DNA from: Flexivirga endophytica
GTDB taxonomy: Bacteria > Actinomycetota > Actinomycetes > Actinomycetales > Dermatophilaceae
Direction of reading: 5' to 3'
Assembly: GCF_014640635.1 (NCBI RefSeq)
Contig: NZ_BMHI01000002.1
Coordinates: forward strand, 434,001-498,000
Length of the DNA stretch: 64,000 nt
Of the stretch, positions 1 to 64,000 are shown piece by piece. Numbering within the stretch: the first letter of the stretch is position 1; each line of letters opens with the position of its first letter. A model generated the notes under the pieces. The model was not told where the DNA came from. It saw only the letters and a list, made by a program, of their open reading frames with translations, and ran no database searches. Made by a program: the position numbers and the translations under genes.

Positions 1-386
1 TGCCAGAGTGTTTGCCGGATGGTGCGCCAGCGCGCCCAATCGGGCAGGTCGCGGTCCGGATCATCGAAGTCGAGCACTCGCGGAGGCAGTTCGTCGAGCA
101 TGCCGATCGTCCGCTCCCGTTGTTCCGTCAAGATCGCGAGCGTGCGGTCGAGCTCGGCATCGGAGGCCGGCACGAAGTCCCGCTGAAACGCCTGCTCGTC
201 GCCGGCCGAGCGCTCCGCAGCGGTCGCGGGTCCGTGATGCGTCGTCCAGGCGGCCATCGCGAGGTCTTCGGACGGCCCCTGCTCGCAGACACCCCACAGG
301 TCGAGGTCGAAGCTCCACACCGCCGCGCCGTTCGAGGTCGCCATATCGACCGGGCTCTCGAGGTGGACACCACGCGGCGAGTTCAT
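1..386 (-). CDS. DinB-superfamily protein, 5' part (runs off the left edge)
   Basis: An uninterrupted reading frame starts at ATG 386 and continues past base 1, so only about 128 N-terminal codons are present. The visible end reads WRTIRQTLW, which resembles the helix of DinB/YfiT-like four-helix proteins that carries the first metal-binding His (usually ...LWHIADTE); that His would lie just outside the window. Many members are mycothiol-dependent transferases or metal-dependent enzymes of unknown substrate. A second in-frame Met lies about 14 codons downstream. The gene diverges from the next one with little promoter space. The family call is inferred from a short motif and the reaction is unknown. 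Confidence 0.55.
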   Translation of the reverse strand, partial: MNSPRGVHLESPVDMATSNGAAVWSFDLDLWGVCEQGPSEDLAMAAWTTHHGPATAAERSAGDEQAFQRDFVPASDAELDRTLAILTEQRERTIGMLDELPPRVLDFDDPDRDLPDWARWRTIRQTLW

Positions 387-483
387 GGCGAAGCACGTTA
401 CGCCCGCCGAGAGTGCAGTTGCGGTCGTTCGGGCGACGGTGCAACGACCGCTGGTCCACGCCCGGCGCAGAATTCGGTCGTAT

Positions 484-1110
484 ATGAAGCCGATTCGCCG
501 CGAAGATGTCCAGGTGACCTTGCAGCTCGCACCCGATTTCTCGGCCGCGCAGTGGATCAGCGACGAGCTGCGCCGGCAGGACTGGTGGCGGCTGGTGACT
601 CGGGGACCGCTGGGTTTCGAGGCGTATGCCCGGCTGCGGTTCATCCCCGACCCGGCATACCCGGGTATGTCGGAGAACGACTTCGAGGCACAGGACGACC
701 TGCCGGACGAGCAGGAGAGCCTGCAACAAGTCGTTGCAACACTGGTCGGGCACACGCAGACACCGGACGATCTCTACTTCGCGATCTGGGACGGCTGGCC
801 GTCCGGCGTCTCGCAACTCGACGTCCCGAAGTGGTCGCTCACCTATCGCGAGTTCGTCCTGTTGCGAGGCGGATCCGCCGACTTCCAGAAGTGGCGCGCT
901 CCGCAGTGGCCGGATGAACACGGCAGGGATGACCTGCCGACCCCGGCATACGTCTGGCCGGCCGACCACGAGTGGTGCGTGACCCAGGATGTCGACCCGC
1001 ATTTCGCGGCGATCGGTGGCAGCGCAGCCGCGATCGAGGCGCTGCGCGCGGAGCCCGACCTCGACCTGGTGGCCGACGATCCAGCTGTCGACCCGCCGTT
1101 CTACTTCTGA
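484..1110 (+). CDS. Hypothetical acidic cytoplasmic protein
   Basis: This 208-residue frame has typical high-GC codon use but I do not recognise its family. It is acidic and Trp-rich in its second half (for example WPADHEWCVTQDVDPHF) and has no signal peptide or membrane segment. I chose ATG 484 because the frame's earlier ATG at 385 would overlap the start of the divergent DinB-like gene. No clear ribosome binding site precedes either start. The C-terminus ends PPFYF. A palindromic repeat cluster follows and separates it from recR, so it is probably monocistronic. Confidence 0.6.
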   Translation: MKPIRREDVQVTLQLAPDFSAAQWISDELRRQDWWRLVTRGPLGFEAYARLRFIPDPAYPGMSENDFEAQDDLPDEQESLQQVVATLVGHTQTPDDLYFAIWDGWPSGVSQLDVPKWSLTYREFVLLRGGSADFQKWRAPQWPDEHGRDDLPTPAYVWPADHEWCVTQDVDPHFAAIGGSAAAIEALRAEPDLDLVADDPAVDPPFYF

Positions 1111-1135
1111 CCGTTCCTTCGGACCGACCCGGTTT

Positions 1136-1207
1136 GCCGAGTGACGGCTCTCTCGCCGAGTGACGGTCCGATCGCGCCGTCACTCGGCGAAGAAGCCGTC
1201 ATTCGGC
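1136..1207. repeat. Nested palindrome cluster (two direct, two inverted half-sites)
   Basis: GCCGAGTGACGG occurs at 1136–1147 and 1155–1166. Its inverse CCGTCACTCGGC is at 1177–1188, and a one-base variant is at 1196–1207. The inner pair can form a 12-bp stem with a 10-base loop and the outer pair encloses it. It fills the gap between the hypothetical gene and recR and could act as a terminator or be a REP-like element. The same D1-D2-I2-I1 layout recurs near 34.4 and 44.4 kb with a different variable half. Confidence 0.8.
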
Positions 1208-1272
1208 ATGGGGTGGCGCTGGTGGGCGAGGCGGGCGCGCGTCGTCGGGCCGGGCGATTAGGCTCGACCACT

Positions 1273-1872
1273 GTGTATGAAGGTGTGGTCCAGGACCTGA
1301 TCGACGAGCTCGGCAAGCTACCGGGAGTCGGTCCGAAATCCGCGCAGCGGATCGCCTTCCACCTGCTGCAGGCCGACCCCGCCGACGTCACCCGGCTGAC
1401 CGAGGTGCTGACGACGGTGCGCGAGAAGGTCCGCTTCTGCGAGCGCTGTTTCAACGTGGCGGAAGACACGTTGTGCCGCATCTGTCAGGACCCGCGCCGC
1501 GACGAGAAGATTCTCTGCGTGGTCGAAGAACCCAAGGACGTCGTCGCCGTCGAGCGGACCCGCGAGTTTCGCGGCCGGTATGCCGTGCTCGGCGGTGCGA
1601 TCAGCCCGATCGACGGCATCGGCCCGGACGACCTGAAGATCACCGAGCTGGTCCGTCGCCTCGGCGAGGAGCCGATCGAGGAGATCATCCTGGCCACCAA
1701 CCCCAACCTCAACGGTGAAGCGACCGCGACCTACCTGTCCCGGCTGCTGCGCACGATGGGCTTGCGCGTCACACGTCTGGCGTCGGGCCTGCCGGTCGGG
1801 GGAGACTTGGAGTATGCCGACGAGGTCACTCTCGGCCGCGCATTCGAAGGACGGAGAGTTGTCGATGCCTGA
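1273..1872 (+). CDS. recR: Recombination mediator protein RecR
   Basis: RecR works with RecF/RecO to load RecA at single-strand gaps. The 199-residue length is normal for the family. The N-terminus carries the helix-hairpin-helix [17 protein letters not shown] (about residues 16–32). A four-Cys zinc site follows (C56, C59, C68, C71), then the TOPRIM region ([13 protein letters not shown] ... YAVLGG) and the C-terminal [15 protein letters not shown]. The GTG at 1273 gives the standard N-terminus ([18 protein letters not shown]); the frame is open further upstream but without family similarity. The stop overlaps the next gene by 8 bases, so the two are probably translationally coupled. Confidence 0.97.
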
Positions 1873-2440
1873 GACACCTGACACCGAAGCCCTACAGGTC
1901 GGTGCGCTGGCCGCGGAGACCGCACAGGACGCACGCGCGTTCTGCGAGTCCGTGCGCCAGCTCGCCTCCGGGTCCGCCCCGGACGCCGCACTGCCCCTGA
2001 TGCTGCTGATGCTCTCGCAGCTGCAGGTCGCGGGCGCGCGGCTGGGCGCCGTACAAGATGTCGTGCCGGAGGAGCGGTTCGAGGCGGACCCCGGTCCGGA
2101 GAGCAACCTCGACGCGCTGCGGATGGGGCTGGCCAACCTGCTGGACGGCATCGACGACTACGCCGACGTCGTCGACCCGCTCACCTCGGTCGAGCCGGCA
2201 CGTGGCGCGCTGTCCGACGACCTGGCCGACATCGTCGGCGCGCTCGAGCACGGGCTGGTGCACTTCGACCACGGCCGGCTCAGCGAAGCGCTGTGGTGGT
2301 GGCAGTTCAGCTACCTGTCGCAGTGGGCGGTGCGTTCGTCGGCAGCGTTGCGCGTGGTGCAGACGATCCTGGGTCACCTTCGGCTGGACGCGGACGACGA
2401 GACGGTGGCCGACGCGGAGTTCGAAGCGCTGCACCCCTGA
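1865..2440 (+). CDS. DUF5063 domain protein
   Basis: A 191-residue acidic, mostly helical protein without signal peptide or membrane segments. Proteins of this type (DUF5063) commonly sit directly after recR in actinobacteria, as here, where its ATG lies 8 bases before the recR stop. Features include a [21 protein letters not shown] segment and a Trp-rich stretch ([18 protein letters not shown]) near residue 150. Its function is not established; context suggests an accessory role near DNA repair or simply conserved operon membership. The gene ends shortly before a pair of intergenic hairpin repeats. Confidence 0.8.
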
Positions 2441-2466
2441 TCGGCATACGCGGCGGGCGAGTAAGC

Positions 2467-2555
2467 GACGCGAGTAAGTGACGACTGTAGTGACTTATTC
2501 GCCGTAGCTCGCTGATCGACGCGAGTAAGTGGCGACTGTAGGGACTTATTCGCCG
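2467..2555. repeat. Two 38-bp hairpin repeats in a convergent gap
   Basis: Two near-identical 38-bp units lie at 2467–2504 and 2518–2555 (period 51). Each begins GACGCGAGTAAGT and ends ACTTATTCGCCG, so its arms can pair across about 14 bases. A further GGCGAGTAAG half-site lies just upstream. They separate the convergent DUF5063 and PAP2 genes, so a bidirectional terminator role is plausible. Confidence 0.75.
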
Positions 2556-2565
2556 GCGGAGCTGC

Positions 2566-3510
2566 TCAGACCGACGACGTGGTCCGGGCCTTGTCGTCGC
2601 CGGCGTCCGGCGTCGAACCTGCGGCGGTGTCGACGATGGCGTCATCGCCCGACCGGGAGGCGCGCAGCAGCTCTTCCTTGTCGAGCGCCGGACTCCACGG
2701 GTTGTGCCCGAAGAGCAGCCACACAGCCAGGACCGACACGGCCAGACAGGCGTAGCCGGCGAACGCGTCGAAGATGAAGTGGTTGGCGGTCGCCATCACC
2801 ACGAAGACGGTCCAGATGCCGTAGGACAGGCCGATGATCCGGATGAGCTTGTGGCGTGCGACGAAGAACACCGACAGGCCGACCCACATGGCCCATGCAC
2901 AGTGCAGGCTGGGCATGGCGGCATACAGGTTGGAGTGGTCGGCGACGGCCGGGCTGCCCCACGAGCCGAACGTCTTGAAGTAGACCACCGTGTCGGTGAA
3001 GCCGCTGCCCTCGAGCAACCGGGGCGGCGCCATCGGGAAGAGCCAGAAGCCGATCAGGCCGAGGACCGTGGTGAAGACCAGCACGGTGCGTGCGGTCTTG
3101 TAGATGCGGCGGTGCATCCAGAACAGCCAGATCAACACCGCGCCGGTGATCGGCAGGTGGAAGAACGAGTAGTCGTAGTTGGCGATCTGGGCGAGCCACT
3201 CGTGCCGCATGACGAAGTGGTTCATGGTCAGCTCGATGTCGAGCCCGATGCTCTGCTCGAAGTCGAAGAGGTCCCAGCCGCGGGCCAGCGCCTCCGCCTC
3301 GCGGGTCGGCACCAGGTTGCGCAGATGCTCGTAGACCACGTCGAGGACGATGAGTACGACGACCTCGAACCACCAGTGCGGTCGCCGGTAGGCACGCCAA
3401 CCGAGCGGCAGCAACGCCGGGCCGGACTCGGCGCGACGTTGCTTGGTAGTGAGGTCGCTGACCCCTCCCGAACCACTCGACACACGACAAGTCTGGCACT
3501 GAACGCCCAC
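2566..3510 (-). CDS. PAP2-superfamily integral membrane phosphatase/phosphotransferase
   Basis: About 314 residues with six or so hydrophobic segments. The PAP2 signature is visible: a KTART...PMAPPRLL region, the catalytic block AAMPSLHCAWAMW near residue 200, and ATANHFIFDAFAG near residue 245 carrying the second His. This arrangement resembles the inositol-phosphotransferase-like (Aur1/Ipt) branch seen in actinobacteria, which acts on phospholipid or polyprenyl phosphates at the membrane. The start is uncertain: GTG 3510 is used here, while GTG 3483 is in frame and equally possible. The C-terminal 40 residues are polar and cytoplasmic. It converges with the DUF5063 gene and diverges from ask. 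Confidence 0.85.
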   Translation of the reverse strand: MGVQCQTCRVSSGSGGVSDLTTKQRRAESGPALLPLGWRAYRRPHWWFEVVVLIVLDVVYEHLRNLVPTREAEALARGWDLFDFEQSIGLDIELTMNHFVMRHEWLAQIANYDYSFFHLPITGAVLIWLFWMHRRIYKTARTVLVFTTVLGLIGFWLFPMAPPRLLEGSGFTDTVVYFKTFGSWGSPAVADHSNLYAAMPSLHCAWAMWVGLSVFFVARHKLIRIIGLSYGIWTVFVVMATANHFIFDAFAGYACLAVSVLAVWLLFGHNPWSPALDKEELLRASRSGDDAIVDTAAGSTPDAGDDKARTTSSV

Positions 3511-3697
3511 ACACCGAAATCACGGGCTGTTCACGGAGTGTTCGTGATAGCGCGCGCGTCGCGCGCGCCGCAGGGTGAGGGGTCCGTATGGCGGCCGGAG
3601 GTCCCGGCATACGGGCGGCAGGGAGGTACGGCGCCGCGCTCGTTAGAATCAAGCTTCCGCATCCATTGACGTCGACCCGTGAAGGGAACCTCGACCC

Positions 3698-6024
<2,327 letters not shown>

Positions 6025-6027
6025 GAT

Positions 6028-6068
6028 CCGCCCCAGTTGCAGCGAGCCCGCGAGCGCAACGTGGGCGG
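6028..6068 (+). terminator. Hairpin between asd and its paralog
   Basis: Arms CCGCCCCAGTTGC (6028–6040) and GCAACGTGGGCGG (6056–6068) pair over 13 positions with two mismatches and a 15-base loop. There is no T-run. It could attenuate or terminate transcription between the two asd-type genes. Confidence 0.45.
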
Positions 6069-6102
6069 AACGCAAGCCACATAGCGGCAGGGCGATGACG
6101 CA

Positions 6103-7164
6103 ATGACCGAGGGCAAGCCCACGTTGGCGGTAGTCGGCGCGACGGGTGTCGTCGGGCTGTCGTTGCTGTCCCTGTTGCCGACCCGTGACGACATGTGGGG
6201 CGAGATCCGGCCGATCGCATCGGGTCGCTCCGTCGGCCGCCGGGTCTCGATCCTCGGCAAGGACGTCGTCGTCCGCGAGCTCAACCCCGCGTCGTTCGAC
6301 GGTGTCGACGTCGTGGTCATGGCGGTGCCGGCCGATGTGTCGGCGCAGTGGTCTCCGATCGCGGTCGGTGCTGGTGCCGTGGTGATCGACAACTCCGGTC
6401 ATTTCACGGCTCAACCGGACGTGCCGCTCGTGGTGCCCGAGATCAACCCGGACGCCGCGCGGCAACCTCCGGCGGGCATCATCGCCAGCCCGAGCGCGGC
6501 CACGCTGATGATGGTCGGCGCACTGCACTCGCTGCACAGTTCGTGGCAGTTGACGTCGGTCGTCGCGACCACTTTCCAGGCCGTCACCGACGCCGGAGTC
6601 TCCGGTGCACTGCGGCTGTATGACGAGACGATGGAGCTGGCGGGCAACCAGAGCGTCGGCCAGTCGCCGGGTGACGTCCGTCGGATGCTGTCCGACCTGG
6701 GGGAGTCGCCCTTCCCGGCGCCGGTGGCGTTCAACGTGATTCCGTGGGTCGGCCAGGAGGCCGACGACGGGTCTACCGACTCCGAGGAGACGGTGCGCGA
6801 GGAGCTGCGCTCGCTGCTGCGGGTGGCGCACCTGCCGGTGGCGGTGACCTGCGTACAGGTGCCGGTGGTTCGGACGCACTCGGTGTCGGTCCACGCGACC
6901 TTCGCGACCGACACCGACCGCAACGACGCGGTCAGGGTGCTCACCGAGTCGTCGAACTCCGTTGTGGTGCTTGATGATTCGGCTGCGTCACTGGACGACG
7001 CCTGGCCGACGCCGGTCGACGTGGTCGGCGCCGACCCGATCTTCGCCGGTCGCGTGCGGCGGCTCGAAGGTTTCCCGAACGCCATCGAGCTGTTTATCTG
7101 CGCGGACAACCTGCGCAAGGGCTCGGCACTCAACGCGCTGCAGATCGCCGAGCTGACCATCTAG
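6103..7164 (+). CDS. ASA-dehydrogenase-like paralog lacking catalytic Cys and Arg
   Basis: This 353-residue protein aligns end to end with the preceding Asd: VVGATGVVG Rossmann motif, VIDNSGHF, PLVVPEINP, and the same C-terminal DNLRKGSALNALQIAEL. The active-site block NPNCTT of Asd is SPSAAT here, so the nucleophilic Cys is Ala (codon gcg near 6496). The substrate-binding Arg of CVRVP is Gln (CVQVP). The Gln of the TFQAV motif and the His of RTHS remain. An ordinary phosphorylating dehydrogenase reaction therefore looks impossible. It may be a regulatory or scaffolding pseudoenzyme, or act on something else. The frame is intact and codon use is normal, so it is under constraint. Confidence 0.85.
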   Translation: MTEGKPTLAVVGATGVVGLSLLSLLPTRDDMWGEIRPIASGRSVGRRVSILGKDVVVRELNPASFDGVDVVVMAVPADVSAQWSPIAVGAGAVVIDNSGHFTAQPDVPLVVPEINPDAARQPPAGIIASPSAATLMMVGALHSLHSSWQLTSVVATTFQAVTDAGVSGALRLYDETMELAGNQSVGQSPGDVRRMLSDLGESPFPAPVAFNVIPWVGQEADDGSTDSEETVREELRSLLRVAHLPVAVTCVQVPVVRTHSVSVHATFATDTDRNDAVRVLTESSNSVVVLDDSAASLDDAWPTPVDVVGADPIFAGRVRRLEGFPNAIELFICADNLRKGSALNALQIAELTI

Positions 7165-7169
7165 GCTCA

Positions 7170-7220
7170 CCCCACGAAGTTCTCCTCCGCTTCGCTCCCC
7201 CGATACTTCGTGGGGACCCC
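7170..7220. repeat. Palindromic repeat, copy 1 of 3
   Basis: A 51-bp element begins CCCCACGAAG, contains CCGCTTCGCT and ends ATACTTCGTGGGGACCCC. Its ends can fold together (CCCCACGAAGT with ACTTCGTGGGG). It lies between the asd paralog and the importer gene. Near-identical copies lie at 8743 and 9672. Confidence 0.85.
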
Positions 7221-7275
7221 GAGTTCGTTGGTCCCGACTTCGCGGCAGCAATTTGAGGGCCCGTATGCTTTTGCG

Positions 7276-8739
7276 GTGCATAAGGTTTGGTTATTCACGG
7301 CGCGCATCGCGGCGATGCTCGCCACGCTCTTCCTGCTCGCTGGTGTGTTCCTGGCGCCACCCGCCCACGCTGCGACCGACAAGCCGTCGGGGTTGCCCAA
7401 GACACTGAGGGTCGGCACCGAGGGTGTCTATCCGCCGTTCAGCTATTACGATGCCTCCGACAAGCTCACCGGCTACGACGTCGACTACATCAAAGAGGTC
7501 GGTAAACGACTCGGTGTGCAGGTCAAGTTCGTCGAGACACCGTGGGATTCCATGTTCTCGGCACTGCAGTCCAAGCGCATCGACCTGGTCGCCAACCAGG
7601 TCACGCTGAATCCGGAGCGCAAGGCCAAGTACGACCTCTCCTCGCCATACATCTCCACGACCGGCGTGCTGGTCGTCGCGTCCGACAACAAGTCGATCAA
7701 GTCGCTGAAGGACCTGAAGGGCAAGCGGGCCGGCGAGAACATCACCAGCAACTGGGCGGCGACCGCCAAGAAGAACGGCGCGACCGTCGTCGGGGTTGAC
7801 GCGATGGACAAGGCGATCAGCGCACTGACCCAGGGCCGGGTCGATGCCATCGTCAACGACAAGCTGGCCGTCAAGAACTACCTGAACACCAAGGGCACCA
7901 AGGGCGTCAAGATCGTCGCGACCACCGACGACAAGAGCGAATCGGTGTTCGCTGCCCGTCGAGGCAGCAGCTACATGCCGGCGATCGACAAAGAGATCCG
8001 GGCGATGCGGCAGGACGGCACGTCGCAGAAGCTCTACGACAAGTACTTCGGTGCGAAGGCCGCCGAGAAGTCCGGCACCAGCGACTGGCAGGTCGTCAAG
8101 GACAACGCCTGGCCGATGCTGAAGGCCACCTTGAAGACGACCATCCCGTTGACCGTCGTGGCCTTCCTCATCGGTCTGCTCATCGCCGTGCTGGTCGCGT
8201 TGATGCGACGCTCGAGCGTGCTGGTGCTCAGCTGGATCGCGCGCGTCTTCATCTCGATCATCCGCGGCACCCCCTTGCTGGTGCAGCTGGTGATCGTCTT
8301 CTACGGATTGCCCGAGATCGGCATCAAGTTCTCGACCTTCATCTCGGCGGCGATCGCGTTGAGCCTCAACGTCGGTGGGTATGGCGCCGAAATCGTGCGG
8401 TCGGCCATCTCCTCGGTGCCGGACGGCCAATGGGAAGCAGCCGAGACGATCGGCATGGACTACCGCACGTCACTGAGACGGGTGATCCTCCCGCAGGCGT
8501 CACGGATCGCGGTGCCACCGCTGGGCAACACGTTGCTGTCGCTGGTGAAGGACACGTCGTTGACGTCCATGATCCTTGCCCTCGACCTCTTCCACCAGGC
8601 ACAGATAGCCGCGGCGCCCACTTACAGCTACTTCGCCCTCTACTGTGCCGCGGCGGTCTACTACTGGGTGATCTGCTTCATCCTCAACCATTTCCAAGGC
8701 CGACTCGAGACTCGACTGAACAGGTACGTGGTTCGATGA
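7276..8739 (+). CDS. Polar amino-acid ABC importer: fused substrate-binding protein and permease
   Basis: 487 residues from GTG 7276. That start gives a clean signal sequence (ARIAAMLATLFLLAGVFLAPPAHAA); earlier in-frame codons would read through the upstream repeat. Residues about 35–265 are a family-3 solute-binding domain (LRVGTEGVYPPFSYYD, GYDVDYIKEVGKRLGV, DLVANQVTLNPERKAKYDLSSPY). Residues about 275–487 are a His/Glu/Gln-type permease with its EAA loop (EAAETIGMDYRTSLRRVILPQA). The fused layout is like GlnP of lactic-acid bacteria. The partner ATPase follows after a repeat. The likely substrate is glutamine, glutamate or another polar amino acid; it cannot be fixed from sequence. Confidence 0.92.
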   Translation: MHKVWLFTARIAAMLATLFLLAGVFLAPPAHAATDKPSGLPKTLRVGTEGVYPPFSYYDASDKLTGYDVDYIKEVGKRLGVQVKFVETPWDSMFSALQSKRIDLVANQVTLNPERKAKYDLSSPYISTTGVLVVASDNKSIKSLKDLKGKRAGENITSNWAATAKKNGATVVGVDAMDKAISALTQGRVDAIVNDKLAVKNYLNTKGTKGVKIVATTDDKSESVFAARRGSSYMPAIDKEIRAMRQDGTSQKLYDKYFGAKAAEKSGTSDWQVVKDNAWPMLKATLKTTIPLTVVAFLIGLLIAVLVALMRRSSVLVLSWIARVFISIIRGTPLLVQLVIVFYGLPEIGIKFSTFISAAIALSLNVGGYGAEIVRSAISSVPDGQWEAAETIGMDYRTSLRRVILPQASRIAVPPLGNTLLSLVKDTSLTSMILALDLFHQAQIAAAPTYSYFALYCAAAVYYWVICFILNHFQGRLETRLNRYVVR

Positions 8740-8834
8740 GCACCCCACGAAGTTTCTCCCCCGCTTCGCTCCTCCGAATACTTCGCGGGGACCCCGACCT
8801 GCTCCCCCGAATACTTCGCGAGGACCCCGCATGA
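8736..8834 (+). CDS. Short ORF made by the palindromic repeat, coupled to glnQ
   Basis: An ATG at 8736 overlaps the importer stop (ATGA). The frame runs through repeat copy 2 and its half copy (MSTPRSF ... REDPA, 32 codons). Its TGA (8832–8834) overlaps the ATG of the ATPase gene (8831), again as ATGA. The simplest reading is that the ATPase originally started at 8736 and the repeat inserted at its 5' end, leaving a leader peptide coupled to a new start. Translation is not shown. Confidence 0.45.
   Translation: MSTPRSFSPASLLRILRGDPDLLPRILREDPA
8743..8828. repeat. Palindromic repeat, copy 2 plus an extra right half
   Basis: A full copy (8743–8795, CCCCACGAAG ... GCGGGGACCCC) is followed by a second right half (8801–8828, CTCCCCCGAATACTTCGCG ...). 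It occupies the whole gap between the importer and its ATPase. Confidence 0.85.
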
Positions 8835-9610
8835 CTGATCTGCTGCAGGCCACCTCGCTGGCCAAGAAGTTCGGTGACCACGAGGTCATCAAGGACGTGT
8901 CCTTCAGCGTGCCCCGCGGCACGGTGACAGCGATCGTCGGTCCGTCCGGTTCGGGCAAGACCACGCTGCTGCGCGGTCTCAACGCGCTCGAGCGTCCGGA
9001 CAGCGGCATCGTCCAGATCGCTGACGTATCAGTTGATTTCGCGAAGATCCGAGCGTCCCGCCGTGGCCGGCTGGGGTCGGCCGACCGTGCGTTGCTGCGG
9101 CGGTATCAGGCCCACAGCGGCATGGTCTTCCAGGGACACAACCTCTTCCCGCACCGCACCGCCCTGCAGAACGTCACGGAGGGGCCGATCGTGGTGCAGC
9201 GGGTGCCCGCAGCGGAGGCGACCGAGAACGCGCGTGCCCTGCTGGCGAAGGTCGGCCTCGCCGATCACGCCGACAAGTTCCCCTATCAGCTGTCCGGCGG
9301 GCAGCAGCAACGCGTGGGGATCGCGCGGGCGCTCGCTCTCGAGCCGGACCTGCTGCTCTTCGACGAGCCCACGTCCGCCCTCGACCCCGAGCTGGTCGGC
9401 GAGGTGCTCGACGTCATACGACAGTTGGCGAAGGAGGGTCGCACGATGGTGCTCGTCACGCACGAGATCCGCTTCGCGCGGGATGTCGCCGACGAGGTGC
9501 TCTTCATCGACGGTGGCCTGGTGGTGGAGCGTGGCCGGCCGCGCGATGTCCTGGACCACCCGAAGCACGAACGCACGCAGGCGTTCCTGCGCCGTCTGCT
9601 GGAGGTATGA
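8831..9610 (+). CDS. glnQ: Amino-acid ABC transporter ATP-binding protein
   Basis: 259-residue ATPase. It has Walker A GPSGSGKTT (about residues 37–45), Q-loop GMVFQGHNLFPHRTALQNV, signature LSGGQQQRVGIARAL, Walker B LLLFDEPTSALD and the switch His in VTHE. This is the GlnQ/HisP subclass. An unusual 20-odd residue Arg-rich insertion (FAKIRASRRGRLGSADRALL) sits just before the Q-loop, as in some actinobacterial GlnQ proteins. It energises the fused importer upstream. Its start codon overlaps the stop of a short repeat-derived ORF, so expression may depend on reading through the repeat. Confidence 0.93.
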   Translation: MTDLLQATSLAKKFGDHEVIKDVSFSVPRGTVTAIVGPSGSGKTTLLRGLNALERPDSGIVQIADVSVDFAKIRASRRGRLGSADRALLRRYQAHSGMVFQGHNLFPHRTALQNVTEGPIVVQRVPAAEATENARALLAKVGLADHADKFPYQLSGGQQQRVGIARALALEPDLLLFDEPTSALDPELVGEVLDVIRQLAKEGRTMVLVTHEIRFARDVADEVLFIDGGLVVERGRPRDVLDHPKHERTQAFLRRLLEV

Positions 9611-9660
9611 CGCAGGGGCCCCACAGGATGCCTCTCCGGCGAGGTTAGATTGGCCGGACC

Positions 9661-9726
9661 ATGAGCGAACACCCCACGAAGTTCTCCTCCGCTTCGCTCC
9701 CCCGATACTTCGCGGGGACCCCATGA
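9661..9726 (+). CDS. Short ORF made by repeat copy 3, coupled to the DUF2332 gene
   Basis: ATG 9661 opens a 21-codon frame (MSEHPTKFSS ... YFAGTP) through repeat copy 3. Its TGA (9724–9726) overlaps the next gene's ATG at 9723 (ATGA). The geometry matches the 8736 ORF. Whether it is translated is unknown. Confidence 0.4.
   Translation: MSEHPTKFSSASLPRYFAGTP
9672..9722. repeat. Palindromic repeat, copy 3
   Basis: A 51-bp copy (CCCCACGAAG ... GCGGGGACCCC) ends exactly one base before the ATG of the following gene. It differs from copy 1 at only a few positions. Confidence 0.85.
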
Positions 9727-10691
9727 GTGACGTTGCCGACTGCCGCGACGCGTTCGCCGCTGCCGCCGAGGTCTTCTCGGGGCCGCTCTATCGGCACTGG
9801 TGCGCGCTCGCAGCGGCGGAGGCCGGGCCGGACGATCGGACGTTCACGGCCTTCGCGCCATACGGGCTGGACTTCGCGAACTGGCAGTCGGCACAGCGCC
9901 TGTTGCGCGCGACGAGCGAGGAGTTGCGGAGTCTCGGGCCGAGCAGACCGCTCGCTGCCTACTTCCCGGTGCTGCACGGCACTTTGCCGCCGGACGGGCG
10001 TTCCTACCAGCTGTGGACCGAGCTGCTGCGCGACCGGCGCGGACCGATCGGCCGGCGCCTGCAGGAGCGACCATTGCCGCTCAACGACCCGCAGTCCGGC
10101 GTGCGGATGCTGCGCCTGGTGACCGAGCACCTGCGGGACGTCTATGCCGATCCGGTGACGATCGACCTCGTCGCCGTCGGCGCGGCAGCCGGGCTGGAGC
10201 TGGTGGCCGATGCGTTCGAGCCGGAGCTGCTGGCCGGGCAGCGCATCGCCTCCCGCCGGGGTTATGACCTTTACCCGTTGCACCCCGGTCACGCCGGCGT
10301 CCTCGACCGCATGCTGTCCCAGCTCGAGCCCGAGCAGGTCGCGGCGCAGGCCCGGGTGCGACGTGCCGTCCGCCTGGTCGACGAGCAGGACATCGTCGTC
10401 TCGCGCCGGGACGCCTTCGACGTGGTGTCGGCGGAGGGGTTCGGATTCGGCCGCCTGCCGGTGGTGTTCGGGTCCTCGTTCCTGTGCATGGTGGACGACC
10501 GGGCGCGGATGGACGAACTGATGCGTGCCCGACATGCAGAAGGCATCTGGGTGGCGGACGAGTCGGTCGGGGTCCTGCGTTCGGTCAGTGAGGCCGCGGT
10601 GCTGCGCGATGCGGCACCGACGGCGCGTGCGACCCGGCTGGCCCACTATCGCGCGGGTGAGTTGCTCGCGGAGACCGTGCGGGTCGAATAG
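9723..10691 (+). CDS. DUF2332 family protein
   Basis: 322 residues, soluble. The central motif PVTIDLVAVGAAAGLELVADAFE resembles the glycine-rich loop of DUF2332 proteins (usually LLEIGASAGLNL), which look like degenerate SAM-methyltransferase folds. LAAYFPVLHG and the C-terminal GSSFLCMVDDRARMDEL also fit that family. The normal EIGxSAGLNL is altered to LVAVGAAAGLEL, so cofactor binding is uncertain. The start at 9723 is fixed by the ATGA overlap with the short repeat ORF; there is no independent ribosome binding site. Function unknown. Confidence 0.7.
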   Translation: MSDVADCRDAFAAAAEVFSGPLYRHWCALAAAEAGPDDRTFTAFAPYGLDFANWQSAQRLLRATSEELRSLGPSRPLAAYFPVLHGTLPPDGRSYQLWTELLRDRRGPIGRRLQERPLPLNDPQSGVRMLRLVTEHLRDVYADPVTIDLVAVGAAAGLELVADAFEPELLAGQRIASRRGYDLYPLHPGHAGVLDRMLSQLEPEQVAAQARVRRAVRLVDEQDIVVSRRDAFDVVSAEGFGFGRLPVVFGSSFLCMVDDRARMDELMRARHAEGIWVADESVGVLRSVSEAAVLRDAAPTARATRLAHYRAGELLAETVRVE

Positions 10692-10767
10692 CAACCCGGT
10701 CGTTTCCTGGCGGCATACAGCTGTAGTTGTCAGAATGGCGGCACATCGATGCGCAGGAGGCCGCCCC

Positions 10768-12297
10768 ATGGAAGTTCCACTGATCGTCCGTGATTTCCTC
10801 GACCGTGCCGAGACGGTCTACGGCGACCGGGTCGCGATCGTCGACGAACCCGACCAGCCGGCAACGCCTTTCGACGGTGGCACGGTCACCTACCGCCGGA
10901 TGGCCCAGCTCGCCCGGGCGCAGGCCGCCGGCCTCGACGCCATGGGCGTGCCCGTGGGCGGTCGCGTCGCGGTGGTCTCGCACAACAGCGCGCGGCTGCT
11001 GACCTCCTTCTACGGCGTGAGTGGTCATGGCCGGATCCTCGTGCCGGTCAATTTCCGACTGTCGGTGCCCGAGGTGCAATACATCGTCGAGCACTCCGGG
11101 GCCGAAGTGCTCATGGTCGACCCGGAGCTGCGGCACCTGCTCGACAAGGTCGACTGTGACCGCAAGTTCGTGCTCGGCGAGTCCGACGGCGAGATCTTCG
11201 GGTCCACCGCCGAGCCGCGGGAGTGGGAGGGCGACGAGCACGCGACCGCGACGATCAACTACACGTCCGGGACCACCGCCCGACCGAAGGGCGTCCAGCT
11301 GACCCATCGCACCAACTGGCTCAATGCGACCGTCTTCGGTTGGCAGGCAACGGTTTCCGACGAGGACGTCTACCTGCACACGCTGCCGATGTTCCACGCC
11401 AATGGGTGGGGTATGCCGTTCGCCGTGACCGGCATGGGTGCGCGGCACGTGGTGCTGCGGAAGGTTGACGGCACCGAGATCCTGCGCCGCGTCGAGGAGC
11501 AGGGAGTGACATTGATGTGCGCCGCACCAGCCGTCGTCGCAGCCGCGCTCGACGGTGCGCAACAGTGGGACGGGCCGGTCCCCGGGCGTGACCGCACCCG
11601 GATCGTCGTCGCCGGTGCGCCGCCGCCGACCCGCACCATCGAGCGGGTGCGGGAAGAACTCGGCTGGGAGTTCATCCAGATCTACGGTCTCACCGAGACG
11701 GCGCCGTTGCTGACGATGAGCCGAATGCGTTCGGAGTGGGCCGACCTGTCACCGACCGACCAGGCGCGCAAGCTGGGTCGCGCCGGCTACCCGGCGGTCG
11801 GAGTGCGTATGGCGGTCGACGGGACCGGCGAGGTGCTGTCCCGCACCAACCACAACCTCGAGGCCTACTGGGAAAACCCGGAGGCAACCGCCACCGCGCT
11901 GGCCGACGGCTGGTTCCACACCGGCGACGGCGGACACATCGAGGACGGTGCGGTCGTGATCGCCGATCGGAAGAAGGACGTCATCATCTCCGGTGGCGAG
12001 AACGTCTCGTCGATCGAGGTCGAGGACGTGCTCATGTCGCATCCCTCGGTGCGCGAGGTGGCGGTGATCGGCATACCCGACGATAAGTGGGGCGAGCTGG
12101 TGACCGCGCTCGTCGTGGCCGACGGCGAGGTGACCGAGGAGGAACTCATCGCTCATGCCCGCGAGTCGCTGGCCGGCTACAAGGCTCCCAAGCGGATCGA
12201 GTTCCGGGACGAGCTGGCCCGCACCGCGACCGGCAAGCTGCAGAAATTCAAGCTGCGCCAACCGTTCTGGGCCGACCAGGACAGGCAGGTCAACTGA
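10768..12297 (+). CDS. Long/medium-chain acyl-CoA ligase (FadD-like)
   Basis: 509-residue ANL-superfamily enzyme that would activate a carboxylic acid to its acyl-CoA via acyl-AMP. Motifs: P-loop INYTSGTTARPKGVQLTHR (about residues 166–184), QIYGLTETAPLL, DGWFHTGDGGHIE, the hinge DRKKDVIISGGENVSSIEVEDVL, and the catalytic Lys of ARTATGKLQKFKLR. The start has a good GCAGGAGG site at 10752–10760. It ends one base before an FMN-dependent dehydrogenase gene, so the two form an operon. The substrate cannot be told from sequence. Confidence 0.92.
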   Translation: MEVPLIVRDFLDRAETVYGDRVAIVDEPDQPATPFDGGTVTYRRMAQLARAQAAGLDAMGVPVGGRVAVVSHNSARLLTSFYGVSGHGRILVPVNFRLSVPEVQYIVEHSGAEVLMVDPELRHLLDKVDCDRKFVLGESDGEIFGSTAEPREWEGDEHATATINYTSGTTARPKGVQLTHRTNWLNATVFGWQATVSDEDVYLHTLPMFHANGWGMPFAVTGMGARHVVLRKVDGTEILRRVEEQGVTLMCAAPAVVAAALDGAQQWDGPVPGRDRTRIVVAGAPPPTRTIERVREELGWEFIQIYGLTETAPLLTMSRMRSEWADLSPTDQARKLGRAGYPAVGVRMAVDGTGEVLSRTNHNLEAYWENPEATATALADGWFHTGDGGHIEDGAVVIADRKKDVIISGGENVSSIEVEDVLMSHPSVREVAVIGIPDDKWGELVTALVVADGEVTEEELIAHARESLAGYKAPKRIEFRDELARTATGKLQKFKLRQPFWADQDRQVN

Positions 12298-13629
12298 GTG
12301 GCCGCCCCACGCGAGCTGTCCGGCATCGGTCGCGCGGTCCAGGGCGCGATCTACGCGGCGGGCGTCTACGGGCACAAACCGAAGGTGCCGGTCGAGCCCG
12401 CCGCGCTGTATGACGCCGCCCGCCGCAAGATGAGCCCGCAGGCGTGGTCGTATGTCGCCGGCAGCGCCGGCATGCAGCGCACCGATCGGGCGAACACCGC
12501 TGCGTTCGAACGCTTTCCGATCGTCCCACGCGTGCTGCGCAACGTGTCGGAGCGGTCCTTGGACGTGACGCTCTTCGGGCGCGACCTGCCGGCACCGGTT
12601 CTGTTCGCGCCGATCGGGGTGCTGGAGATGGCGCACAAGGATGCGGAGATCGCCGTGGCGCAGGCCGCCCGCTCGCTCGGCCTGCCGATGGTGCTGTCCA
12701 CGCAGGGTTCCGTCCCGATGGAGCGCACCGCAGCGGAGCTGGGCACGAATCCGATGTGGTACCAGCTGTATTGGAGCAACAACGACGACCTGGCCAAGTC
12801 GTTGGTGCAGCGCGCCGAAGCAGCCGGCGCACAGGCCATCGTCGTCACCCTCGACACGCACCTACTGGGGTGGCGCACCAAGGACCTCGACCTGGGCTAC
12901 CTCCCGTTCGCCCGGGGCGAGGGGATCGCGCAGTACCTCACCGACCCCGTCTTCCAGCAACTGGTCCGCGATAAAGCTGGTCCAGACACACAAGCGGGTC
13001 GAGTAGGCCGAGCCCCCAAGGGCGAAGCCGTATCGGGACCAACCACCTCAGAGCGCCCGACTCCGGCCGCCATACGCACCCTGCTCTCGATCACCCGCCA
13101 TTACCCGGGCAAGCTGGCCGACAACCTGCGTTCACCGCTACCACGGACCGCGGTTGAGACGTTCCTCGACGTCTTCCCTTGCCCGGCGCTCACCTGGGAA
13201 GATCTGGCCAAGCTGCGGGAGTGGACCCGGCTTCCCATTGTTCTCAAGGGGATCCAGTCCGTCGATGACGCGCGTATGGCGCTCGACCACGGTGTCGACG
13301 GCATGGTGGTGTCCAACCACGGCGGCCGCCAGATCGACGGCGCCGTGGCGTCCCTGGATGCACTTGCCGAGATCGCGCCCGCGGTCGAGGGGCAGGTGCC
13401 GGTGCTGTTCGACAGCGGCATCCGCAGCGGTGCAGACATCTTCAAGGCACTGGCGCTGGGTGCAGCCGCTGTGCTGGTCGGGCGCCCATGGCTCTACGGC
13501 CTGGCCTTGGACGGCGCCGCGGGCGCGGAAGCCGTCATGGAGCGGCTGCTCGCAGAGCTCGACCTGACGATGGCGCTGTCCGGCGTCGCATCGATCGACG
13601 AGATCACCCGCGACTGCCTGAGCAGCTGA
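12298..13629 (+). CDS. lldD: FMN-dependent alpha-hydroxy-acid (L-lactate) dehydrogenase with repeat insertion
   Basis: 443 residues from GTG 12298, directly after the ligase stop. It has the family signatures VPRVLRNVSERSLDVTLFGR, LPIVLKGIQSVDDA (FMN Lys), VSNHGGRQID (catalytic His and Arg) and FDSGIRSGADIFKALALGAAAVLVGRP. This is the quinone-linked lactate/glycolate/mandelate dehydrogenase family. Between VFQQLVRD and RPTPAAIRTLL lies an extra segment of roughly 20–25 residues encoded by a palindromic repeat (12991–13040). It falls in the flexible loop region that varies in this family, so the enzyme could tolerate it. Lactate is the commonest substrate but not proven. Confidence 0.88.
   Translation: MAAPRELSGIGRAVQGAIYAAGVYGHKPKVPVEPAALYDAARRKMSPQAWSYVAGSAGMQRTDRANTAAFERFPIVPRVLRNVSERSLDVTLFGRDLPAPVLFAPIGVLEMAHKDAEIAVAQAARSLGLPMVLSTQGSVPMERTAAELGTNPMWYQLYWSNNDDLAKSLVQRAEAAGAQAIVVTLDTHLLGWRTKDLDLGYLPFARGEGIAQYLTDPVFQQLVRDKAGPDTQAGRVGRAPKGEAVSGPTTSERPTPAAIRTLLSITRHYPGKLADNLRSPLPRTAVETFLDVFPCPALTWEDLAKLREWTRLPIVLKGIQSVDDARMALDHGVDGMVVSNHGGRQIDGAVASLDALAEIAPAVEGQVPVLFDSGIRSGADIFKALALGAAAVLVGRPWLYGLALDGAAGAEAVMERLLAELDLTMALSGVASIDEITRDCLSS
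12991..13040. repeat. Palindromic repeat inserted in lldD (copy A)
   Basis: CAAGCGGGTCGAGTAG begins the element and CGTATCGGGACC ends it, forming an imperfect inverted repeat. It is read in frame as TQAGRVGRAPKGEAVSGPT without a stop. The same element lies in fdhB (32554) and, inverted, in an intergenic gap (46241). Confidence 0.8.
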
Positions 13630-13676
13630 CCCGAGCGCTAGGTCGCGCTGCACTCCACAGATCGGCGACGCCGAAC

Positions 13677-13694
13677 TGTTCGGGATTGTTCGGG
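13677..13694 (+). promoter_or_regulatory. Direct repeat upstream of the small secreted proteins
   Basis: TGTTCGGG occurs at 13677–13684 and 13687–13694, exactly 10 bases (one helical turn) apart and about 100 bases before the first small secreted-protein gene. This spacing is typical of response-regulator half-sites. The rest of the 167-base gap shows no clear promoter. Confidence 0.4.
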
Positions 13695-13796
13695 CTACGT
13701 GAATACCTGGCTCTTCCTGCCGACGATGGTCGACACGAGCACCGGCTCGGCGTCACTCGTGTCGGTGCATTGAACTCAGGGAAGGGACGAACAATC

Positions 13797-14063
13797 ATGC
13801 GTAGGAAACTGTTCGGCGGAATGGCCATTGTCCTGCTCGCCGGAGGACTGAGCCTCGCCTCGATGACATCGGCGGAAGCCTCCGGTGCACAGAGCTGGAC
13901 CCAGACAAGCTGCAACTACAACGGCGGCAACATCTCATACACCTATACCTCCGCCGGCGGATCGACCGTGACCACGGCCGCATCGGTCGGCGGCTCCTTC
14001 TTCGGGACCGAGAACGCGTTGATCCAGGCAGTCGCCAAGAAGTACACCGAATCGGAGAAGTGA
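13797..14063 (+). CDS. Small secreted protein A
   Basis: 88 residues with a textbook Sec signal peptide (MRRKLFGGMAIVLLAGG ... TSAEASG). The predicted mature part is about 55 residues, rich in Ser, Thr, Gly, Asn and Tyr with a single Cys (TSCNYNGG). An AGGGAAGGGA-type ribosome binding site precedes the ATG. I do not recognise the family. It is followed by a hairpin and by a second small secreted protein of similar design, suggesting a co-expressed pair acting outside the cell. Confidence 0.7.
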   Translation: MRRKLFGGMAIVLLAGGLSLASMTSAEASGAQSWTQTSCNYNGGNISYTYTSAGGSTVTTAASVGGSFFGTENALIQAVAKKYTESEK

Positions 14064-14068
14064 GTCTC

Positions 14069-14092
14069 AGCGCACGACGACGGGCGTGCGCT
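14069..14092 (+). terminator. Hairpin between the two small secreted-protein genes
   Basis: AGCGCACG (14069–14076) and CGTGCGCT (14085–14092) form a perfect 8-bp GC-rich stem with an 8-base loop just after the stop of the first gene. There is no T-run. It may partly terminate or stabilise the upstream transcript. Confidence 0.5.
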
Positions 14093-14141
14093 CGTCGCTG
14101 AACGCAGTTCCGCGAGAACATTTTCGAGAGAGGGAACAACC

Positions 14142-14360
14142 ATGAGAACGACAGCACGCGCACTCGCCGTGCTCGCCATCGCGGCGAGCGGCATCTTGAT
14201 GCACGGCGCCTCGAGTCGGGCCGAGGCACTGCCTTCGGTGACCACTTGGTGCGAGGGCACGACCCTGCACATATCGACGTCCAGCGGTGGCTCGGGAACG
14301 ATTTCGAACTCGGTGAAGTGCACCGGAGCCGCGAGCCAGAGCCAGTCCCAAAGCCAGTAG
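14142..14360 (+). CDS. Small secreted protein B
   Basis: 72 residues. The N-terminal 30 are a signal peptide (MRTTARALAVLAIAASG ... SSRAEA). The mature part is about 42 residues with two Cys (TWCEGTT and VKCTG) that could form one disulfide, and a Ser/Gln repeat tail ending SQSQSQSQ. A GAGAGAGGGAA ribosome binding site lies just upstream. Family unknown. Together with the preceding gene it forms a tandem of tiny exported proteins, ended by a strong terminator. Confidence 0.65.
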   Translation: MRTTARALAVLAIAASGILMHGASSRAEALPSVTTWCEGTTLHISTSSGGSGTISNSVKCTGAASQSQSQSQ

Positions 14361-14376
14361 AGCATCGAACGCGCGA

Positions 14377-14412
14377 TGAGCCGGTGGCTGTCCGGGACAG
14401 CCCACCGGCTCA
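14377..14412. terminator. Strong terminator-like hairpin
   Basis: A 17-bp stem (TGAGCCGGTGGCTGTCC with its complement, one bulged C) and a one-base loop lie between the plus-strand small genes and the convergent minus-strand hydrolase gene. It probably serves both directions. Confidence 0.7.
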
Positions 14413-14454
14413 CCGCATCCCAAGCAGGTGATGGGTTGTGGGTTGCCGGGGCAG

Positions 14455-14474
14455 GGTCAGGTCAGGTCAGGTCA
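14455..14474. repeat. GGTCA tandem repeat overlapping a gene end
   Basis: Four tandem GGTCA pentamers; the last supplies the TGA stop (14472–14474, minus strand) of the cysteine hydrolase gene. A slippage-prone tract. Confidence 0.8.
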
Positions 14475-15017
14475 GACGACGGTGATCTGCGGGCCGTAGA
14501 GCTCGATGGCTGCCAACGCCCGATCGTGGTTGGCCGAAGTGGACCCGGCGCACAGGTCTGACGCGATGCGGATCGTTGCTCCGGCATCGGCTGCAGCGAG
14601 CGCGGTGGACAGGACGCAGCAGTCCGTGGACACGCCGGCGAGCGTCAATCGCGGTGTCAGACCGACGGTTTCGGCGATCGCGGGCCACTTGCCGAAGGTC
14701 GGAGCCGTGATGACGGGGACCTGTTCGGTGAACTCCGCCAACTCCGGCACCACCGCGTAGAGCGGATCGGAGTCCGGGACCTGGGCGAACGGCCACTGCC
14801 GGTAGTAGTCCACCCACGAGCCGCGAGGATCCGGGTCCGCGACGAAGCGGGTGAAGACGACGCGGTCGCCATACCACTCAACCGCGGTGCGGATCCGGGG
14901 CACCGTGTCCGCCCACATCGGCGAACCCCACTGCGACGTCTGCGGATCGGCGAAGATCAGCTGCGCGTCGATGACGACGAGCCAGTTGTCGACGGGCGAA
15001 TCCGCCTGTGCTGTCAC
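14472..15017 (-). CDS. Isochorismatase-family cysteine hydrolase
   Basis: 181 residues from GTG 15017, which leaves four bases after the permease stop; a longer frame would overlap the permease gene. The Asp-Lys-Cys triad of the family is visible: LVVIDAQ (Asp 17), APTFGKW (Lys) and GVSTDCCVLSTA (nucleophilic Cys before Val). Members hydrolyse isochorismate, nicotinamide, ureidoacrylate or N-carbamoylsarcosine. It is co-transcribed with an NCS1 nucleobase-type permease, so it probably acts on an imported ring compound or its carbamoyl derivative. Its exact substrate is open. Confidence 0.85.
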   Translation of the reverse strand: MTAQADSPVDNWLVVIDAQLIFADPQTSQWGSPMWADTVPRIRTAVEWYGDRVVFTRFVADPDPRGSWVDYYRQWPFAQVPDSDPLYAVVPELAEFTEQVPVITAPTFGKWPAIAETVGLTPRLTLAGVSTDCCVLSTALAAADAGATIRIASDLCAGSTSANHDRALAAIELYGPQITVV

Positions 15018-15021
15018 CGGA

Positions 15022-16542
15022 TCAGGCCTTCGTGACGGCGGGCGCGGCGTCGGGCTCAGCAATCGGTCCGGTCTCCTGCATCGCCACCTTCTGGCGTCTC
15101 AGGATGTATGCCGCCAAGAACGACAACACCAGCGCGGCTATCACACCGAGGTTCGCATAAGCCCAGTTACCGCTCCACGAAGCGGTTTTCGCGTCATACG
15201 TGCCGAGGCCCAGCGGGTGCAGCAGATAACCCTGCCAGTTGTTCCAGGACGCGTCCTGTGCGTAGTTGTTGACCACCAGGCCCCAACCGATCAGCGACGT
15301 GATGACGAGGATGCCGATCGAGGTCCAGTCCCAAGCACCGTAGCGGCCGGCCGGATCGAAGAGATCCTCCTCGGCATACGAACGCTTCCGCAGTGCGATG
15401 TCGGCGATCATGATGCCCGCCCACGAGGCGAGCGGCACACCCAGCGTGATGAGGAACGATTGGAACGGGCTGGCGAAGCTCTCCGCGACGAAGACGACGT
15501 AAATCGTTCCGAGAGTGAGGATCACGCCGTCGACCAGTGCCGCCGTGGGGCGTGGGATGCGGACGCCGAGGGAGAGCAGGGTGAGCCCCGAGGAGTAGAT
15601 GCCGAGCACCGCTCCGCTGACCAGCGACAGGATCGCGGCGATCAGGAACGGCACGAGGAACCACGTCGGCAGGATCTCTGCCAGCGCGCCGATCGGGTTG
15701 GCCAGGATGCCGCTCGCGACCTTCTTGTCCGACCCCGCCAGCAGCAGGCCGAAGATCACCAGGATGACCGGAGCGATAGCACCACCGAAGGTGTTCCAGA
15801 CGACGATCTGTCCACCCGAGGCGTCGCGTCGCTGGTAGCGCGACCAGTCTGCGGCGATGTTGATCCAGCCCAGTCCGAAGCCGGTCATCACCATGACCAG
15901 GGCGCCGATGGTCTGCTGCCAGCTCCCGGACGGCATCGCGGTCACCTTCGACCAATCGATGTGTGAGGCGGCGACGATCATGAAGACGATGGTGATGATG
16001 CCGGTGATCCAGGTCAGCCAGGACTGCATCCGCATGATGATGTGGTAGCCCGCGACGGACGCGAGCACCACGAGCGCGGCCACCACGATGCAGGCGATGA
16101 TCTTGGTGGTGGTCCCGCCGCCCCAACCGAGTTGGTGCATGACGGTCGCGGTGGCGAGCGTCGCGTTGATGGTCAAAAAGGTCTCCCAGCCGATCGACGT
16201 CAGCCAGCTGATCACGCCGGGGACCTTCTGGCCGGTCACGCCGAATGCCGCGCGGGACAGGATCATCGTCGGCGCCGAGCCGCGCTTGCCGGCCAGCGCG
16301 ATGATCCCGCACAGGGCGAAACTCGCGATGACACCGATCAGGACCACCACGACCGACTGCCAGAACGAGATGCCGAAGCCGAGCACGAACGCGGCGTAGG
16401 AGATGCCGAAGACCGACACGTTCGCGGCGAACCACGGCCAGAAGAGGTCGCGCGGCTGCGCCGTCCGCTCGGCCTCCTCAATGATCTCGATCCCCGTCGT
16501 TTCCACACCGAGACGCCGCACGTCCTGCTGGGTTTCGTTCAT
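15022..16542 (-). CDS. NCS1-family purine/pyrimidine-type permease
   Basis: 506 residues from ATG 16542 with about 12 membrane segments. NCS1 marks include the N-terminal RDLFWPWFAANVSVFGISYAAF, SRAAFGVTGQKVPGVISWLTSIGWE, and GLGWINIAADWSRYQRR. The frame extends 42 codons further upstream but without family character. Homologs import cytosine, purines, hydantoins, allantoin or thiamine-like rings by proton or sodium symport. It lies upstream of the cysteine hydrolase in one operon and diverges from the LLM oxidoreductase gene over about 116 bases that must hold both promoters. Confidence 0.9.
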   Translation of the reverse strand: MNETQQDVRRLGVETTGIEIIEEAERTAQPRDLFWPWFAANVSVFGISYAAFVLGFGISFWQSVVVVLIGVIASFALCGIIALAGKRGSAPTMILSRAAFGVTGQKVPGVISWLTSIGWETFLTINATLATATVMHQLGWGGGTTTKIIACIVVAALVVLASVAGYHIIMRMQSWLTWITGIITIVFMIVAASHIDWSKVTAMPSGSWQQTIGALVMVMTGFGLGWINIAADWSRYQRRDASGGQIVVWNTFGGAIAPVILVIFGLLLAGSDKKVASGILANPIGALAEILPTWFLVPFLIAAILSLVSGAVLGIYSSGLTLLSLGVRIPRPTAALVDGVILTLGTIYVVFVAESFASPFQSFLITLGVPLASWAGIMIADIALRKRSYAEEDLFDPAGRYGAWDWTSIGILVITSLIGWGLVVNNYAQDASWNNWQGYLLHPLGLGTYDAKTASWSGNWAYANLGVIAALVLSFLAAYILRRQKVAMQETGPIAEPDAAPAVTKA

Positions 16543-16658
16543 TGCGAGAGCATGGCAGATCAGCGGCTGCGAGGGACTCGGTTTTCCGCCGCGTTCGGCG
16601 GTTCGCAGCGTGTATGGCGAGCGGGAACAGCCGACGCCGCGTGTTTGTTCAAATTTGT

Positions 16659-17711
16659 ATGAAAGCATTCGGGTTCCTCAGTTTCGGTCATTACGCACGG
16701 GTGCCGGGGTCGCGGACGCCCGACGCAGCCAGCGTGCTGAAGCAGTCGGTGGACATCGCGGTCGGCGCGGACGAGATAGGCGTGAACGGCGCCTACTTCC
16801 GCGTCCACCACTTCGAGCGGCAGCTGTCCTCCCCGATTCCGTTGCTGTCCGCGATCGCGGCCCGCACGCAGCACATCGAGGTCGGCACCGGGGTCATCGA
16901 CATGCGCTACGAGAACCCGCTGCAGCTGGCGGAGGAGCTCGGCGCCCTCGATCTGCTCGCCGACCAGCGGATCGCCATCGGCATCTCCCGTGGCTCACCC
17001 GAGACCGCGCAGCGCGGCTACGAGGCGTTCGGCTACACCGGTGCGCAGGACCCGCGGGGCGGCGACATCGCACGAGCGAAGTTCGCGACCTTCCTCGACG
17101 CGATCGGTGGTGAGGGAATGGTGGCCGCCGACCCGCAGCGTGCGATGCCCGGCACCCGGTTGCGCATCGAACCACGCTCCGACGGTCTGCGGGATCGCAT
17201 CTGGTGGGGGTCCGGCTCACGCGAAACAGCCGAATGGACAGGCGAACTCGGCCTGAACATGATGTCGTCGACGCTGCTCACAGAGGCCAACGGCGCATCC
17301 TTCGCCGACCTGCAGGCCGAGCAGATCGAGCGCTTCCGGACGGCGTATGTCGCAGCAGGTCACACCGGACGGCCACGCGTGTCGGTGTCCCGCAGCATCT
17401 TCCCGATCGTCGACGAGCGCGACGCGGCATACTTCGGCGGCGCCCGCGACAGCGACCAAGTTGGCGTCATCGACGGGTTCCGGTCGACGTTCGGCAAGAC
17501 GTATGCCGACGAACCCGATCGGCTCATCGAGCAGCTACGCGCCGACGCCGCCGTGATGGCCGCGGACACCGTCATGCTGACGATCCCGAACCAACTCGGC
17601 GTGGACTACAACCTGCACGTGCTCCGGGCGTTCGCGCAACACGTCGCGCCGGCGCTGGGCTGGCGCGCGAACACCGAAGGCCCGGTGCAGGGGGACGAAC
17701 CGGCCGAGTGA
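16659..17711 (+). CDS. LLM-class flavin-dependent oxidoreductase
   Basis: 350-residue luciferase-like monooxygenase (F420- or FMN-dependent TIM barrel). Recognisable parts are VNGAYFRVHHFERQLSSPIPLLSAIAARTQHIEVGTGVIDMRYENPLQLAEELGALDLLADQRIAIGISRG and the C-terminal IPNQLGVDYNLHVLRAFAQHVAP. The ATG at 16659 is preceded immediately by the palindrome CAAATTTG (16650–16657), leaving no room for a ribosome binding site, so the mRNA may be leaderless. It diverges from the NCS1 permease. The substrate is unknown. Confidence 0.88.
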   Translation: MKAFGFLSFGHYARVPGSRTPDAASVLKQSVDIAVGADEIGVNGAYFRVHHFERQLSSPIPLLSAIAARTQHIEVGTGVIDMRYENPLQLAEELGALDLLADQRIAIGISRGSPETAQRGYEAFGYTGAQDPRGGDIARAKFATFLDAIGGEGMVAADPQRAMPGTRLRIEPRSDGLRDRIWWGSGSRETAEWTGELGLNMMSSTLLTEANGASFADLQAEQIERFRTAYVAAGHTGRPRVSVSRSIFPIVDERDAAYFGGARDSDQVGVIDGFRSTFGKTYADEPDRLIEQLRADAAVMAADTVMLTIPNQLGVDYNLHVLRAFAQHVAPALGWRANTEGPVQGDEPAE

Positions 17712-17720
17712 GCCCGATGT

Positions 17721-17733
17721 GATGGTTACCATC
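17721..17733. promoter_or_regulatory. Palindrome upstream of the LmeA-like gene
   Basis: GATGGT-T-ACCATC is a perfect 6+1+6 inverted repeat about 55 bases before the DUF2993 gene, at the left edge of the acyltransferase cluster. It could be a repressor site. Confidence 0.4.
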
Positions 17734-17788
17734 CGGTAGGTACAGTGATCGGTGCCCTGCCCGCCACGGGAAACCGGAGTGATCACCG

Positions 17789-18562
17789 ATGACCGAGCAG
17801 TCGCCCGGCCTCGCACGACCCGCGCCAGTTCCAGGCCAGGCGCCGACGACGGGTGGCACGCGACGCCCCTGGTTGATCGGGATCGTCGCCGCCTTCGTGG
17901 TGGTGGCGTTGGTGGTCGGCGCCGAAGTATTCGCCCGGCATCAATTGCGCAGCAAGGTCTCGGATGCGATGGCGAACGGTCTGCACACCTCACGTGTGGA
18001 CGTCGGTATCGGATCCTCGCCCGCGCTGCTCGACCTCGGGCGCGGCACGATCGATCAGGTGTCGCTGAACGCCCGGAAGGCGACGGTCTGCCAGGTGCGC
18101 GATGTCTCACTGGACGCGAAGGTCCACGACGTCTCGACGTCGCCGTCCGGTGGTCGGATCGGGGCCTCGGAGCTGACGCTGACGCTGACCGGGAAGTCGC
18201 TCAACGACCTGCTCGCCGGCTCCGGCAAGGCGGATGGCGTGACGGCGACGACCCGGTCCGGATCGGACACGGTGCGACTGACCGGCCTGGGCGGTTTGGC
18301 TCGTGTGCAGGTGCGGCCGAAGGTGACCGACGGGAAGCTCGACTTCACGGTCGTGTCGGCGTCGTTCGCCGGACGCCCCGTGCCTGCCGCGCAAGCGCAG
18401 AAGCTGCTCCGTGGGGGTGGCGCCAACCGGCTCGAGGAGTTGCCACTCGGGCTTCGCGCCACAGCCGTGCAGGTCACCGACGCCGGGCTGGAGACCAGCT
18501 TCCGTGGCGAACCGACCACGCTGCCGGAGGGCAAGCAGCCGCTGAGTTGTGCAGGAGGGTGA
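17789..18562 (+). CDS. DUF2993 (LmeA-like) membrane-anchored lipid-binding protein
   Basis: 257 residues: a Pro-rich cytoplasmic N-terminus, one membrane anchor (PWLIGIVAAFVVVALVVGAEVF, about residues 29–50), then an extracytoplasmic DUF2993 domain. The pattern VDVGIGSSPALLDLGRGTIDQVSLNARKA is typical of that family. Mycobacterial LmeA is a periplasmic phospholipid-binding protein needed for lipoglycan maturation. Placement at the head of an acyltransferase/glycosyltransferase/exporter cluster suggests it handles a lipid product outside the membrane. The two Cys (VCQV and LSCAGG) could pair. Confidence 0.8.
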   Translation: MTEQSPGLARPAPVPGQAPTTGGTRRPWLIGIVAAFVVVALVVGAEVFARHQLRSKVSDAMANGLHTSRVDVGIGSSPALLDLGRGTIDQVSLNARKATVCQVRDVSLDAKVHDVSTSPSGGRIGASELTLTLTGKSLNDLLAGSGKADGVTATTRSGSDTVRLTGLGGLARVQVRPKVTDGKLDFTVVSASFAGRPVPAAQAQKLLRGGGANRLEELPLGLRATAVQVTDAGLETSFRGEPTTLPEGKQPLSCAGG

Positions 18563-18629
18563 ATGTGGTGAAAACCATTGAGGTGCAACGAACATTGAGC
18601 CCGACGAGCGTGTCACACTGGCGGCCGCT

Positions 18630-20105
18630 ATGGAGATGACATCTATCGAGTCGTGGCACCCGCGCCCCGGCGAAGTACTCGAGATCCGGCCCACTGAGCA
18701 GACACTGGATGCCACTCGTTCGGCTGCTGCCCTCACTGCGCGACCGTCGCTGTTGCAGGAGTCGCACATCCGAACGGCGGCCGATCGGCGCGCGAAGGGC
18801 GTGCCGTGGTCGCCCTGGCTGGCGTTCTCCTTCCACATCCCGCAACCGCTCGACCGCGACGCGCTGCGACGCACGATGCAACGTTTCGTGACCCGGCACG
18901 GGGCTCTGCTCAGCTGGTTCGAGATCCCCGACGACGCACAGATCGACGACAGCACGACGTTCACCCGCCGGGCGCTCGAGGCCGATGACGTCGAGCTGGA
19001 GCTGGTCGACGCCGGCGTCGCGGCGGACACCGAGGCGGCTCGAGCGGCGATCACCGAACGTTTCGCGGCCGGCACGAGTCCGTTGGAATGGCCGTCGTTC
19101 GCGGCCGGCGCGATCGACCACGGTGCGGACGGATTCAGCGTCTACTACGGCGTGGACCACTCCTTCACCGACGGCGTCTCGATCACTCTTGCTGTGGACG
19201 ACATCTTCCGGATCTATCAGCTCGAGGCGCACGGCGAAGGTGCCGAGCCTGCGGAGGTCGGCAGCTACGTCGACTTCAGCGAGGTGGAGCGCGCTCGTTC
19301 CGAGCGCCTGACCTGGCGTACGCCGGCCGTTCGAACCTGGGCACGGGCGCTGCTGTCGGTCCGCAACAAGCTGCCCAGCACGTCGCTCGACATCGGCCTC
19401 GAACCCGGCGAGACGGGGCCGTCCACGCGGACGAACCGCACTCTCGCCGACGCTGCCACCATGCAGGCGTTCGAGCAGCGCTGCAAGGCACACGGTGGTG
19501 GCGCGAGCGCGGGCCTGTTCGGCATCCTCGCGCTGATCGACGTCGCGCTGACGGGCCGGTCGAGCTATTTCGTGCTCAACACGGTCGCTACGCGTTCCGA
19601 GCCGCAGTACGCGATGGCACAGGGTTGGTTCATCAATCTGGTGCCGGTCGCGTTCCGGGTTCCTCGACGTGCCGGATTCGACGACCTGGTCGGCAGGGCG
19701 CAGAAGTCGATGAATCGCTCCAAGGCCGCGACCGACGTCCCGGCGCGCGCGATCGTCGACTACGCCGCGAAGTTCGGTGGGGTGAAGGTCGGCGCGACCG
19801 CCGTGCCGCCGATGGTGTCCTACCTCGACATGCGTCGCCTGCCCGGCGCGGAGCTGCCAGGTGTCGACGACGCCCACGCGCTCGGCGGGCCCGGCACGAC
19901 CGGCGACGTGTCGATGTGGCTCAACCGGCGCACCGACCGGACCTATGCGCTGATGAGCTATCCCGACAACGCAACAGCTGCCGCGAGCATCGACCACTAC
20001 TTCCGGGCCATCACCGAGCTCATCCGCGCGGTGGCGTCCGGTGAGCTGGTCGGCATCGAAACCGCTCGAGCGGCAATGGGATCCGCGGTTCCGGCGACGA
20101 GCTGA
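18630..20105 (+). CDS. PapA/condensation-like acyltransferase 1
   Basis: 491 residues of the CoA-dependent acyltransferase superfamily that includes mycobacterial PapA proteins and NRPS condensation domains. The catalytic motif is H177-SFT-D181-G (VDHSFTDGVSI). Other marks are FVTRHGALLSWFE, AQGWFINLVPVAF and VSYLDMRRLPGAEL. It is a stand-alone enzyme with no carrier or adenylation domain, so it most likely moves an acyl group from CoA or a carrier protein to a hydroxyl. It shares the GWF and Y/F-x-D-x-R-x-LPG blocks with the next two genes, so the three are paralogs. Start ATG 18630; ATG 18636 is possible. Confidence 0.82.
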   Translation: MEMTSIESWHPRPGEVLEIRPTEQTLDATRSAAALTARPSLLQESHIRTAADRRAKGVPWSPWLAFSFHIPQPLDRDALRRTMQRFVTRHGALLSWFEIPDDAQIDDSTTFTRRALEADDVELELVDAGVAADTEAARAAITERFAAGTSPLEWPSFAAGAIDHGADGFSVYYGVDHSFTDGVSITLAVDDIFRIYQLEAHGEGAEPAEVGSYVDFSEVERARSERLTWRTPAVRTWARALLSVRNKLPSTSLDIGLEPGETGPSTRTNRTLADAATMQAFEQRCKAHGGGASAGLFGILALIDVALTGRSSYFVLNTVATRSEPQYAMAQGWFINLVPVAFRVPRRAGFDDLVGRAQKSMNRSKAATDVPARAIVDYAAKFGGVKVGATAVPPMVSYLDMRRLPGAELPGVDDAHALGGPGTTGDVSMWLNRRTDRTYALMSYPDNATAAASIDHYFRAITELIRAVASGELVGIETARAAMGSAVPATS

Positions 20106-20121
20106 ACTCACCAGTCGCTCC

Positions 20122-21462
20122 TCAGTCGGCGAGCTGTCGCAGGCTGCCCTCGACCTCGTCCAGCCAGCGGCCGACGATGCGCCGAGCTGCGCCCGTGTCG
20201 GGCAGCCGGCAGCGCAGCGCCAGGCCGGAGTCGTCACGAACCCACCACAGCTGCACGTCGGTGGTCGGCGCGTCCGGGCTGGCCTGGGTCATCCGCAGGG
20301 CGTCGTGCAGCTCGTGGCCCGGCACCCGCCGGTAGTCGACGAACGACACCATCCCGACGTCACCGGTGTGCGTGAATCCCGGTGGGTATGACGCGATCAC
20401 GTCGCTCAGGCGCATCGCAGCGAGGTGCCGGGCTCGCTCGACCTGCTGCTGCGCTGCGGCCACAGCATCCTCGAGCGGCAGATGACCGGGGACGACGACC
20501 GGACCGTTGCTCACGAACCAGCCGACCGCCTCCCGCCACTCCGCACGGTCCCGGGTGCCCACCGGCAGGAGCGTGGCGAACTCGTCGCACAGGTCCTGTC
20601 GATGGGCGGCACGCGCGCAGACCGTAAGCAGGCAAGCCGGCAGCCGGGCGTCGTGGGCGCGGCCCCACTGCTCCACCGCGGCGGCCTGCGCCGCGGTCAG
20701 GGTATGGCGTATTTCCACGGCAGCCTCGCCCCGGCCGTGGCGGGCGTCCTCGGGTAGCGGGAACCGTGGCAGGCCACCGGAATTGCGCCGGAAGAACTCG
20801 TGCCATTCGGCCACCCGCGGGTCGTCAGGGTCGGTAGTGTCAGCGGCTTCCGCCCGGCAGGCGTCCAGGAAGGAGCCGACCGCTGGCAGGTGGGCCGTCG
20901 TGCGGTCGCGGTCGGTCCCGCCGGAGGCGGCGCCATACAGCTGGACGAAGTCGCGGCCGAGCAACGGCATCGAGACGGCGTCGGTGACGCCATGGTCGAC
21001 GGCGAGCACGATCTGGGTCCGATCGCGACCTTCGATGGCTGCGCAGCAGATGGTCGGGCCGGTCAGCGAGTGCGTGGCGGTGTCGATCACAGCCATCAGC
21101 CGGGTTCGGCGCTCCGCGGCGTCGTCGGGCAGATCGGATTCGCTGAGGGTGCAGCTGAATTCAGCGCCGAAGTCGATCGTCGTCGGTGTCCCGTCGGTGA
21201 GATCGACCATGGTCCGTAGGGCTTCGTGACGGGACAGCAGACCGAGCAGCGCTGTTGGCAGGGCCGACCGATCAACGTGCTCGGGCAGCTCCAGGGTCAG
21301 GCAGAGCCAGCCACCGCTGTCCCTGCGGGCGGTGGCGTGATTGACCTGGTTGAACGACGGTGGCGCGTCGAGGACCGCCCGTGGCGGCGCGGTCGGGGTC
21401 GGCGTGCACAGCACCAGCCGTCCGCGTGGTGGTTGCAGTCGAGCGGCCGTCGTGAGCCGCAT
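20122..21462 (-). CDS. PapA/condensation-like acyltransferase 2
   Basis: 446 residues from ATG 21462. The active-site motif is H157-GVT-D161-A (AVDHGVTDAVS): catalytic His and structural Asp are kept, but the usual Gly is Ala. LLSRHEALRTMVDL, EAVGWFVSNGPVVV and VSFVDYRRVPGHEL match the paralogs. The start overlaps the stop of acyltransferase 3 by one base (TGATG), so the two are coupled. It converges on acyltransferase 1 with a 16-base gap. The acyl donor and acceptor are unknown. Confidence 0.8.
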   Translation of the reverse strand: MRLTTAARLQPPRGRLVLCTPTPTAPPRAVLDAPPSFNQVNHATARRDSGGWLCLTLELPEHVDRSALPTALLGLLSRHEALRTMVDLTDGTPTTIDFGAEFSCTLSESDLPDDAAERRTRLMAVIDTATHSLTGPTICCAAIEGRDRTQIVLAVDHGVTDAVSMPLLGRDFVQLYGAASGGTDRDRTTAHLPAVGSFLDACRAEAADTTDPDDPRVAEWHEFFRRNSGGLPRFPLPEDARHGRGEAAVEIRHTLTAAQAAAVEQWGRAHDARLPACLLTVCARAAHRQDLCDEFATLLPVGTRDRAEWREAVGWFVSNGPVVVPGHLPLEDAVAAAQQQVERARHLAAMRLSDVIASYPPGFTHTGDVGMVSFVDYRRVPGHELHDALRMTQASPDAPTTDVQLWWVRDDSGLALRCRLPDTGAARRIVGRWLDEVEGSLRQLAD

Positions 21463-22844
21463 CAGGCAGTCAGTTGGACCGGTTGCCGCGCGAGTTGCCG
21501 CAGCACCGTGGTGAATTCGCTGAGGTAGCGCTCCACGCTCAGGGTGGCGGTCGGATTGTTGGGGTGTCGCACCGACACGTTGAGCCCGCCCCGCGCGCGC
21601 ACCACCCAGAAGTAGAACTCGTCGTCGGAGTAACGGATGCTGCGTAGCGCACGTGCACGCGCTGCGTCGAACTGAGCCGCGCCGGGCAGGTGCCGGACGT
21701 CGACGTAGGAGACCACGAAGCGCGGTGCGGATGCGATGCCGAGCAGGTCGGCGATCGATGCGAAAGGGATCTGCGCATCGGCGCGGACATGGGCGGAGGC
21801 GGACTCTGCGCGGTCCAGCTGCTGCCCCAGGTCGGTGACGCCGGCCAGGTCCAGCACGAGAGGGCTGATGCCGACGAACCAACCCATGGATGTTGTGTAT
21901 TCGGGGGTACGGGTGTGCATCGGCATGACGAGTCTCAGGGCCTCGTCGGTGCCGGTCGCGTGTTGCATGGCGGTGGCGAGAGCGACCAGCACCGCTGACT
22001 GCATGCCGTGACCCAAAGAGCGTGCGTGTTCGTGGATCGTGTCACTGACCTCGGCCGGTGCCAGCCAGCGCGAGATACTGCGTTGGGGGAGGGTCAGGTC
22101 GCGTGCCGCGTCGTTCGGCAGTGGGAATGCCGGGAACCTCGGCTCCTCCGGATCGAGGAAGCGCTCCCATCGACGGGTGGTCTCGTGCCCGTGATCGGCG
22201 ACGGCCGCCCGCGTTCGTTCCGCGACGCTGAAATCGACGTAACTCGGGGCAGGTTCGGTGACGAGCTGCTCGCCGCCGAGTGCGGCGGCATACAGCTGAT
22301 CGAGCTCGGAGACGGCGATGAGCTGGGAGTACGCGTCCATCACCGAGTGGTCGGCTGCGAACGCGAGGAGGAACCTCGGCCCGTCGTCCTGGTTGGTCGG
22401 CACGATGGTGGCAGCAACCAGGTGGGGCCACGTGTCGGCGCGAACGGTGTGGTCGAAGAAGCGTGAGACGACGTCGTAGACGCGCTCCACCGAATCGTGC
22501 GTGCCGGCGTCCCGCGCGGTCAGTTCGAGGCTCTCCGGGCGGTAGGTGACGCGGTGCAGACCACTTTCGTCGCGGGTCACCATCGTGCGGAACGACTCAT
22601 GCTTCGCGTGCCAGGCGAGCAGGGTGCGTCGGACAGCGTCGGCATCGAACGGTCGATTGATCTCGAAAACCGTTCCGATCCATGACGGTTCGGTAGGGTT
22701 GCCAGCCTGCTGCACATGCTTCTCGTGCTGCGGCGACAGCGGTCGTTCGTCAGCCGCGTCGGTACTGGGTGTCGTGGACGTCGCTCGCCAGAACGCGACC
22801 GAACCAGCGTAAACCTGGTAGTCGGCGAGTTCGGTGTATTCCAC
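21462..22844 (-). CDS. PapA/condensation-like acyltransferase 3
   Basis: 460 residues from GTG 22844, with a GAAAGGAGC ribosome binding site about 8 bases upstream. The N-terminus (VEYTELADYQVYAGSVAFWR) is typical of stand-alone PapA-type proteins. The motif is H166-SVM-D170-A (ADHSVMDAYS), again with Ala for Gly. KHESFRTMVTRD, TTSMGWFVGISPLVLDL and VSYVDVRHLPGAAQF align with acyltransferases 1 and 2. A perfect palindrome lies 68 bases upstream. It is probably the first gene of a two-gene unit with acyltransferase 2; the glycosyltransferase lies 103 bases upstream on the same strand. Confidence 0.82.
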   Translation of the reverse strand: MEYTELADYQVYAGSVAFWRATSTTPSTDAADERPLSPQHEKHVQQAGNPTEPSWIGTVFEINRPFDADAVRRTLLAWHAKHESFRTMVTRDESGLHRVTYRPESLELTARDAGTHDSVERVYDVVSRFFDHTVRADTWPHLVAATIVPTNQDDGPRFLLAFAADHSVMDAYSQLIAVSELDQLYAAALGGEQLVTEPAPSYVDFSVAERTRAAVADHGHETTRRWERFLDPEEPRFPAFPLPNDAARDLTLPQRSISRWLAPAEVSDTIHEHARSLGHGMQSAVLVALATAMQHATGTDEALRLVMPMHTRTPEYTTSMGWFVGISPLVLDLAGVTDLGQQLDRAESASAHVRADAQIPFASIADLLGIASAPRFVVSYVDVRHLPGAAQFDAARARALRSIRYSDDEFYFWVVRARGGLNVSVRHPNNPTATLSVERYLSEFTTVLRQLARQPVQLTA

Positions 22845-22911
22845 TTCGCGGGCTCCTTTCGCGCCGGGCAGCGCGATACGAGAGGACAGGATGATGTGGG
22901 CCGGCGCCGAA

Positions 22912-22929
22912 GGTTACGGCACCGTAACC
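22912..22929. promoter_or_regulatory. Perfect palindrome, TetR-type operator candidate
   Basis: GGTTACGG-CA-CCGTAACC has 8-bp perfect half-sites with a 2-base spacer in the 103-base gap upstream of acyltransferase 3. On the minus strand a TTGAAC hexamer lies about 18 bases before TTACGG, so the palindrome may cover the −10 region. No TetR gene is in the window. Confidence 0.6.
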
Positions 22930-22947
22930 AGTGTGGGCAACATTGGT

Positions 22948-24213
22948 TCAAGAGTGGGTAAAGCTCTGCAGTTCAATCAGATCAGCGGCGTGTCCCACGG
23001 CTGCTGCCGGGCTGGTCAGTCGTCCGGCCAGCGTGCGGGCCCGGTCTCGCGTCGGGTCCGTGAGGAGCGTAGTGAGTGCCGTGACGCACTCATCGGCGGT
23101 CAGGTCGCGGAATCTCCGGTAGCTCCCGACCCGGAGTGCCTCCAGGCGTCGGCCCCAGAGGGGCTGGTCGGCGTTGAACCAGGTGATCAGCGACGGTATG
23201 CCGGCACGCAGTGCTGCGGCGGTGGTGCCCGCACCACCGTGATGAACCGCGGCGACGCAGCGCGGCAGGACCCGATGATGATCGACGGCAGGCACGATAC
23301 GGAGGTAGTCGTCCGCGGCATCGGCGAACGTCGACCAGCCTGCGGCGACCAGTGCTCGACAACCCAGTCGCCGTGACACGTCCCGCACCATGGCCAGCAT
23401 GTCGTCGGGGGAGGCGACCGGCATACTGCCGAATCCCCAGTAGATGCAGCGACCTTCGTCCAACCAGGTGTCCAGCTCGCTCTGGTCGTTCGCTCCGTCG
23501 AGCGCAGCACGCGTCTCGGGGGACAGGTCGAGGAAGCCGACGAGCGGTCGCCGTACACCCCATTCATCACCCAGTTCCGGGAACAGGACGGGGTCGATGG
23601 CCTGCACCTCGAGTGATCCGGTGTTCGTCATGCGTTGCGCGACCGAGGTCCGCGACGGACCGAGGCCGATGCGTGCACGCATGGCGTCCTCGCCGCGTCG
23701 GGTCATCAGCCGCCACGACCGGTCCGCGAGCCACCAGGCGAGGTGGTGGACCGGATCCGCTGCGACCGGCGGATCCGGAAGCAGGTGAACAGATTCGGAG
23801 CGCCTGATCGGGTAGTAGTGCATGGCCACCTGCGCGATCCGGTGCTTGTCGGCCAGTGCCCGAGCGACCTCCTGACCGAGGAAACAGGTGACGATCAGGT
23901 CGGATTCAGCTGCCACCCCGTCGAGGGCCAGCGCGAGCTCGGTCCAGCCGAAGGTTCCGAGCTCGGACAGGCCGCGCCAGCGAGTGCGTGGGTTCGGCGA
24001 CTTGATGCGGTGTTGGACCAGATCCGACTCCAGCAGTGCAGCAGAATCGGGTCCGGTCGTGAGCGGTTCGATCCCGGCACGTCGAGCGAAATCGACGAGG
24101 TTCGGAGGAACCCCGAGCCGAACGTCGTGCCCGCGGCGGCGGAGCTCGAGCGCGAGTGCGACACCCGGCTGCACATCTCCGCGACTGCCGAGGAACGGCA
24201 TGAGGATTCGCAT
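22948..24213 (-). CDS. GT1-family glycosyltransferase (MGT/Gtf-like)
   Basis: 421 residues from ATG 24213. The N-terminal MRILMPFLGSRGDVQPGVALALELRRRGHDVRLG and the C-terminal donor-binding block AVHHGGAGTTAAALRAGIPSLITWFNADQPLWGRRLEALRVG are diagnostic of the GT-B, GT1 enzymes that glycosylate glycopeptidolipids, sterols, carotenoids and macrolides with nucleotide sugars. IYWGFGSMPVASPDDM is the matching linker motif. There is no membrane segment. With five acyltransferases beside it, it likely builds the sugar head of a lipid or small molecule. It diverges from the exporter ATPase over 116 bases containing a GAATCAC/GTGATTC inverted pair (24224, 24272). Confidence 0.87.
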   Translation of the reverse strand: MRILMPFLGSRGDVQPGVALALELRRRGHDVRLGVPPNLVDFARRAGIEPLTTGPDSAALLESDLVQHRIKSPNPRTRWRGLSELGTFGWTELALALDGVAAESDLIVTCFLGQEVARALADKHRIAQVAMHYYPIRRSESVHLLPDPPVAADPVHHLAWWLADRSWRLMTRRGEDAMRARIGLGPSRTSVAQRMTNTGSLEVQAIDPVLFPELGDEWGVRRPLVGFLDLSPETRAALDGANDQSELDTWLDEGRCIYWGFGSMPVASPDDMLAMVRDVSRRLGCRALVAAGWSTFADAADDYLRIVPAVDHHRVLPRCVAAVHHGGAGTTAAALRAGIPSLITWFNADQPLWGRRLEALRVGSYRRFRDLTADECVTALTTLLTDPTRDRARTLAGRLTSPAAAVGHAADLIELQSFTHS

Positions 24214-24329
24214 GCCGTGTAGCGAATCACGAATGTCTGCAAGTGCATAAGGATCGCGAGCGGTGGGAAAGGTGATTCTCGTCGCACGGGCCGCTCCGAA
24301 GATGCTCTCCAGGTGTCCGATGCGGCACC

Positions 24330-25301
24330 ATGGCGGCCATGACACCCACTCCCGTCGACCGCGGCCCGGCGGTCGACGTGCGAGATCTGACCGTTCGGTT
24401 CGGCGAATTCGTCGCCGTCGACGGTGTCAGCTTCACCGTGCCGACCGGGTCGGTGCTGGGCCTGCTCGGCCCGAACGGCGCCGGGAAGACCACCATCGTG
24501 CGGGTGCTGGCGACCCTGCTGCCGGCCACCAGCGGCACCGCCGGCATCTTCGGGCACGACGTTCGGCGGGACCCGCACGCGGTACGTGAAGTGATCGGCG
24601 TCACGGGCCAATACGCCTCTGTCGACGAAGAATTGACAGCACGCGAAAATCTGCTGATCTTCGCGCGACTGCTGCGCTACACGCGTGCCGGTGCTCGGCG
24701 ACGATGTGACGAGCTGCTCGAGGAGTTCGCGTTGAGCGATGCGGCCGACCGTGCGCTGAAGAATTTCTCGGGCGGTATGCGCCGGCGTCTCGATCTGGCG
24801 ACCAGTCTGATTGCGGAGCCACCACTGATCTTTCTCGACGAACCCACCACCGGACTCGACCCTCGCACGCGGCAGCAGATGTGGGCGACCGTGCGGCGAC
24901 TGGTGGACGGTGGATCCACGGTGGTCCTGACGACGCAATACCTCGAAGAGGCCGACCAGCTCGCGGACAACATCGTGGTCATCGATCATGGGCGGGTCGT
25001 CGCGGAGGGATCCGCGGACCACCTGAAGTCATCGGTAGGCACGGGCACTTTGCGACTCGTGCTGCGCGACGGCGCCGAGCGGGCGACGGCGGGGTCAGTC
25101 ATGGAGCAGTTGGCCGGTCACCAGGTCGAGATCGACAGCGACGGATCGCTGGCGGTTCCCGTCAACGACGCGTCCCTCGTGACGGACGTGCTGATCGGGT
25201 TGCGGGACAAGGGAATCGAAGTTGACGACGTCGGGGTGCACAAGCCGACCCTCGACGAGGTCTTCTTCCAACTCACCGGGAACCGCGAGGACACCGTATG
25301 A
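24330..25301 (+). CDS. DrrA-type ABC exporter ATP-binding protein
   Basis: 323 residues. Walker A GPNGAGKTT near residue 48, signature FSGGMRRRLDLATSL, Walker B LIFLDEPTTGLD, and a C-terminal extension ending PTLDEVFFQLTG, the pattern of daunorubicin-resistance (DrrA) ATPases. These drive export of antibiotics or, in mycobacteria, cell-envelope lipids (DrrABC with phthiocerol dimycocerosates). The start is ATG 24330 or 24339. The stop overlaps the permease start (ATGA). Confidence 0.93.
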   Translation: MAAMTPTPVDRGPAVDVRDLTVRFGEFVAVDGVSFTVPTGSVLGLLGPNGAGKTTIVRVLATLLPATSGTAGIFGHDVRRDPHAVREVIGVTGQYASVDEELTARENLLIFARLLRYTRAGARRRCDELLEEFALSDAADRALKNFSGGMRRRLDLATSLIAEPPLIFLDEPTTGLDPRTRQQMWATVRRLVDGGSTVVLTTQYLEEADQLADNIVVIDHGRVVAEGSADHLKSSVGTGTLRLVLRDGAERATAGSVMEQLAGHQVEIDSDGSLAVPVNDASLVTDVLIGLRDKGIEVDDVGVHKPTLDEVFFQLTGNREDTV

Positions 25302-26122
25302 CGGAGGCCACCGCTCAGACACGCACGCAGTACCGACAGCGGCATCTACCCAGCCGAAGGCCAACTGTCTCCGGCACTGCCGCAGCCTCGCTCACGCTGG
25401 CCGCGCGTGGTCTGCTGAAGGTCCGGCACAACCCCTTCCTGCTCTTCGACGTCGTGGCATTGCCGGTCGTCCTGACAGCGATGTTCGCCGGGATCTTCGG
25501 CGGGGCCATCGCCGGCAGCGTGGGCAACTACCTGCCTGATCTCGTTCCTGGTGTCCTGGTGCAGGTCGCGGTGACCGCAACCGTGAACACCGGGGTCCAG
25601 TTGTGCGACGACGTCGATCGGGGCGTCTTCGACCGGTTCCGCTCGATGCCGATCGCCCGGATCGCACCCCTGATCGGTGCGCTCACCGCCGACGTCGTCC
25701 GGTACGTCGTCGCAGCGGTGATGGTGGTCGTGGTCGGACTCGTGATGGGCTACCGCCCGGACAGCTGGCCAGGTTTGCTGCTGGGCTGCCTACTGGTCAT
25801 CTACACGGCGTTCGCACTCAGTTGGGTCTTCGCGTTCCTCGGCGTCCGTATGCCGAGTGCGCCCGCGGTGCAAGGCGCTTCGATGTTCGTGCTGATGCCG
25901 ATGACCTTCGTATCCAACGCGCTGGTGCCGACCGCGCACATGCCGTCATGGATCAAATGGTTGGCCGACATCAACCCCGTCTCGCACTTGGTCACGGCCG
26001 TGCGGCAACTCGCCAACGAGGGCACCCTCGGGGTGGACATCCTCTGGTCGCTCGTCGGCGCGACCCTGATCATGCTGGTCATGGCGCCCATCGCGGTCCG
26101 TGCCTACATCCGGAAGACGTGA
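25298..26122 (+). CDS. DrrB-type ABC-2 exporter permease
   Basis: 274 residues with six predicted membrane helices after a polar N-terminus of about 30 residues. ABC-2 features include VPGVLVQVAVTATVNTGVQLCDDVDRGVFDRFRSMPIAR and the FVSNALVPTAHMPSWIKWLADINPVSHLVTAVRQL C-terminal block. It pairs with the ATPase upstream (ATGA overlap) and is followed with a GTGA overlap by acyltransferase 4, so transport and acylation genes are one transcript. That supports export of an acylated product. Confidence 0.92.
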   Translation: MTEATAQTRTQYRQRHLPSRRPTVSGTAAASLTLAARGLLKVRHNPFLLFDVVALPVVLTAMFAGIFGGAIAGSVGNYLPDLVPGVLVQVAVTATVNTGVQLCDDVDRGVFDRFRSMPIARIAPLIGALTADVVRYVVAAVMVVVVGLVMGYRPDSWPGLLLGCLLVIYTAFALSWVFAFLGVRMPSAPAVQGASMFVLMPMTFVSNALVPTAHMPSWIKWLADINPVSHLVTAVRQLANEGTLGVDILWSLVGATLIMLVMAPIAVRAYIRKT

Positions 26123-27489
26123 GTAACCGCGTGAATGCAGTCCCCGACGACAACCGCCTCTGCCCACCGGAAGAAGCGTTCGTGTTGGCCGAGCAGGTGC
26201 TGGACCTGCCGGTCATCAACCAGCTGATCTGGCGGTTCGACACACCCCTGGATGCGGGCCGACTGGAAACAGTCGTGGACCGGCTCCGCGACGGGCCGTT
26301 GACCCGTCGACTGCACCGGGCCGGTGCTCCCTTCGCGCGCGCCAGCTGGACTGCGGCACCGTTCTCGGCACCCGTCCTGCGCATCGACGACGACATCGAT
26401 CGTGCGGAGCTGATCGCGTGGGCCGACCACGATGTTCGGCGATCGTTCCGATCCGACAGCGGTGTGCCGTGGACCGTTTCGGCCGCACCGATGCGTGAAG
26501 GTGGCCACGCGGTGGTATTCACCGCGCCGCACACGATCTCCGACGGGTCCGGCGTGTTCGCAGCATTCGAGGCTGCGGTCACCGGCGACGACATCGGCCG
26601 GTTGCCCCACGACCAGGCGCCGAGACCGAGCAGGTCGGACGACCTGCGCGATGGTGCACGGCAGGCGACGGCTGCGGTGGCCGGTCCGGTTCGAGCGGTC
26701 CGGATGGCCCTGCGCAAGCGCAGAGACAGCAGCGCTGATGCGCGGCCACCGCGCCCCGGCCAGCCGGAGCGGCCCGACACCCGACCTTTGCCCGATGCCG
26801 AGCCTGCGGCATTCGCGGTCGCCGAATTCCCCGCATCCGAGTGGCGGGGAGCGGCGGAACTCCGTGGGGGATCGGCGAATTCGTTGCTCACCGCGTTCGG
26901 GATCGGGCTGCTGGAGGCGTCCGGACGGATCGACGCGGTCGACCGGATCCCCGTGTCGATCCCGGTCGCGGTGCGGAGACCGGGCGATCGCAGGGCCGTC
27001 GCGACGATCGGAGCGACCATGACGGCCGACACCGGGCCCACGCGGTATGACGACCTCCGGCCGCTGCGGAACGCCGCCCGCGAGGCCTTCCAGGACGCCA
27101 CGGACCCGGACCGCGATCAGGAGGATCTGCTGCGGCTGCTGACCCCGACGATCCGGCTGATGCCACGGAAGCTGTTGCGTTCCATGGCTCTTCGACAACC
27201 GGCGGCAGTGTTGACCTGCTCCAATCTCGGCGAGGTGCCCGATCCGGTCGCCACGCTCGGGGGTCCCGACGCCGGTGCGGTAAGCGCACGGATGTCGGTG
27301 CAACACGCGACTGTCGAGCAGTTGCGCACCGCACGCGGTGGCCTGACGACCTGGCTGGCGTTCTCCGGAGGCAACGCCGTGCTCAGCACCCTCAGCATGG
27401 ACCCCGACCGCTGGCCCGACAGCGTCTCGGTGCAGCGTGCGATTGCCGACGAAGCAGCGAAATGGTCTCTGACACCAAGGTTCTGGTGA
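26119..27489 (+). CDS. HxxxDG acyltransferase 4 (second subfamily)
   Basis: 456 residues from GTG 26119, which overlaps the permease stop; GTG 26131 is an alternative. The motif H138-TIS-D142-G (APHTISDGSG) marks the CoA-dependent acyltransferase superfamily. TCSNLGEVPDP late in the protein resembles the SN(V/L)G block of alcohol-acetyltransferase and wax-ester-synthase relatives. It aligns with the next gene throughout, including GGSANSLL, GGLTTWL and a terminal Trp. It is distinct from acyltransferases 1–3. The acceptor is unknown. Confidence 0.75.
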   Translation: MSNRVNAVPDDNRLCPPEEAFVLAEQVLDLPVINQLIWRFDTPLDAGRLETVVDRLRDGPLTRRLHRAGAPFARASWTAAPFSAPVLRIDDDIDRAELIAWADHDVRRSFRSDSGVPWTVSAAPMREGGHAVVFTAPHTISDGSGVFAAFEAAVTGDDIGRLPHDQAPRPSRSDDLRDGARQATAAVAGPVRAVRMALRKRRDSSADARPPRPGQPERPDTRPLPDAEPAAFAVAEFPASEWRGAAELRGGSANSLLTAFGIGLLEASGRIDAVDRIPVSIPVAVRRPGDRRAVATIGATMTADTGPTRYDDLRPLRNAAREAFQDATDPDRDQEDLLRLLTPTIRLMPRKLLRSMALRQPAAVLTCSNLGEVPDPVATLGGPDAGAVSARMSVQHATVEQLRTARGGLTTWLAFSGGNAVLSTLSMDPDRWPDSVSVQRAIADEAAKWSLTPRFW

Positions 27490-27498
27490 GGTCCACTC

Positions 27499-28866
27499 AT
27501 GGCACATGACCCCACCGTCACCTATGACAACCGCTTCACCTTCGGGGACGACGCCTACTTCCTCAGCGAGGACCTGCTCGGGGTCCCCGTTGCTTCGCAG
27601 CACACCTGGTGGCTCCCTGAGCCACTGTCGGCCGAAGCGCTCCGTTCGATCCATGACGGTCTGCACCAGGGACCGTTGAGCCGGCTCGTGGTCGAGTCGC
27701 GTGTGCCCGGAGCTCGGCGCCGCTGGGTGCCGGCCCCGGCCAGTGACCGGCTGAGCATCGCTGCCGAGCCGGTCCCTCCGGAGGGCCTGATGGCCTGGTG
27801 CGACGAGCAGTTGCAGATACCCGTCGACCCGGTGCGTGGGCCGAGCTGGTGGCTGTCGGCGACGCCGGTCAGCGGTGGCGGCCAGCTCGTGTCGCTCGTC
27901 ACCCGCCATACGATCGGCGACGGCGGCCTGATCGTGCAGGCGGTCGACGCCGCGGTGACCGGCATCCGACTGCCCCAGGTGCCGGACGAGCGGCCGGGCT
28001 CGTACGCCGTGCGGTTGCGTGACGACCTCCGGGACGCGGCCCATCAGTATGTTGCGGCCGGCCGCGGTCTGGTCGACGCGGTGCGTGCGTTGCGCGGGCG
28101 GAAAACCCCGTCGACACCCGATGCCCCGACGACGGCGGACCGGTCCGACCGATCGTTGCGGGCAGATCCGACCTCGTCATACGTCCCGCCATTCGTGGCG
28201 GTCGACTTGTCCGCCGACGCCTGGCGGGTCGCGGCGGACGCCCGTGGCGGCACCTCGAACAGCCTGCTGCTGATGGTCTCCGCGAGCCTGGCGGTCGCGG
28301 CCGGACTCGCGCAGGAGGGCGACACAGTACTCGTCGCGATGCCGGTCCGCCGGCGTGACGAGGGCGACTACCGCTCGAACATGCTCGGTGGCGCGTCGGT
28401 GCCGGTGCGGGTGACGACTGATCGCCACGCCGACCTGCGCGGGGTCCGTGCTGCGACCAAGGCGGAGCTGACGCGGGCCGCCGATCCGACCCGGACATCG
28501 GTGCTCGACCGGCTCCAACCCGTCGCGCGCGTGCTGCCCCGCCCCGTCATACGCAAGATCGTCGAAGGTATGCCGGCATCCCTGGTGTCGGTGTCGAACG
28601 TCGGTCGTATGACGGTCCCGGGCGGCAGTCTCGGCGGTCCGACGGCTCTGTCGATGATGTGTCGCGGGGTGCATCGCAACATCACAACTGACCTGCTGCG
28701 GGCCGCGGGCGGCGGAGTGACGACCTGGCTGCAGGAATTCGGCGACCGGATGACCCTGACCGTGGAAGCGCTCGCTCCCGATCGCATACCGGACCGGGAG
28801 CGACTCGCGGCGCTGGTGACAGAGGAACTGGGCTGCTGGGACGTGGAGCCGCTGCAGGTCTGGTAG
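27499..28866 (+). CDS. HxxxDG acyltransferase 5 (second subfamily)
   Basis: 455 residues, nine bases after acyltransferase 4 and clearly its paralog. Motif H137-TIG-D141-G (TRHTIGDGGL), GGTSNSLLLM, SVSNVGRMTVPGGSLGG, GGGVTTWLQEFGDRMTLTVEAL, and a C-terminus also ending in Trp (PLQVW). The N-terminal region starts with an FLSEDLLGVPVASQHTWWLPEPL segment parallel to FVLAEQVLDLPVINQLIWRFDTPL in its partner. It ends the exporter operon 64 bases before the formate dehydrogenase operon. Confidence 0.75.
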   Translation: MAHDPTVTYDNRFTFGDDAYFLSEDLLGVPVASQHTWWLPEPLSAEALRSIHDGLHQGPLSRLVVESRVPGARRRWVPAPASDRLSIAAEPVPPEGLMAWCDEQLQIPVDPVRGPSWWLSATPVSGGGQLVSLVTRHTIGDGGLIVQAVDAAVTGIRLPQVPDERPGSYAVRLRDDLRDAAHQYVAAGRGLVDAVRALRGRKTPSTPDAPTTADRSDRSLRADPTSSYVPPFVAVDLSADAWRVAADARGGTSNSLLLMVSASLAVAAGLAQEGDTVLVAMPVRRRDEGDYRSNMLGGASVPVRVTTDRHADLRGVRAATKAELTRAADPTRTSVLDRLQPVARVLPRPVIRKIVEGMPASLVSVSNVGRMTVPGGSLGGPTALSMMCRGVHRNITTDLLRAAGGGVTTWLQEFGDRMTLTVEALAPDRIPDRERLAALVTEELGCWDVEPLQVW

Positions 28867-28930
28867 GCGGTCGCTGAAGACTCGGTGGGGAACGACGCCT
28901 GCCCGTTGACCTCGGCGCTAGGGTTGTCCC

Positions 28931-31900
28931 GTGGGTCGATTCAGCGCGTTGGAGTGGCCGGTCTTCCGGCAGTTGCGCTCCGGGGACCACCTCGGGCGCG
29001 GCCCCGCCGTGGCGTCGGCGAAGACCCGCGCCACGCAGTCGCGCAACGCCACCGCGGATCGTGTCGTCCAGAGCATCTGCCCCTACTGCGCGGTCGGCTG
29101 CGGACAGCGGGTCTACGTCAAGGACGAGAAGGTCGTCCAGATCGAGGGCGACCCGGACTCGCCGGTGTCTCGCGGCCGGTTGTGTCCCAAGGGCGCTGCC
29201 AGTGAGCAACTCGTCAACGCTCCCGGACGGCAGTACGACGTGCTCTACCGGGCGCCGCGCGCGACCGAGTGGCAGAAGCTGGATCGGGACACCGCGATCG
29301 ACATGATCGCCGAGCGCTTCGTCCGCAGCCGCCGCAACACCTGGCAGGAGACCGACGACGAAGGTCGGATCCTACGGCGCACCATGGGCATCGCGTCCCT
29401 GGGCGGCGCGACCCTGGACAACGAAGAGAACTACCTGATCAAGAAGCTCTTCACGGCGGCGGGCGCCATACAGATCGAGAACCAGGCACGTATTTGACAC
29501 TCCGCCACGGTTCCCAGTCTGGGATCCTCCTTCGGGCGCGGCGGCGCCACCCAAACGCTCCAAGACATGGCCAACGCGGACTGCATCGTCCTGCAGGGCG
29601 GCAACATGGCCGAGGCGCACCCGGTCGGCTTCCAGTGGGTTGCTGAGGCAAAAGCACGCGGTGCCAAGGTGATTCACGTCGACCCACGGTTCACCCGGAC
29701 ATCTGCGGTCGCTGACAAGCACGTCGCGATCCGGGCCGGTTCGGACGTGGCGCTGCTCGGCGCACTGATCAACCATGTCCTCAGCAACGAGCTGTGGTTC
29801 AAGGACTACGTCGTGGCCTACACGAACGCCGCGACGCTGGTCGGTGAGGACTTTCAGGACACCGAGGACCTCGGCGGGCTCTTCTCTGGATTCGACCCGG
29901 AGACAGGCACATACGACTCGTCGTCATGGGCCTACGCCCACGCTCATCCGGACGAGCACCAGCCGCATCAGGGCGGCGCACCGGGCGACGCGCTGGGCAG
30001 CGGTGGTCCGCCGCTGCAGCACGCGGAGGTGGAGCGGGACGAGACCCTGCAGCACCCGCGGACCGTCTTCCAGATCCTGAAGCGGCACTACTCGCGTTAC
30101 ACGCCGGAGATGGTGCAGGAGGTGTGCGGCATCTCGCCCGCCGACTTCGACTACCTGGCGCGCGCGGTGACCGAGAACTCCGGTCGGGAGCGCACGACCT
30201 GCTTCGCCTATGCGACGGGCTGGACACAGCACACGCTGGGTGCGCAGTTCATCCGCACCGCTGCGGTGCTGCAGTTGTTGCTGGGCAACGTGGGTCGGCC
30301 GGGCGGCGGCATCATGGCACTGCGCGGACATGCCAGCATTCAGGGATCCACGGACATACCAACGCTTTTCAACCTGCTGCCGGGCTATCTGCCGATGCCG
30401 ATGGCCGGCAACCACGACAACCTGCAGGACTACCTCGCATCGGTGGGCACCAAGCAGCAGAAGGGCTTCTGGGCCAACTCCGACTCCTACTTCGTGAGCC
30501 TGATGAAGGCCTATTTCGGGGATGCCGCCACCGCTGAGAATGACTGGTACTTCGACAGATTGCCCCGTATGACGGGCGCCCACGGCACCTACGAAACGGC
30601 CATGAGCATGCTGGCGGACGAGGTCGAGGGATACTTCGTGCTCGGCCAGAACCCCGCGGTCGGATCGGCCAACGGCAAGCTGCAGCGCGAAGGGATGCGG
30701 CACCTGAAGTGGATGGTGGTGCGTGACCTCAGCCTGATCGAGAGTGCCACCTGGTGGAAAGACTCACCGGAGGTGGAGTCGGGCGAAGTGCGCACCGAGG
30801 ACATCGAGACCGAGGTCTTCTTCATGCCGGCCGCGACCCACGTCGAGAAGGCCGGCTCGTTCACCCAGACACAGCGGATGCTGCAGTGGCGACACCAGGC
30901 GGTGCAGCCGCCAGGTCAGTGCCAGAGCGAGATGGACTTCTTCTTCGAACTCGGCCGTCGCATCCGGGGGCTCGTCGCCGCGTCCGACGATGAGCGGGAC
31001 CGCCCGCTGCTCGACATGACGTGGGACTACCCGGTCGACGACGAGGGCAACCCGGACCCGGAGTCGGTGCTGCGCGAGATCAACGGATACCGCACCACGG
31101 ACACCGGTGAACGCGAATTGCTCTCCAGCTACACCGAACTCGCGGCCGACGGGTCCACCTCATCCGGATGCTGGATCTACACCGGAGTGTTCGCGGACGA
31201 CCAGAACAAGGCCGCGCGGCGTACTCCGCACGGCGGCCCGGGCGTGAGCCAGTCGCAGTGGGGCTGGGCATGGCCGTCAGACCGGCGGATCCTCTACAAC
31301 CGCGCGTCCGCGGACCCCGACGGCAAGCCGTGGAGCGATCGCAAGAAGTACGTGTGGTGGGACGAGAGCGAGCAGAAGTGGGTCGGCGACGACGTGCCGG
31401 ACTTCCCGGTCGATCGCGCCCCGCACAGTCGCCCCGACCCGGCTGTCGGTGGGCCGGCCGCGCTGGCCGGGGACGACCCGTTCATCATGCAGTCCGACGG
31501 CAAGGGCTGGCTCTTCGCACCGAAGGGTCTGGTCGACGGCCCCCTGCCCACGCACTACGAGGCGCAGGAGTCACCGGTGCGCAACGGGCTCTACCCGCAG
31601 CAGCAGAGTCCCGCCCGGTTGATCTATCCGCGGCAGGACAATCTGTCCGCGCCCAGTGCCGGCACGCCGGGAGCGGGGATCTACCCCTTCGTCTTCACCA
31701 CCTACCGGCTCACCGAGCACCACACGGCCGGAGGTATGAGCCGCTGGCTGCCCTACCTTTCCGAGTTGCAGCCGGAGATGTTCTGCGAGGTGTCGCCGCA
31801 ACTGGCTGCGGAGCGTGGTCTGGTCAACGAGGGTTGGGCCACGATCGTGTCGCCACGGGCCGTCATCGAGGCTCGTGTCCTCGTCACCGAGCGGATGAAG

Positions 31901-32200
31901 CCGCTGACCGTCGGCGGCCGGATAGTGCACCAGGTCGGGCTTCCCTACCACTGGGGTGTGGGCAACCACGCTCTGGTCACTGGTGATTCGGCGAACGATC
32001 TGATCGGTGTGACGCTGGATCCGAACGTGCAGATCCAGGAGTCGAAGGTCGCGTCCTGTGATGTGATTGCCGGTCGCCGCCCGAGAGGTCGAGCCGCTGA
32101 CGCGCTGTTGGCGTCATACAACGAACGTGCGGGGGTGACGGTGCACACTGACAACCAGCGGGTCACCGACGTGCGCGAGGAGGATGTCGACGATGAGTAG
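28931..32200 (+). CDS. fdnG: Selenocysteine-containing formate dehydrogenase, catalytic subunit
   Basis: A 1089-residue molybdo/tungsto-bis-MGD formate dehydrogenase read through an in-frame TGA at 29495–29497 (Sec 189, followed by His). The bases before and after the TGA encode ARI-Sec-HSATVPSLGSSFGRG, matching ARV-Sec-HGPTVASLAPTFGRG of E. coli FdnG. The [4Fe-4S] Cys are C50, C53, C57 and C85 (SICPYCAVGC ... RGRLCPKG). Later blocks (WTQHTLGAQFIRT, GCWIYTGVF, WAWPSDRRILYNRASADP) also match FdnG. No Tat signal is visible at the N-terminus (GTG 28931), so this subunit probably faces the cytoplasm. It overlaps the Fe-S subunit gene and reduces quinone through the NrfD-type subunit. Confidence 0.95.
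29495..29527 (+). promoter_or_regulatory. Sec UGA codon and bacterial SECIS hairpin
   Basis: The TGA at 29495 is followed by a hairpin at 29509–29527: GG(U)UCCCA pairs with UGGGA(U)CC around a GUC apical loop. E. coli fdnG has the same arrangement (GCA-AGUC-UUGC), including the loop G-U that SelB recognises. The stem is interrupted only by one U·U mismatch. Confidence 0.88.
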
Positions 32201-33254
32201 CCAAGCTGCCCAGTCCGTGACGAACTATGCGCGAGGGGCCTCACACCAGTTCTCCGGACCGACCGACCCTGCGGCCGATGCGCACTGGCCGAGTGGGCAG
32301 GTGCGCAAGGGCTTCTTCACCGACACCTCGATCTGCATCGGCTGCAAGGCGTGCGAGGTCGCGTGCAAGGAATGGAACCACAACCCTCGGGACGGTGATC
32401 TCGAGCTGACCGGCTGGTCCTACGACAACACCCAGTCGCTCGGCGCGAGCACCTGGCGACATGTCGCCTTCATCGAGCAGGACCGCGAACGCATCGAGCA
32501 GGCACGCGAATCCGGCCGCAAGCTGGTCGACCTCGGCATGCCGGCCGTCCGTCCAAGCGGGTCGAGTAGCGGTGAGGGACGAGCCGCGTATCGAGACCAG
32601 GACGTCACGCCCCCGGACACTCCCGAGTTCCGCTGGCTGATGGCGTCCGACGTCTGCAAGCACTGCACGCACGCCGGCTGCTTGGACGTGTGCCCGACCG
32701 GCGCGCTCTTCCGCACGGAGTTCGGCTCGGTGGTCGTGCAGGACGACGTCTGCAACGGCTGCGGCACCTGCGTGGCGGGATGCCCGTTCGGAGTGATCGA
32801 GCGGCGTAGCGACGGCACCGCTGCACCCACGACGCGCAGTGGGGAGAAGAAGGGTGAGCAGCCCGACGTGCCCAAGCGCGGCGTCGCGCAGAAGTGCACC
32901 CTCTGCTACGACCGGCTGGTCGACGGCGAGACACCGGCCTGTGCCAAGACGTGCCCGACGACCTCGATCAAATTCGGCGATCATCCGGATCTCGTTGAGA
33001 CTGCGCGTGATCGGGTCCATCAGTTGCACGAGGAGGGACTCACCGAAGCCCGCCTGTATGGCGCCAACGAGCTCGACGGGGTCGGTGGGACAGGTGCGAT
33101 GTTCCTGTTGCTGGACGAGCCCGAGACCTACGGCCTCCCTCCGGACCCACGGGTGCCCACTGCAGATCTCCCGGTGATGTTCCGCCGCGCGGGTCTCGCC
33201 GCAGCAGGGATGCTCGCCGGCGCGGCCGTCGCCTTCCTCGGAGGCGGCCGGTGA
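32193..33254 (+). CDS. fdnH: Formate dehydrogenase Fe-S subunit
   Basis: 353 residues. ATG 32193 is chosen over ATG 32184 because GAGGAGG (32177–32183) is 9 bases from it and abuts the other. Ferredoxin-like Cys clusters appear in order: ICIGCKACEVACKEWN, VCKHCTHAGCLDVCPTGA, VCNGCGTCVAGCPFGV and KCTLCYDRL...CAKTCPT, for four [4Fe-4S] centres. The C-terminus is a membrane helix (RAGLAAAGMLAGAAVAFLGG), as in FdnH. A palindromic repeat (32554–32598) encodes an extra segment near residues 121–136, before DTPEFRWLMASDVC. The gene overlaps both neighbours (fdnG and the NrfD gene). Confidence 0.95.
   Translation: MSSQAAQSVTNYARGASHQFSGPTDPAADAHWPSGQVRKGFFTDTSICIGCKACEVACKEWNHNPRDGDLELTGWSYDNTQSLGASTWRHVAFIEQDRERIEQARESGRKLVDLGMPAVRPSGSSSGEGRAAYRDQDVTPPDTPEFRWLMASDVCKHCTHAGCLDVCPTGALFRTEFGSVVVQDDVCNGCGTCVAGCPFGVIERRSDGTAAPTTRSGEKKGEQPDVPKRGVAQKCTLCYDRLVDGETPACAKTCPTTSIKFGDHPDLVETARDRVHQLHEEGLTEARLYGANELDGVGGTGAMFLLLDEPETYGLPPDPRVPTADLPVMFRRAGLAAAGMLAGAAVAFLGGGR
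32554..32598. repeat. Palindromic repeat inserted in fdnH (copy B)
   Basis: It begins CAAGCGGGTCGAGTAG, the same 16 bases as copy A in lldD, and ends GTATCGAGACC. It is read as PSGSSSGEGRAAYRD, a different reading frame from copy A, yet also open. Confidence 0.8.
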
Positions 33255-34342
33255 CGGTTTCGGACTTCGATCAATTCCGCCCGCCGGAGCCCGAGCGCCG
33301 GGGACGACGGTTCGGCAAGCTGCGACGCAAGAGGCGCCCCGGACGCACCGACGGCTCGGCAGAGATGCTGATGGTGCCGGACGTGGAGTTCACCTCCTAC
33401 TACGGCCGGGCCATCGTCAAGCCGCCACCCTGGGGGCCGGAGATCGCCGCCTACCTCTTTCTCGGTGGCGTTGCAGGTGGATCCGGCCTGCTCGCCTACG
33501 GTGCACAGCTGACCGGCCGAAAGTTGTTGTGCCGCAACGCCCGCCTCGGTGCCATGGTGGCGGTGAGTGTCGGCGGCGCTGCCCTGGTCAAGGACCTCGG
33601 CAGGCCCGACCGCTTCTACAACATGCTGCGCACGATCAAGCTCACCTCACCGATGAGCCTGGGGTCGTGGATCCTCACCGCATACAGCGGTGGCATGGGG
33701 GTTGCCGCGATGGCCGACGTCGACCGGCTGACCGGAAGCCGGCTTCCGCTCGGGCCGATGCGCCGCGCCCTCGCCAAGGTCGAGCCGGTGGCAGGTGGCG
33801 TCGCGGCAGTCTTCGCTGCTCCGCTGGCGGTCTACACCGCGGTGCTGCTCTCGGACACGGCGAACCCGACCTGGAACGCCGCACACCGCGACCTGCCCGT
33901 GGTCTTCGCGAGTTCGGCCAGTCTTGCTGCGGGTGGTCTGGCGATGGTGACCACGCCGACACGCGAGACCGGCCCGGCGCGCGCGCTCGCCGTGATGGGT
34001 GTCGTGGGTGACCTGGCAGCGACCCGATACATGGAGAGCCGGATGGATCCGGTCGCGGCGGAGCCACTGCACCAGGGACGGCCGGGGCGACTGCTGCGCT
34101 GGAGTGAGCGCCTCGCTGCCGCGGGTGGTCTCGGTGCGCTGCTGCTGGGCGGAAACCGTGCGTTGGCAGCTGCTTCCGGCGTCGCGCTGCTGGGCGCCTC
34201 GGCGTGCACGCGGTTCGGCATACTCGAGGCAGGCATCGAGTCGGCCAAAGATCCACGTTACACCGTTGTCCCGCAACGCAATCGGCTCGCGAAGCGCCGC
34301 GCCGCCGGCATCACCGACGACTCCATCACCACCGCTGGGTAA
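33251..34342 (+). CDS. nrfD: NrfD-type membrane subunit of formate dehydrogenase
   Basis: 363 residues from GTG 33251, overlapping the Fe-S gene stop (GTGA). After a basic N-terminus of about 45 residues come roughly eight hydrophobic segments. Marks of the NrfD/PsrC family are PPPWGPEIAAYLFLGGVAGGSGLLAYG and LVKDLGRPDRFYNMLRTIKLTSPMSLGSWIL. It replaces the cytochrome-b subunit (FdnI) of E. coli and should pass electrons to menaquinone without haem. It is the last gene of the formate dehydrogenase operon. Confidence 0.9.
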   Translation: MTVSDFDQFRPPEPERRGRRFGKLRRKRRPGRTDGSAEMLMVPDVEFTSYYGRAIVKPPPWGPEIAAYLFLGGVAGGSGLLAYGAQLTGRKLLCRNARLGAMVAVSVGGAALVKDLGRPDRFYNMLRTIKLTSPMSLGSWILTAYSGGMGVAAMADVDRLTGSRLPLGPMRRALAKVEPVAGGVAAVFAAPLAVYTAVLLSDTANPTWNAAHRDLPVVFASSASLAAGGLAMVTTPTRETGPARALAVMGVVGDLAATRYMESRMDPVAAEPLHQGRPGRLLRWSERLAAAGGLGALLLGGNRALAAASGVALLGASACTRFGILEAGIESAKDPRYTVVPQRNRLAKRRAAGITDDSITTAG

Positions 34343-34368
34343 GTCGTTCGCCCGCCCGCCTTCTTCAT

Positions 34369-34460
34369 GCCGACAGGACAGGCAATGATCGAGAGGACAG
34401 CGGATTTCGCCATGTGAGGGCATCAAACGGGTGTCCTCTCGGTGAACGGGTGTCCTCTCG
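34369..34460. repeat. Nested palindromic repeat (CGAGAGGACA family, copy 1)
   Basis: GCCGACAGGACA (34369–34380) and CGAGAGGACA (34390–34399) are followed by inverted TGTCCTCTCG at 34432–34441 and 34451–34460. The layout and the outer and inner half-sites match those at 44.34–44.43 kb. It lies in the convergent gap between nrfD and selD and may be a terminator. Confidence 0.75.
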
Positions 34461-34475
34461 GCAAGGAGGGTTCTC

Positions 34476-34538
34476 TCGAGGAGGTCGAGGAGGTCGAGGA
34501 GGTCGAGGAGGTCGAGGAGGTCGAGGAGGTCGAGGAGG
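34476..34538. repeat. 9-bp tandem repeat, seven units
   Basis: TCGAGGAGG is repeated seven times without a break just downstream of the selD stop. With the neighbouring palindromes it fills the 221-base convergent gap between nrfD and selD; no gene is seen there. Confidence 0.9.
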
Positions 34539-34563
34539 AGTCTGGTCGGCAGGCCGGGGAGGC

Positions 34564-35553
34564 TCAGCGGACTTGGATGCCGGAGCCGGCGACGGTGTGG
34601 CCGATGACCGGATAGCCGGGGACCTCGCCGACGACGAGCAACCCGCCCGACGTCTGGGCGTCGGCGAGGAAGAGCAGGTCGTCCTCGGTGATCGAGGACC
34701 CGGTGCGCAGGTGCGGACGCACCCAGTCCAAGTTCCGGCGGGACCCGCCCGAGACGTAACCACCTGCCAGCGCGTCGAGCGCCCCGTCGACGGCCGGCAC
34801 CGCGGACCGGTCGAGCACAGCACCGATCCCGGACGCGCGACACAGCTTGTGCAGATGTCCCAGCAACCCGAACCCGGTGACGTCCGTCGCCGTGGTCGCC
34901 CCGGCGGAGAGGGTCGCCGCCGCAGCCGTGTCGTTGAGAGCGGTCATCGATGCGATCGCGGCCTCGAACACTTCGCCGGTCTGCTTGTGCCGGTTGTTGA
35001 GGAGCCCGACTCCGATCGGCTTGGTGAGGGTCAGCGGCATACCGGCGACACCGGCGTCGTTGCGCAGCAAGCGGTCCGGATGCGCGACGCCGGTGACCGC
35101 CATACCGTATTTGGGCTCCGGGTCGTCGATCGTGTGTCCGCCGATGACGGGACACTCGGCTTGCTTGCCGACGTCGAGACCGCCGCGCAGGACCTCCGTC
35201 ATCAGCTCCATCGGCAGCACCTCGCGCGGCCAGCCGACCAGGTTGATCGCGACGACCGGGCGACCACCCATCGCGTAGATGTCGGACAGCGCGTTCGCCG
35301 CGGCGATGCGGCCCCAGTCGTATGCGTCGTCGACGACCGGTGTGAAGAAGTCGGCAGTGGACAGGATCGCGAGGTCGTCGCGCACGCGCACTGCTGCGGC
35401 GTCGTCGCCGTCGTCGACGCCCACGAGGACGTCCGGTCCGGCCTGGCCGGTGAGGCCACGCACCGCGTCCTCGAGCTCGCCGGCGGGGATCTTGCAGGCG
35501 CACCCGCCGCCGTGTGCGTAGCCGGTGAGTCGGAGCTGCTCCATGGCGGTCAT
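34564..35553 (-). CDS. selD: Selenide, water dikinase
   Basis: Makes selenophosphate, the Se donor for Sec-tRNA. 329 residues (ATG 35553; ATG 35544 is possible). The catalytic loop reads GGGCACKIP with Cys at the position that is Cys or Sec in homologs, followed by the essential Lys. Other motifs: VGVDDGDDAAAVRV, STADFFTPVVDDAYDWGRIAAANALSDIYAMGG, and DVTGFGLLGHL. It diverges from tRNA-Sec with only 38 bases between them, so the two promoters must overlap. Confidence 0.96.
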   Translation of the reverse strand: MTAMEQLRLTGYAHGGGCACKIPAGELEDAVRGLTGQAGPDVLVGVDDGDDAAAVRVRDDLAILSTADFFTPVVDDAYDWGRIAAANALSDIYAMGGRPVVAINLVGWPREVLPMELMTEVLRGGLDVGKQAECPVIGGHTIDDPEPKYGMAVTGVAHPDRLLRNDAGVAGMPLTLTKPIGVGLLNNRHKQTGEVFEAAIASMTALNDTAAAATLSAGATTATDVTGFGLLGHLHKLCRASGIGAVLDRSAVPAVDGALDALAGGYVSGGSRRNLDWVRPHLRTGSSITEDDLLFLADAQTSGGLLVVGEVPGYPVIGHTVAGSGIQVR

Positions 35554-35591
35554 GTCTTCGACCCTACGACGGCCCGGGTAAGTTGGCGCGT

Positions 35592-35687
35592 GGAGGCGTC
35601 AGGGTTCCTGGTGGGCCCCCCGGTCTTCAAAACCGGTGAGGCCGAGCATCTCGGTCTGGCGGGTTCGATTCCCGTCCGTCTCCGCCA
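35592..35687 (+). tRNA. selC: tRNA-Sec (anticodon TCA)
   Basis: 96 bases including an encoded CCA. It has a long acceptor stem (GGAGGCG with CGTCTCC), anticodon stem CCGGT/ACCGG around CTTCAAA (TCA at 35627–35629), a long variable arm with a 7-bp stem (GGCCGAG-CAT-CTCGGTC) and the T-loop GGGTTCGATTCCC. Discriminator G and the extended variable arm are typical of tRNA-Sec. It sits between selD and selA. Confidence 0.95.
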
Positions 35688-35718
35688 CAGCTATATCCCC
35701 TGCTCCACGGAGGTGCCG

Positions 35719-37020
35719 ATGTCCTCGCAGGACCCGCGCAGCCGCATCCCGCGCACCGACACCCTGCTCGCCTCGCCTGCGGTCGTCGACGCGTCCGCTC
35801 GGCTGGGAGCGGACACCGTCCGCCGTCTGGTGATCGCCGCGCAGGAGCGGGCACGCCACGGTGAGATCGAGCCGGAGCAGGTGCCCGACGTACTGGCCCA
35901 GTCACTGCAGGCCGGCCGGGCCACCCGGCTGCGACCCGTCATCAACGCGACCGGGGTCGTCATACACACCAACCTCGGGCGGGCACCGCTGTCAGCGGCA
36001 GCGGTCGACGCCGTCCAGGCGGCCGCCGGGTATGTCGACGTCGAGCTCGACCTCGCGACAGGCACGCGGTCGAAGCGCGGCGTCGCGGCACGCGCCGCGC
36101 TGCTCGCCGGATGCCCGGACGCCGAGGAGGCGCTGGTCGTCAACAACGGCGCCGCTGCGCTCGTCCTCGCCACCACCGCACTGGCACAGGGACGTGAAAT
36201 CATCGTCAGCAGAGGCGAACTCATCGAGATCGGCGCCGGCTTCCGACTCCCGGACCTGATCGCCTCGACCGGAGCCCGACTGCGTGAGGTCGGCACCACC
36301 AACCGCACCCACCTGAAGGACTACGCGTCGGCGATCGGGCCGGACACCGGCGCGATCCTCAAGGTGCATCCGAGCAACTTCCGGGTCGACGGCTTCACAT
36401 CGGCGGCCGCCATCGATGAATTGCATGATCTGGCAACGCAACACGAGGTGCCGTTGATCGTCGACCTCGGCAGCGGCCTGCTCGCGCCGGACCCACTGCT
36501 GCCCGACGAGCCGGACGCAACCTCCGCGCTGGGCGCGGGAGCGGACGTCGTCACCGCGAGTGGCGACAAGCTCCTCGGCGGGCCGCAAGCGGGAATCGCC
36601 TTGGGGCGCAAGGCGATCGTCGACCGTATGGCGACACACCCGCTCGCCCGGGCGGTCCGTGCGGACAAGGTCGCCCTCGCCGCGCTGGAGGCCACCTTGA
36701 CCGGCCCGGCGACACCGACCGCAACGGCGCTGCACGCGGATCCCGACCGCTTGCGCGCGCGGGCCGACGCGCTCGCCGCCGCGGTCGGGGGAGAGGTCGT
36801 GCCCCACGACGGCCGCGTCGGAGGTGGCGGCGCCCCCGGTGTCCCTCTGCCGGGGTGGGCCGTCTCGCTGCCCGAAAACACCGCGGCGGCACTGCGACTC
36901 GGTGATCCTGCGGTGCTTCCCCGCGTCCATGGCGGGGCCTGCTTGGTCGACCCGCGGTGCGTACCCGAGTCCGAGGACGGGCCCCTCACTGCAGCCGTGC
37001 AGGCCGCACTGGCGCACTGA
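35719..37020 (+). CDS. selA: L-seryl-tRNA(Sec) selenium transferase
   Basis: Converts Ser-tRNA(Sec) to Sec-tRNA(Sec) with PLP and selenophosphate. 433 residues from ATG 35719, with an ACGGAGG site upstream; GTG 35713 is in frame but too close to it. Motifs: [63 protein letters not shown], and the PLP Lys in [13 protein letters not shown]. The N-terminal domain (about 65 residues) that binds tRNA-Sec is present. It ends one base before selB. Confidence 0.96.
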
Positions 37021-37021
37021 C

Positions 37022-38821
37022 ATGTATGTCGTCGCCACCGCCGGCCACGTCGACCACGGCAAGAGCACGCTGGTTCGCGGACTGACCGGGATCGACCCCG
37101 ACCGCTGGGACGAGGAGAAGCGGCGCGGTCTGACGATCGATCTCGGATTCGCTTGGATGACAACCCCGTCCGGCGCAGACGTCGCATTCGTGGACGTGCC
37201 CGGTCATGAACGTTTCCTGGGCAACATGCTCGCAGGGCTCGGCCCCGCGCCGATGGTCTGTTTCGTCGTCGCTGCGGACGAGGGTTGGCGGGCGCAGTCG
37301 GCAGAGCACCGGGATGCCGTACGAGCGCTCGGGATCGAGCGAGGCGTCGTGGTGATCAGTCGCGTCGACCTGGCGCCGGAGCGCGTCGGCGGCGTGACGG
37401 ACGGGATCCGTCGCGAGCTCGCAGACACCGGATTGCGCGATGCACCTGTCATCCCGGTGTCGGCGGAGACGGGCCTCGGGATGGACGCACTCGTCAGCGC
37501 GCTTGACAAGGTCCTTGCCGAGAGTCCGAAACCTATGCAGGAGAGCCGGATCCGGTTCTGGATCGACCGGGCGTTCTCCGTCAAGGGTGCCGGCACCGTC
37601 GTCACCGGGACATTGCCTGCAGGGACGCTGAGCACCGGTGATCAGCTGACGATGCTCGGTGCTCGCGGTGAGGTCACCGTCGCCGTGCGTGGTCTCCAGC
37701 AACATGGGGAGACCGCGGACGAGGTCGGTTCGATCAGTCGGGTCGCGGTGAATCTGCGCGGCATCGACGCCGTGGCGATCCATCGGGGTGATGCGCTGAT
37801 GACGCCGGGCCGGTGGCAGGTCACGCGGGTGCTCGACGTCCGCCGGGAGAGTGGGCCGGAGTTGTCCGCGCTGCCGGAACACATCACCGTCCACGTCGGC
37901 ACCCTGACGGCATCCGCACGACTTCGGCCGTTCGACGACGCGACGGCCCGGCTGACGCTCGCACGTGACATCCCGGTCGCACTCGGCGATCGAATAATTG
38001 TGCGGGACAACGGATCCCGGTCAGTCGCCGGTGTCTCTGTGCTGGACGTCGATCCGCCGGAGCTGCGACGACGAGGTGCGGGGACCCGGCGCGCGCAGCA
38101 GTTGGCCATCCTGCCCGCGACAGGCGACGTGCAGGTGGAGGTCGCCCGCCGGGGTGCGGTCCGTGCCGAGCGTCTCGCCCGGTTGGGGATCTCGCTGCCA
38201 GCGACTGCTCCCGACGGCGTGGTCGTGCATGGGTCGTGGTGGATCGACAATGCTGCGTTGCAACGCTGGAAGGACACACTCCGCACCGCCGTGGCAGCGG
38301 ACCAAGAGCGAAACCCGTTGTCCGCAGGGCTTTCTCGGGGAGCTGCGGTTGATGCCCTCGACCTGCCGGATCCGAGCCTGTTGAAGATCGTGGCAGCCGC
38401 TGTCGGCATGACTCAGCAGGGGGGCGCCATACGTTCCGCGGCGACCGACACACAGCTCGGCCCGGCGGAGGACGCGATCGCGACTGTGGAACACCGGCTG
38501 CGCGAGTCGCCCTTCGCCGCACCGGAAGCGGACGAGCTGTCCGCGCTCGGCCTCGGGAAGCAGGAGCTGGCAGCGGCCGAACGGGTCGGACGACTGATTC
38601 GGTTGCCGGACGGCGTCGTGCTGCTGCCAAGTGCGCCTGCGCTGGCGATGCGCGAATTGGCCAAGTTGCCAGAGGTTTTTACCACCAGTTCGGCACGGAA
38701 GGCGCTCGGCACGACGCGCCGAGTCGCCATACCGCTGCTGGAGCACTTGGACGCGCGCGGCTGGACCAGACGCATCGACGCCGGACACCGCACCGTGGTG
38801 CGGGCCGGCCCTGACGGATGA
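37022..38821 (+). CDS. selB: Selenocysteine-specific elongation factor SelB
   Basis: 599-residue GTPase that delivers Sec-tRNA to SECIS-bearing UGA codons. G1 [10 protein letters not shown]3 DVPGHERFL, and a G4 reading SRVD instead of NKxD, as is common in SelB. EF-Tu-like domains 2–3 follow ([19 protein letters not shown]), then a C-terminal set of winged helices (from about residue 380) that bind the SECIS hairpin. The length is typical. It completes a self-contained selD–selC–selA–selB set next to the only selenoprotein gene seen in the window. Confidence 0.96.
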
Positions 38822-38824
38822 GGC

Positions 38825-40300
38825 TCAGGCCTCCGCGAGGGCGAGGTCGTCGCGCGCGGGCTCAGCACGCTTGGGCCGACGCCCCGAGATGGTCAGCGCG
38901 ATGGCCCCACCGACCAGCGCCGCGACGGCACCGACGAGGAAGCACAGCTTGAACGCATCCGAGGACGGTATGGCGGGTGTGCCCGGCTTCAGGGTGATGG
39001 TCCGGCTTGTCAGCAGGCTGGCCATCACCGCACCGGCAACGGTGGTGCCGATGGACCGCATCACCGTGTTGATGCCGACACCGGAACCGGCCTCGGCCGG
39101 CGGCACGTTCTCCAGGATGAGGGTCGGCATGGCGGCATACCCGATGCCGACGCCGGCCATGCTGATGCAGCTCGCCACGAGCAACTGCCACGGCGCGCTC
39201 ATCATGAACAGCGCGACCAGGTAACCGGCGCCGATCACACCTGCGCCGATCGCCAGGGTGATTCGCGCGCCGACCGTCGTCATCAACTTGCTCGACACCG
39301 GGGCGAGGAACATCATCATCAGCCCGCCGGGAGCCATCCAGAGGCCGGCCTCCAGGATCGATTGGCCGAGGCCGTAGCCGGTCGCCTTCGGCATCTCGAG
39401 CAGCTGCGGCACCACGATGGACTGGGCCATCATCCCGAACCCGATGAGCATGGCGGCGATGTTGGTCAGGAGCACCGGGCGGCGTGCGGTGGTGCGCAGG
39501 TCGACCAGTGGGTCCTGCTGGCGCAGTTCGTAACGGCCGAAGAGCACGAGCACGAGGAGACCGCCGACCACGCAGAGCAGGGTGTTCGTCGAGGCCCAGC
39601 CCCACTCGTTGCCCTTGGAGATGCCGACGAGCGTCGCGATGAGCCCGATCGCCAGGCTGATCGCGCCGACGACGTCGATGGAGGCCGGGTGGCCGTCCGA
39701 GACGTTCGGGACGAGGAAGGTCGTGGCGACGACCATGAGTGCCGCGAGTCCGGCGGACACCCAGAAGAGCGCGTGCCAGTTGTAGTCCTGCGCGATCCAG
39801 GCGGCCAGCGGCAGGCCGATCGCGCCGCCGACGCCCATGGTGGCGCTCAACGTCGCGATCGCGGTCGACGCCATGTGCGCCGGCACCACCTCGCGGACCA
39901 TGCTGATCGCGACCGGGATGAATCCCATCGCGATGCCTTGCAGGAAGCGGCCGCCGATCATCGGCCACACGCTGGTCGACAGCGCGCACACGATCGAGCC
40001 GATCACCAGGATGACCGACGACCCGACGAGCACGCGCTGTTTGCCGATGATGTCGCCGAGCCGTCCGGCAACGGGCATGGCGACGCCGCCGCCGAGCAGC
40101 GTGGCGGTGACGACCCATGAGGTGTCGCTCGCAGCGGCGTGCAGCAGCCGGGGGAGCTCGATCTGGATCGGCAGCACGAGGGTCTGCATGAGCGCCGCGG
40201 ACAGCGCGCCGAAGCAGAGCACGGCGATGATCAGTTGTGGCTTGACCGCCGTGGGGGCTGGTGCGTCAGCCGGTGTCTTCGAGGGGTTCGTGGTCTTCAT
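38825..40300 (-). CDS. MFS drug:H+ antiporter, DHA2 (14-helix) family
   Basis: 491 residues from ATG 40300; an upstream in-frame ATG at 40321 lies within the operator palindrome and is less likely. About 14 hydrophobic segments. Motif A-like GRLGDIIGKQRVLVGSS and motif C-like GVGGAIGLPLAAWI place it with EmrB/QacA-type exporters. It diverges from a MarR regulator, the classic layout of a self-regulated efflux locus. It converges on selB with only three bases between the stops. The substrate is unknown. Confidence 0.92.
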   Translation of the reverse strand: MKTTNPSKTPADAPAPTAVKPQLIIAVLCFGALSAALMQTLVLPIQIELPRLLHAAASDTSWVVTATLLGGGVAMPVAGRLGDIIGKQRVLVGSSVILVIGSIVCALSTSVWPMIGGRFLQGIAMGFIPVAISMVREVVPAHMASTAIATLSATMGVGGAIGLPLAAWIAQDYNWHALFWVSAGLAALMVVATTFLVPNVSDGHPASIDVVGAISLAIGLIATLVGISKGNEWGWASTNTLLCVVGGLLVLVLFGRYELRQQDPLVDLRTTARRPVLLTNIAAMLIGFGMMAQSIVVPQLLEMPKATGYGLGQSILEAGLWMAPGGLMMMFLAPVSSKLMTTVGARITLAIGAGVIGAGYLVALFMMSAPWQLLVASCISMAGVGIGYAAMPTLILENVPPAEAGSGVGINTVMRSIGTTVAGAVMASLLTSRTITLKPGTPAIPSSDAFKLCFLVGAVAALVGGAIALTISGRRPKRAEPARDDLALAEA

Positions 40301-40312
40301 CAATATGTATGG

Positions 40313-40330
40313 TGCATGCATGCATGTGCA
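40313..40330. promoter_or_regulatory. MarR operator candidate
   Basis: TGCATGCATGCA (40313–40324) is a perfect 12-bp palindrome extended by TGTGCA, in the 47-base gap between the divergent exporter and MarR genes. Its position would let one site control both. Confidence 0.6.
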
Positions 40331-40347
40331 TCTGTCAAAATGCCGGT

Positions 40348-40842
40348 ATGACGGATTCGGTGGCCAGTGAGCGCGGCGTCACGACTGAGCTGCGATCACT
40401 CGCTCGCGACCACACCCTGGCGCCCGAACGCCGGGCGGCCGCGATCCTGCACTCCTTCGACGTCGACCGCCGGGTGATGGAGGCGCAGACCAGCTTGGCT
40501 GCCGCCGACCTGCGGTTGTTGTGGTTGCTGTCCGACGGTCGGCCGCGCACCCAGCGGGACATCTCGACCGAGTTGAGCCTGGAGCAGTCGACGGTCAACC
40601 GGCAGGTCAACGCGGCATTGCGGGCGGGGCACCTACGGCGGGACGCCGCTGAGTCCGGGGCCGCGGTGCTGAGCGCGACCTCGCAGGGCCGCCGGCGCTA
40701 TGAGTCCGACGTCGAAGCGTTGATGGGGCTCATGGGCACAGCGTTGCAGGCGCTGGGCGACGAGGCCGAGCAGTTCCTGGTGTCGCTGGCGACGTTCGTC
40801 GAGGCTTACCGCGCGGCCATGCCACACGCCCGCGACCACTGA
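40348..40842 (+). CDS. MarR-family transcriptional regulator
   Basis: 164 residues with the winged-helix core LAAADLRLLWLLSDGRPRTQRDISTELSLEQSTVNRQVNAALRAGHLRR (about residues 50–100) and helical dimerisation ends. It presumably represses the divergent DHA2 exporter and itself by binding the TGCATGCATGCA palindrome; the inducer would be the exporter's substrate. The ATG at 40348 is 24 bases past the perfect palindrome. Confidence 0.9.
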   Translation: MTDSVASERGVTTELRSLARDHTLAPERRAAAILHSFDVDRRVMEAQTSLAAADLRLLWLLSDGRPRTQRDISTELSLEQSTVNRQVNAALRAGHLRRDAAESGAAVLSATSQGRRRYESDVEALMGLMGTALQALGDEAEQFLVSLATFVEAYRAAMPHARDH

Positions 40843-40877
40843 CTCTCTGCCTCACAAGGGAACGATTCGACGCAGAT

Positions 40878-40893
40878 ACTTGGACGTCCTAGT
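40878..40893. promoter_or_regulatory. Palindrome upstream of the acyl-CoA mutase gene
   Basis: ACTTGGAC-GTCCTAGT is a 16-bp palindrome with one mismatched pair, about 110 bases before icmF. Between it and the gene lies an imperfect hairpin: AGACTCGA (40938–40945) pairs with TCGAGTCT (40992–40999), with an inner GGTGG/CCACC pair. This 158-base leader could hold both an operator and an mRNA structure next to the start. Confidence 0.45.
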
Positions 40894-41016
40894 ATTGGTG
40901 GTGAGTATGGCGAGCCCGATTCTCAAACAAGCACAGGAGACTCGAACCGAGGTGGGTGGCACGAGCTCGCGAGTCGCAACACCACCCCGGATCGAGTCTC
41001 GATGAGTGGAGACACC

Positions 41017-44000
41017 ATGTCCGAGGCACCCGCGCTGCATGTTCCGGAGAACCCGGTCCGCATCGTCACTGCGTCCAGCCTGTTCGACGGGCACGACGCA
41101 TCGATCAACATCATGCGGCGGATCATGCAGAGCCAGGGCGCGGAAGTCGTTCACCTCGGCCACAACCGCAGCGTCCAAGAGGTCGTCGACGCGGCGATCG
41201 AGGAGGACGCGCAGGGCATCGCGGTCAGCTCCTACCAGGGCGGGCACGTCGAATACTTCGAATACCTCACCCAGTTGCTCCGCGATGCCGGCGCCGACCA
41301 CATCAAGGTCGTCGGCGGCGGCGGCGGTGTCATCGTGCCCGAGGAGATCGACCGACTGCGCACGTCCGGCGTCACGATCTTCAGCCCGCAGGACGGCCAG
41401 CGGCTCGGTCTGGTCGGGATGATCAACCAGGTCATCAAGGACTGCGACTTCAATGTGTATGACGTGTCCCGCCCGGACGCACACGCCGTCATCTCCGGTG
41501 ACCGCGCAGCCGTGGCGCGCACCATCAGCGGCGCCGAGCAGGGTGCGCTCGACAGCGTGCTGTTGGACGACCTGCGCTCCGCGGCCGACGACCGCCATAC
41601 GCCCGTGCTGGGCATCACCGGCACCGGCGGGTCCGGCAAGTCCAGCCTGACGGACGAGCTGGTGCGCCGCTTCCGGATGGATCAGCAGGACAAGCTCCGC
41701 GTCGCGTGCGTGGCGATCGACCCGACGCGTCGGCGTGGCGGCGGTGCGCTGCTCGGCGACCGCATCCGGATGAATTCCCTTGATGGCGAACGCATCTTCT
41801 TCCGTTCGCTCGCCACACGCGGTGGTCGCGAAGTGCCCGAGGAGCTCGCCGAGGTCCTCACGGTGCTGCGCGCAGCGGCATACGACCTGATCATCGTCGA
41901 GACCCCGGGCATCGGCCAGGGCGACGCGGCGATCATCGACTTCGCCGACGTCAACCTCTACGTCATGACACCCGAGTTCGGTGCGCAGAGCCAGCTCGAG
42001 AAGATCGACATGCTCGACTTCGCCGACGTCGTCGCGATCAACAAGTTCGAGCGCCGTGGCGCGATGGACGCGTTGCGCGACGTCGGCCGGCAGATGGTGC
42101 GCAACCGCGAGGCGTTCGGCCAGAAGCCCGAGGACATGCCGGTCTTCGGCACGTCGGCCGCGACCTTCAACGACGACGGTGTCACCGCGCTCTACCAGGA
42201 GCTGATCACCGAGCTCGGCGCCAAGGGCCTCGAACTGGCGCAGGGTGCCCTCGAGCCGGTGTCGGTCCGGCACTCGTCCGTGCTGCGACAGGTCGTGCCG
42301 CCGCAGCGTGTGCGCTATCTGGCGGAGATCAGCGAGACGGTGCGCGGCTACCACGCCGACACCGAGCAGTATGTCGACGCGGCCCGTCGTGTGCAGCACC
42401 TGACGACTGCGCGGGATGCGTTGGCGGACAAGGCCCCCGAGGCGTTGAACGCCCTGATCGACGAGGCCGGTGAGGCGCTCCCCGGCTCGGTCGCCCGGCT
42501 GCTGACCGACTGGCCGAAGGTTGTCGAGTCCTACAGCGGCGACGAGCAGGTCGTGACGATCCGCGACAAGGAGATCCACACGACGCTCGCACGGGAGTCG
42601 TTGTCCGGCAACAAGATCCGTCGCGTCTCGCTGCCGCGCTACCAGGATCACGGTGAGCTGCTCTCCTTCCTGCGACGGGAGAACCTGCCGGGCTATTTCC
42701 CTTACACTGCAGGCGTTTTCCCGTTCAAGCGGGACAATGAGGACCCAGCGCGGATGTTCGCCGGTGAGGGCGATCCGTTCCGCACCAATCGCCGCTTCAA
42801 GCTGCTGTCCGAGGGCCAGCCGGCGACGCGACTGTCGACGGCGTTCGACTCGGTCACGCTCTACGGTCGCGACCCCGACCTGCGCCCCGACATCTACGGG
42901 AAGGTCGGCACCTCAGGCGTTTCCGTCGCCACGTTGGATGACATGAAGGTCCTGTATGACGGCTTCGACCTGACGTCGCCGTCGACCAGCGTGTCGATGA
43001 CGATCAACGGTCCGGCGCCGACCATCCTGGCGTTCTTCCTCAACACGGTCATCGACCAAGAGTTGGCGAAGTTCGCCGAGGAGCAGGATCGGCAGCCGAA
43101 TGTCGAGGAAGCACAACAGGTCCGAGCCCGGGCACTGGCGACGGTCCGCGGCACGGTGCAGGCCGACATCCTCAAGGAGGACCAGGGTCAGAACACCTGC
43201 CTGTTCTCCACCGAGTTCTCGTTGCGGATGATGGCCGACATCCAGGAATGGTTCATCGCCAACGAGGTTCGCAATTTCTACTCGGTGTCGATCAGCGGCT
43301 ATCACATCGCCGAGGCCGGAGCGAACCCGCTGAGCCAGCTGGCCTTCACCCTGGCCAACGGCTTCACCTACGTCGAGGCCTACCTCGCGCGTGGCATGGA
43401 CATCGACGACTTCGCGCCGAACCTGTCGTTCTTCTTCTCCAACGGTATGGACCCGGAGTATTCCGTCATCGGTCGCGTCGCCCGGCGCATCTGGGCGGTC
43501 GCGATGCGGGACAAGTACGGTGCCAACCCGCGCAGCCAGAAGTTGAAGTACCACGTGCAGACTTCCGGGCGGTCGCTGCATGCGCAGGAGATGAACTTCA
43601 ACGACATACGCACCACGCTGCAGGCGCTGATCGCGATCTATGACAACGCGAATTCGCTGCACACCAACGCTTTTGACGAAGCTGTCACGACCCCGTCGGA
43701 GGAGTCGGTGCGCAGGGCGCTCGCCATACAGCTGATCATCAACCGGGAGTGGGGCCTGGCGATGAACGAGAACCCGCTGCAGGGCTCGTTCGTCATCGAC
43801 GAGTTGACCGACCTGGTGGAAGAGGCAGTGCTGCTGGAGTTCGACCGCATCGCCGAGCGTGGTGGTGTCCTCGGTGCGATGGAGACCGGCTACCAGCGGG
43901 GCAAGATCCAGGACGAGTCGATGCTCTACGAGCACCGCAAGCACGACGGCTCGCTGCCGATCGTCGGCGTCAACACCTTCCGCAACCCGCATGAGGGCGA

Positions 44001-44247
44001 GGTGCCGCAGAAGGTCGAGCTCGCCCGCGCGTCGGAGCACGAGAAGGAGTCGCAGCTGACTCGTGTCGGCGCGTTCCAGCAGGAGCACCGTGACGAGGCG
44101 CAGGAGGCGTTGACGCGCCTGCGTGCGGCGGCGACCAACGGCGACAACGTCTTCGCGGTGCTGATGGACGCAGCCCGCGTCTGCTCGCTCGGTCAGGTCA
44201 CCGAGGCGTTCTTCGAGGTCGGCGGGCAGTACCGCCGCAACGTCTGA
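41017..44247 (+). CDS. icmF: Fused isobutyryl-CoA mutase with GTPase chaperone (IcmF type)
   Basis: 1076 residues from ATG 41017 (GGAG at 41008); ATG 41002 is in frame but lacks a ribosome binding site. Domains in order: B12-binding (LFDGHDASINIMRRIM with the cobalt-ligand His, about 25–150), a MeaB-like GTPase (GITGTGGSGKSSLTDEL near 200, then VETPGIGQ), and the TIM-barrel mutase. Residues that pick the acyl group look like isobutyryl-CoA mutase: Phe in YTAGVFPF where methylmalonyl-CoA mutase has Tyr, and Gln in DQGQNTCLF where it has Arg. It interconverts isobutyryl- and butyryl-CoA (or related branched acyl-CoAs) using adenosylcobalamin, and the fused GTPase loads and protects the cofactor. 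Confidence 0.9.
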   Translation: MSEAPALHVPENPVRIVTASSLFDGHDASINIMRRIMQSQGAEVVHLGHNRSVQEVVDAAIEEDAQGIAVSSYQGGHVEYFEYLTQLLRDAGADHIKVVGGGGGVIVPEEIDRLRTSGVTIFSPQDGQRLGLVGMINQVIKDCDFNVYDVSRPDAHAVISGDRAAVARTISGAEQGALDSVLLDDLRSAADDRHTPVLGITGTGGSGKSSLTDELVRRFRMDQQDKLRVACVAIDPTRRRGGGALLGDRIRMNSLDGERIFFRSLATRGGREVPEELAEVLTVLRAAAYDLIIVETPGIGQGDAAIIDFADVNLYVMTPEFGAQSQLEKIDMLDFADVVAINKFERRGAMDALRDVGRQMVRNREAFGQKPEDMPVFGTSAATFNDDGVTALYQELITELGAKGLELAQGALEPVSVRHSSVLRQVVPPQRVRYLAEISETVRGYHADTEQYVDAARRVQHLTTARDALADKAPEALNALIDEAGEALPGSVARLLTDWPKVVESYSGDEQVVTIRDKEIHTTLARESLSGNKIRRVSLPRYQDHGELLSFLRRENLPGYFPYTAGVFPFKRDNEDPARMFAGEGDPFRTNRRFKLLSEGQPATRLSTAFDSVTLYGRDPDLRPDIYGKVGTSGVSVATLDDMKVLYDGFDLTSPSTSVSMTINGPAPTILAFFLNTVIDQELAKFAEEQDRQPNVEEAQQVRARALATVRGTVQADILKEDQGQNTCLFSTEFSLRMMADIQEWFIANEVRNFYSVSISGYHIAEAGANPLSQLAFTLANGFTYVEAYLARGMDIDDFAPNLSFFFSNGMDPEYSVIGRVARRIWAVAMRDKYGANPRSQKLKYHVQTSGRSLHAQEMNFNDIRTTLQALIAIYDNANSLHTNAFDEAVTTPSEESVRRALAIQLIINREWGLAMNENPLQGSFVIDELTDLVEEAVLLEFDRIAERGGVLGAMETGYQRGKIQDESMLYEHRKHDGSLPIVGVNTFRNPHEGEVPQKVELARASEHEKESQLTRVGAFQQEHRDEAQEALTRLRAAATNGDNVFAVLMDAARVCSLGQVTEAFFEVGGQYRRNV

Positions 44248-44269
44248 GGCCCGCCCCCCGGAACGTCCG

Positions 44270-44347
44270 ACACCCGCCACTTCCTCGCCGACAGGACACC
44301 CGCCACTTCCTCGCCGACAGAACACCCGCCACTTCCTCGCCGACAGG
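44270..44347. repeat. 26-bp tandem repeat, three units
   Basis: Three consecutive 26-bp units of ACACCCGCCACTTCCTCGCC + GACAG(G/A) at 44270, 44296 and 44322, followed by a partial fourth. They run straight into the palindromic repeat below. Confidence 0.9.
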
Positions 44348-44433
44348 ACACCCGTGGATCGAGAGGACAGGCGATTCGGGCAAGAAGCGCCGGAATCGCC
44401 TGTCCTCTCGATGCGTCGCCTGTCCTCTCGGCG
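44336..44433. repeat. Nested palindromic repeat (CGAGAGGACA family, copy 2) / terminator
   Basis: A perfect 20-bp inverted repeat (ATCGAGAGGACAGGCGATTC, 44358–44377, and its complement at 44393–44412) has a 15-base loop. It is flanked by an outer pair, GCCGACAGGACA and TGTCCTCTCGGC. It lies in the convergent gap between icmF and the PLP-enzyme gene, so it is a likely two-way terminator. Confidence 0.85.
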
Positions 44434-44459
44434 GGGGTCGGCGGAAGGAGTCGCGGGGG

Positions 44460-45638
44460 TCAGCGGGCGCGCAGGGCCTGCTCGAGGTCGGCCCGCAGGT
44501 CCTCGACGTCCTCCAGGCCGATCGAGAGGCGTACGACGCCGGCGTCCGGGCGGGCGTCGGCCGGCACCGGCCGGTGGGTGAGCGACGCCGGATGCGAGAT
44601 CAGCGATGTCACGCCGCCGAGCGAGACTGCGTGCTCGAAGAGTCGGACCGAGCTCACGAGGTGCGCGGCGGCGGCATACCCACCAGTGAGCCGCAGCGCG
44701 AACATCGCTCCGGGGCCACGCATCTGGCGTCCGACGAGACCGGCTGGGTCGCATTCGGGCAGGCCCGGGTAGAGCACCTGCGAGATCGCGGGGTGGTCGC
44801 TCGCCCAGCCGACCAGCTTGTCTGCGGAGGCCTGGCCGGCGCGCACCCGCAGCGGCAGCGTGGCCAGGCCACGGTGCAGCAGATAGCCGCCCATCGGGTG
44901 CAACAGGCTGCCGGTGATGGCGCGCACGCGTCGCAGCGCCTCCGCCCACGGCGTGCTGGTCGCCACGACTCCGGCGATCGCATCGCCATGGCCACCAATG
45001 AATTTCGTCGCACTGTGCAGCACCAGCGCCGCGCCGAACCGAGCAGGGTTCTGCAGCACCGGGGTGGCGAAGGTGTTGTCCACCACGACCGGCGCCGAAC
45101 CGGCTGCCGCCGTGATGGCCGCGATGTCGACGAGCTCCAGGGTCGGGTTGGCCGGTGTCTCCACCACAACCAGGCAGGTGTCCGGCCGCACCGCGTCCGC
45201 GACCTCCGACGGTGCGCAATAGGTCGTCTCGACGTCCAGCAACGGCGAACCGAGCAGGTGATCCGTGCCGCCATAAAGGGGACGTACGGCGACGACATGC
45301 CGGCCGCTGTGTTCGCTCTTGGCCGCGAGTATGACGGCCGTCATCGCCGCCATACCGGAAGAGAACGCGACTGCCTCGGCGGTGCCTTCCAGTGCGGCCA
45401 GGCCGTCCTCGAACCGGGCAACCGTCGGATTCCACAGCCGGGCGTAGACACTGCCGCCACCCGGCACCGGGCGACCGCCGCCGGCCATCGTCTCGTAGGA
45501 GAGCCCGCTCGCATCCAGGTCGGGGACCGGGTTGGTGGTTGACAGGTCGATCGACGGGACGTGCACGCCCTGCTCGGCCAGGCCCTCCCGTCCGGCGTGC
45601 GTCGCGATCGAATCCAGTTGCAGCGGCGGTGTCGTCAT
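44460..45638 (-). CDS. Cys/Met-metabolism PLP enzyme (cystathionine gamma-lyase/synthase type)
   Basis: 392 residues of the trans-sulfuration family. PLP Lys in HSATKFIGGHGDAIAG; other blocks are SVYARLWNPTVARFEDGLAALEG, FSSGMAAMTAVI, VVETPANPTLELVDIAAI, VVVDNTFATPVLQNP, and SLGGVTSLISHPASLTH. These do not separate cystathionine gamma-lyase, gamma-synthase and methionine gamma-lyase. It diverges from an Lrp-type regulator, the same layout as mdeA–mdeR for methionine gamma-lyase. Methionine gamma-lyase would yield 2-oxobutyrate and hence propionyl-CoA. Confidence 0.88.
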   Translation of the reverse strand: MTTPPLQLDSIATHAGREGLAEQGVHVPSIDLSTTNPVPDLDASGLSYETMAGGGRPVPGGGSVYARLWNPTVARFEDGLAALEGTAEAVAFSSGMAAMTAVILAAKSEHSGRHVVAVRPLYGGTDHLLGSPLLDVETTYCAPSEVADAVRPDTCLVVVETPANPTLELVDIAAITAAAGSAPVVVDNTFATPVLQNPARFGAALVLHSATKFIGGHGDAIAGVVATSTPWAEALRRVRAITGSLLHPMGGYLLHRGLATLPLRVRAGQASADKLVGWASDHPAISQVLYPGLPECDPAGLVGRQMRGPGAMFALRLTGGYAAAAHLVSSVRLFEHAVSLGGVTSLISHPASLTHRPVPADARPDAGVVRLSIGLEDVEDLRADLEQALRAR

Positions 45639-45739
45639 ACGCGCACGGTAGAAGGATCCAGTGCGATTCGGCTCGTATGGCGAAGAAGCTGCGGCACAAT
45701 GAAGAAGGTGGGAAAGAGTCCGATGAACGCGGGGCGCCG

Positions 45740-46231
45740 ATGAGTGCGGAGTCGAAGAATCCTCCGTCCCTGAACGGGCTGGACGCAGTGGACCTGGCGC
45801 TGCTCGCCGAGCTCGCCGCGAATGCCCGGGTGACCGGTGCTGCGCTGGCCAAGCGGGTCGGGGTCGCCGAGTCGACGTGTGCCAAACGCATGCAACTGTT
45901 GCGGGACCGCGGCGTCATCACCGGCTTCACGACGCAGATGAATCTCGCGGCGCTCGGTCGTCCGATCCAGGCGGTGATCGCGGTGCGGTTGGTCAGCCAC
46001 AACAGGGATCACGTGCTGCGATTCCACGACACGCTCACCGCCATACCGGGGGTGCTGACGGTGTTCCACGTCGCGGGGGAGAACGACTACCTGCTGCACG
46101 TCGCGGTGACCAGTCCAGAGCAGTTGCGGGACCTGGTGCTCGAGCACATCAATGTGCACCCAGGCGTCCGGCACACCGAGACGCAACTCGTGTTCAGTGT
46201 GATGCCAGGAGCGGGCATCTTTGCGGGGTGA
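45740..46231 (+). CDS. Lrp/AsnC-family transcriptional regulator
   Basis: 163 residues from ATG 45740; an in-frame ATG at 45677 would add 21 charged residues of no family similarity and leave only 38 bases to the divergent gene. HTH: LDAVDLALLAELAANARVTGAALAKRVGVAESTCAKRMQLLRDRGVITGF. The C-terminal RAM (ACT-like) domain follows, with VFHVAGENDYLLHVAV. It probably senses an amino acid and controls the adjacent PLP enzyme gene. Confidence 0.9.
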   Translation: MSAESKNPPSLNGLDAVDLALLAELAANARVTGAALAKRVGVAESTCAKRMQLLRDRGVITGFTTQMNLAALGRPIQAVIAVRLVSHNRDHVLRFHDTLTAIPGVLTVFHVAGENDYLLHVAVTSPEQLRDLVLEHINVHPGVRHTETQLVFSVMPGAGIFAG

Positions 46232-46240
46232 CGTGCTTGC

Positions 46241-46285
46241 GGGATCTCGATACACCGCCTTGTTCCGCGGCGGCACTCGACCCGC
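46241..46285. repeat. Palindromic repeat (copy C), intergenic
   Basis: Starts GGGATCTCGATACA and ends CACTCGACCCGC. It is the reverse orientation of the element found inside lldD and fdnH. It fills the convergent gap after the Lrp gene and may end transcription from both sides. Confidence 0.7.
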
Positions 46286-46294
46286 ATGGGTGAC

Positions 46295-46999
46295 CTACTC
46301 GGCCAGCAAGTGGTGGTGGGCTTCGATCATGGACGGGCCGTACCAGGTGGTCAACCGGCCACTGACCAGCCGCGTCGGCGTGCGGAACGCCTCCGGGCCG
46401 TCGTCGGCGGTGAAGACGTACGGCTCGTCCGGCAGGAGTATGACGTCCGCCCCGCTGCTGTCGATCGCCGCCACGTCGGCCTTCGGATAGCGACCTTCGG
46501 CGTCGGCGTACACATTGTCGAAACCCACACGCCGCAGTAGGTCTCCGGTGAAGGTGCGTGACCCCACGACCATCCACGGGTCGCGCCAGATCGGGATGGC
46601 GACGCGTGCCCGGGCGGGTGGCACGTCGCCGGACCAGAGTCGGCGCGCCTCCTCCAGCCACGCCGGGCGTTCCCACTCCAGAACCTGGTCGAAGAGTTCG
46701 TCATACGCTGCGAAAGCAGCTGGCACCGTTTCGATCTCGCTGACCCACACCTGTAGGCCGGAGTCGCGCAGTCGCCGGACGTCGAGCTCGCGGTTCTCCT
46801 CCTTGTTGGCCACGACGACGTCGGGCTGCAACGACCGGATGACCTCGAGGTTGGGGTTCTTGGTGCCGCGCACGCGTGTCACGTCGAGGCCGGCCGGGTG
46901 CGTGCACCAGTCGGTCGCGCCGACGAGTGCATCGGGCCGGGACGTGGCCAACGCCTCGGTGATCGATGGCACCAGGGATACGACACGTTGCGCGGACAT
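46295..46999 (-). CDS. Helical-backbone metal-receptor-like protein, no signal peptide
   Basis: 234 residues from ATG 46999 with the BtuF/FecB-type fold: RVVSLVPSITEALA at the N-terminus, GLDVTRVRGTKNPNLEVIRSLQPDVVVANKEEN, LWSGDVPPARARVAIPIWRDPWMVVGSRTFTGDLLRRVGFDNVYAD, and a C-terminal VLLPDEPYVFTADD. No signal sequence or lipobox is present, and no permease or ATPase gene is next to it. It may therefore bind a corrinoid, haem or metal in the cytoplasm. Proximity to the B12-dependent mutase is suggestive but not proof. Confidence 0.8.
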   Translation of the reverse strand: MSAQRVVSLVPSITEALATSRPDALVGATDWCTHPAGLDVTRVRGTKNPNLEVIRSLQPDVVVANKEENRELDVRRLRDSGLQVWVSEIETVPAAFAAYDELFDQVLEWERPAWLEEARRLWSGDVPPARARVAIPIWRDPWMVVGSRTFTGDLLRRVGFDNVYADAEGRYPKADVAAIDSSGADVILLPDEPYVFTADDGPEAFRTPTRLVSGRLTTWYGPSMIEAHHHLLAE

Positions 47000-47081
47000 T
47001 GTGACGATCCTTTCATCCGGGGTATCGATGCGCCCATCCTCGTTCCTCGGATCCGCTATTCGCCCCGCAAGGGGCGGTGCC

Positions 47082-48800
47082 ATGATGACGAACATGGACT
47101 CGACGGCAACCACGGCATACCGGGCGGCGCGGGACTTCCTGCTGCAGCACCACGACGACTACGACGAGGCAGTCGCGGGGTTCCGCTGGCCGGACCTGGG
47201 CGACCGGTTCTGCTGGGCCGTCGATTGGTTCGACGCCGTAGCGGCCGGCAACGACCGCCCGGCGCTGGTCATCGTCGAGCAGGACGGCTCACGCACCAGC
47301 CGCTCCTTCCAGGAGATGTCCCGCCGCTCGGACCAGGTCGCGAGCTGGCTGAGCGGACTGGGAGTCGGCAAGGGCGACGCGGTCATCATCATGCTGAACA
47401 ACCAGGTCGAGCTTTGGGAGACCATGCTCGGCGTGATGAAGCTGGGCGCGGTCATCGTGCCGACGACGACGGCCGCCGGGCCCAAGGAACTGACCGACCG
47501 CCTCGAGCGCACCACCGCCAAGGCCGTCATCTGCAACGCGACCGACATCGGAAAGTTCGACGGGGTCGCCGGCGACTACCTCCGGCTCAGCGTGGGGTCG
47601 GTCGACGGCTGGCAGGACTTCGCCGACGCCTTCGACACCGAGTGGCACGCGATCGAGCACCCGGGCACCACGCCGCAGGACCGGCTGTTGCTCTACTTCA
47701 CTTCCGGCACGACCTCCAAGCCGAAGCTCGTCGAGCACACGCAGGTCTCCTACCCGGTCGGGCACCTGTCGACGATGTACTGGATCGGCCTGCGCCCCGG
47801 CGACGTGCACCTCAACGTGTCCTCGCCCGGCTGGGCGAAGCACGCGTGGTCCAACTTCTTCGCGCCGTGGATCGGCGAGGCGACGATCTTCCTCTACAAC
47901 TACACGCGCTTTGACGCGGCAGCGCTGTTGGAGCAGATGCGGACCGAAGGGGTCACCAGCTTCTGCGCGCCCCCGACCGTATGGCGGATGCTCATCAAGG
48001 CGGATCTCGGCACGAAACCGGATGCCCTCCGCGAGGTGGTGGGCGCCGGAGAACCGTTGAATCCAGAGGTGATCCGGCAGATCGAGAAGTCCTGGGGGCT
48101 GACGATCCGGGATGGCTACGGGCAGACCGAAACCAGTGTGCAGATCGCGAACACCCCCGGCTCGGCGGTCAAGGCGGGATCGATGGGCCGTCCGCTGCCT
48201 GGTGTCCCGTCCGGGCTCGCCGATCCCGTCACGGGTGAGCTGCTGCCGGCCGATGCCGACGAGGGCGAGATCTGTCTCGACCTGGGCCAGCACCCGGTCG
48301 GTCTGATGACGGGCTACCAGGCGGACCCGGAGCGCAACGACCTGGTCATGGCGCACGGTGTTTACCACACCGGCGACGTCGCCTCCCGGGACAGCGAGGG
48401 TTACTACACCTACATCGGTCGCACCGACGACGTGTTCAAGGCGTCCGACTACAAGATCAGCCCGTTCGAGTTGGAGTCGGTGCTGATCGAGCATCCGGCG
48501 GTCGCCGAGGCCGCGATCGTGCCGGCACCGGACCCGGTGCGACTCGCCGTGCCGAAGGCCTACATCGCGCTCGCGCCCGGTCACGAGCCGACGGAGCAGA
48601 CGGCGTTCGAGATCCTGAAATACGCGAGGGAGCACCTGGCGCCATACCAGCGGGTGCGGCGGGTGGAGTTCTACGAGCTGCCCAAGACGATCTCCGGCAA
48701 GATCCGCCGCGTCGAGCTGCGCGGACGCGAGGAGGAGATCGCCGGGAACCGTCCTGTGCCCGAATGGCGCGATGACGACTTCCCCGAGTTGAAGGGCTGA
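47082..48800 (+). CDS. Acyl-CoA synthetase (AMP-forming, acetyl/medium-chain type)
   Basis: 572 residues from ATG 47082 with an AAGGGG site six bases or so upstream (ATG 47085 and 47094 are alternatives). ANL motifs: LLYFTSGTTSKPKLVEHTQVSYPVGH, DGYGQTETS, YHTGDVASRDSEGYYTYIGRTDDVFKASDYKISPFELESVL, and the catalytic Lys in LPKTISGKIRRVELR. SSPGWAKHAWSNFFAPW is characteristic of the acetyl-CoA-synthetase/medium-chain ACSM-like branch. It may activate short branched acids feeding the IcmF pathway, but the substrate is not determined. Confidence 0.9.
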   Translation: MMTNMDSTATTAYRAARDFLLQHHDDYDEAVAGFRWPDLGDRFCWAVDWFDAVAAGNDRPALVIVEQDGSRTSRSFQEMSRRSDQVASWLSGLGVGKGDAVIIMLNNQVELWETMLGVMKLGAVIVPTTTAAGPKELTDRLERTTAKAVICNATDIGKFDGVAGDYLRLSVGSVDGWQDFADAFDTEWHAIEHPGTTPQDRLLLYFTSGTTSKPKLVEHTQVSYPVGHLSTMYWIGLRPGDVHLNVSSPGWAKHAWSNFFAPWIGEATIFLYNYTRFDAAALLEQMRTEGVTSFCAPPTVWRMLIKADLGTKPDALREVVGAGEPLNPEVIRQIEKSWGLTIRDGYGQTETSVQIANTPGSAVKAGSMGRPLPGVPSGLADPVTGELLPADADEGEICLDLGQHPVGLMTGYQADPERNDLVMAHGVYHTGDVASRDSEGYYTYIGRTDDVFKASDYKISPFELESVLIEHPAVAEAAIVPAPDPVRLAVPKAYIALAPGHEPTEQTAFEILKYAREHLAPYQRVRRVEFYELPKTISGKIRRVELRGREEEIAGNRPVPEWRDDDFPELKG

Positions 48801-48804
48801 TTGG

Positions 48805-49677
48805 TCAGCGCAGCACGACGGTCCGGCGACCCTGCACGAAAACCCTTCCCTCGCAGTGCCATCGGACGGCGTTCGAGAGCGCCTTGCACTCGGTGTCGCG
48901 TCCGGCGGCGACGAGGTCGGCCGGCGCGAACGAGTGGTCGACCTCCTGCACCTGCTGGGAGATGATCGGCCCCTCATCGAGGTCTCCGGTGACGTAATGT
49001 GCCGTCGCGCCAACGGTTTTCACGCCGCGTTCGTACGCCTGGTGGTAGGGCTTGGCACCCTTGAAGCTCGGCAGGAACGAGTGGTGGATGTTGATCGCGC
49101 GGCCGCTCAGGTTGCGCGCCAGGGTGTCGGAGAGGATCTGCATGTAGCGCGCGAGCACCACGAGGTCGATGTCGAGCTCGTCGACCAGTTGCAGCAGTCG
49201 CGCTTCGGCCTCCGGCTTCGTCGCGGCCGTCACCGGCACGTGGTGGAACGGCACGTGATGCCATCGCACCAGATCCTCGTGGTCCGGATGGTTGGAGACC
49301 ACTGCCACGATCTCGATCGGCAGGTCCTCGACGTGCGCGCGGAAGAGCAGGTCGTTGAGGCAATGCGCGAACTTCGACACCATCACCAGCACCCGCTGCT
49401 TGTCGCTCGCCCGTCGCAACCCGGCGGTGAGCTGCCACTCGCTACGCAGACCGTCGAGGGAGCGCTCCATGGACTCGATGCCCGGGTCGCCGTCATCGGG
49501 CACCACGAAGTCGACCCGACATACATAACGACCGGCGAGCTGGTCGTCGAACTGCTTGATCTCCCGTATGTCGGCCCGGTTGTCGACGAGGAAGCCGGTG
49601 ACCGCGTGCAGCAGTCCCGGACGCTCGGCGCCGTCCAGGGTCAGCACGTAGCGGTGCTCACCGTTGTTTGCGCTCAT
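48805..49677 (-). CDS. purU: Formyltetrahydrofolate deformylase
   Basis: Hydrolyses 10-formyl-THF to formate and THF. 290 residues from ATG 49677: N-terminal ACT domain (YVLTLDGAERPGLLHAVTGFL), then the formyltransferase-like domain with VSKFAHCLNDLLFR, VVSNHPDHE, the catalytic Asn-His region INIHHSFLPSFKGAKPYHQAY and the Asp in YVTGDLDEGPII. It is the last gene of the glyA-sox operon, 41 bases after sdaA. Here it would regenerate free THF when sarcosine oxidation floods the folate pool with C1 units. The formate can go to the Sec formate dehydrogenase. Confidence 0.96.
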   Translation of the reverse strand: MSANNGEHRYVLTLDGAERPGLLHAVTGFLVDNRADIREIKQFDDQLAGRYVCRVDFVVPDDGDPGIESMERSLDGLRSEWQLTAGLRRASDKQRVLVMVSKFAHCLNDLLFRAHVEDLPIEIVAVVSNHPDHEDLVRWHHVPFHHVPVTAATKPEAEARLLQLVDELDIDLVVLARYMQILSDTLARNLSGRAINIHHSFLPSFKGAKPYHQAYERGVKTVGATAHYVTGDLDEGPIISQQVQEVDHSFAPADLVAAGRDTECKALSNAVRWHCEGRVFVQGRRTVVLR

Positions 49678-49718
49678 TGCGAATCTCCTTGTCTCCGGGG
49701 CATGCTCAGCAGGTGCAC

Positions 49719-51110
49719 TCAGCACTCAACCACGTTCACCGCGAGACCGCCGCGGCTGGTCTCCTTGTACTTGCTCTTCATGTCGCGGCCGGTCTGCCGC
49801 ATGGTGCGTATGGCGGCATCCAATCCGACCCGATGGTCGCCGTCGCCGTGCAGCGCCAGCCGCGCCGCGTTGATCGCCTTGACCGAGGCGATCGCGTTGC
49901 GCTCGATGCACGGCACTTGCACCAGGCCGCCGACGGGGTCGCAGGTGAGCCCGAGATTGTGCTCGATGCCGATCTCCGCAGCGTTCTCCACCTGCACGGG
50001 TGTCCCGCCGAGCACGGCGCACAGGCCGGCAGCAGCCATCGAGCAGGCGGAACCCACCTCGCCCTGGCAGCCGACCTCCGCGCCGGAGATCGACGCCCGT
50101 TCCTTGAAGAGAATGCCGATCGCGGCAGCGGTCAGCAGGAACGTGACGACCGCGTCGTCGTCGGCGCCGTGCACGAACCGGGTGAAGTAGTGCAGCACTG
50201 CCGGCACGATGCCCGCCGCGCCATTGGTCGGTGCGGTCACGACCCGGCCACCGGACGCGTTCTCCTCGTTGACCGCCAGCGCGTAGAGATTCACCCACTC
50301 CATCGCCCACAGCGGGTCGCTCATCGTTCCGGTGCGGGCCCGTTCGTCCGCCTCGTCAGCGCGCAGGTCGCGGCGCAACTCCGGGGCGCGGCGGCGCACC
50401 CGCAATCGCCCGGGCAGGAACTTCTCCTCACGAGTGCAACCGTTCTCGACGCACTCCTGCATGACCGCCCAGATCCGCAACAGCTGCTCACGCGTCTCGG
50501 ACTCGGGTCGGAACGCCGCCTCGTTGGCGAGCATCACGTCGGCGATGGAGCCACCTGTCACCGAGCACTGCGCCAGCAGCTCCGCGGCGCGGGTGAACGG
50601 GTGCTGAACCGCGACATCATCGGTACCAAGCCCGTCACCGGCATCCCTGTCGACGACGAATCCGCCTCCGACCGAATAGCTTTCGGCCTCCGCCAACGTC
50701 GCGCCCGAGGCGCCATATGCTGTGAAGCGCATGCCGTTCGGGTGTCGGGGTAGCGGCTTGCGGTGGAACTCCACATCGCCGCCGGCGTCGAAGTCGATCG
50801 CGTGCTCGCCGCCGAGCAGCAGCCGCCGCGTGTCGCAGATCTCGTCGAACTGCGAGAAAGCCGCTGCCACATCGACCGTCTCCGGGTCCGCTCCGGTCAG
50901 GCCGAGCACCACCGCGCGGTCGGTGCCGTGACCCACGCCGGTGGCGGCCAGCGAGCCGAAGAGCTGCACTGTCACCCGCCGCACCTGCCCGAGTGACGAG
51001 ACTCGGCGCAGACCGTCGACGAACCGCGCCGCGGCGCGCATCGGGCCCACCGTGTGCGAGGACGACGGCCCGATCCCGATCGAGAAGAGGTCGAGCGCGG
51101 AGAGTGCCAT
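49719..51110 (-). CDS. sdaA: L-serine ammonia-lyase (iron-sulfur type)
   Basis: Deaminates serine to pyruvate. 463 residues, single-chain form: N-terminal beta domain ([24 protein letters not shown]) and C-terminal alpha domain with [22 protein letters not shown] and the [4Fe-4S] ligand region [14 protein letters not shown] / [18 protein letters not shown]. The terminal Cys (VNVVEC) matches the C-terminal Cys that enters the active site in related enzymes. It overlaps soxG by one base, so it belongs to the sarcosine operon and turns the serine made by GlyA into pyruvate. Confidence 0.96.
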
Positions 51111-51718
51111 CAGACGAACTCGCGCATGCCGTCCAGCAGCCACTGGGCGGTGTGCGTCGCGAACGATGAGCGCGGCATGATCCGCCAGGTGTCCGGGGTG
51201 ACCCGCCACAGGACGACACCGACCGTGCCCAGCAGGGTGACCAGCGCGGATCCGACGGGGAACGCGACCGGATCGAGGTCGAGGCGGCACGACTTGTCGA
51301 GCACCTCCTGCGCGCGGGGGCCGCGCAACTCGAGCGTGGTGCGATTCGCGGACAGGTCGACGACCTGCCCCGGCAACTCGCCGAGCGCAGCGGTCAGTTC
51401 GTCGGTGATGCGCACCGGGTCGTCGCCGCCGTCCGCCTCGTCCGGTGTGATCAAAAGGAATTCGTCCGGCGCCAGCCACAGGACGTGTCGGTCGCCCGGC
51501 AGCCCGGTGACGTCGCCGACACCCTCCGGCAGGGGACCGGACAGTGCCGCCTCGAGCGCCGCGGCCGATGGGGTGTCCGCTACGACGCGCAGGCCGATCT
51601 GCGCGAGGAACGGGACCTCCCGCAGCGCCGCATTCGCGCTGCTTCCGGTCTCCAGCTCCCGTGCCATCCGCTGCAGGGGACTGCGTCGGCGCTCCAGCAC
51701 CGCAGTGCGCTCAACCAT
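51110..51718 (-). CDS. soxG: Sarcosine oxidase gamma subunit
   Basis: 202 residues from ATG 51718. SoxG-type features: [68 protein letters not shown], and a C-terminal [15 protein letters not shown]. The fold is a truncated GcvT-like domain that packs against the alpha subunit. It is one of four subunits of the heterotetrameric enzyme and overlaps both soxA (8 bases) and sdaA (1 base). Confidence 0.93.
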
Positions 51719-54614
51719 CGCGACGTGCTCCTTCCTTGTCATAGACGACTGCCTCGGCGATCTGCACCGGGTAGAACCTGCCTTCGAACGAGGCCATCAC
51801 CTCTTCGCCGATCCGGGTCCGACCGTCCCGGACGAGGGCGAGCGCGAACGTCCGGTCCAAGGCCTCGCTGCGATAGCTGGACGTCACGTGCCCGATCATC
51901 GGAATCGGTTGTGGCGCAATGCCGTCCAGCGGGTCGGCCGGTGTATTGTCCGTCGTTACGAGCTGACTGCCCTCCGGCAGGCGCAGCTCGGGGTCGGTGG
52001 GGAAGAGGCTGACCAGTTGCTTGCGGCCCTCCTCGACGTGCCCGGCGCGTGCGTAGGACCGCATGCCGATGAAGTCCTTCTTCTTCTTGGCGACGACCCA
52101 GTCCATCCCGAGGTCCTGCGGAGTGACCGTGCCGTCGGTGTCCTGTCCCACGATCGGGAAGGCCTTCTCCGCGCGCAGCACGTGCATGGTCTCGGTGCCA
52201 TACGGCGTGATGCCGAACTCCGCTCCGGCGTGCGTGATGTCGTCCCACACCGCCTCGCCATACCAACCACTGACGTTGACCTCGAAGGCCAGCTCACCCG
52301 AGAAGGTCACCCGGGCGATGCGTGCCGGTATGCCGCTGGCGAGCACCGTGTCGTGGAAGGACATGAACTCGAAGCCTTCCTTCGACACGTCGAGGTCTGG
52401 CGCGATCTTGTGTATGACGTCGCGCGACCGCGGGCCGGCGACGACCGTGGTGGACCACTGTTCCGTGACCGACGTGAAGAACACGTCGAGCTCCGGCCAC
52501 TCGGTCTGGTGCCACTCCTCGAGCCATTCCAGGACTTTTGCGGCGCCACCCGTGGTCGTGGTCATCAGGTAGCGGTCCTCCGCCAGCCGGAAGGAGACGC
52601 CGTCGTCGAGGACCATCCCGTCCGGACCGCACATGACGCCGTACCGCTGCTTCCCGACCGAAAGCTTGGCGAAGGCGTTGGTGTAGATCCGGTTGAGGAA
52701 CGTCGGGGCGTCCTTGCCGCGGATCTCGATCTTGCCCAGCGTCGAACCGTCCATGTAGGCGACATTGGTTCGTGCTGCACGGCATTCGCGGGCCACCGCC
52801 GCGTTCATGTCCTCACCCGATTGCGGGTAGAACCATGGCCGTTTCCACTGCCCCACGTCCTCGAACTCCGCGCCGCGGGCCACGTGCCGCGCTTGCGCCG
52901 GCGTCACCCGGGCCGGGTCGTAGAGCTCACCGCGAGCCCGACCGGCCAGCGCGGCGAACGCCACGGGTGTGAACGGGGCGCGGAACGTGGTCGTGCCGAT
53001 GGCGCCGGGTGACGGTGACCGGTCGGTCGCGCCTCCTTCGGCGCCGTCCTGACCGGGCTGCCCGGCCGGCATGGAGGCCATGTCGTGCTCGCCGAGCAAC
53101 TGGCTCAGCAGCCCGATCGTGAGAACACCACCGATCTTGCCCTGGTCCAGGCCGGTGCTGATCGAGGTGTAGCGCTTGACGTGCTCGACCGAGCGCATCC
53201 CGGCTCGCACCGCGCGGACGACACCGGCGGCGGTCTCGTCACGTTGCAGGTCGACGAAGTGAGTGTCGAAATCGCCTGCAGGAGAGGGGATCAGCCACAA
53301 GCCGTCGGTAGTGCCCGAACCGGTCCGACGCTCCTGGGCCGTCGTCGGATCCGGCTGCGCGGAACCGGCAGCGATGCCCTCGGCGACGGCGCCGTCGGTC
53401 CAGTAGGTGCCTGTCACCGAGCCGGCGAGCGACTGGTCCCGGACCGCGCCGGACGGCACGAAGCCGAGTAGGTCGTCGTCCCAGTGCAGCGCACCTTGAC
53501 GTTGCGAGTGCAGGTTCACGTTGGCCGACCAGCCACCGGAGACGGCCAGCAGGTCGCACGGAAGTTGTTGTGTCTGCTGTATGTCGCCGTCCCTCGGTGC
53601 GATGCGCACGCCGACCACCCGGTCGCTGCCGATGGCTTCCACCGCGACGCTGCCGTGATGGACGTCGACGGATGCCGGGTCGTCGACACCGGCCGACGCT
53701 CGGCTGTCCACGAGACTCACCGACGCACCGGCCGCCGCCAGGTCGGCCGCGACACCGTATGCCGAGTCGTTGGTCGTGAATACGACGACCTGCTCGCCAG
53801 CCAGGACTCCGTAGCGGCCGAGATAGTTCTGTGCCGCGGACGCCAGCATGACGCCGGGAAGGTCGTTGCCCGCGAAGACGAGCGTGCGCTCGAACGCGCC
53901 GGTGGCCAGCACGACGCGCCCCGCGTTGATGTGCCAGACGCGCTGGCGCGAGACGCCGTCCGTGCCCGGCGCTTCGACGCGCTTCTCGAGCGCGATCAGG
54001 TAGTTGCTGTCGTAGCTGCCGAACACGCTGGTGCGCTTGAGGATCCGACAGTTGATGGCCTGTTCGAGCTGCGCAGTCACATCCTCGATCCAGGCACCGG
54101 CCGGGATGCCTTCGACGACCTCGTTCGGCCGGCCGAGCAGGCTGCCGCCGAGCGCGAAGTCCTGCTCGAAGAGCATCACCCGCACCCCGGTCGCGGCTGC
54201 GGCGCGTGCCGCGGCCAGTCCGGCCGGACCGGCACCGATCACGGCGACATCGGTGTGCACGTGCATGTGGTCGTACTCCGCGGGGTCGACCGACTGGTCG
54301 AGGGTGCCGATGCCGTCCTCCCAGGTCAGTTCCGACCCGTCGACGAGCTCGGTGATCGTTGCCGGCTGCATCGACTCGCCATACTCACCGTTGATGCGGA
54401 CGAAGGCGTTCGGCTCCTCGACGCCGCTGGTCATGACGCCGCGGGGTCGGCCACGGTAGATCGAATCACCCACCTGCAGAACGCCGTTCGCCAGCGCGGC
54501 GGAGGTAACCGTGTCACCGGCGACGCCTTCAAACGAGCGGCCGTCGATGGTGAAGGTGCGGGATGTGCCGCGGTCGACAATGCCGCCGGACGCGAGACGA
54601 TGTGGGCTGCCCAT
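51711..54614 (-). CDS. soxA: Sarcosine oxidase alpha subunit
   Basis: 967 residues. Order of domains: a 2Fe-2S-type fold without its Cys (FTIDGRSFEGVAGDTVTSAALANG, near 20–100), an NAD-binding Rossmann module (DVAVIGAGPAGLAAARAAAATGVRVMLFEQD, near 120), then a GcvT-like THF-binding half from about residue 590 (VAYMDGSTLGKIEIRGKDAPTFLNRIYTNAF, MCGPDGMVLDDGV). The tetramer demethylates sarcosine to glycine, producing H2O2 and 5,10-methylene-THF (or formaldehyde without folate). It overlaps soxD and soxG. Confidence 0.95.
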   Translation of the reverse strand: MGSPHRLASGGIVDRGTSRTFTIDGRSFEGVAGDTVTSAALANGVLQVGDSIYRGRPRGVMTSGVEEPNAFVRINGEYGESMQPATITELVDGSELTWEDGIGTLDQSVDPAEYDHMHVHTDVAVIGAGPAGLAAARAAAATGVRVMLFEQDFALGGSLLGRPNEVVEGIPAGAWIEDVTAQLEQAINCRILKRTSVFGSYDSNYLIALEKRVEAPGTDGVSRQRVWHINAGRVVLATGAFERTLVFAGNDLPGVMLASAAQNYLGRYGVLAGEQVVVFTTNDSAYGVAADLAAAGASVSLVDSRASAGVDDPASVDVHHGSVAVEAIGSDRVVGVRIAPRDGDIQQTQQLPCDLLAVSGGWSANVNLHSQRQGALHWDDDLLGFVPSGAVRDQSLAGSVTGTYWTDGAVAEGIAAGSAQPDPTTAQERRTGSGTTDGLWLIPSPAGDFDTHFVDLQRDETAAGVVRAVRAGMRSVEHVKRYTSISTGLDQGKIGGVLTIGLLSQLLGEHDMASMPAGQPGQDGAEGGATDRSPSPGAIGTTTFRAPFTPVAFAALAGRARGELYDPARVTPAQARHVARGAEFEDVGQWKRPWFYPQSGEDMNAAVARECRAARTNVAYMDGSTLGKIEIRGKDAPTFLNRIYTNAFAKLSVGKQRYGVMCGPDGMVLDDGVSFRLAEDRYLMTTTTGGAAKVLEWLEEWHQTEWPELDVFFTSVTEQWSTTVVAGPRSRDVIHKIAPDLDVSKEGFEFMSFHDTVLASGIPARIARVTFSGELAFEVNVSGWYGEAVWDDITHAGAEFGITPYGTETMHVLRAEKAFPIVGQDTDGTVTPQDLGMDWVVAKKKKDFIGMRSYARAGHVEEGRKQLVSLFPTDPELRLPEGSQLVTTDNTPADPLDGIAPQPIPMIGHVTSSYRSEALDRTFALALVRDGRTRIGEEVMASFEGRFYPVQIAEAVVYDKEGARRDG

Positions 54615-54907
54615 TACTGCGCTCCTTGCGTGCTGTTCGCCTCGGCCGGTGCCGCGCCGAGGTAGGTCGAGGTGATGTCGTAGGTGCGGGTGTCACGGAT
54701 CGCGTTGAACCACTTGCGGCAGCCTGCGCTGTGCACCCAGCGCTCTCGGAAGGTGCCCTTGGGGTTGTCGCGGTAGAAGAGGTACTGCGCCCACTCCTCG
54801 TCGGTGAGGGCTTGCGGGTCCTCCGGGTAGGGGACATGTGCCTGTCCGCCATACGTGAACTCGCCCTCGGGACGCACCCCGCAGTGTGGGCATTCGATCA
54901 TCAACAT
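54614..54907 (-). CDS. soxD: Sarcosine oxidase delta subunit
   Basis: 97 residues from ATG 54907 (ATG 54901 is possible). Zinc-binding delta subunit: N-terminal IECPHCGVRPEGEFTYGG and, further on, SAGCRKWFNAIRDTRTYDI. Length and motif are typical of heterotetrameric sarcosine oxidases. The stop shares a base with the soxA start (TAATG). Confidence 0.94.
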   Translation of the reverse strand: MLMIECPHCGVRPEGEFTYGGQAHVPYPEDPQALTDEEWAQYLFYRDNPKGTFRERWVHSAGCRKWFNAIRDTRTYDITSTYLGAAPAEANSTQGAQ

Positions 54908-54918
54908 GTCGGGTCCTG

Positions 54919-56157
54919 TCAGTGTGCGACGGCGGCTGCGCCGTGCTCGTCGATGAGCTCTCCGGTGACGAAGCGCTCGAGGGAGTAGGGACGGTTGAGC
55001 TCGTGCGGCTCGTTGTTGGCGATGGTGTGTGCGAAGGCGAAGCCAGCACCCGGCACGGCCTTGAATCCACCTGTGCCCCAACCGCAGTCGACGTACATGC
55101 CATCGACGGGCGTGAGTCCCATGATCGGTGAGGCGTCGAGGGTGACGTCGACGATGCCGCCCCAGGTGCGCAGCAGGTGCGCGCGGGAGAACGCCGGGAA
55201 GAGCTCCACCGCCGCCGACATCTGATGCTCGATGACGTGGAACGAGCCGCGTTGTCCGTAGCCGTTGTAGGAGTCGACGCCGGCGCCCATCACGAGCTCG
55301 CCCTTGTGCGCCTGCGAGACGTAGACGTGCACGTGGTTCGACATCACCACGGTCGGGTGGATCATCTCGTGCAGCTCGGAGACCAGGGCCTGCAGCGGGT
55401 GCGACTGGATCGGCACCCGGAAACCGGCCAGCTCGGTCAGCGTGGACGTGTGCCCGGCGGCGGCCAGCGCCACACGTCCGGCCTTGATGTTGCCGCGTGT
55501 TGTCCGAACGCCGACGACGCGGTCGCCGTCCATGTCGAAGCCGGTGACCTCGCAGTTCTGGATCAGGTCGACACCCAGCTCGCTGGCACGTCGCGCATAG
55601 CCCCATGCGACCCAGTCGTGCTTGGCGATGCCGGCGCGCGGCTGGTAGGTCGCGCCCATGACCGGGTAGCGAATGTCCTGGCTGATGTTGATGATCGGGC
55701 AGACTTCCTTGACCTGCTCCGGCGAGATGTATTCGGCGTCGACGCCGTTGAGGCGGTTCGCCTCCACTCGGCGTACGGAGTCACGCTGGTCCTGCAACGT
55801 GTGCGCGAGGTTGAGCACCCCGCGCTGGGAGAAGAAGATGTCGTAGCCGAGCTCGTCCTCCAGGCCCTCCCACAGCTTCAATGACTTCTCATAGATGGCT
55901 GCGGACTCGTCCCACAGGTAGTTGCTGCGGATGATCGTCGTGTTGCGTGCCATGTTGCCGCCGGCCAGCCAACCGCGTTCGAGGACAGCGACATTGGTGA
56001 TGCCATGCACCTTTGCGAGGTAGTAGGCGGTGGCCAGTCCGTGCCCGCCACCTCCGACGATGACGACGTCGTAGGAGTTCCGTGGGTCCGGGTTGCGCCA
56101 CAGGAAGGACGGGTGTGGTGGCAGCGCGCGCTGCCCTGAACCTTGTGCAGTGGTCAT
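54919..56157 (-). CDS. soxB: Sarcosine oxidase beta subunit
   Basis: 412-residue flavoprotein subunit that carries the noncovalent FAD and covalent FMN in homologs. Rossmann motif [33 protein letters not shown] at about residue 28, then [54 protein letters not shown] (the region of the flavin-linked His), and the C-terminal [18 protein letters not shown]. It starts two bases after the glyA stop. Confidence 0.95.
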
Positions 56158-56159
56158 TT

Positions 56160-57485
56160 TCAGGCCTCCAGGTCGGGGTAGAGCGGGAAGCGGGCGGTCA
56201 GCGCCGCGACGCGGGCACGCAGGTCGTCCGCGACGGCGTCGATGTCGTCGGCGGTCAGCGTTGCCGCGATGATGTCCGCGACCTCGGTGAACTCCGCGTC
56301 GCCGAAGCCGCGGGTCGCCAGGGCCGGAGTGCCGATGCGCAGGCCGGAGGTAACCATCGGTGGACGCGGGTCATTGGGAATCGCGTTGCGGTTCACCGTG
56401 ATTCCGATGCTGTGCAGTCGGTCCTCGGCCTGTTTGCCGTCGAGAGCTGCATCTCGCAGGTCGACCAGCACCAGGTGCACGTCGGTGCCTCCGGACAGGA
56501 CGCGGATGCCGTGCTGTGCCGCGTCGTCCTGGAGGAGTCGGTCGGCCAGTAGGCGTGCACCTGACAGGGTCCGTGCCTGACGGTCGGCGAAGTCGGCCGT
56601 CGCGGCTGCGCGGAAAGCCACTGCCTTGGCAGCGATCACGTGCTCCAGTGGCCCGCCCTGCATGCCGGGGAAGACCGCCGAGTTGATCTTCTTGGCGATC
56701 GCGGCGTCGCCCGTCAGGATGATGCCGCCGCGCGGGCCGCCGAGGGTCTTGTGCGTGGTGCTGGTGGTGACGTCCGCGAAAGGCACCGGGTTCGGGTGCA
56801 GGCCGGCGGCGACCAGTCCGGCGAAGTGCGCCATGTCGACCATGAGCAGGGCGCCGACCTCGTCCGCGATCGCCCGGAACGCCGCGAAGTCGAGGATGCG
56901 TGGGTATGCCGACCAGCCGGCCACGATCATCTTCGGTCGGTGCTCGCGGGCGAGCCGGGCGACCTCGTCCATGTCGACCCGGCCGTTGTCGTCCACGTGG
57001 TATGCCGCGACGTCGAACATCTTGCCGCTGTAGTTGATCCGCATCCCGTGCGTCAGGTGGCCGCCGTGTGCGAGGTCCAGCCCGAGGATGGAGTCGCCCG
57101 GCTGCAGCAACGCGAAGTAGACCGCGGTGTTGGCCTGGGCGCCGGAGTGCGGCTGGACGTTGGCGTATGCCGCTCCGAAGAGGCTCTTCACCCGCTCGAT
57201 CGCCAGGCTCTCGATGACGTCGACGTGCTCGCATCCCCCGTAGTAGCGCCGGCCGGGGTAGCCCTCGGCGTACTTGTTGGTGAGCACGCTGCCTTGCGCC
57301 TGCAACGCAGCGACCGGCGCGAAGTTCTCCGACGCGATCATCTCCAGGGTGTTCTGCTGACGGAGCAGCTCTTGTCCGATGGCCGCCGCGACTTCCGGAT
57401 CTGCTTGAGAGAGAGCGGAATTGAAACCGCCTGGCGCCATACCGGCTGCTGATGCGTCGCTGATCGTGGGGCTTGGTGAGATCAC
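56160..57485 (-). CDS. glyA: Serine hydroxymethyltransferase
   Basis: 441 residues from GTG 57485 with a GGAAGGAA ribosome binding site. It combines glycine and methylene-THF, the two products of sarcosine oxidase, into serine. PLP motif [16 protein letters not shown] (Lys after THK pattern), plus [37 protein letters not shown] and [10 protein letters not shown]. It is the first gene of glyA-soxBDAG-sdaA-purU. The upstream gap holds the CTGATATATCAG palindrome and it diverges from a GntR regulator. It is likely the catabolic copy rather than the housekeeping SHMT. Confidence 0.95.
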
Positions 57486-57516
57486 GGCGATTTCCTTCCG
57501 TACGTCTTGAGCGAGT

Positions 57517-57528
57517 CTGATATATCAG
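57517..57528. promoter_or_regulatory. GntR operator candidate between glyA and gntR
   Basis: CTGATATATCAG, a perfect 12-bp palindrome, lies 32 bases upstream of glyA and 57 bases upstream of the divergent FCD-type GntR gene. Its size and centre fit operators of this family. It is the most AT-rich spot in the gap and may overlap a −10 region. Confidence 0.6.
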
Positions 57529-57584
57529 TTGTCGGGTAAGCTAAGCCCCTGCTCGTCGCCTGTCAACCCGTCGGAGGTGCTGCC

Positions 57585-58259
57585 ATGATGCGGTCCGTGC
57601 CCCATCACGAGCCCCAGCAAGCGCGGACCAATGGATCGCTGACCGAGGTCGCCTACGAGGCGCTCAAGGAGCGACTGGTGCTGCTCGACATCGAGCCCGG
57701 CGCGCCGCTGAGCGAGCAGTCGCTCTCTGCAGAGTTGGCGGTCGGCCGCACGCCGTTGCGCGAGGCGTTCAAGCGGCTGGAGTCCGACCATCTGGTGGTC
57801 ACCTACTCCCGGCGCGGCACCTTCGCCACCCCCGTCGACATCACGGCCCTGTCGGAGATCTCCGAGATCCGCCGGGTCCTGGAGCCGCTCGCCGCCGGAC
57901 TGGGTGCCGTGCGCGCCGACGCGGAGGATCGGCGACACCTGGAGAAGCTGCGCGACGGTCTGGCTGCGCTGCCGGCCGACACCTCCGCGCGCGACCACAT
58001 GGAGTGGGACCTGCAGGTGCACCGCGCGATCTACCGGGCCACGCACAACGCTCACCTGGAGACGGCCCTGGTGCGTTATGGCAATCTCGCGACCCGGATC
58101 TGGTCGGTGGCCGCACCGCGCCTGGCCGACGTCGGGTCGCACATCGTGGAGCACATCGAGTTGCTCGAAGCGGTCCGCGGGGGTGGCAGCGAACGCGCGG
58201 AGCGGCTGATGCTGGAGCACATGCAGGCCTTCGAAGTCCGGATCCGTACCGTCCTCTGA
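57585..58259 (+). CDS. GntR-family regulator, FCD subfamily
   Basis: 224 residues from ATG 57585 (GGAGG 8–9 bases upstream). Winged helix VAYEALKERLVLLDIEPGAPLSEQSLSAELAVGRTPLREAFKRLESDHLVVTYSRRGTFATPV, followed by an all-helical FCD ligand domain with the metal-type residues of DLQVHRAIYRATHN and H near 185. It probably controls the divergent glyA-sox operon through CTGATATATCAG in response to sarcosine, glycine or a related acid. Confidence 0.92.
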   Translation: MMRSVPHHEPQQARTNGSLTEVAYEALKERLVLLDIEPGAPLSEQSLSAELAVGRTPLREAFKRLESDHLVVTYSRRGTFATPVDITALSEISEIRRVLEPLAAGLGAVRADAEDRRHLEKLRDGLAALPADTSARDHMEWDLQVHRAIYRATHNAHLETALVRYGNLATRIWSVAAPRLADVGSHIVEHIELLEAVRGGGSERAERLMLEHMQAFEVRIRTVL

Positions 58260-58342
58260 GTCAGCGCGGCGCCCCGACTTCTTCGTACCGGTCGTTCGCG
58301 GGCCATCTGCAGGAGTGTCCGAAAGCTACCTACCAGTAGCAC

Positions 58343-58389
58343 TTGACGGGGAGCTGAATCGCCTCTAATTTCGGTGCAACCAAGTTGCA
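58343..58389 (+). promoter_or_regulatory. Promoter with overlapping operator for the creatinase operon
   Basis: TTGACG (58343–58348), a 17-base spacer, then TAATTT (58366–58371) make a good sigma-70-type promoter. The palindrome TGCAAC-CAA-GTTGCA (58375–58389) sits at the expected start of transcription, where a repressor would block initiation. The remaining leader to the permease ATG (58518) is about 130 bases and shows no other clear structure. Confidence 0.7.
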
Positions 58390-58517
58390 ATGAACGCAAC
58401 GATCAACGCTTCGCGAGGTATGGCGCGCCGGTCGGCGACATCCGCCGGGTGCGTCAGAACCCACACATCTGGCATCAGGCCAAATCCCGGAATCCCTTCC
58501 CCCAGAAAGAAACCGGA

Positions 58518-60056
58518 ATGCAAACCACTGAAGCATCACCCGACGAGGCGCAGACAGCCGACGTCGAAGACGTACTACAGCCGATCCCCGAGTCGAAGCG
58601 GACCACCAAGGTCTCCGGTCAGTTCTGGATCTGGCTCGGCGCCAACGTCGCACCGATCAACTGGATCCTCGGCGCGCTCGGCGTGCAACTGGGCCTCAGT
58701 TTCAGGGACACGATGGTCGTGCTCGTCGTCGGCAACCTGATCGGAATGTTCGGCTTCGGCTTCTTCGTGCTGCTCGGGCAGCGCTCCGGCGCGACCGGCA
58801 TGCTGCTGTCGCGCGGCGCGTTCGGGCGCAAAGGTGCGTATCTGCCGGCCGCCATACAGGCGATCGTTGCGATCGGCTGGGCGGCGGTGAACACCTGGAT
58901 CATCCTCGACCTGGTGATGAGCCTCTTCGGGCTGCTCGGCTGGGTGGACCCGGACGCGCACAACTACGGTGCCCGCATCGCGGTCGCCGCGCTGATCATG
59001 ATCGTGCAGGTCATCATCTGCTTCCTCGGCTACCGAGCCATCGCCGCGTTCGAGCGCTGGTCGATGCCGCCGACGATGGTGGTGCTGACGATCATGACGG
59101 TGCTCGCCTGGACCAAGGTCGACGTCAACTGGGCCTACCAGGGAGCGGGCCTGCACGGCACCGAGCGCCTCGCAACCATGTCGGCAATCATGACCGCGAT
59201 CGGCATCGGCTGGGGGATCGGCTGGTTCACCTACGCCCCCGACTACTCGCGTTTCGTCAGCCGGAGCGTCCCGCGTCGCAGGCTCTACTTCGCCAGCGTC
59301 TCCGGACAGTTCATCCCGGTGGTCTGGCTCGGTGCGTTGGGCGCGTCGCTGGCCACCACCAACCCCAAGGCGGACCCGGGTCAGCTGATCGCGGGCAGCT
59401 TCGGCACCATGGCGATCCCGATCATCCTGCTGGTCATCCACGGACCGATCGCGACCAACATCATCAACATGTACACGTTCAGTGTCGCCAGCCAGGCGCT
59501 GGACATCCAGGTCTCGCGGCGCAAGTTGTCGCTGCTGGTCGGTGCCCTGTCGATGTGCGCGGTGATCGGCTTCATGTTCGCCGGTGACTTCGCCACCGTC
59601 GTCGACACCTGGCTCGTCGCGATCGCCGGCTGGGTTGCCACCTGGGGCGGCATCATGGCAGTCCACTACTTCATCTTCGAGCGCAAGCACCGCAACTTCG
59701 ACTACCTCTTCCGCGACCCCAAGGACACGCATCTCAAGGCGGTCAACAAGTACGCGATCATCGCGTTCCTCTGCGGTCTGTTCATGACCTGGATGTTCAT
59801 GTATGGCGGCATACCGGCCCTGCAAGGGCCGGCCGCCCGCGCTCTCGGCGGGGCCGACTTCTCGTGGCTCGCAGGCACGTTGACGTCCGGGACGATCTAC
59901 TTCCTCACCGGCTACCGGCGCTTCAGGAGCCGGATCCACGACGGCATTCCGCTGGGTCTGCGCAGCGACATCGCGGACCAGGAGGCGATTGCCGAGCTGC
60001 ACACCTGCGAGGACGACGCGGTTCTGCGTGACAAGCCGGCCGAGGTGAGTGCATGA
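58518..60056 (+). CDS. NCS1-family permease of the creatine locus
   Basis: 512 residues from ATG 58518, about 12 membrane segments. NCS1 features: FWIWLGANVAPINWILGALGVQLGLS, GQRSGATGMLLSRGAFGRKGAYLPAAIQAIVAIGWAAVNTWI, and GIGWGIGWFTYAPDYSRFV. The family imports cytosine, purines and cyclic ureides. Creatinine resembles cytosine in shape and NCS1/CodB-type carriers occur in creatinine loci, so creatinine or creatine is the likely cargo here. It overlaps the next gene (ATGA) and heads a four-gene catabolic operon. Confidence 0.9.
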   Translation: MQTTEASPDEAQTADVEDVLQPIPESKRTTKVSGQFWIWLGANVAPINWILGALGVQLGLSFRDTMVVLVVGNLIGMFGFGFFVLLGQRSGATGMLLSRGAFGRKGAYLPAAIQAIVAIGWAAVNTWIILDLVMSLFGLLGWVDPDAHNYGARIAVAALIMIVQVIICFLGYRAIAAFERWSMPPTMVVLTIMTVLAWTKVDVNWAYQGAGLHGTERLATMSAIMTAIGIGWGIGWFTYAPDYSRFVSRSVPRRRLYFASVSGQFIPVVWLGALGASLATTNPKADPGQLIAGSFGTMAIPIILLVIHGPIATNIINMYTFSVASQALDIQVSRRKLSLLVGALSMCAVIGFMFAGDFATVVDTWLVAIAGWVATWGGIMAVHYFIFERKHRNFDYLFRDPKDTHLKAVNKYAIIAFLCGLFMTWMFMYGGIPALQGPAARALGGADFSWLAGTLTSGTIYFLTGYRRFRSRIHDGIPLGLRSDIADQEAIAELHTCEDDAVLRDKPAEVSA

Positions 60057-61000
60057 GTGACACACGGCAGCCGTTCCATCCGCCGTCCGGGTTCCCGTGG
60101 CCCGACGGGAAGAAGTTCGCTGCTTCGTTGACCTTCGACGTGGACGCGGAGGCGGGCGCACTCGCCTTCGATGCCACCTTCCACCGTCGTATGTCGCTGA
60201 TGACCCACCAGAGCTACGGACCCTCCGTGGCGGTTCCGAAGCTGCTGGCGATGCTCGAGCACCACGACATACGAGCGACGTTCTTCGTGCCCGGCTACAC
60301 CGCCGACCTCTACCCGGACATGGTGCGGGCGATCGTCGCCGGCGGGCACGAGGTGGCGCACCACGGCTGGATGCACGAGAAGACGACGTCGCTCACCGAC
60401 GCGCAGGAGGCCGAGATGCTGGACCGCGGGCTGGAGAGCCTGGACCGCGTCGGTGTCCGGCCGGTCGGTTACCGGGCACCGTGGTGGGAATACAACTACC
60501 GCACGACCGACATGCTGCTCGAGCGTGGATTCGCTTATGACTCAAGTCTGTTGGACGGCGACGTGCCCTACCGCTTCACCTCCGGTGACGGCGTCGCGCG
60601 CGACCTCGTCGAGATCCCCGTCGACTGGGCCCTGGATGACTGGGAGCAGTTCGCGTTCTACCCGGAGTGGACCGGCAGCGGTCTCATCGAGTCACCGCGC
60701 AAGGCGTTGCAGATGTGGTCCGACGAGGCGAGCGTGGCGGCCACGGCCGGCAACTGCTTCGTTCTCACGAACCACCCGTTCATCTCCGGGCGCCCGACGC
60801 GACTCAGCGCCCTGTCCGAGCTCGTCGACCACATCACCTCTCTCGACGGTGTGTGGTTCGCGACGCTTCAGCAGATCGCGGAACACACCGCAAACACCTT
60901 GTCCGACATACGAATCCACCATCGGATCCCGGACCCGGGTCCACAGCCCGGCCAGGGCGGTGACGGACACCCGCTCGGTCACCTGCACGACAACCTCTAG
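60053..61000 (+). CDS. NodB-fold amidohydrolase (HpPgdA / cyclic-imidase / PuuE type)
   Basis: 315 residues. It belongs to the polysaccharide-deacetylase fold branch that acts on small cyclic amides or peptidoglycan: SLTFDVDAEAGAL (metal Asp), ATFFVPGYTADLYPDMVRAIVAGGHEVAHHGWMHE (His pair), GYRAPWWEYNYRT, LVEIPVDWALDDW, and TNHPFISGRP. No signal peptide, so it works in the cytoplasm on a small substrate. It overlaps the permease (ATGA) and precedes creatinase. Opening the creatinine lactam ring, or a hydantoin, would fit the context; this is inference. Confidence 0.85.
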   Translation: MSDTRQPFHPPSGFPWPDGKKFAASLTFDVDAEAGALAFDATFHRRMSLMTHQSYGPSVAVPKLLAMLEHHDIRATFFVPGYTADLYPDMVRAIVAGGHEVAHHGWMHEKTTSLTDAQEAEMLDRGLESLDRVGVRPVGYRAPWWEYNYRTTDMLLERGFAYDSSLLDGDVPYRFTSGDGVARDLVEIPVDWALDDWEQFAFYPEWTGSGLIESPRKALQMWSDEASVAATAGNCFVLTNHPFISGRPTRLSALSELVDHITSLDGVWFATLQQIAEHTANTLSDIRIHHRIPDPGPQPGQGGDGHPLGHLHDNL

Positions 61001-61017
61001 CACGAAGGAGCAACCTC

Positions 61018-62271
61018 ATGACCACCACTACTTCCCCTGCCACCAGCGTCGCCGACCTCGAGCGACTGAAGGTGCTGCACAACGGCTCGAAGGTGCCGCT
61101 CACCTTCAGCGACGCCGAACTCGAGCGTCGCATCGACGGCCTGCGGTCGATCATGGCCGACCTGCAGCTCGACGCGGTCGTGCTGACGTCATACCACTCG
61201 ATCAAGTACTACAGCGACTTCCTCTTCACCTACTTCGGTCGCTCTTACGCGATGGTCGTCACCGCCGCCGACACGGTGACGATCACGGCCAACATCGACG
61301 CCGGTATGCCGTGGCGTCGGTCGTATGGCGAGAACATCGTCTACACCGACTGGAACCGGGACAACTACTACTTCGCGATCCAGCAGGCCCTCAAACAGCG
61401 CGGGGTCACCGCCAAGCGCGTCGGCGTCGAGGACGACCAGCTCCCGCTGATACTGCGGCAGCGGCTGGCCGCCGCACTCGACGGCGCCGAACTGGTCGAC
61501 GTGTCGCAGGCCGCCATGCGCCAGCGGATGATCAAGTCCCCGGAGGAGATCGAGGTCATCAAGCACGGCGCTCGTATCGGCGACCTCGGCGGTGAGGCGA
61601 TCCGGCAGGCGATCAAGGTCGGCGCCACCGAGTACGAAGTCGCGCTCGCCGGCACCGAAGCCATGGTCCACGAGATCGCGAAAACGTTCCCCAACAGCGA
61701 GATTCGCGACACCTGGGTGTGGTTCCAGTCCGGCATCAACACCGACGGCGCCCACAACTGGCCGACGACACGCCAGCTGGAAGAGGGCGACATACTGTCG
61801 CTGAACTGCTTCCCGATGTCCTCCGGTTACTACACCGCGCTGGAGCGCACGCTCTTCCTCGGTGAGCCGGATGCCCGTTCGCTCGAGCTGTGGAACGTCA
61901 ACGTCGAGGTGCACCGGGCCGGCCTGGAGCTGATCAAGCCGGGCGCCGTCTGCAAGGATATCGCAGCCGAGCTCAACAAGATCTACGTGAGCCACGGGCT
62001 GCTGCCCAACCGCACCTTCGGCTACGGCCACTCCTTCGGTGTGCTGTCCCACTACTACGGCCGCGAGGCGGGCCTCGAGTTGCGTGAGGACATCGACACG
62101 GTGCTCGAGCCCGGCATGGTCGTGTCGATGGAGCCGATGATCACCGTTCCGGACGGCGAGCCCGGCGCAGGTGGTTACCGTGAGCACGACATCCTGGTCG
62201 TCGGCGACGACGGTGCCGAGAACATCACCAAGTTCCCGTTCGGCCCGGAGCGGAACATCATCAGCATCTGA
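61018..62271 (+). CDS. Creatinase (creatine amidinohydrolase)
   Basis: 417 residues, pita-bread (M24) fold. It matches Pseudomonas putida creatinase over its whole length: TSYHSIKYYSDFLF, ANIDAGMPWRR, NIVYTDWNRDNY, FQSGINTDGAHN (catalytic His 246 here), ILSLNCFPMSSGYYTALERTLFL, RTFGYGHSFGVLSHYYGREAGLELREDIDTVLEPGMVVSMEPM, and GAENITKFPFGPERNII. Unlike M24 aminopeptidases it needs no metal. It splits creatine into sarcosine and urea, feeding the sox operon on the other strand. GAAGGAG precedes the ATG. Confidence 0.96.
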   Translation: MTTTTSPATSVADLERLKVLHNGSKVPLTFSDAELERRIDGLRSIMADLQLDAVVLTSYHSIKYYSDFLFTYFGRSYAMVVTAADTVTITANIDAGMPWRRSYGENIVYTDWNRDNYYFAIQQALKQRGVTAKRVGVEDDQLPLILRQRLAAALDGAELVDVSQAAMRQRMIKSPEEIEVIKHGARIGDLGGEAIRQAIKVGATEYEVALAGTEAMVHEIAKTFPNSEIRDTWVWFQSGINTDGAHNWPTTRQLEEGDILSLNCFPMSSGYYTALERTLFLGEPDARSLELWNVNVEVHRAGLELIKPGAVCKDIAAELNKIYVSHGLLPNRTFGYGHSFGVLSHYYGREAGLELREDIDTVLEPGMVVSMEPMITVPDGEPGAGGYREHDILVVGDDGAENITKFPFGPERNIISI

Positions 62272-62282
62272 GGCACCGCGCC

Positions 62283-62308
62283 GATCATCGGCACGGATCA
62301 TCGGCACG
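62283..62308. repeat. 13-bp tandem duplication
   Basis: GATCATCGGCACG occurs twice in tandem between the creatinase and deaminase genes, just before the GGGGAGGA ribosome binding site. The first copy sits in a CCGATCATCGG palindrome. Confidence 0.8.
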
Positions 62309-62324
62309 GGGAGGACGAATCACC

Positions 62325-62810
62325 ATGGATGAGAACGAACTACGGGAGCGCTACTCGCGTGCGGCGTTCGAGGCGGCGGTCGACGCCGCCTCGGCGTCGC
62401 TCGCCGACGGCGGTGTGCCGATCGGTTCCGCGCTCGAGCGGGGCGGTCAGCTGCTCGCGACCGGCCACAATCAGCGCGTGCAACACGGCGACCCCACGGC
62501 GCACGGCGAGATCGACTGCCTGCGGCAGGCCGGACGGATCGGCTCGTATGACGGCACGATCCTGCACACCACCCTCGCGCCGTGCGCCATGTGCTCCGGC
62601 GCGATCGTGCAGTTCGGTATCCGCGAGGTGGTGGCCGGTGAGAGTCGCACGTTCCCAGGCGAACTCGACTGGTTGCGCAGTCGTGGCGTCACGGTGCTGG
62701 TTCTCGACGACGACCGGTGCGCCGGCCTGATGACGCAGTTCCAAGAACGCTTCCCGCTGGTGTGGGCCGAGGACATCGGCACGCTGCACGAGGGTCCGGG
62801 CGCGAAGTAG
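62325..62810 (+). CDS. Zinc deaminase, Fcy1/cytosine-deaminase type
   Basis: 161 residues of the cytidine/deoxycytidylate-deaminase superfamily. Zinc site H60-x-E62 (TAHGEIDCL) and C87-x2-C90 (LAPCAMCSGAI). It resembles yeast cytosine deaminase Fcy1 along its length: GGVPIG near residue 29, GHNQRVQ, the catalytic sites, DDDRCAGLMTQF and the C-terminal WAEDIG. In this operon, after creatinase, it could deaminate creatinine to N-methylhydantoin, or cytosine or a related imidazole. The start is supported by GGGGAGGA 9–10 bases upstream. Confidence 0.85.
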   Translation: MDENELRERYSRAAFEAAVDAASASLADGGVPIGSALERGGQLLATGHNQRVQHGDPTAHGEIDCLRQAGRIGSYDGTILHTTLAPCAMCSGAIVQFGIREVVAGESRTFPGELDWLRSRGVTVLVLDDDRCAGLMTQFQERFPLVWAEDIGTLHEGPGAK

Positions 62811-62860
62811 CATCCATGGAAGTTCACACGGTGCGAGACACGGATGGGAGGGGGCAATCG

Positions 62861-63616
62861 ATGACGACGACACCACGTGGATCGTCGCCGGTCGCCACCG
62901 CCATGGCGGTCCTGCGCTGTTTCAGCCCGGAGCGTCCGGTGCTCGGCGTCGTCGAGATCGCCGAGGAGATCGGTCTGCACAAGTCTTCGGTGTCGCGGAT
63001 GATGACGACGCTCGAGGCGGAGGACCTGGTCGAGCAGGATCCGCTGTCCAAGAAGTTCCGGCTCGGACTCGGCCTGCTGAGCGTGGCGGGCTCCCTGCTG
63101 GCGAACCTCGACGTACGGCGCGCGGCGTTGCCGGTCCTGACGGGGCTGACCGAGCGCACCGGGGAGACCAGTTCACTGGTGATCTGGGACGGGTTCGACG
63201 CAGTCATCGTCGAGCAGGTGCCGTCCGCCAATCCGATCAAGCACGCCACCGAGCTCGGCACCCGCTTCAGCACGGTCCAGGACGCGTCGGTGCGGGTGCG
63301 GCTGGCCGCGCTGCCAGAGGGGGAACGCGAGGCGTTCTTCGCCGCGGCGTCGCGCAGCCGAGCGGCATACCAGCGACTGGTCAGGGCCGACAGGGACGGG
63401 ATCGCCGTCAACAACGGCGACACGACACCCGACGAGGTCGGCGTGGCCGCGACGGTGCGTGACCATCGCGGTCGGTTGATCGCAGCGATCCTGATCGCCG
63501 TGCCGCGTTATCGCGTTGACACAGAACGCCTTTCGGCGTTGTGTGATGCGTGTCGGGGTGCTGCGGACGAGCTCACGCGCGCGCTGGGTGGCACGCCGGA
63601 GCAGCGCACGGCCTGA
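62861..63616 (+). CDS. IclR-family transcriptional regulator
   Basis: 251 residues from ATG 62861 (GGGAGGGGG upstream). HTH ATAMAVLRCFSPERPVLGVVEIAEEIGLHKSSVSRMMTTLEAEDLVEQDPLSKKFRLGLGLL, then an IclR effector domain (VRRAALPVLTGLTERTGETSSLVIWDG ... LIAAILIAVPRYR). IclR proteins often govern neighbouring catabolic operons; the TGCAACcaaGTTGCA site upstream of the permease is the best candidate target in the window. It converges on the cupin gene. Confidence 0.92.
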   Translation: MTTTPRGSSPVATAMAVLRCFSPERPVLGVVEIAEEIGLHKSSVSRMMTTLEAEDLVEQDPLSKKFRLGLGLLSVAGSLLANLDVRRAALPVLTGLTERTGETSSLVIWDGFDAVIVEQVPSANPIKHATELGTRFSTVQDASVRVRLAALPEGEREAFFAAASRSRAAYQRLVRADRDGIAVNNGDTTPDEVGVAATVRDHRGRLIAAILIAVPRYRVDTERLSALCDACRGAADELTRALGGTPEQRTA

Positions 63617-63624
63617 CCGGGCCG

Positions 63625-63966
63625 TCAGGCCTCTCGCACCTGCCGGGCTTTCGCCGCGGTTCCGAACGACGACCAGTCCGCCTCGCCCGGGCTGCCCCAC
63701 ACGACCAGGACGCGCAACTCGTCGTCGCCGGTGTTGGTGAGGTCGTGCTCGGTGCCGGCCGCGGCGACGACGCAGTCGCCCGGTCGGATGTCGTGCACGT
63801 CGTCGTCCACCCGCATGCGCCCGGTCCCGGCGATCACCAGGTAGAGCTCCTCGAGCGGGTCCGACGTCGGATCGTGCGTATGCAATCCCTCGGACGCGCC
63901 CGGCGGCAACCGCCAGGTCTGCACCGCGACGGGAAGCCGCAGTTGCTCGAAGGCGTGCCACTGCAC
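63625..63966 (-). CDS. Small cupin-domain protein
   Basis: 113 residues from GTG 63966 with a GGGAGAG site about seven bases upstream. A single cupin barrel: motif 1 GLHTHDPTSDPLEELYLVIAGTG (metal His, His, Glu) and motif 2 RPGDCVVAAAGTEHDLTNTGD (second His). It could bind a metal and either act as an enzyme or sense a ligand. Its neighbour is the IclR regulator; the remaining 34 bases to the window edge hold only its upstream region. Confidence 0.88.
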   Translation of the reverse strand: MQWHAFEQLRLPVAVQTWRLPPGASEGLHTHDPTSDPLEELYLVIAGTGRMRVDDDVHDIRPGDCVVAAAGTEHDLTNTGDDELRVLVVWGSPGEADWSSFGTAAKARQVREA

Positions 63967-64000
63967 AGTGATCTCTCCCGAACCGCCGTGCAGTGCATGT

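Follow-up and report, generated by a model that had tools for sequence, protein, structure and literature searches.

The question raised by this locus is what a set of five acyltransferases, one glycosyltransferase and an exporter can build where no polyketide synthase (PKS) or non-ribosomal peptide synthetase (NRPS) gene accompanies them. The cluster occupies positions 17789–28866 of the window, the 64,000 nt stretch of the Flexivirga endophytica genome that was analysed, and all nine of its genes fall inside these coordinates. They encode an LmeA-like protein, three PapA-type acyltransferases (AT1, AT2 and AT3), two acyltransferases of another type (AT4 and AT5), a GT1-family glycosyltransferase, and DrrA and DrrB. 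A first-pass annotation had named the same set of products, and this is borne out by Pfam and NCBIfam matches and by an HxxxDG motif that is invariant among eight AT4/AT5-family orthologues. It had described two divergent units, however there are three transcription units: LmeA-AT1 (plus strand), GT1-AT3-AT2 (minus strand) and DrrA-DrrB-AT4-AT5 (plus strand). The cluster probably serves to build and export a sugar lipid with several acyl chains on a trehalose or glucosyl-trehalose core, using ordinary acyl-CoAs and no polyketide machinery.

The nine genes are a real unit, beyond a chance grouping. The gene order of the full cluster is kept in G003 and G004, two genomes of the same genus (one of them Flexivirga meconopsidis), and G007, from another genus, carries the cluster in the same order but lacks LmeA. 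In G002 the flanking genes are intact and the cluster is missing, with one unrelated open reading frame of ~317 codons in its place. Several neighboring genes were rejected as members. The fatty acyl-CoA ligase (10525–12297) is present in G001 and G002, which have no cluster, and is on another contig in G007; it and the FMN dehydrogenase (12298–13629) keep the flanking order in G002. The LLM oxidoreductase (16542–17711) adjoins the empty site in G002, lies beyond the other end of the cluster in G003 and G004, and does not occur in those parts of G007 that were read. The downstream formate dehydrogenase, also present in G002, is chromosomal flank. A mobile element was rejected as well: the cluster edges share no 9-mers and no transposase was noticed. 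A single contig scan returned one locus.

AT1 (18630–20105, plus strand, 491 aa), AT2 (20122–21462, minus strand, 446 aa) and AT3 (21462–22844, minus strand, 460 aa) match the Pfam Condensation model PF00668 with values of 1.9e-21, 3.9e-16 and 3e-24, and display the HxxxD catalytic motif as HSFTDG, HGVTDA and HSVMDA, respectively. The condensation fold is full-length in all three and nearer to PapA2 than to NRPS domains. Among solved structures, AT1 matches PapA2 (6aef) over residues 3–475 with an E-value = 5e-38, the next match being at 1.9e-5; PapA2 is also the best solved relative of AT2 (E-value = 1.5e-12) and the best solved match of the AT3 profile (6.8e-15). AT2 and AT3 share ~25–29% identity with AT1, and the three sequences belong to three ortholog groups common to G822, G482, G502, G419 and G903. 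The AT1 group, which includes the proteins labelled _b, is found at 84/84, the AT2 group at 100/100 and the AT3 group at 100/99. The HxxxDA form of the motif is found throughout the AT2 and AT3 groups, and AT3 is 64–79% identical to its orthologues. The start of AT2 at 21462 produces a TGATG overlap with the stop of AT3. PapA2 is a trehalose acyltransferase, specifically a trehalose-2-sulfate acyltransferase, and in M. tuberculosis PapA enzymes acylate trehalose stepwise in a process tied to export (PMC6996325, PMC4183827). PapA likeness alone does not fix the acceptor, but closeness to PapA2 suggests trehalose as the acceptor of AT1–AT3.

AT4 (26119–27489, plus strand, 456 aa, motif HTISDG) is assigned by its motif and the family tree, and AT5 (27499–28866, plus strand, 455 aa, motif HTIGDG) by its AlphaFold model, Foldseek and the tree. 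Neither one matches any of the Pfam and NCBIfam models. The AT5 model has a pLDDT of 81 and shows condensation-domain/WSD/AzeD-type folds in Foldseek, with E-values down to 2e-16; a PDB profile search gives only E = 0.002 and the AT4/AT5 profile yields no match to AT3. Assignment of the pair to the WS/DGAT or PapA enzymes by sequence was therefore rejected, as no models are matched and the likeness lies in the fold alone. The genes are separated by 9 bp.

The glycosyltransferase gene (22948–24213, minus strand, 421 aa) is identified by Pfam (EryCIII-like_C, 7.7e-16, plus Glyco_transf_28) and by alignment, with GSRGDVQP and HHGGAGT motifs. Its relatives include glycopeptide, macrolide and sterol transferases, and enzymes of the subfamily also glycosylate antibiotics and sterols. 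Its start was corrected from 24345 to 24213, which leaves a divergent gap of 116 bp to drrA (24214–24329). This gap is likely a regulatory region; no sigma-70-like promoter was found in it, the scan being uninformative at such GC content. DrrA (24330–25301, plus strand, 323 aa) is an ABC ATPase (Pfam ABC_tran, 9.7e-32) that passes the cut-off of the NCBIfam drrA model TIGR01188 (5e-103, 344.5 versus 312.45 bits). DrrB (25298–26122, plus strand, 274 aa) is an ABC-2 permease (Pfam ABC2_membrane, 4.7e-30) that matches the Mtu_efflux/DrrB models below cut-off. An ATGA overlap joins drrA to drrB and a GTGA overlap joins drrB to AT4, the GTG start of AT4 sharing bases with the drrB stop, which confirms the translational coupling of exporter and AT4 seen earlier. 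As in the DrrABC systems for phthiocerol dimycocerosate and daunorubicin export, there is a DrrA of this subfamily with an ABC-2 permease, but Flexivirga has a single permease gene and no DrrC, and its DrrB falls under the model cut-offs.

The LmeA-like gene (17789–18562, plus strand, 257 aa) encodes the sole LmeA in the genome (Pfam PF11209, E = 1e-20, 75.2 bits versus a gathering score of 27.3). An N-terminal hydrophobic stretch, read from the sequence at about positions 28–48, precedes the LmeA domain. Within the genus, LmeA follows the cluster: the three genomes with the cluster have it and the two without the cluster do not. The protein is a candidate extracytoplasmic lipid-binding partner.

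The absence of PKS and NRPS genes, first noted for the cluster, holds for the whole assembly (98.95% complete), where no megasynthase is found. AT1–AT3 are the only PF00668 condensation domains in the genome, and the one true PF00109 ketosynthase is a single-domain-sized protein of 437 aa; with a single ketosynthase Flexivirga probably makes no mycolic acid. Thus primary metabolism has to supply both the core and the acyl groups. OtsA, for trehalose, is encoded in the genome. The earlier proposal of acylated glycolipid assembly and export on a core from primary metabolism is supported by these findings; of the cores it offered, a sugar, here trehalose, gains from OtsA and the closeness to PapA2, and a carotenoid or polyol finds no support.

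The pathway would begin with trehalose as acceptor, to which GT1 would add a single sugar, beta-glucose from UDP-glucose being the likeliest, to give a trisaccharide. The soluble AT1, AT2 and AT3, whose family is established, would each esterify a set hydroxyl with an ordinary acyl-CoA, and AT4 and AT5, judged by their predicted fold, would attach further acyl groups. DrrAB, co-translated with AT4 and of a recognized exporter family, would carry the product over the membrane, and the LmeA-like protein might perhaps take it up outside the cell. The likely product would be a (glucosyl-)trehalose with three to five acyl chains, most likely four or five ordinary fatty acids, and similar to the succinoyl trehalose and glucotriose lipids of Rhodococcus.

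The statement that no described system has this make-up proved too strong. AT1, AT2 and AT3 with AT4/5-type enzymes recur in two other actinobacterial families (f22 and f24), usually with GT1 and frequently with DrrAB, and the gene layout at one of these loci is that of a reported one. In Rhodococcus sp. I2R, a papA3-papA1-papA3...papA3 locus on contig 9 was proposed by annotation for succinoyl saccharide esters/trehalolipids, and the strain makes succinoyl esters of two-hexose and three-hexose units, read by the authors as trehalose plus a third glucose (PMC8396431). The papA start offsets are 0/1483/2929/5885 bp in G822 and 0/1478/2912/5823 in I2R, a match by gene layout alone that agrees within ~60 bp. 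The order in G822 is accE-maf-AT4/5-GT1-AT4/5-AT3-AT1-AT2-sseA-sufE-AT3'-accA3, and no PKS is seen at the locus. G822 shares with Flexivirga orthologous AT3, AT1 and AT2, two AT4/5-type enzymes and GT1 (44% identity), but it lacks DrrAB and LmeA, has the extra AT3' and differs in gene order and genomic position; the Flexivirga PapA triplet is split over two strands. As a separate observation, five acyltransferases and one glycosyltransferase approximate the acyl and sugar count of the Rhodococcus succinoyl lipids. A Tsukamurella locus (L063) has the same maf-sseA-accA3 position, but its acyltransferases include PapA_C (PapA5-like) proteins, and it was rejected as the same cluster; it is a cousin.

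From gene context and layout, genus g81 appears to be Rhodococcus and g77 Mycobacterium. The putative Mycobacterium loci G246 and G281 resemble Flexivirga in having a PapA related to AT1 (27% identity, in a sister group), two or three AT4/5-type enzymes and GT1 (39–40%), and G281 also a DrrA-type ATPase. They differ in having only this one PapA, and an adjoining PKS of 2,085–2,095 aa (KS-AT-DH-ER-KR-ACP), as had been expected of mycobacterial sets; G246 also carries a SfLAP (Sap) protein. The Flexivirga-type AT4/5 subfamily splits from theirs at 100/100 in the family tree. Mycobacterial PKS-papA loci of this lipooligosaccharide/acyl-trehalose type (pks5-like PKS, PapA, GT1, Sap/Gap) are among the nearest known systems to the Flexivirga cluster. 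Flexivirga has neither a linked nor a genome-encoded PKS for a branched acyl chain, the mark of such loci. The M. tuberculosis sulfolipid (PapA2, PapA1) and DAT/PAT (PapA3) pathways have in common with the pathway proposed here stepwise, export-coupled PapA acylation (PMC6996325, PMC4183827). They differ in using Pks2 or Pks3/4 products, Chp esterases and MmpL exporters. To our knowledge they include neither a glycosyltransferase nor DrrAB.

An acylated glycoside without a trehalose base, built on glucose, sucrose, glycosyl-glycerol, inositol or a GT1-glycosylated lipid, is rather unlikely. PapA-type enzymes do act elsewhere, e.g. a 30%-identical condensation protein on Sinorhizobium plasmids that adjoins GMC oxidoreductase and glycosyltransferase genes, and the kin of GT1 have varied acceptors. 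Against this, the top solved match of AT1–AT3 is PapA2 and the orthologous layout is that of the locus proposed for Rhodococcus trehalose-based lipids. In addition, G419 and G903 have the five acyltransferases and DrrAB with GT1 missing, as would be the case with a ready-made core that may or may not be glucosylated; that GT1 is dispensable there argues against a core made by GT1.

In some actinobacteria carotenoids are decorated by GT1 together with acyltransferases, and the F. meconopsidis genome contains terpene regions outside the cluster, so that decoration and export of a secondary metabolite such as a terpenoid/carotenoid glycoside ester, its core encoded elsewhere, was considered. This is improbable: five acyltransferases exceed what one would expect for a carotenoid glycoside ester, and no core-forming or terpenoid-tailoring gene is present in the cluster or co-travels with it in G003, G004, G007, G419, G502, G822, G903 or G913. 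Very improbable is a resistance or detoxification locus whose target is an antibiotic, inactivated by GT1, modified by the acyltransferases and pumped out by DrrAB. DrrA passes the cut-off of the daunorubicin-resistance subfamily and the top NCBIfam match of GT1 is the rifamycin-inactivating Rgt, but at 118.6 bits this is far below the 800-bit cut-off, and such a role leaves unexplained the five acyltransferases, three of them in conserved PapA ortholog groups, and the link to the PKS-papA loci of the putative Mycobacterium.

On the (glucosyl-)trehalose lipid reading, AT1-AT2-AT3 with AT4/5-type enzymes and an optional GT1 might, quite tentatively, represent a general PKS-free actinobacterial pathway to (glucosyl-)trehalose polyesters, and the missing genetic basis of the succinoyl trehalose/glucotriose biosurfactants. 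That basis is poorly understood, with tlsA alone implicated (PMC8396431), and the comparison supplies a compact, transferable candidate gene set. If the set proves general, AT4/5 would constitute a new family of acyltransferases, an HxxxDG type beyond the Pfam and NCBIfam models, and DrrAB would take the place of MmpL as exporter of the Flexivirga product. The comparison also ties Flexivirga, a soil and plant bacterium, to pathways usually considered in the context of mycolic-acid bacteria. In F. meconopsidis the cluster is at ~552–563 kb of the first contig, outside the published antiSMASH regions when region numbers are read as contig numbers, and the species has two unidentified glycolipids (PMC10745605).

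Nine genes, arranged as three transcription units, occupy 17789–28866. LmeA-AT1 (+) encodes an LmeA-like protein (PF11209) and a PapA-type acyltransferase; GT1-AT3-AT2 (−) a GT1-family glycosyltransferase and two further PapA-type enzymes; DrrA-DrrB-AT4-AT5 (+) an ABC exporter ATPase and permease and two acyltransferases of another family. The GT1 and AT2 starts are revised to 24213 and 21462. Stop and start codons overlap at AT3/AT2 (TGATG), DrrA/DrrB (ATGA) and DrrB/AT4 (GTGA), therefore translational coupling is real, including that of the exporter to AT4 noted in the first-pass annotation.

The nine genes form one unit. All are present in identical order in two other genomes of the genus, one being Flexivirga meconopsidis. 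A third, G002, shows the same order of flanking genes (ligase, FMN dehydrogenase, permease, LLM oxidoreductase, formate dehydrogenase) and at the cluster position a single unrelated open reading frame of ~317 codons. G007, from another genus of the family, carries eight of the nine genes, without LmeA and with different flanks. Strong AT4/AT5 matches are found in only 4 of 188 family genomes, i.e. those with the cluster. The G007 copy also has an additional GT2-family glycosyltransferase gene between DrrB and AT4 (L014:15461–16549, +), which suggests a product bearing one more sugar.

The closest solved structure to AT1 is PapA2 (6aef; E = 5e-38, full length), the trehalose-2-sulfate acyltransferase of M. 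tuberculosis. PapA2 is also the top solved relative of AT2 (E = 1.5e-12) and of the AT3 profile (6.8e-15). A maximum-likelihood phylogeny built from 40 PapA-like proteins puts AT1, AT2 and AT3 in three ortholog groups (supports 84/84, 100/100 and 100/99, respectively), each with members from five genomes of other actinobacterial families (G822, G482, G502, G419, G903). The active-site form is constant within groups, HxxxDG for AT1 and HxxxDA for AT2 and AT3. Thus the triplet is an old common set. AT4 and AT5 are sister paralogues with moderate support (89/91). No Pfam or NCBIfam model matches their family, and profile comparison with AT3 gave no match. HxxxDG is found in nearly all of 32 aligned members, and the structure predicted for AT5 (pLDDT 81) resembles the folds of condensation-type enzymes and wax-ester synthases.

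The absence of PKS and NRPS genes, first noted for the cluster, extends to the entire 4.72-Mb assembly as searched with Condensation and ketosynthase models. Condensation matches are AT1, AT2 and AT3 only. The ketosynthase model gives one strong match (a 437-aa frame) and five fragments of 30–45 residues (E ~5e-6 to 5e-4), read as thiolase-like. The acyl chains must therefore derive from ordinary fatty acid metabolism, as was reasoned earlier. A PapA, a GT1 (39–40%) and two to three enzymes of AT4/5 type likewise occur together in what is inferred to be Mycobacterium, but adjoin a PKS of ~2,090 aa (KS-AT-DH-ER-KR-ACP); thus the Flexivirga cluster looks like a PKS-free relative.

Related loci vary in composition. 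G502 has DrrA-DrrB-AT4/5-GT1-AT3-AT1-AT2; G419 and G903 have AT5-DrrB-DrrA-AT5′-AT3-AT1-AT2, without GT1; and G913 has a reduced set, AT4/5-DrrB-DrrA-GT1-AT3. G822 has accE-maf-AT4/5-GT1-AT4/5-AT3-AT1-AT2-sseA-sufE-AT3′-accA3, where accE, maf, sseA, sufE and accA3 are named by comparison with an annotated Tsukamurella locus. Counted from the first, its four PapA genes begin at 0, 1483, 2929 and 5885, a spacing that agrees, by gene layout alone, with the published 0, 1478, 2912 and 5823 for papA3, papA1, papA3 and papA3 of Rhodococcus sp. I2R, contig 9 (PMC8396431). That strain produces two kinds of succinoyl ester, one built on two hexoses and the other on a unit of three, which the authors interpret as trehalose plus glucose, with a putative role proposed for the papA genes (PMC8396431). 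The published trisaccharide of strain BS-15 is beta-glucose on trehalose.

A related locus of glycolipid type, in Tsukamurella tyrosinosolvens NZ_LR134451.1 (7400–17461), carries PapA5-like and AT4/5-like acyltransferases, GT1 and PapA at the maf-sseA-accA3 position also used by G482 and G822. On contig G588:C74, a single papA precedes five AT4/5-family genes in tandem and a gene for a large membrane protein (953 aa), with no PKS seen in that stretch. A PapA-like condensation protein (30% identical) lies on a Sinorhizobium terangae plasmid (8076–14290) beside GMC oxidoreductase, aminotransferase, HAD hydrolase and glycosyltransferase genes; the block is found on symbiotic-type plasmids of Sinorhizobium, with similar proteins in Cupriavidus taiwanensis.

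The acceptor is most likely trehalose, and OtsA is encoded in the genome. GT1 has GtfB-like relatives, a family with an inverting mechanism, and would add beta-glucose; its absence from G419 and G903 fits glucosylation as an optional step. AT1–3, then AT4–5, would attach three to five acyl groups, and DrrAB would carry the product out. The LmeA-like protein, the sole LmeA of the genome and within the genus found only alongside the cluster, may bind the product outside; this role is the less secure because G007 has the cluster without it. Two unidentified glycolipids are present in F. meconopsidis, whose fatty acids are mainly iso- and 10-methyl-branched (PMC10745605). Its cluster (~552–563 kb) lies outside the published antiSMASH regions of contig 1 (134–160, 412–455, 650–672 and 798–827 kb; PMC10745605).

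Downstream, the formate dehydrogenase alpha subunit (28931–32200, +) reads as two open reading frames split by one in-frame TGA at codon 189 (NQARI-U-HSATV) and is followed by iron-sulfur and NrfD subunit genes. This TGA and a tRNA-Sec gene 3.4 kb downstream (35592–35687, +) mark it as a selenocysteine enzyme.
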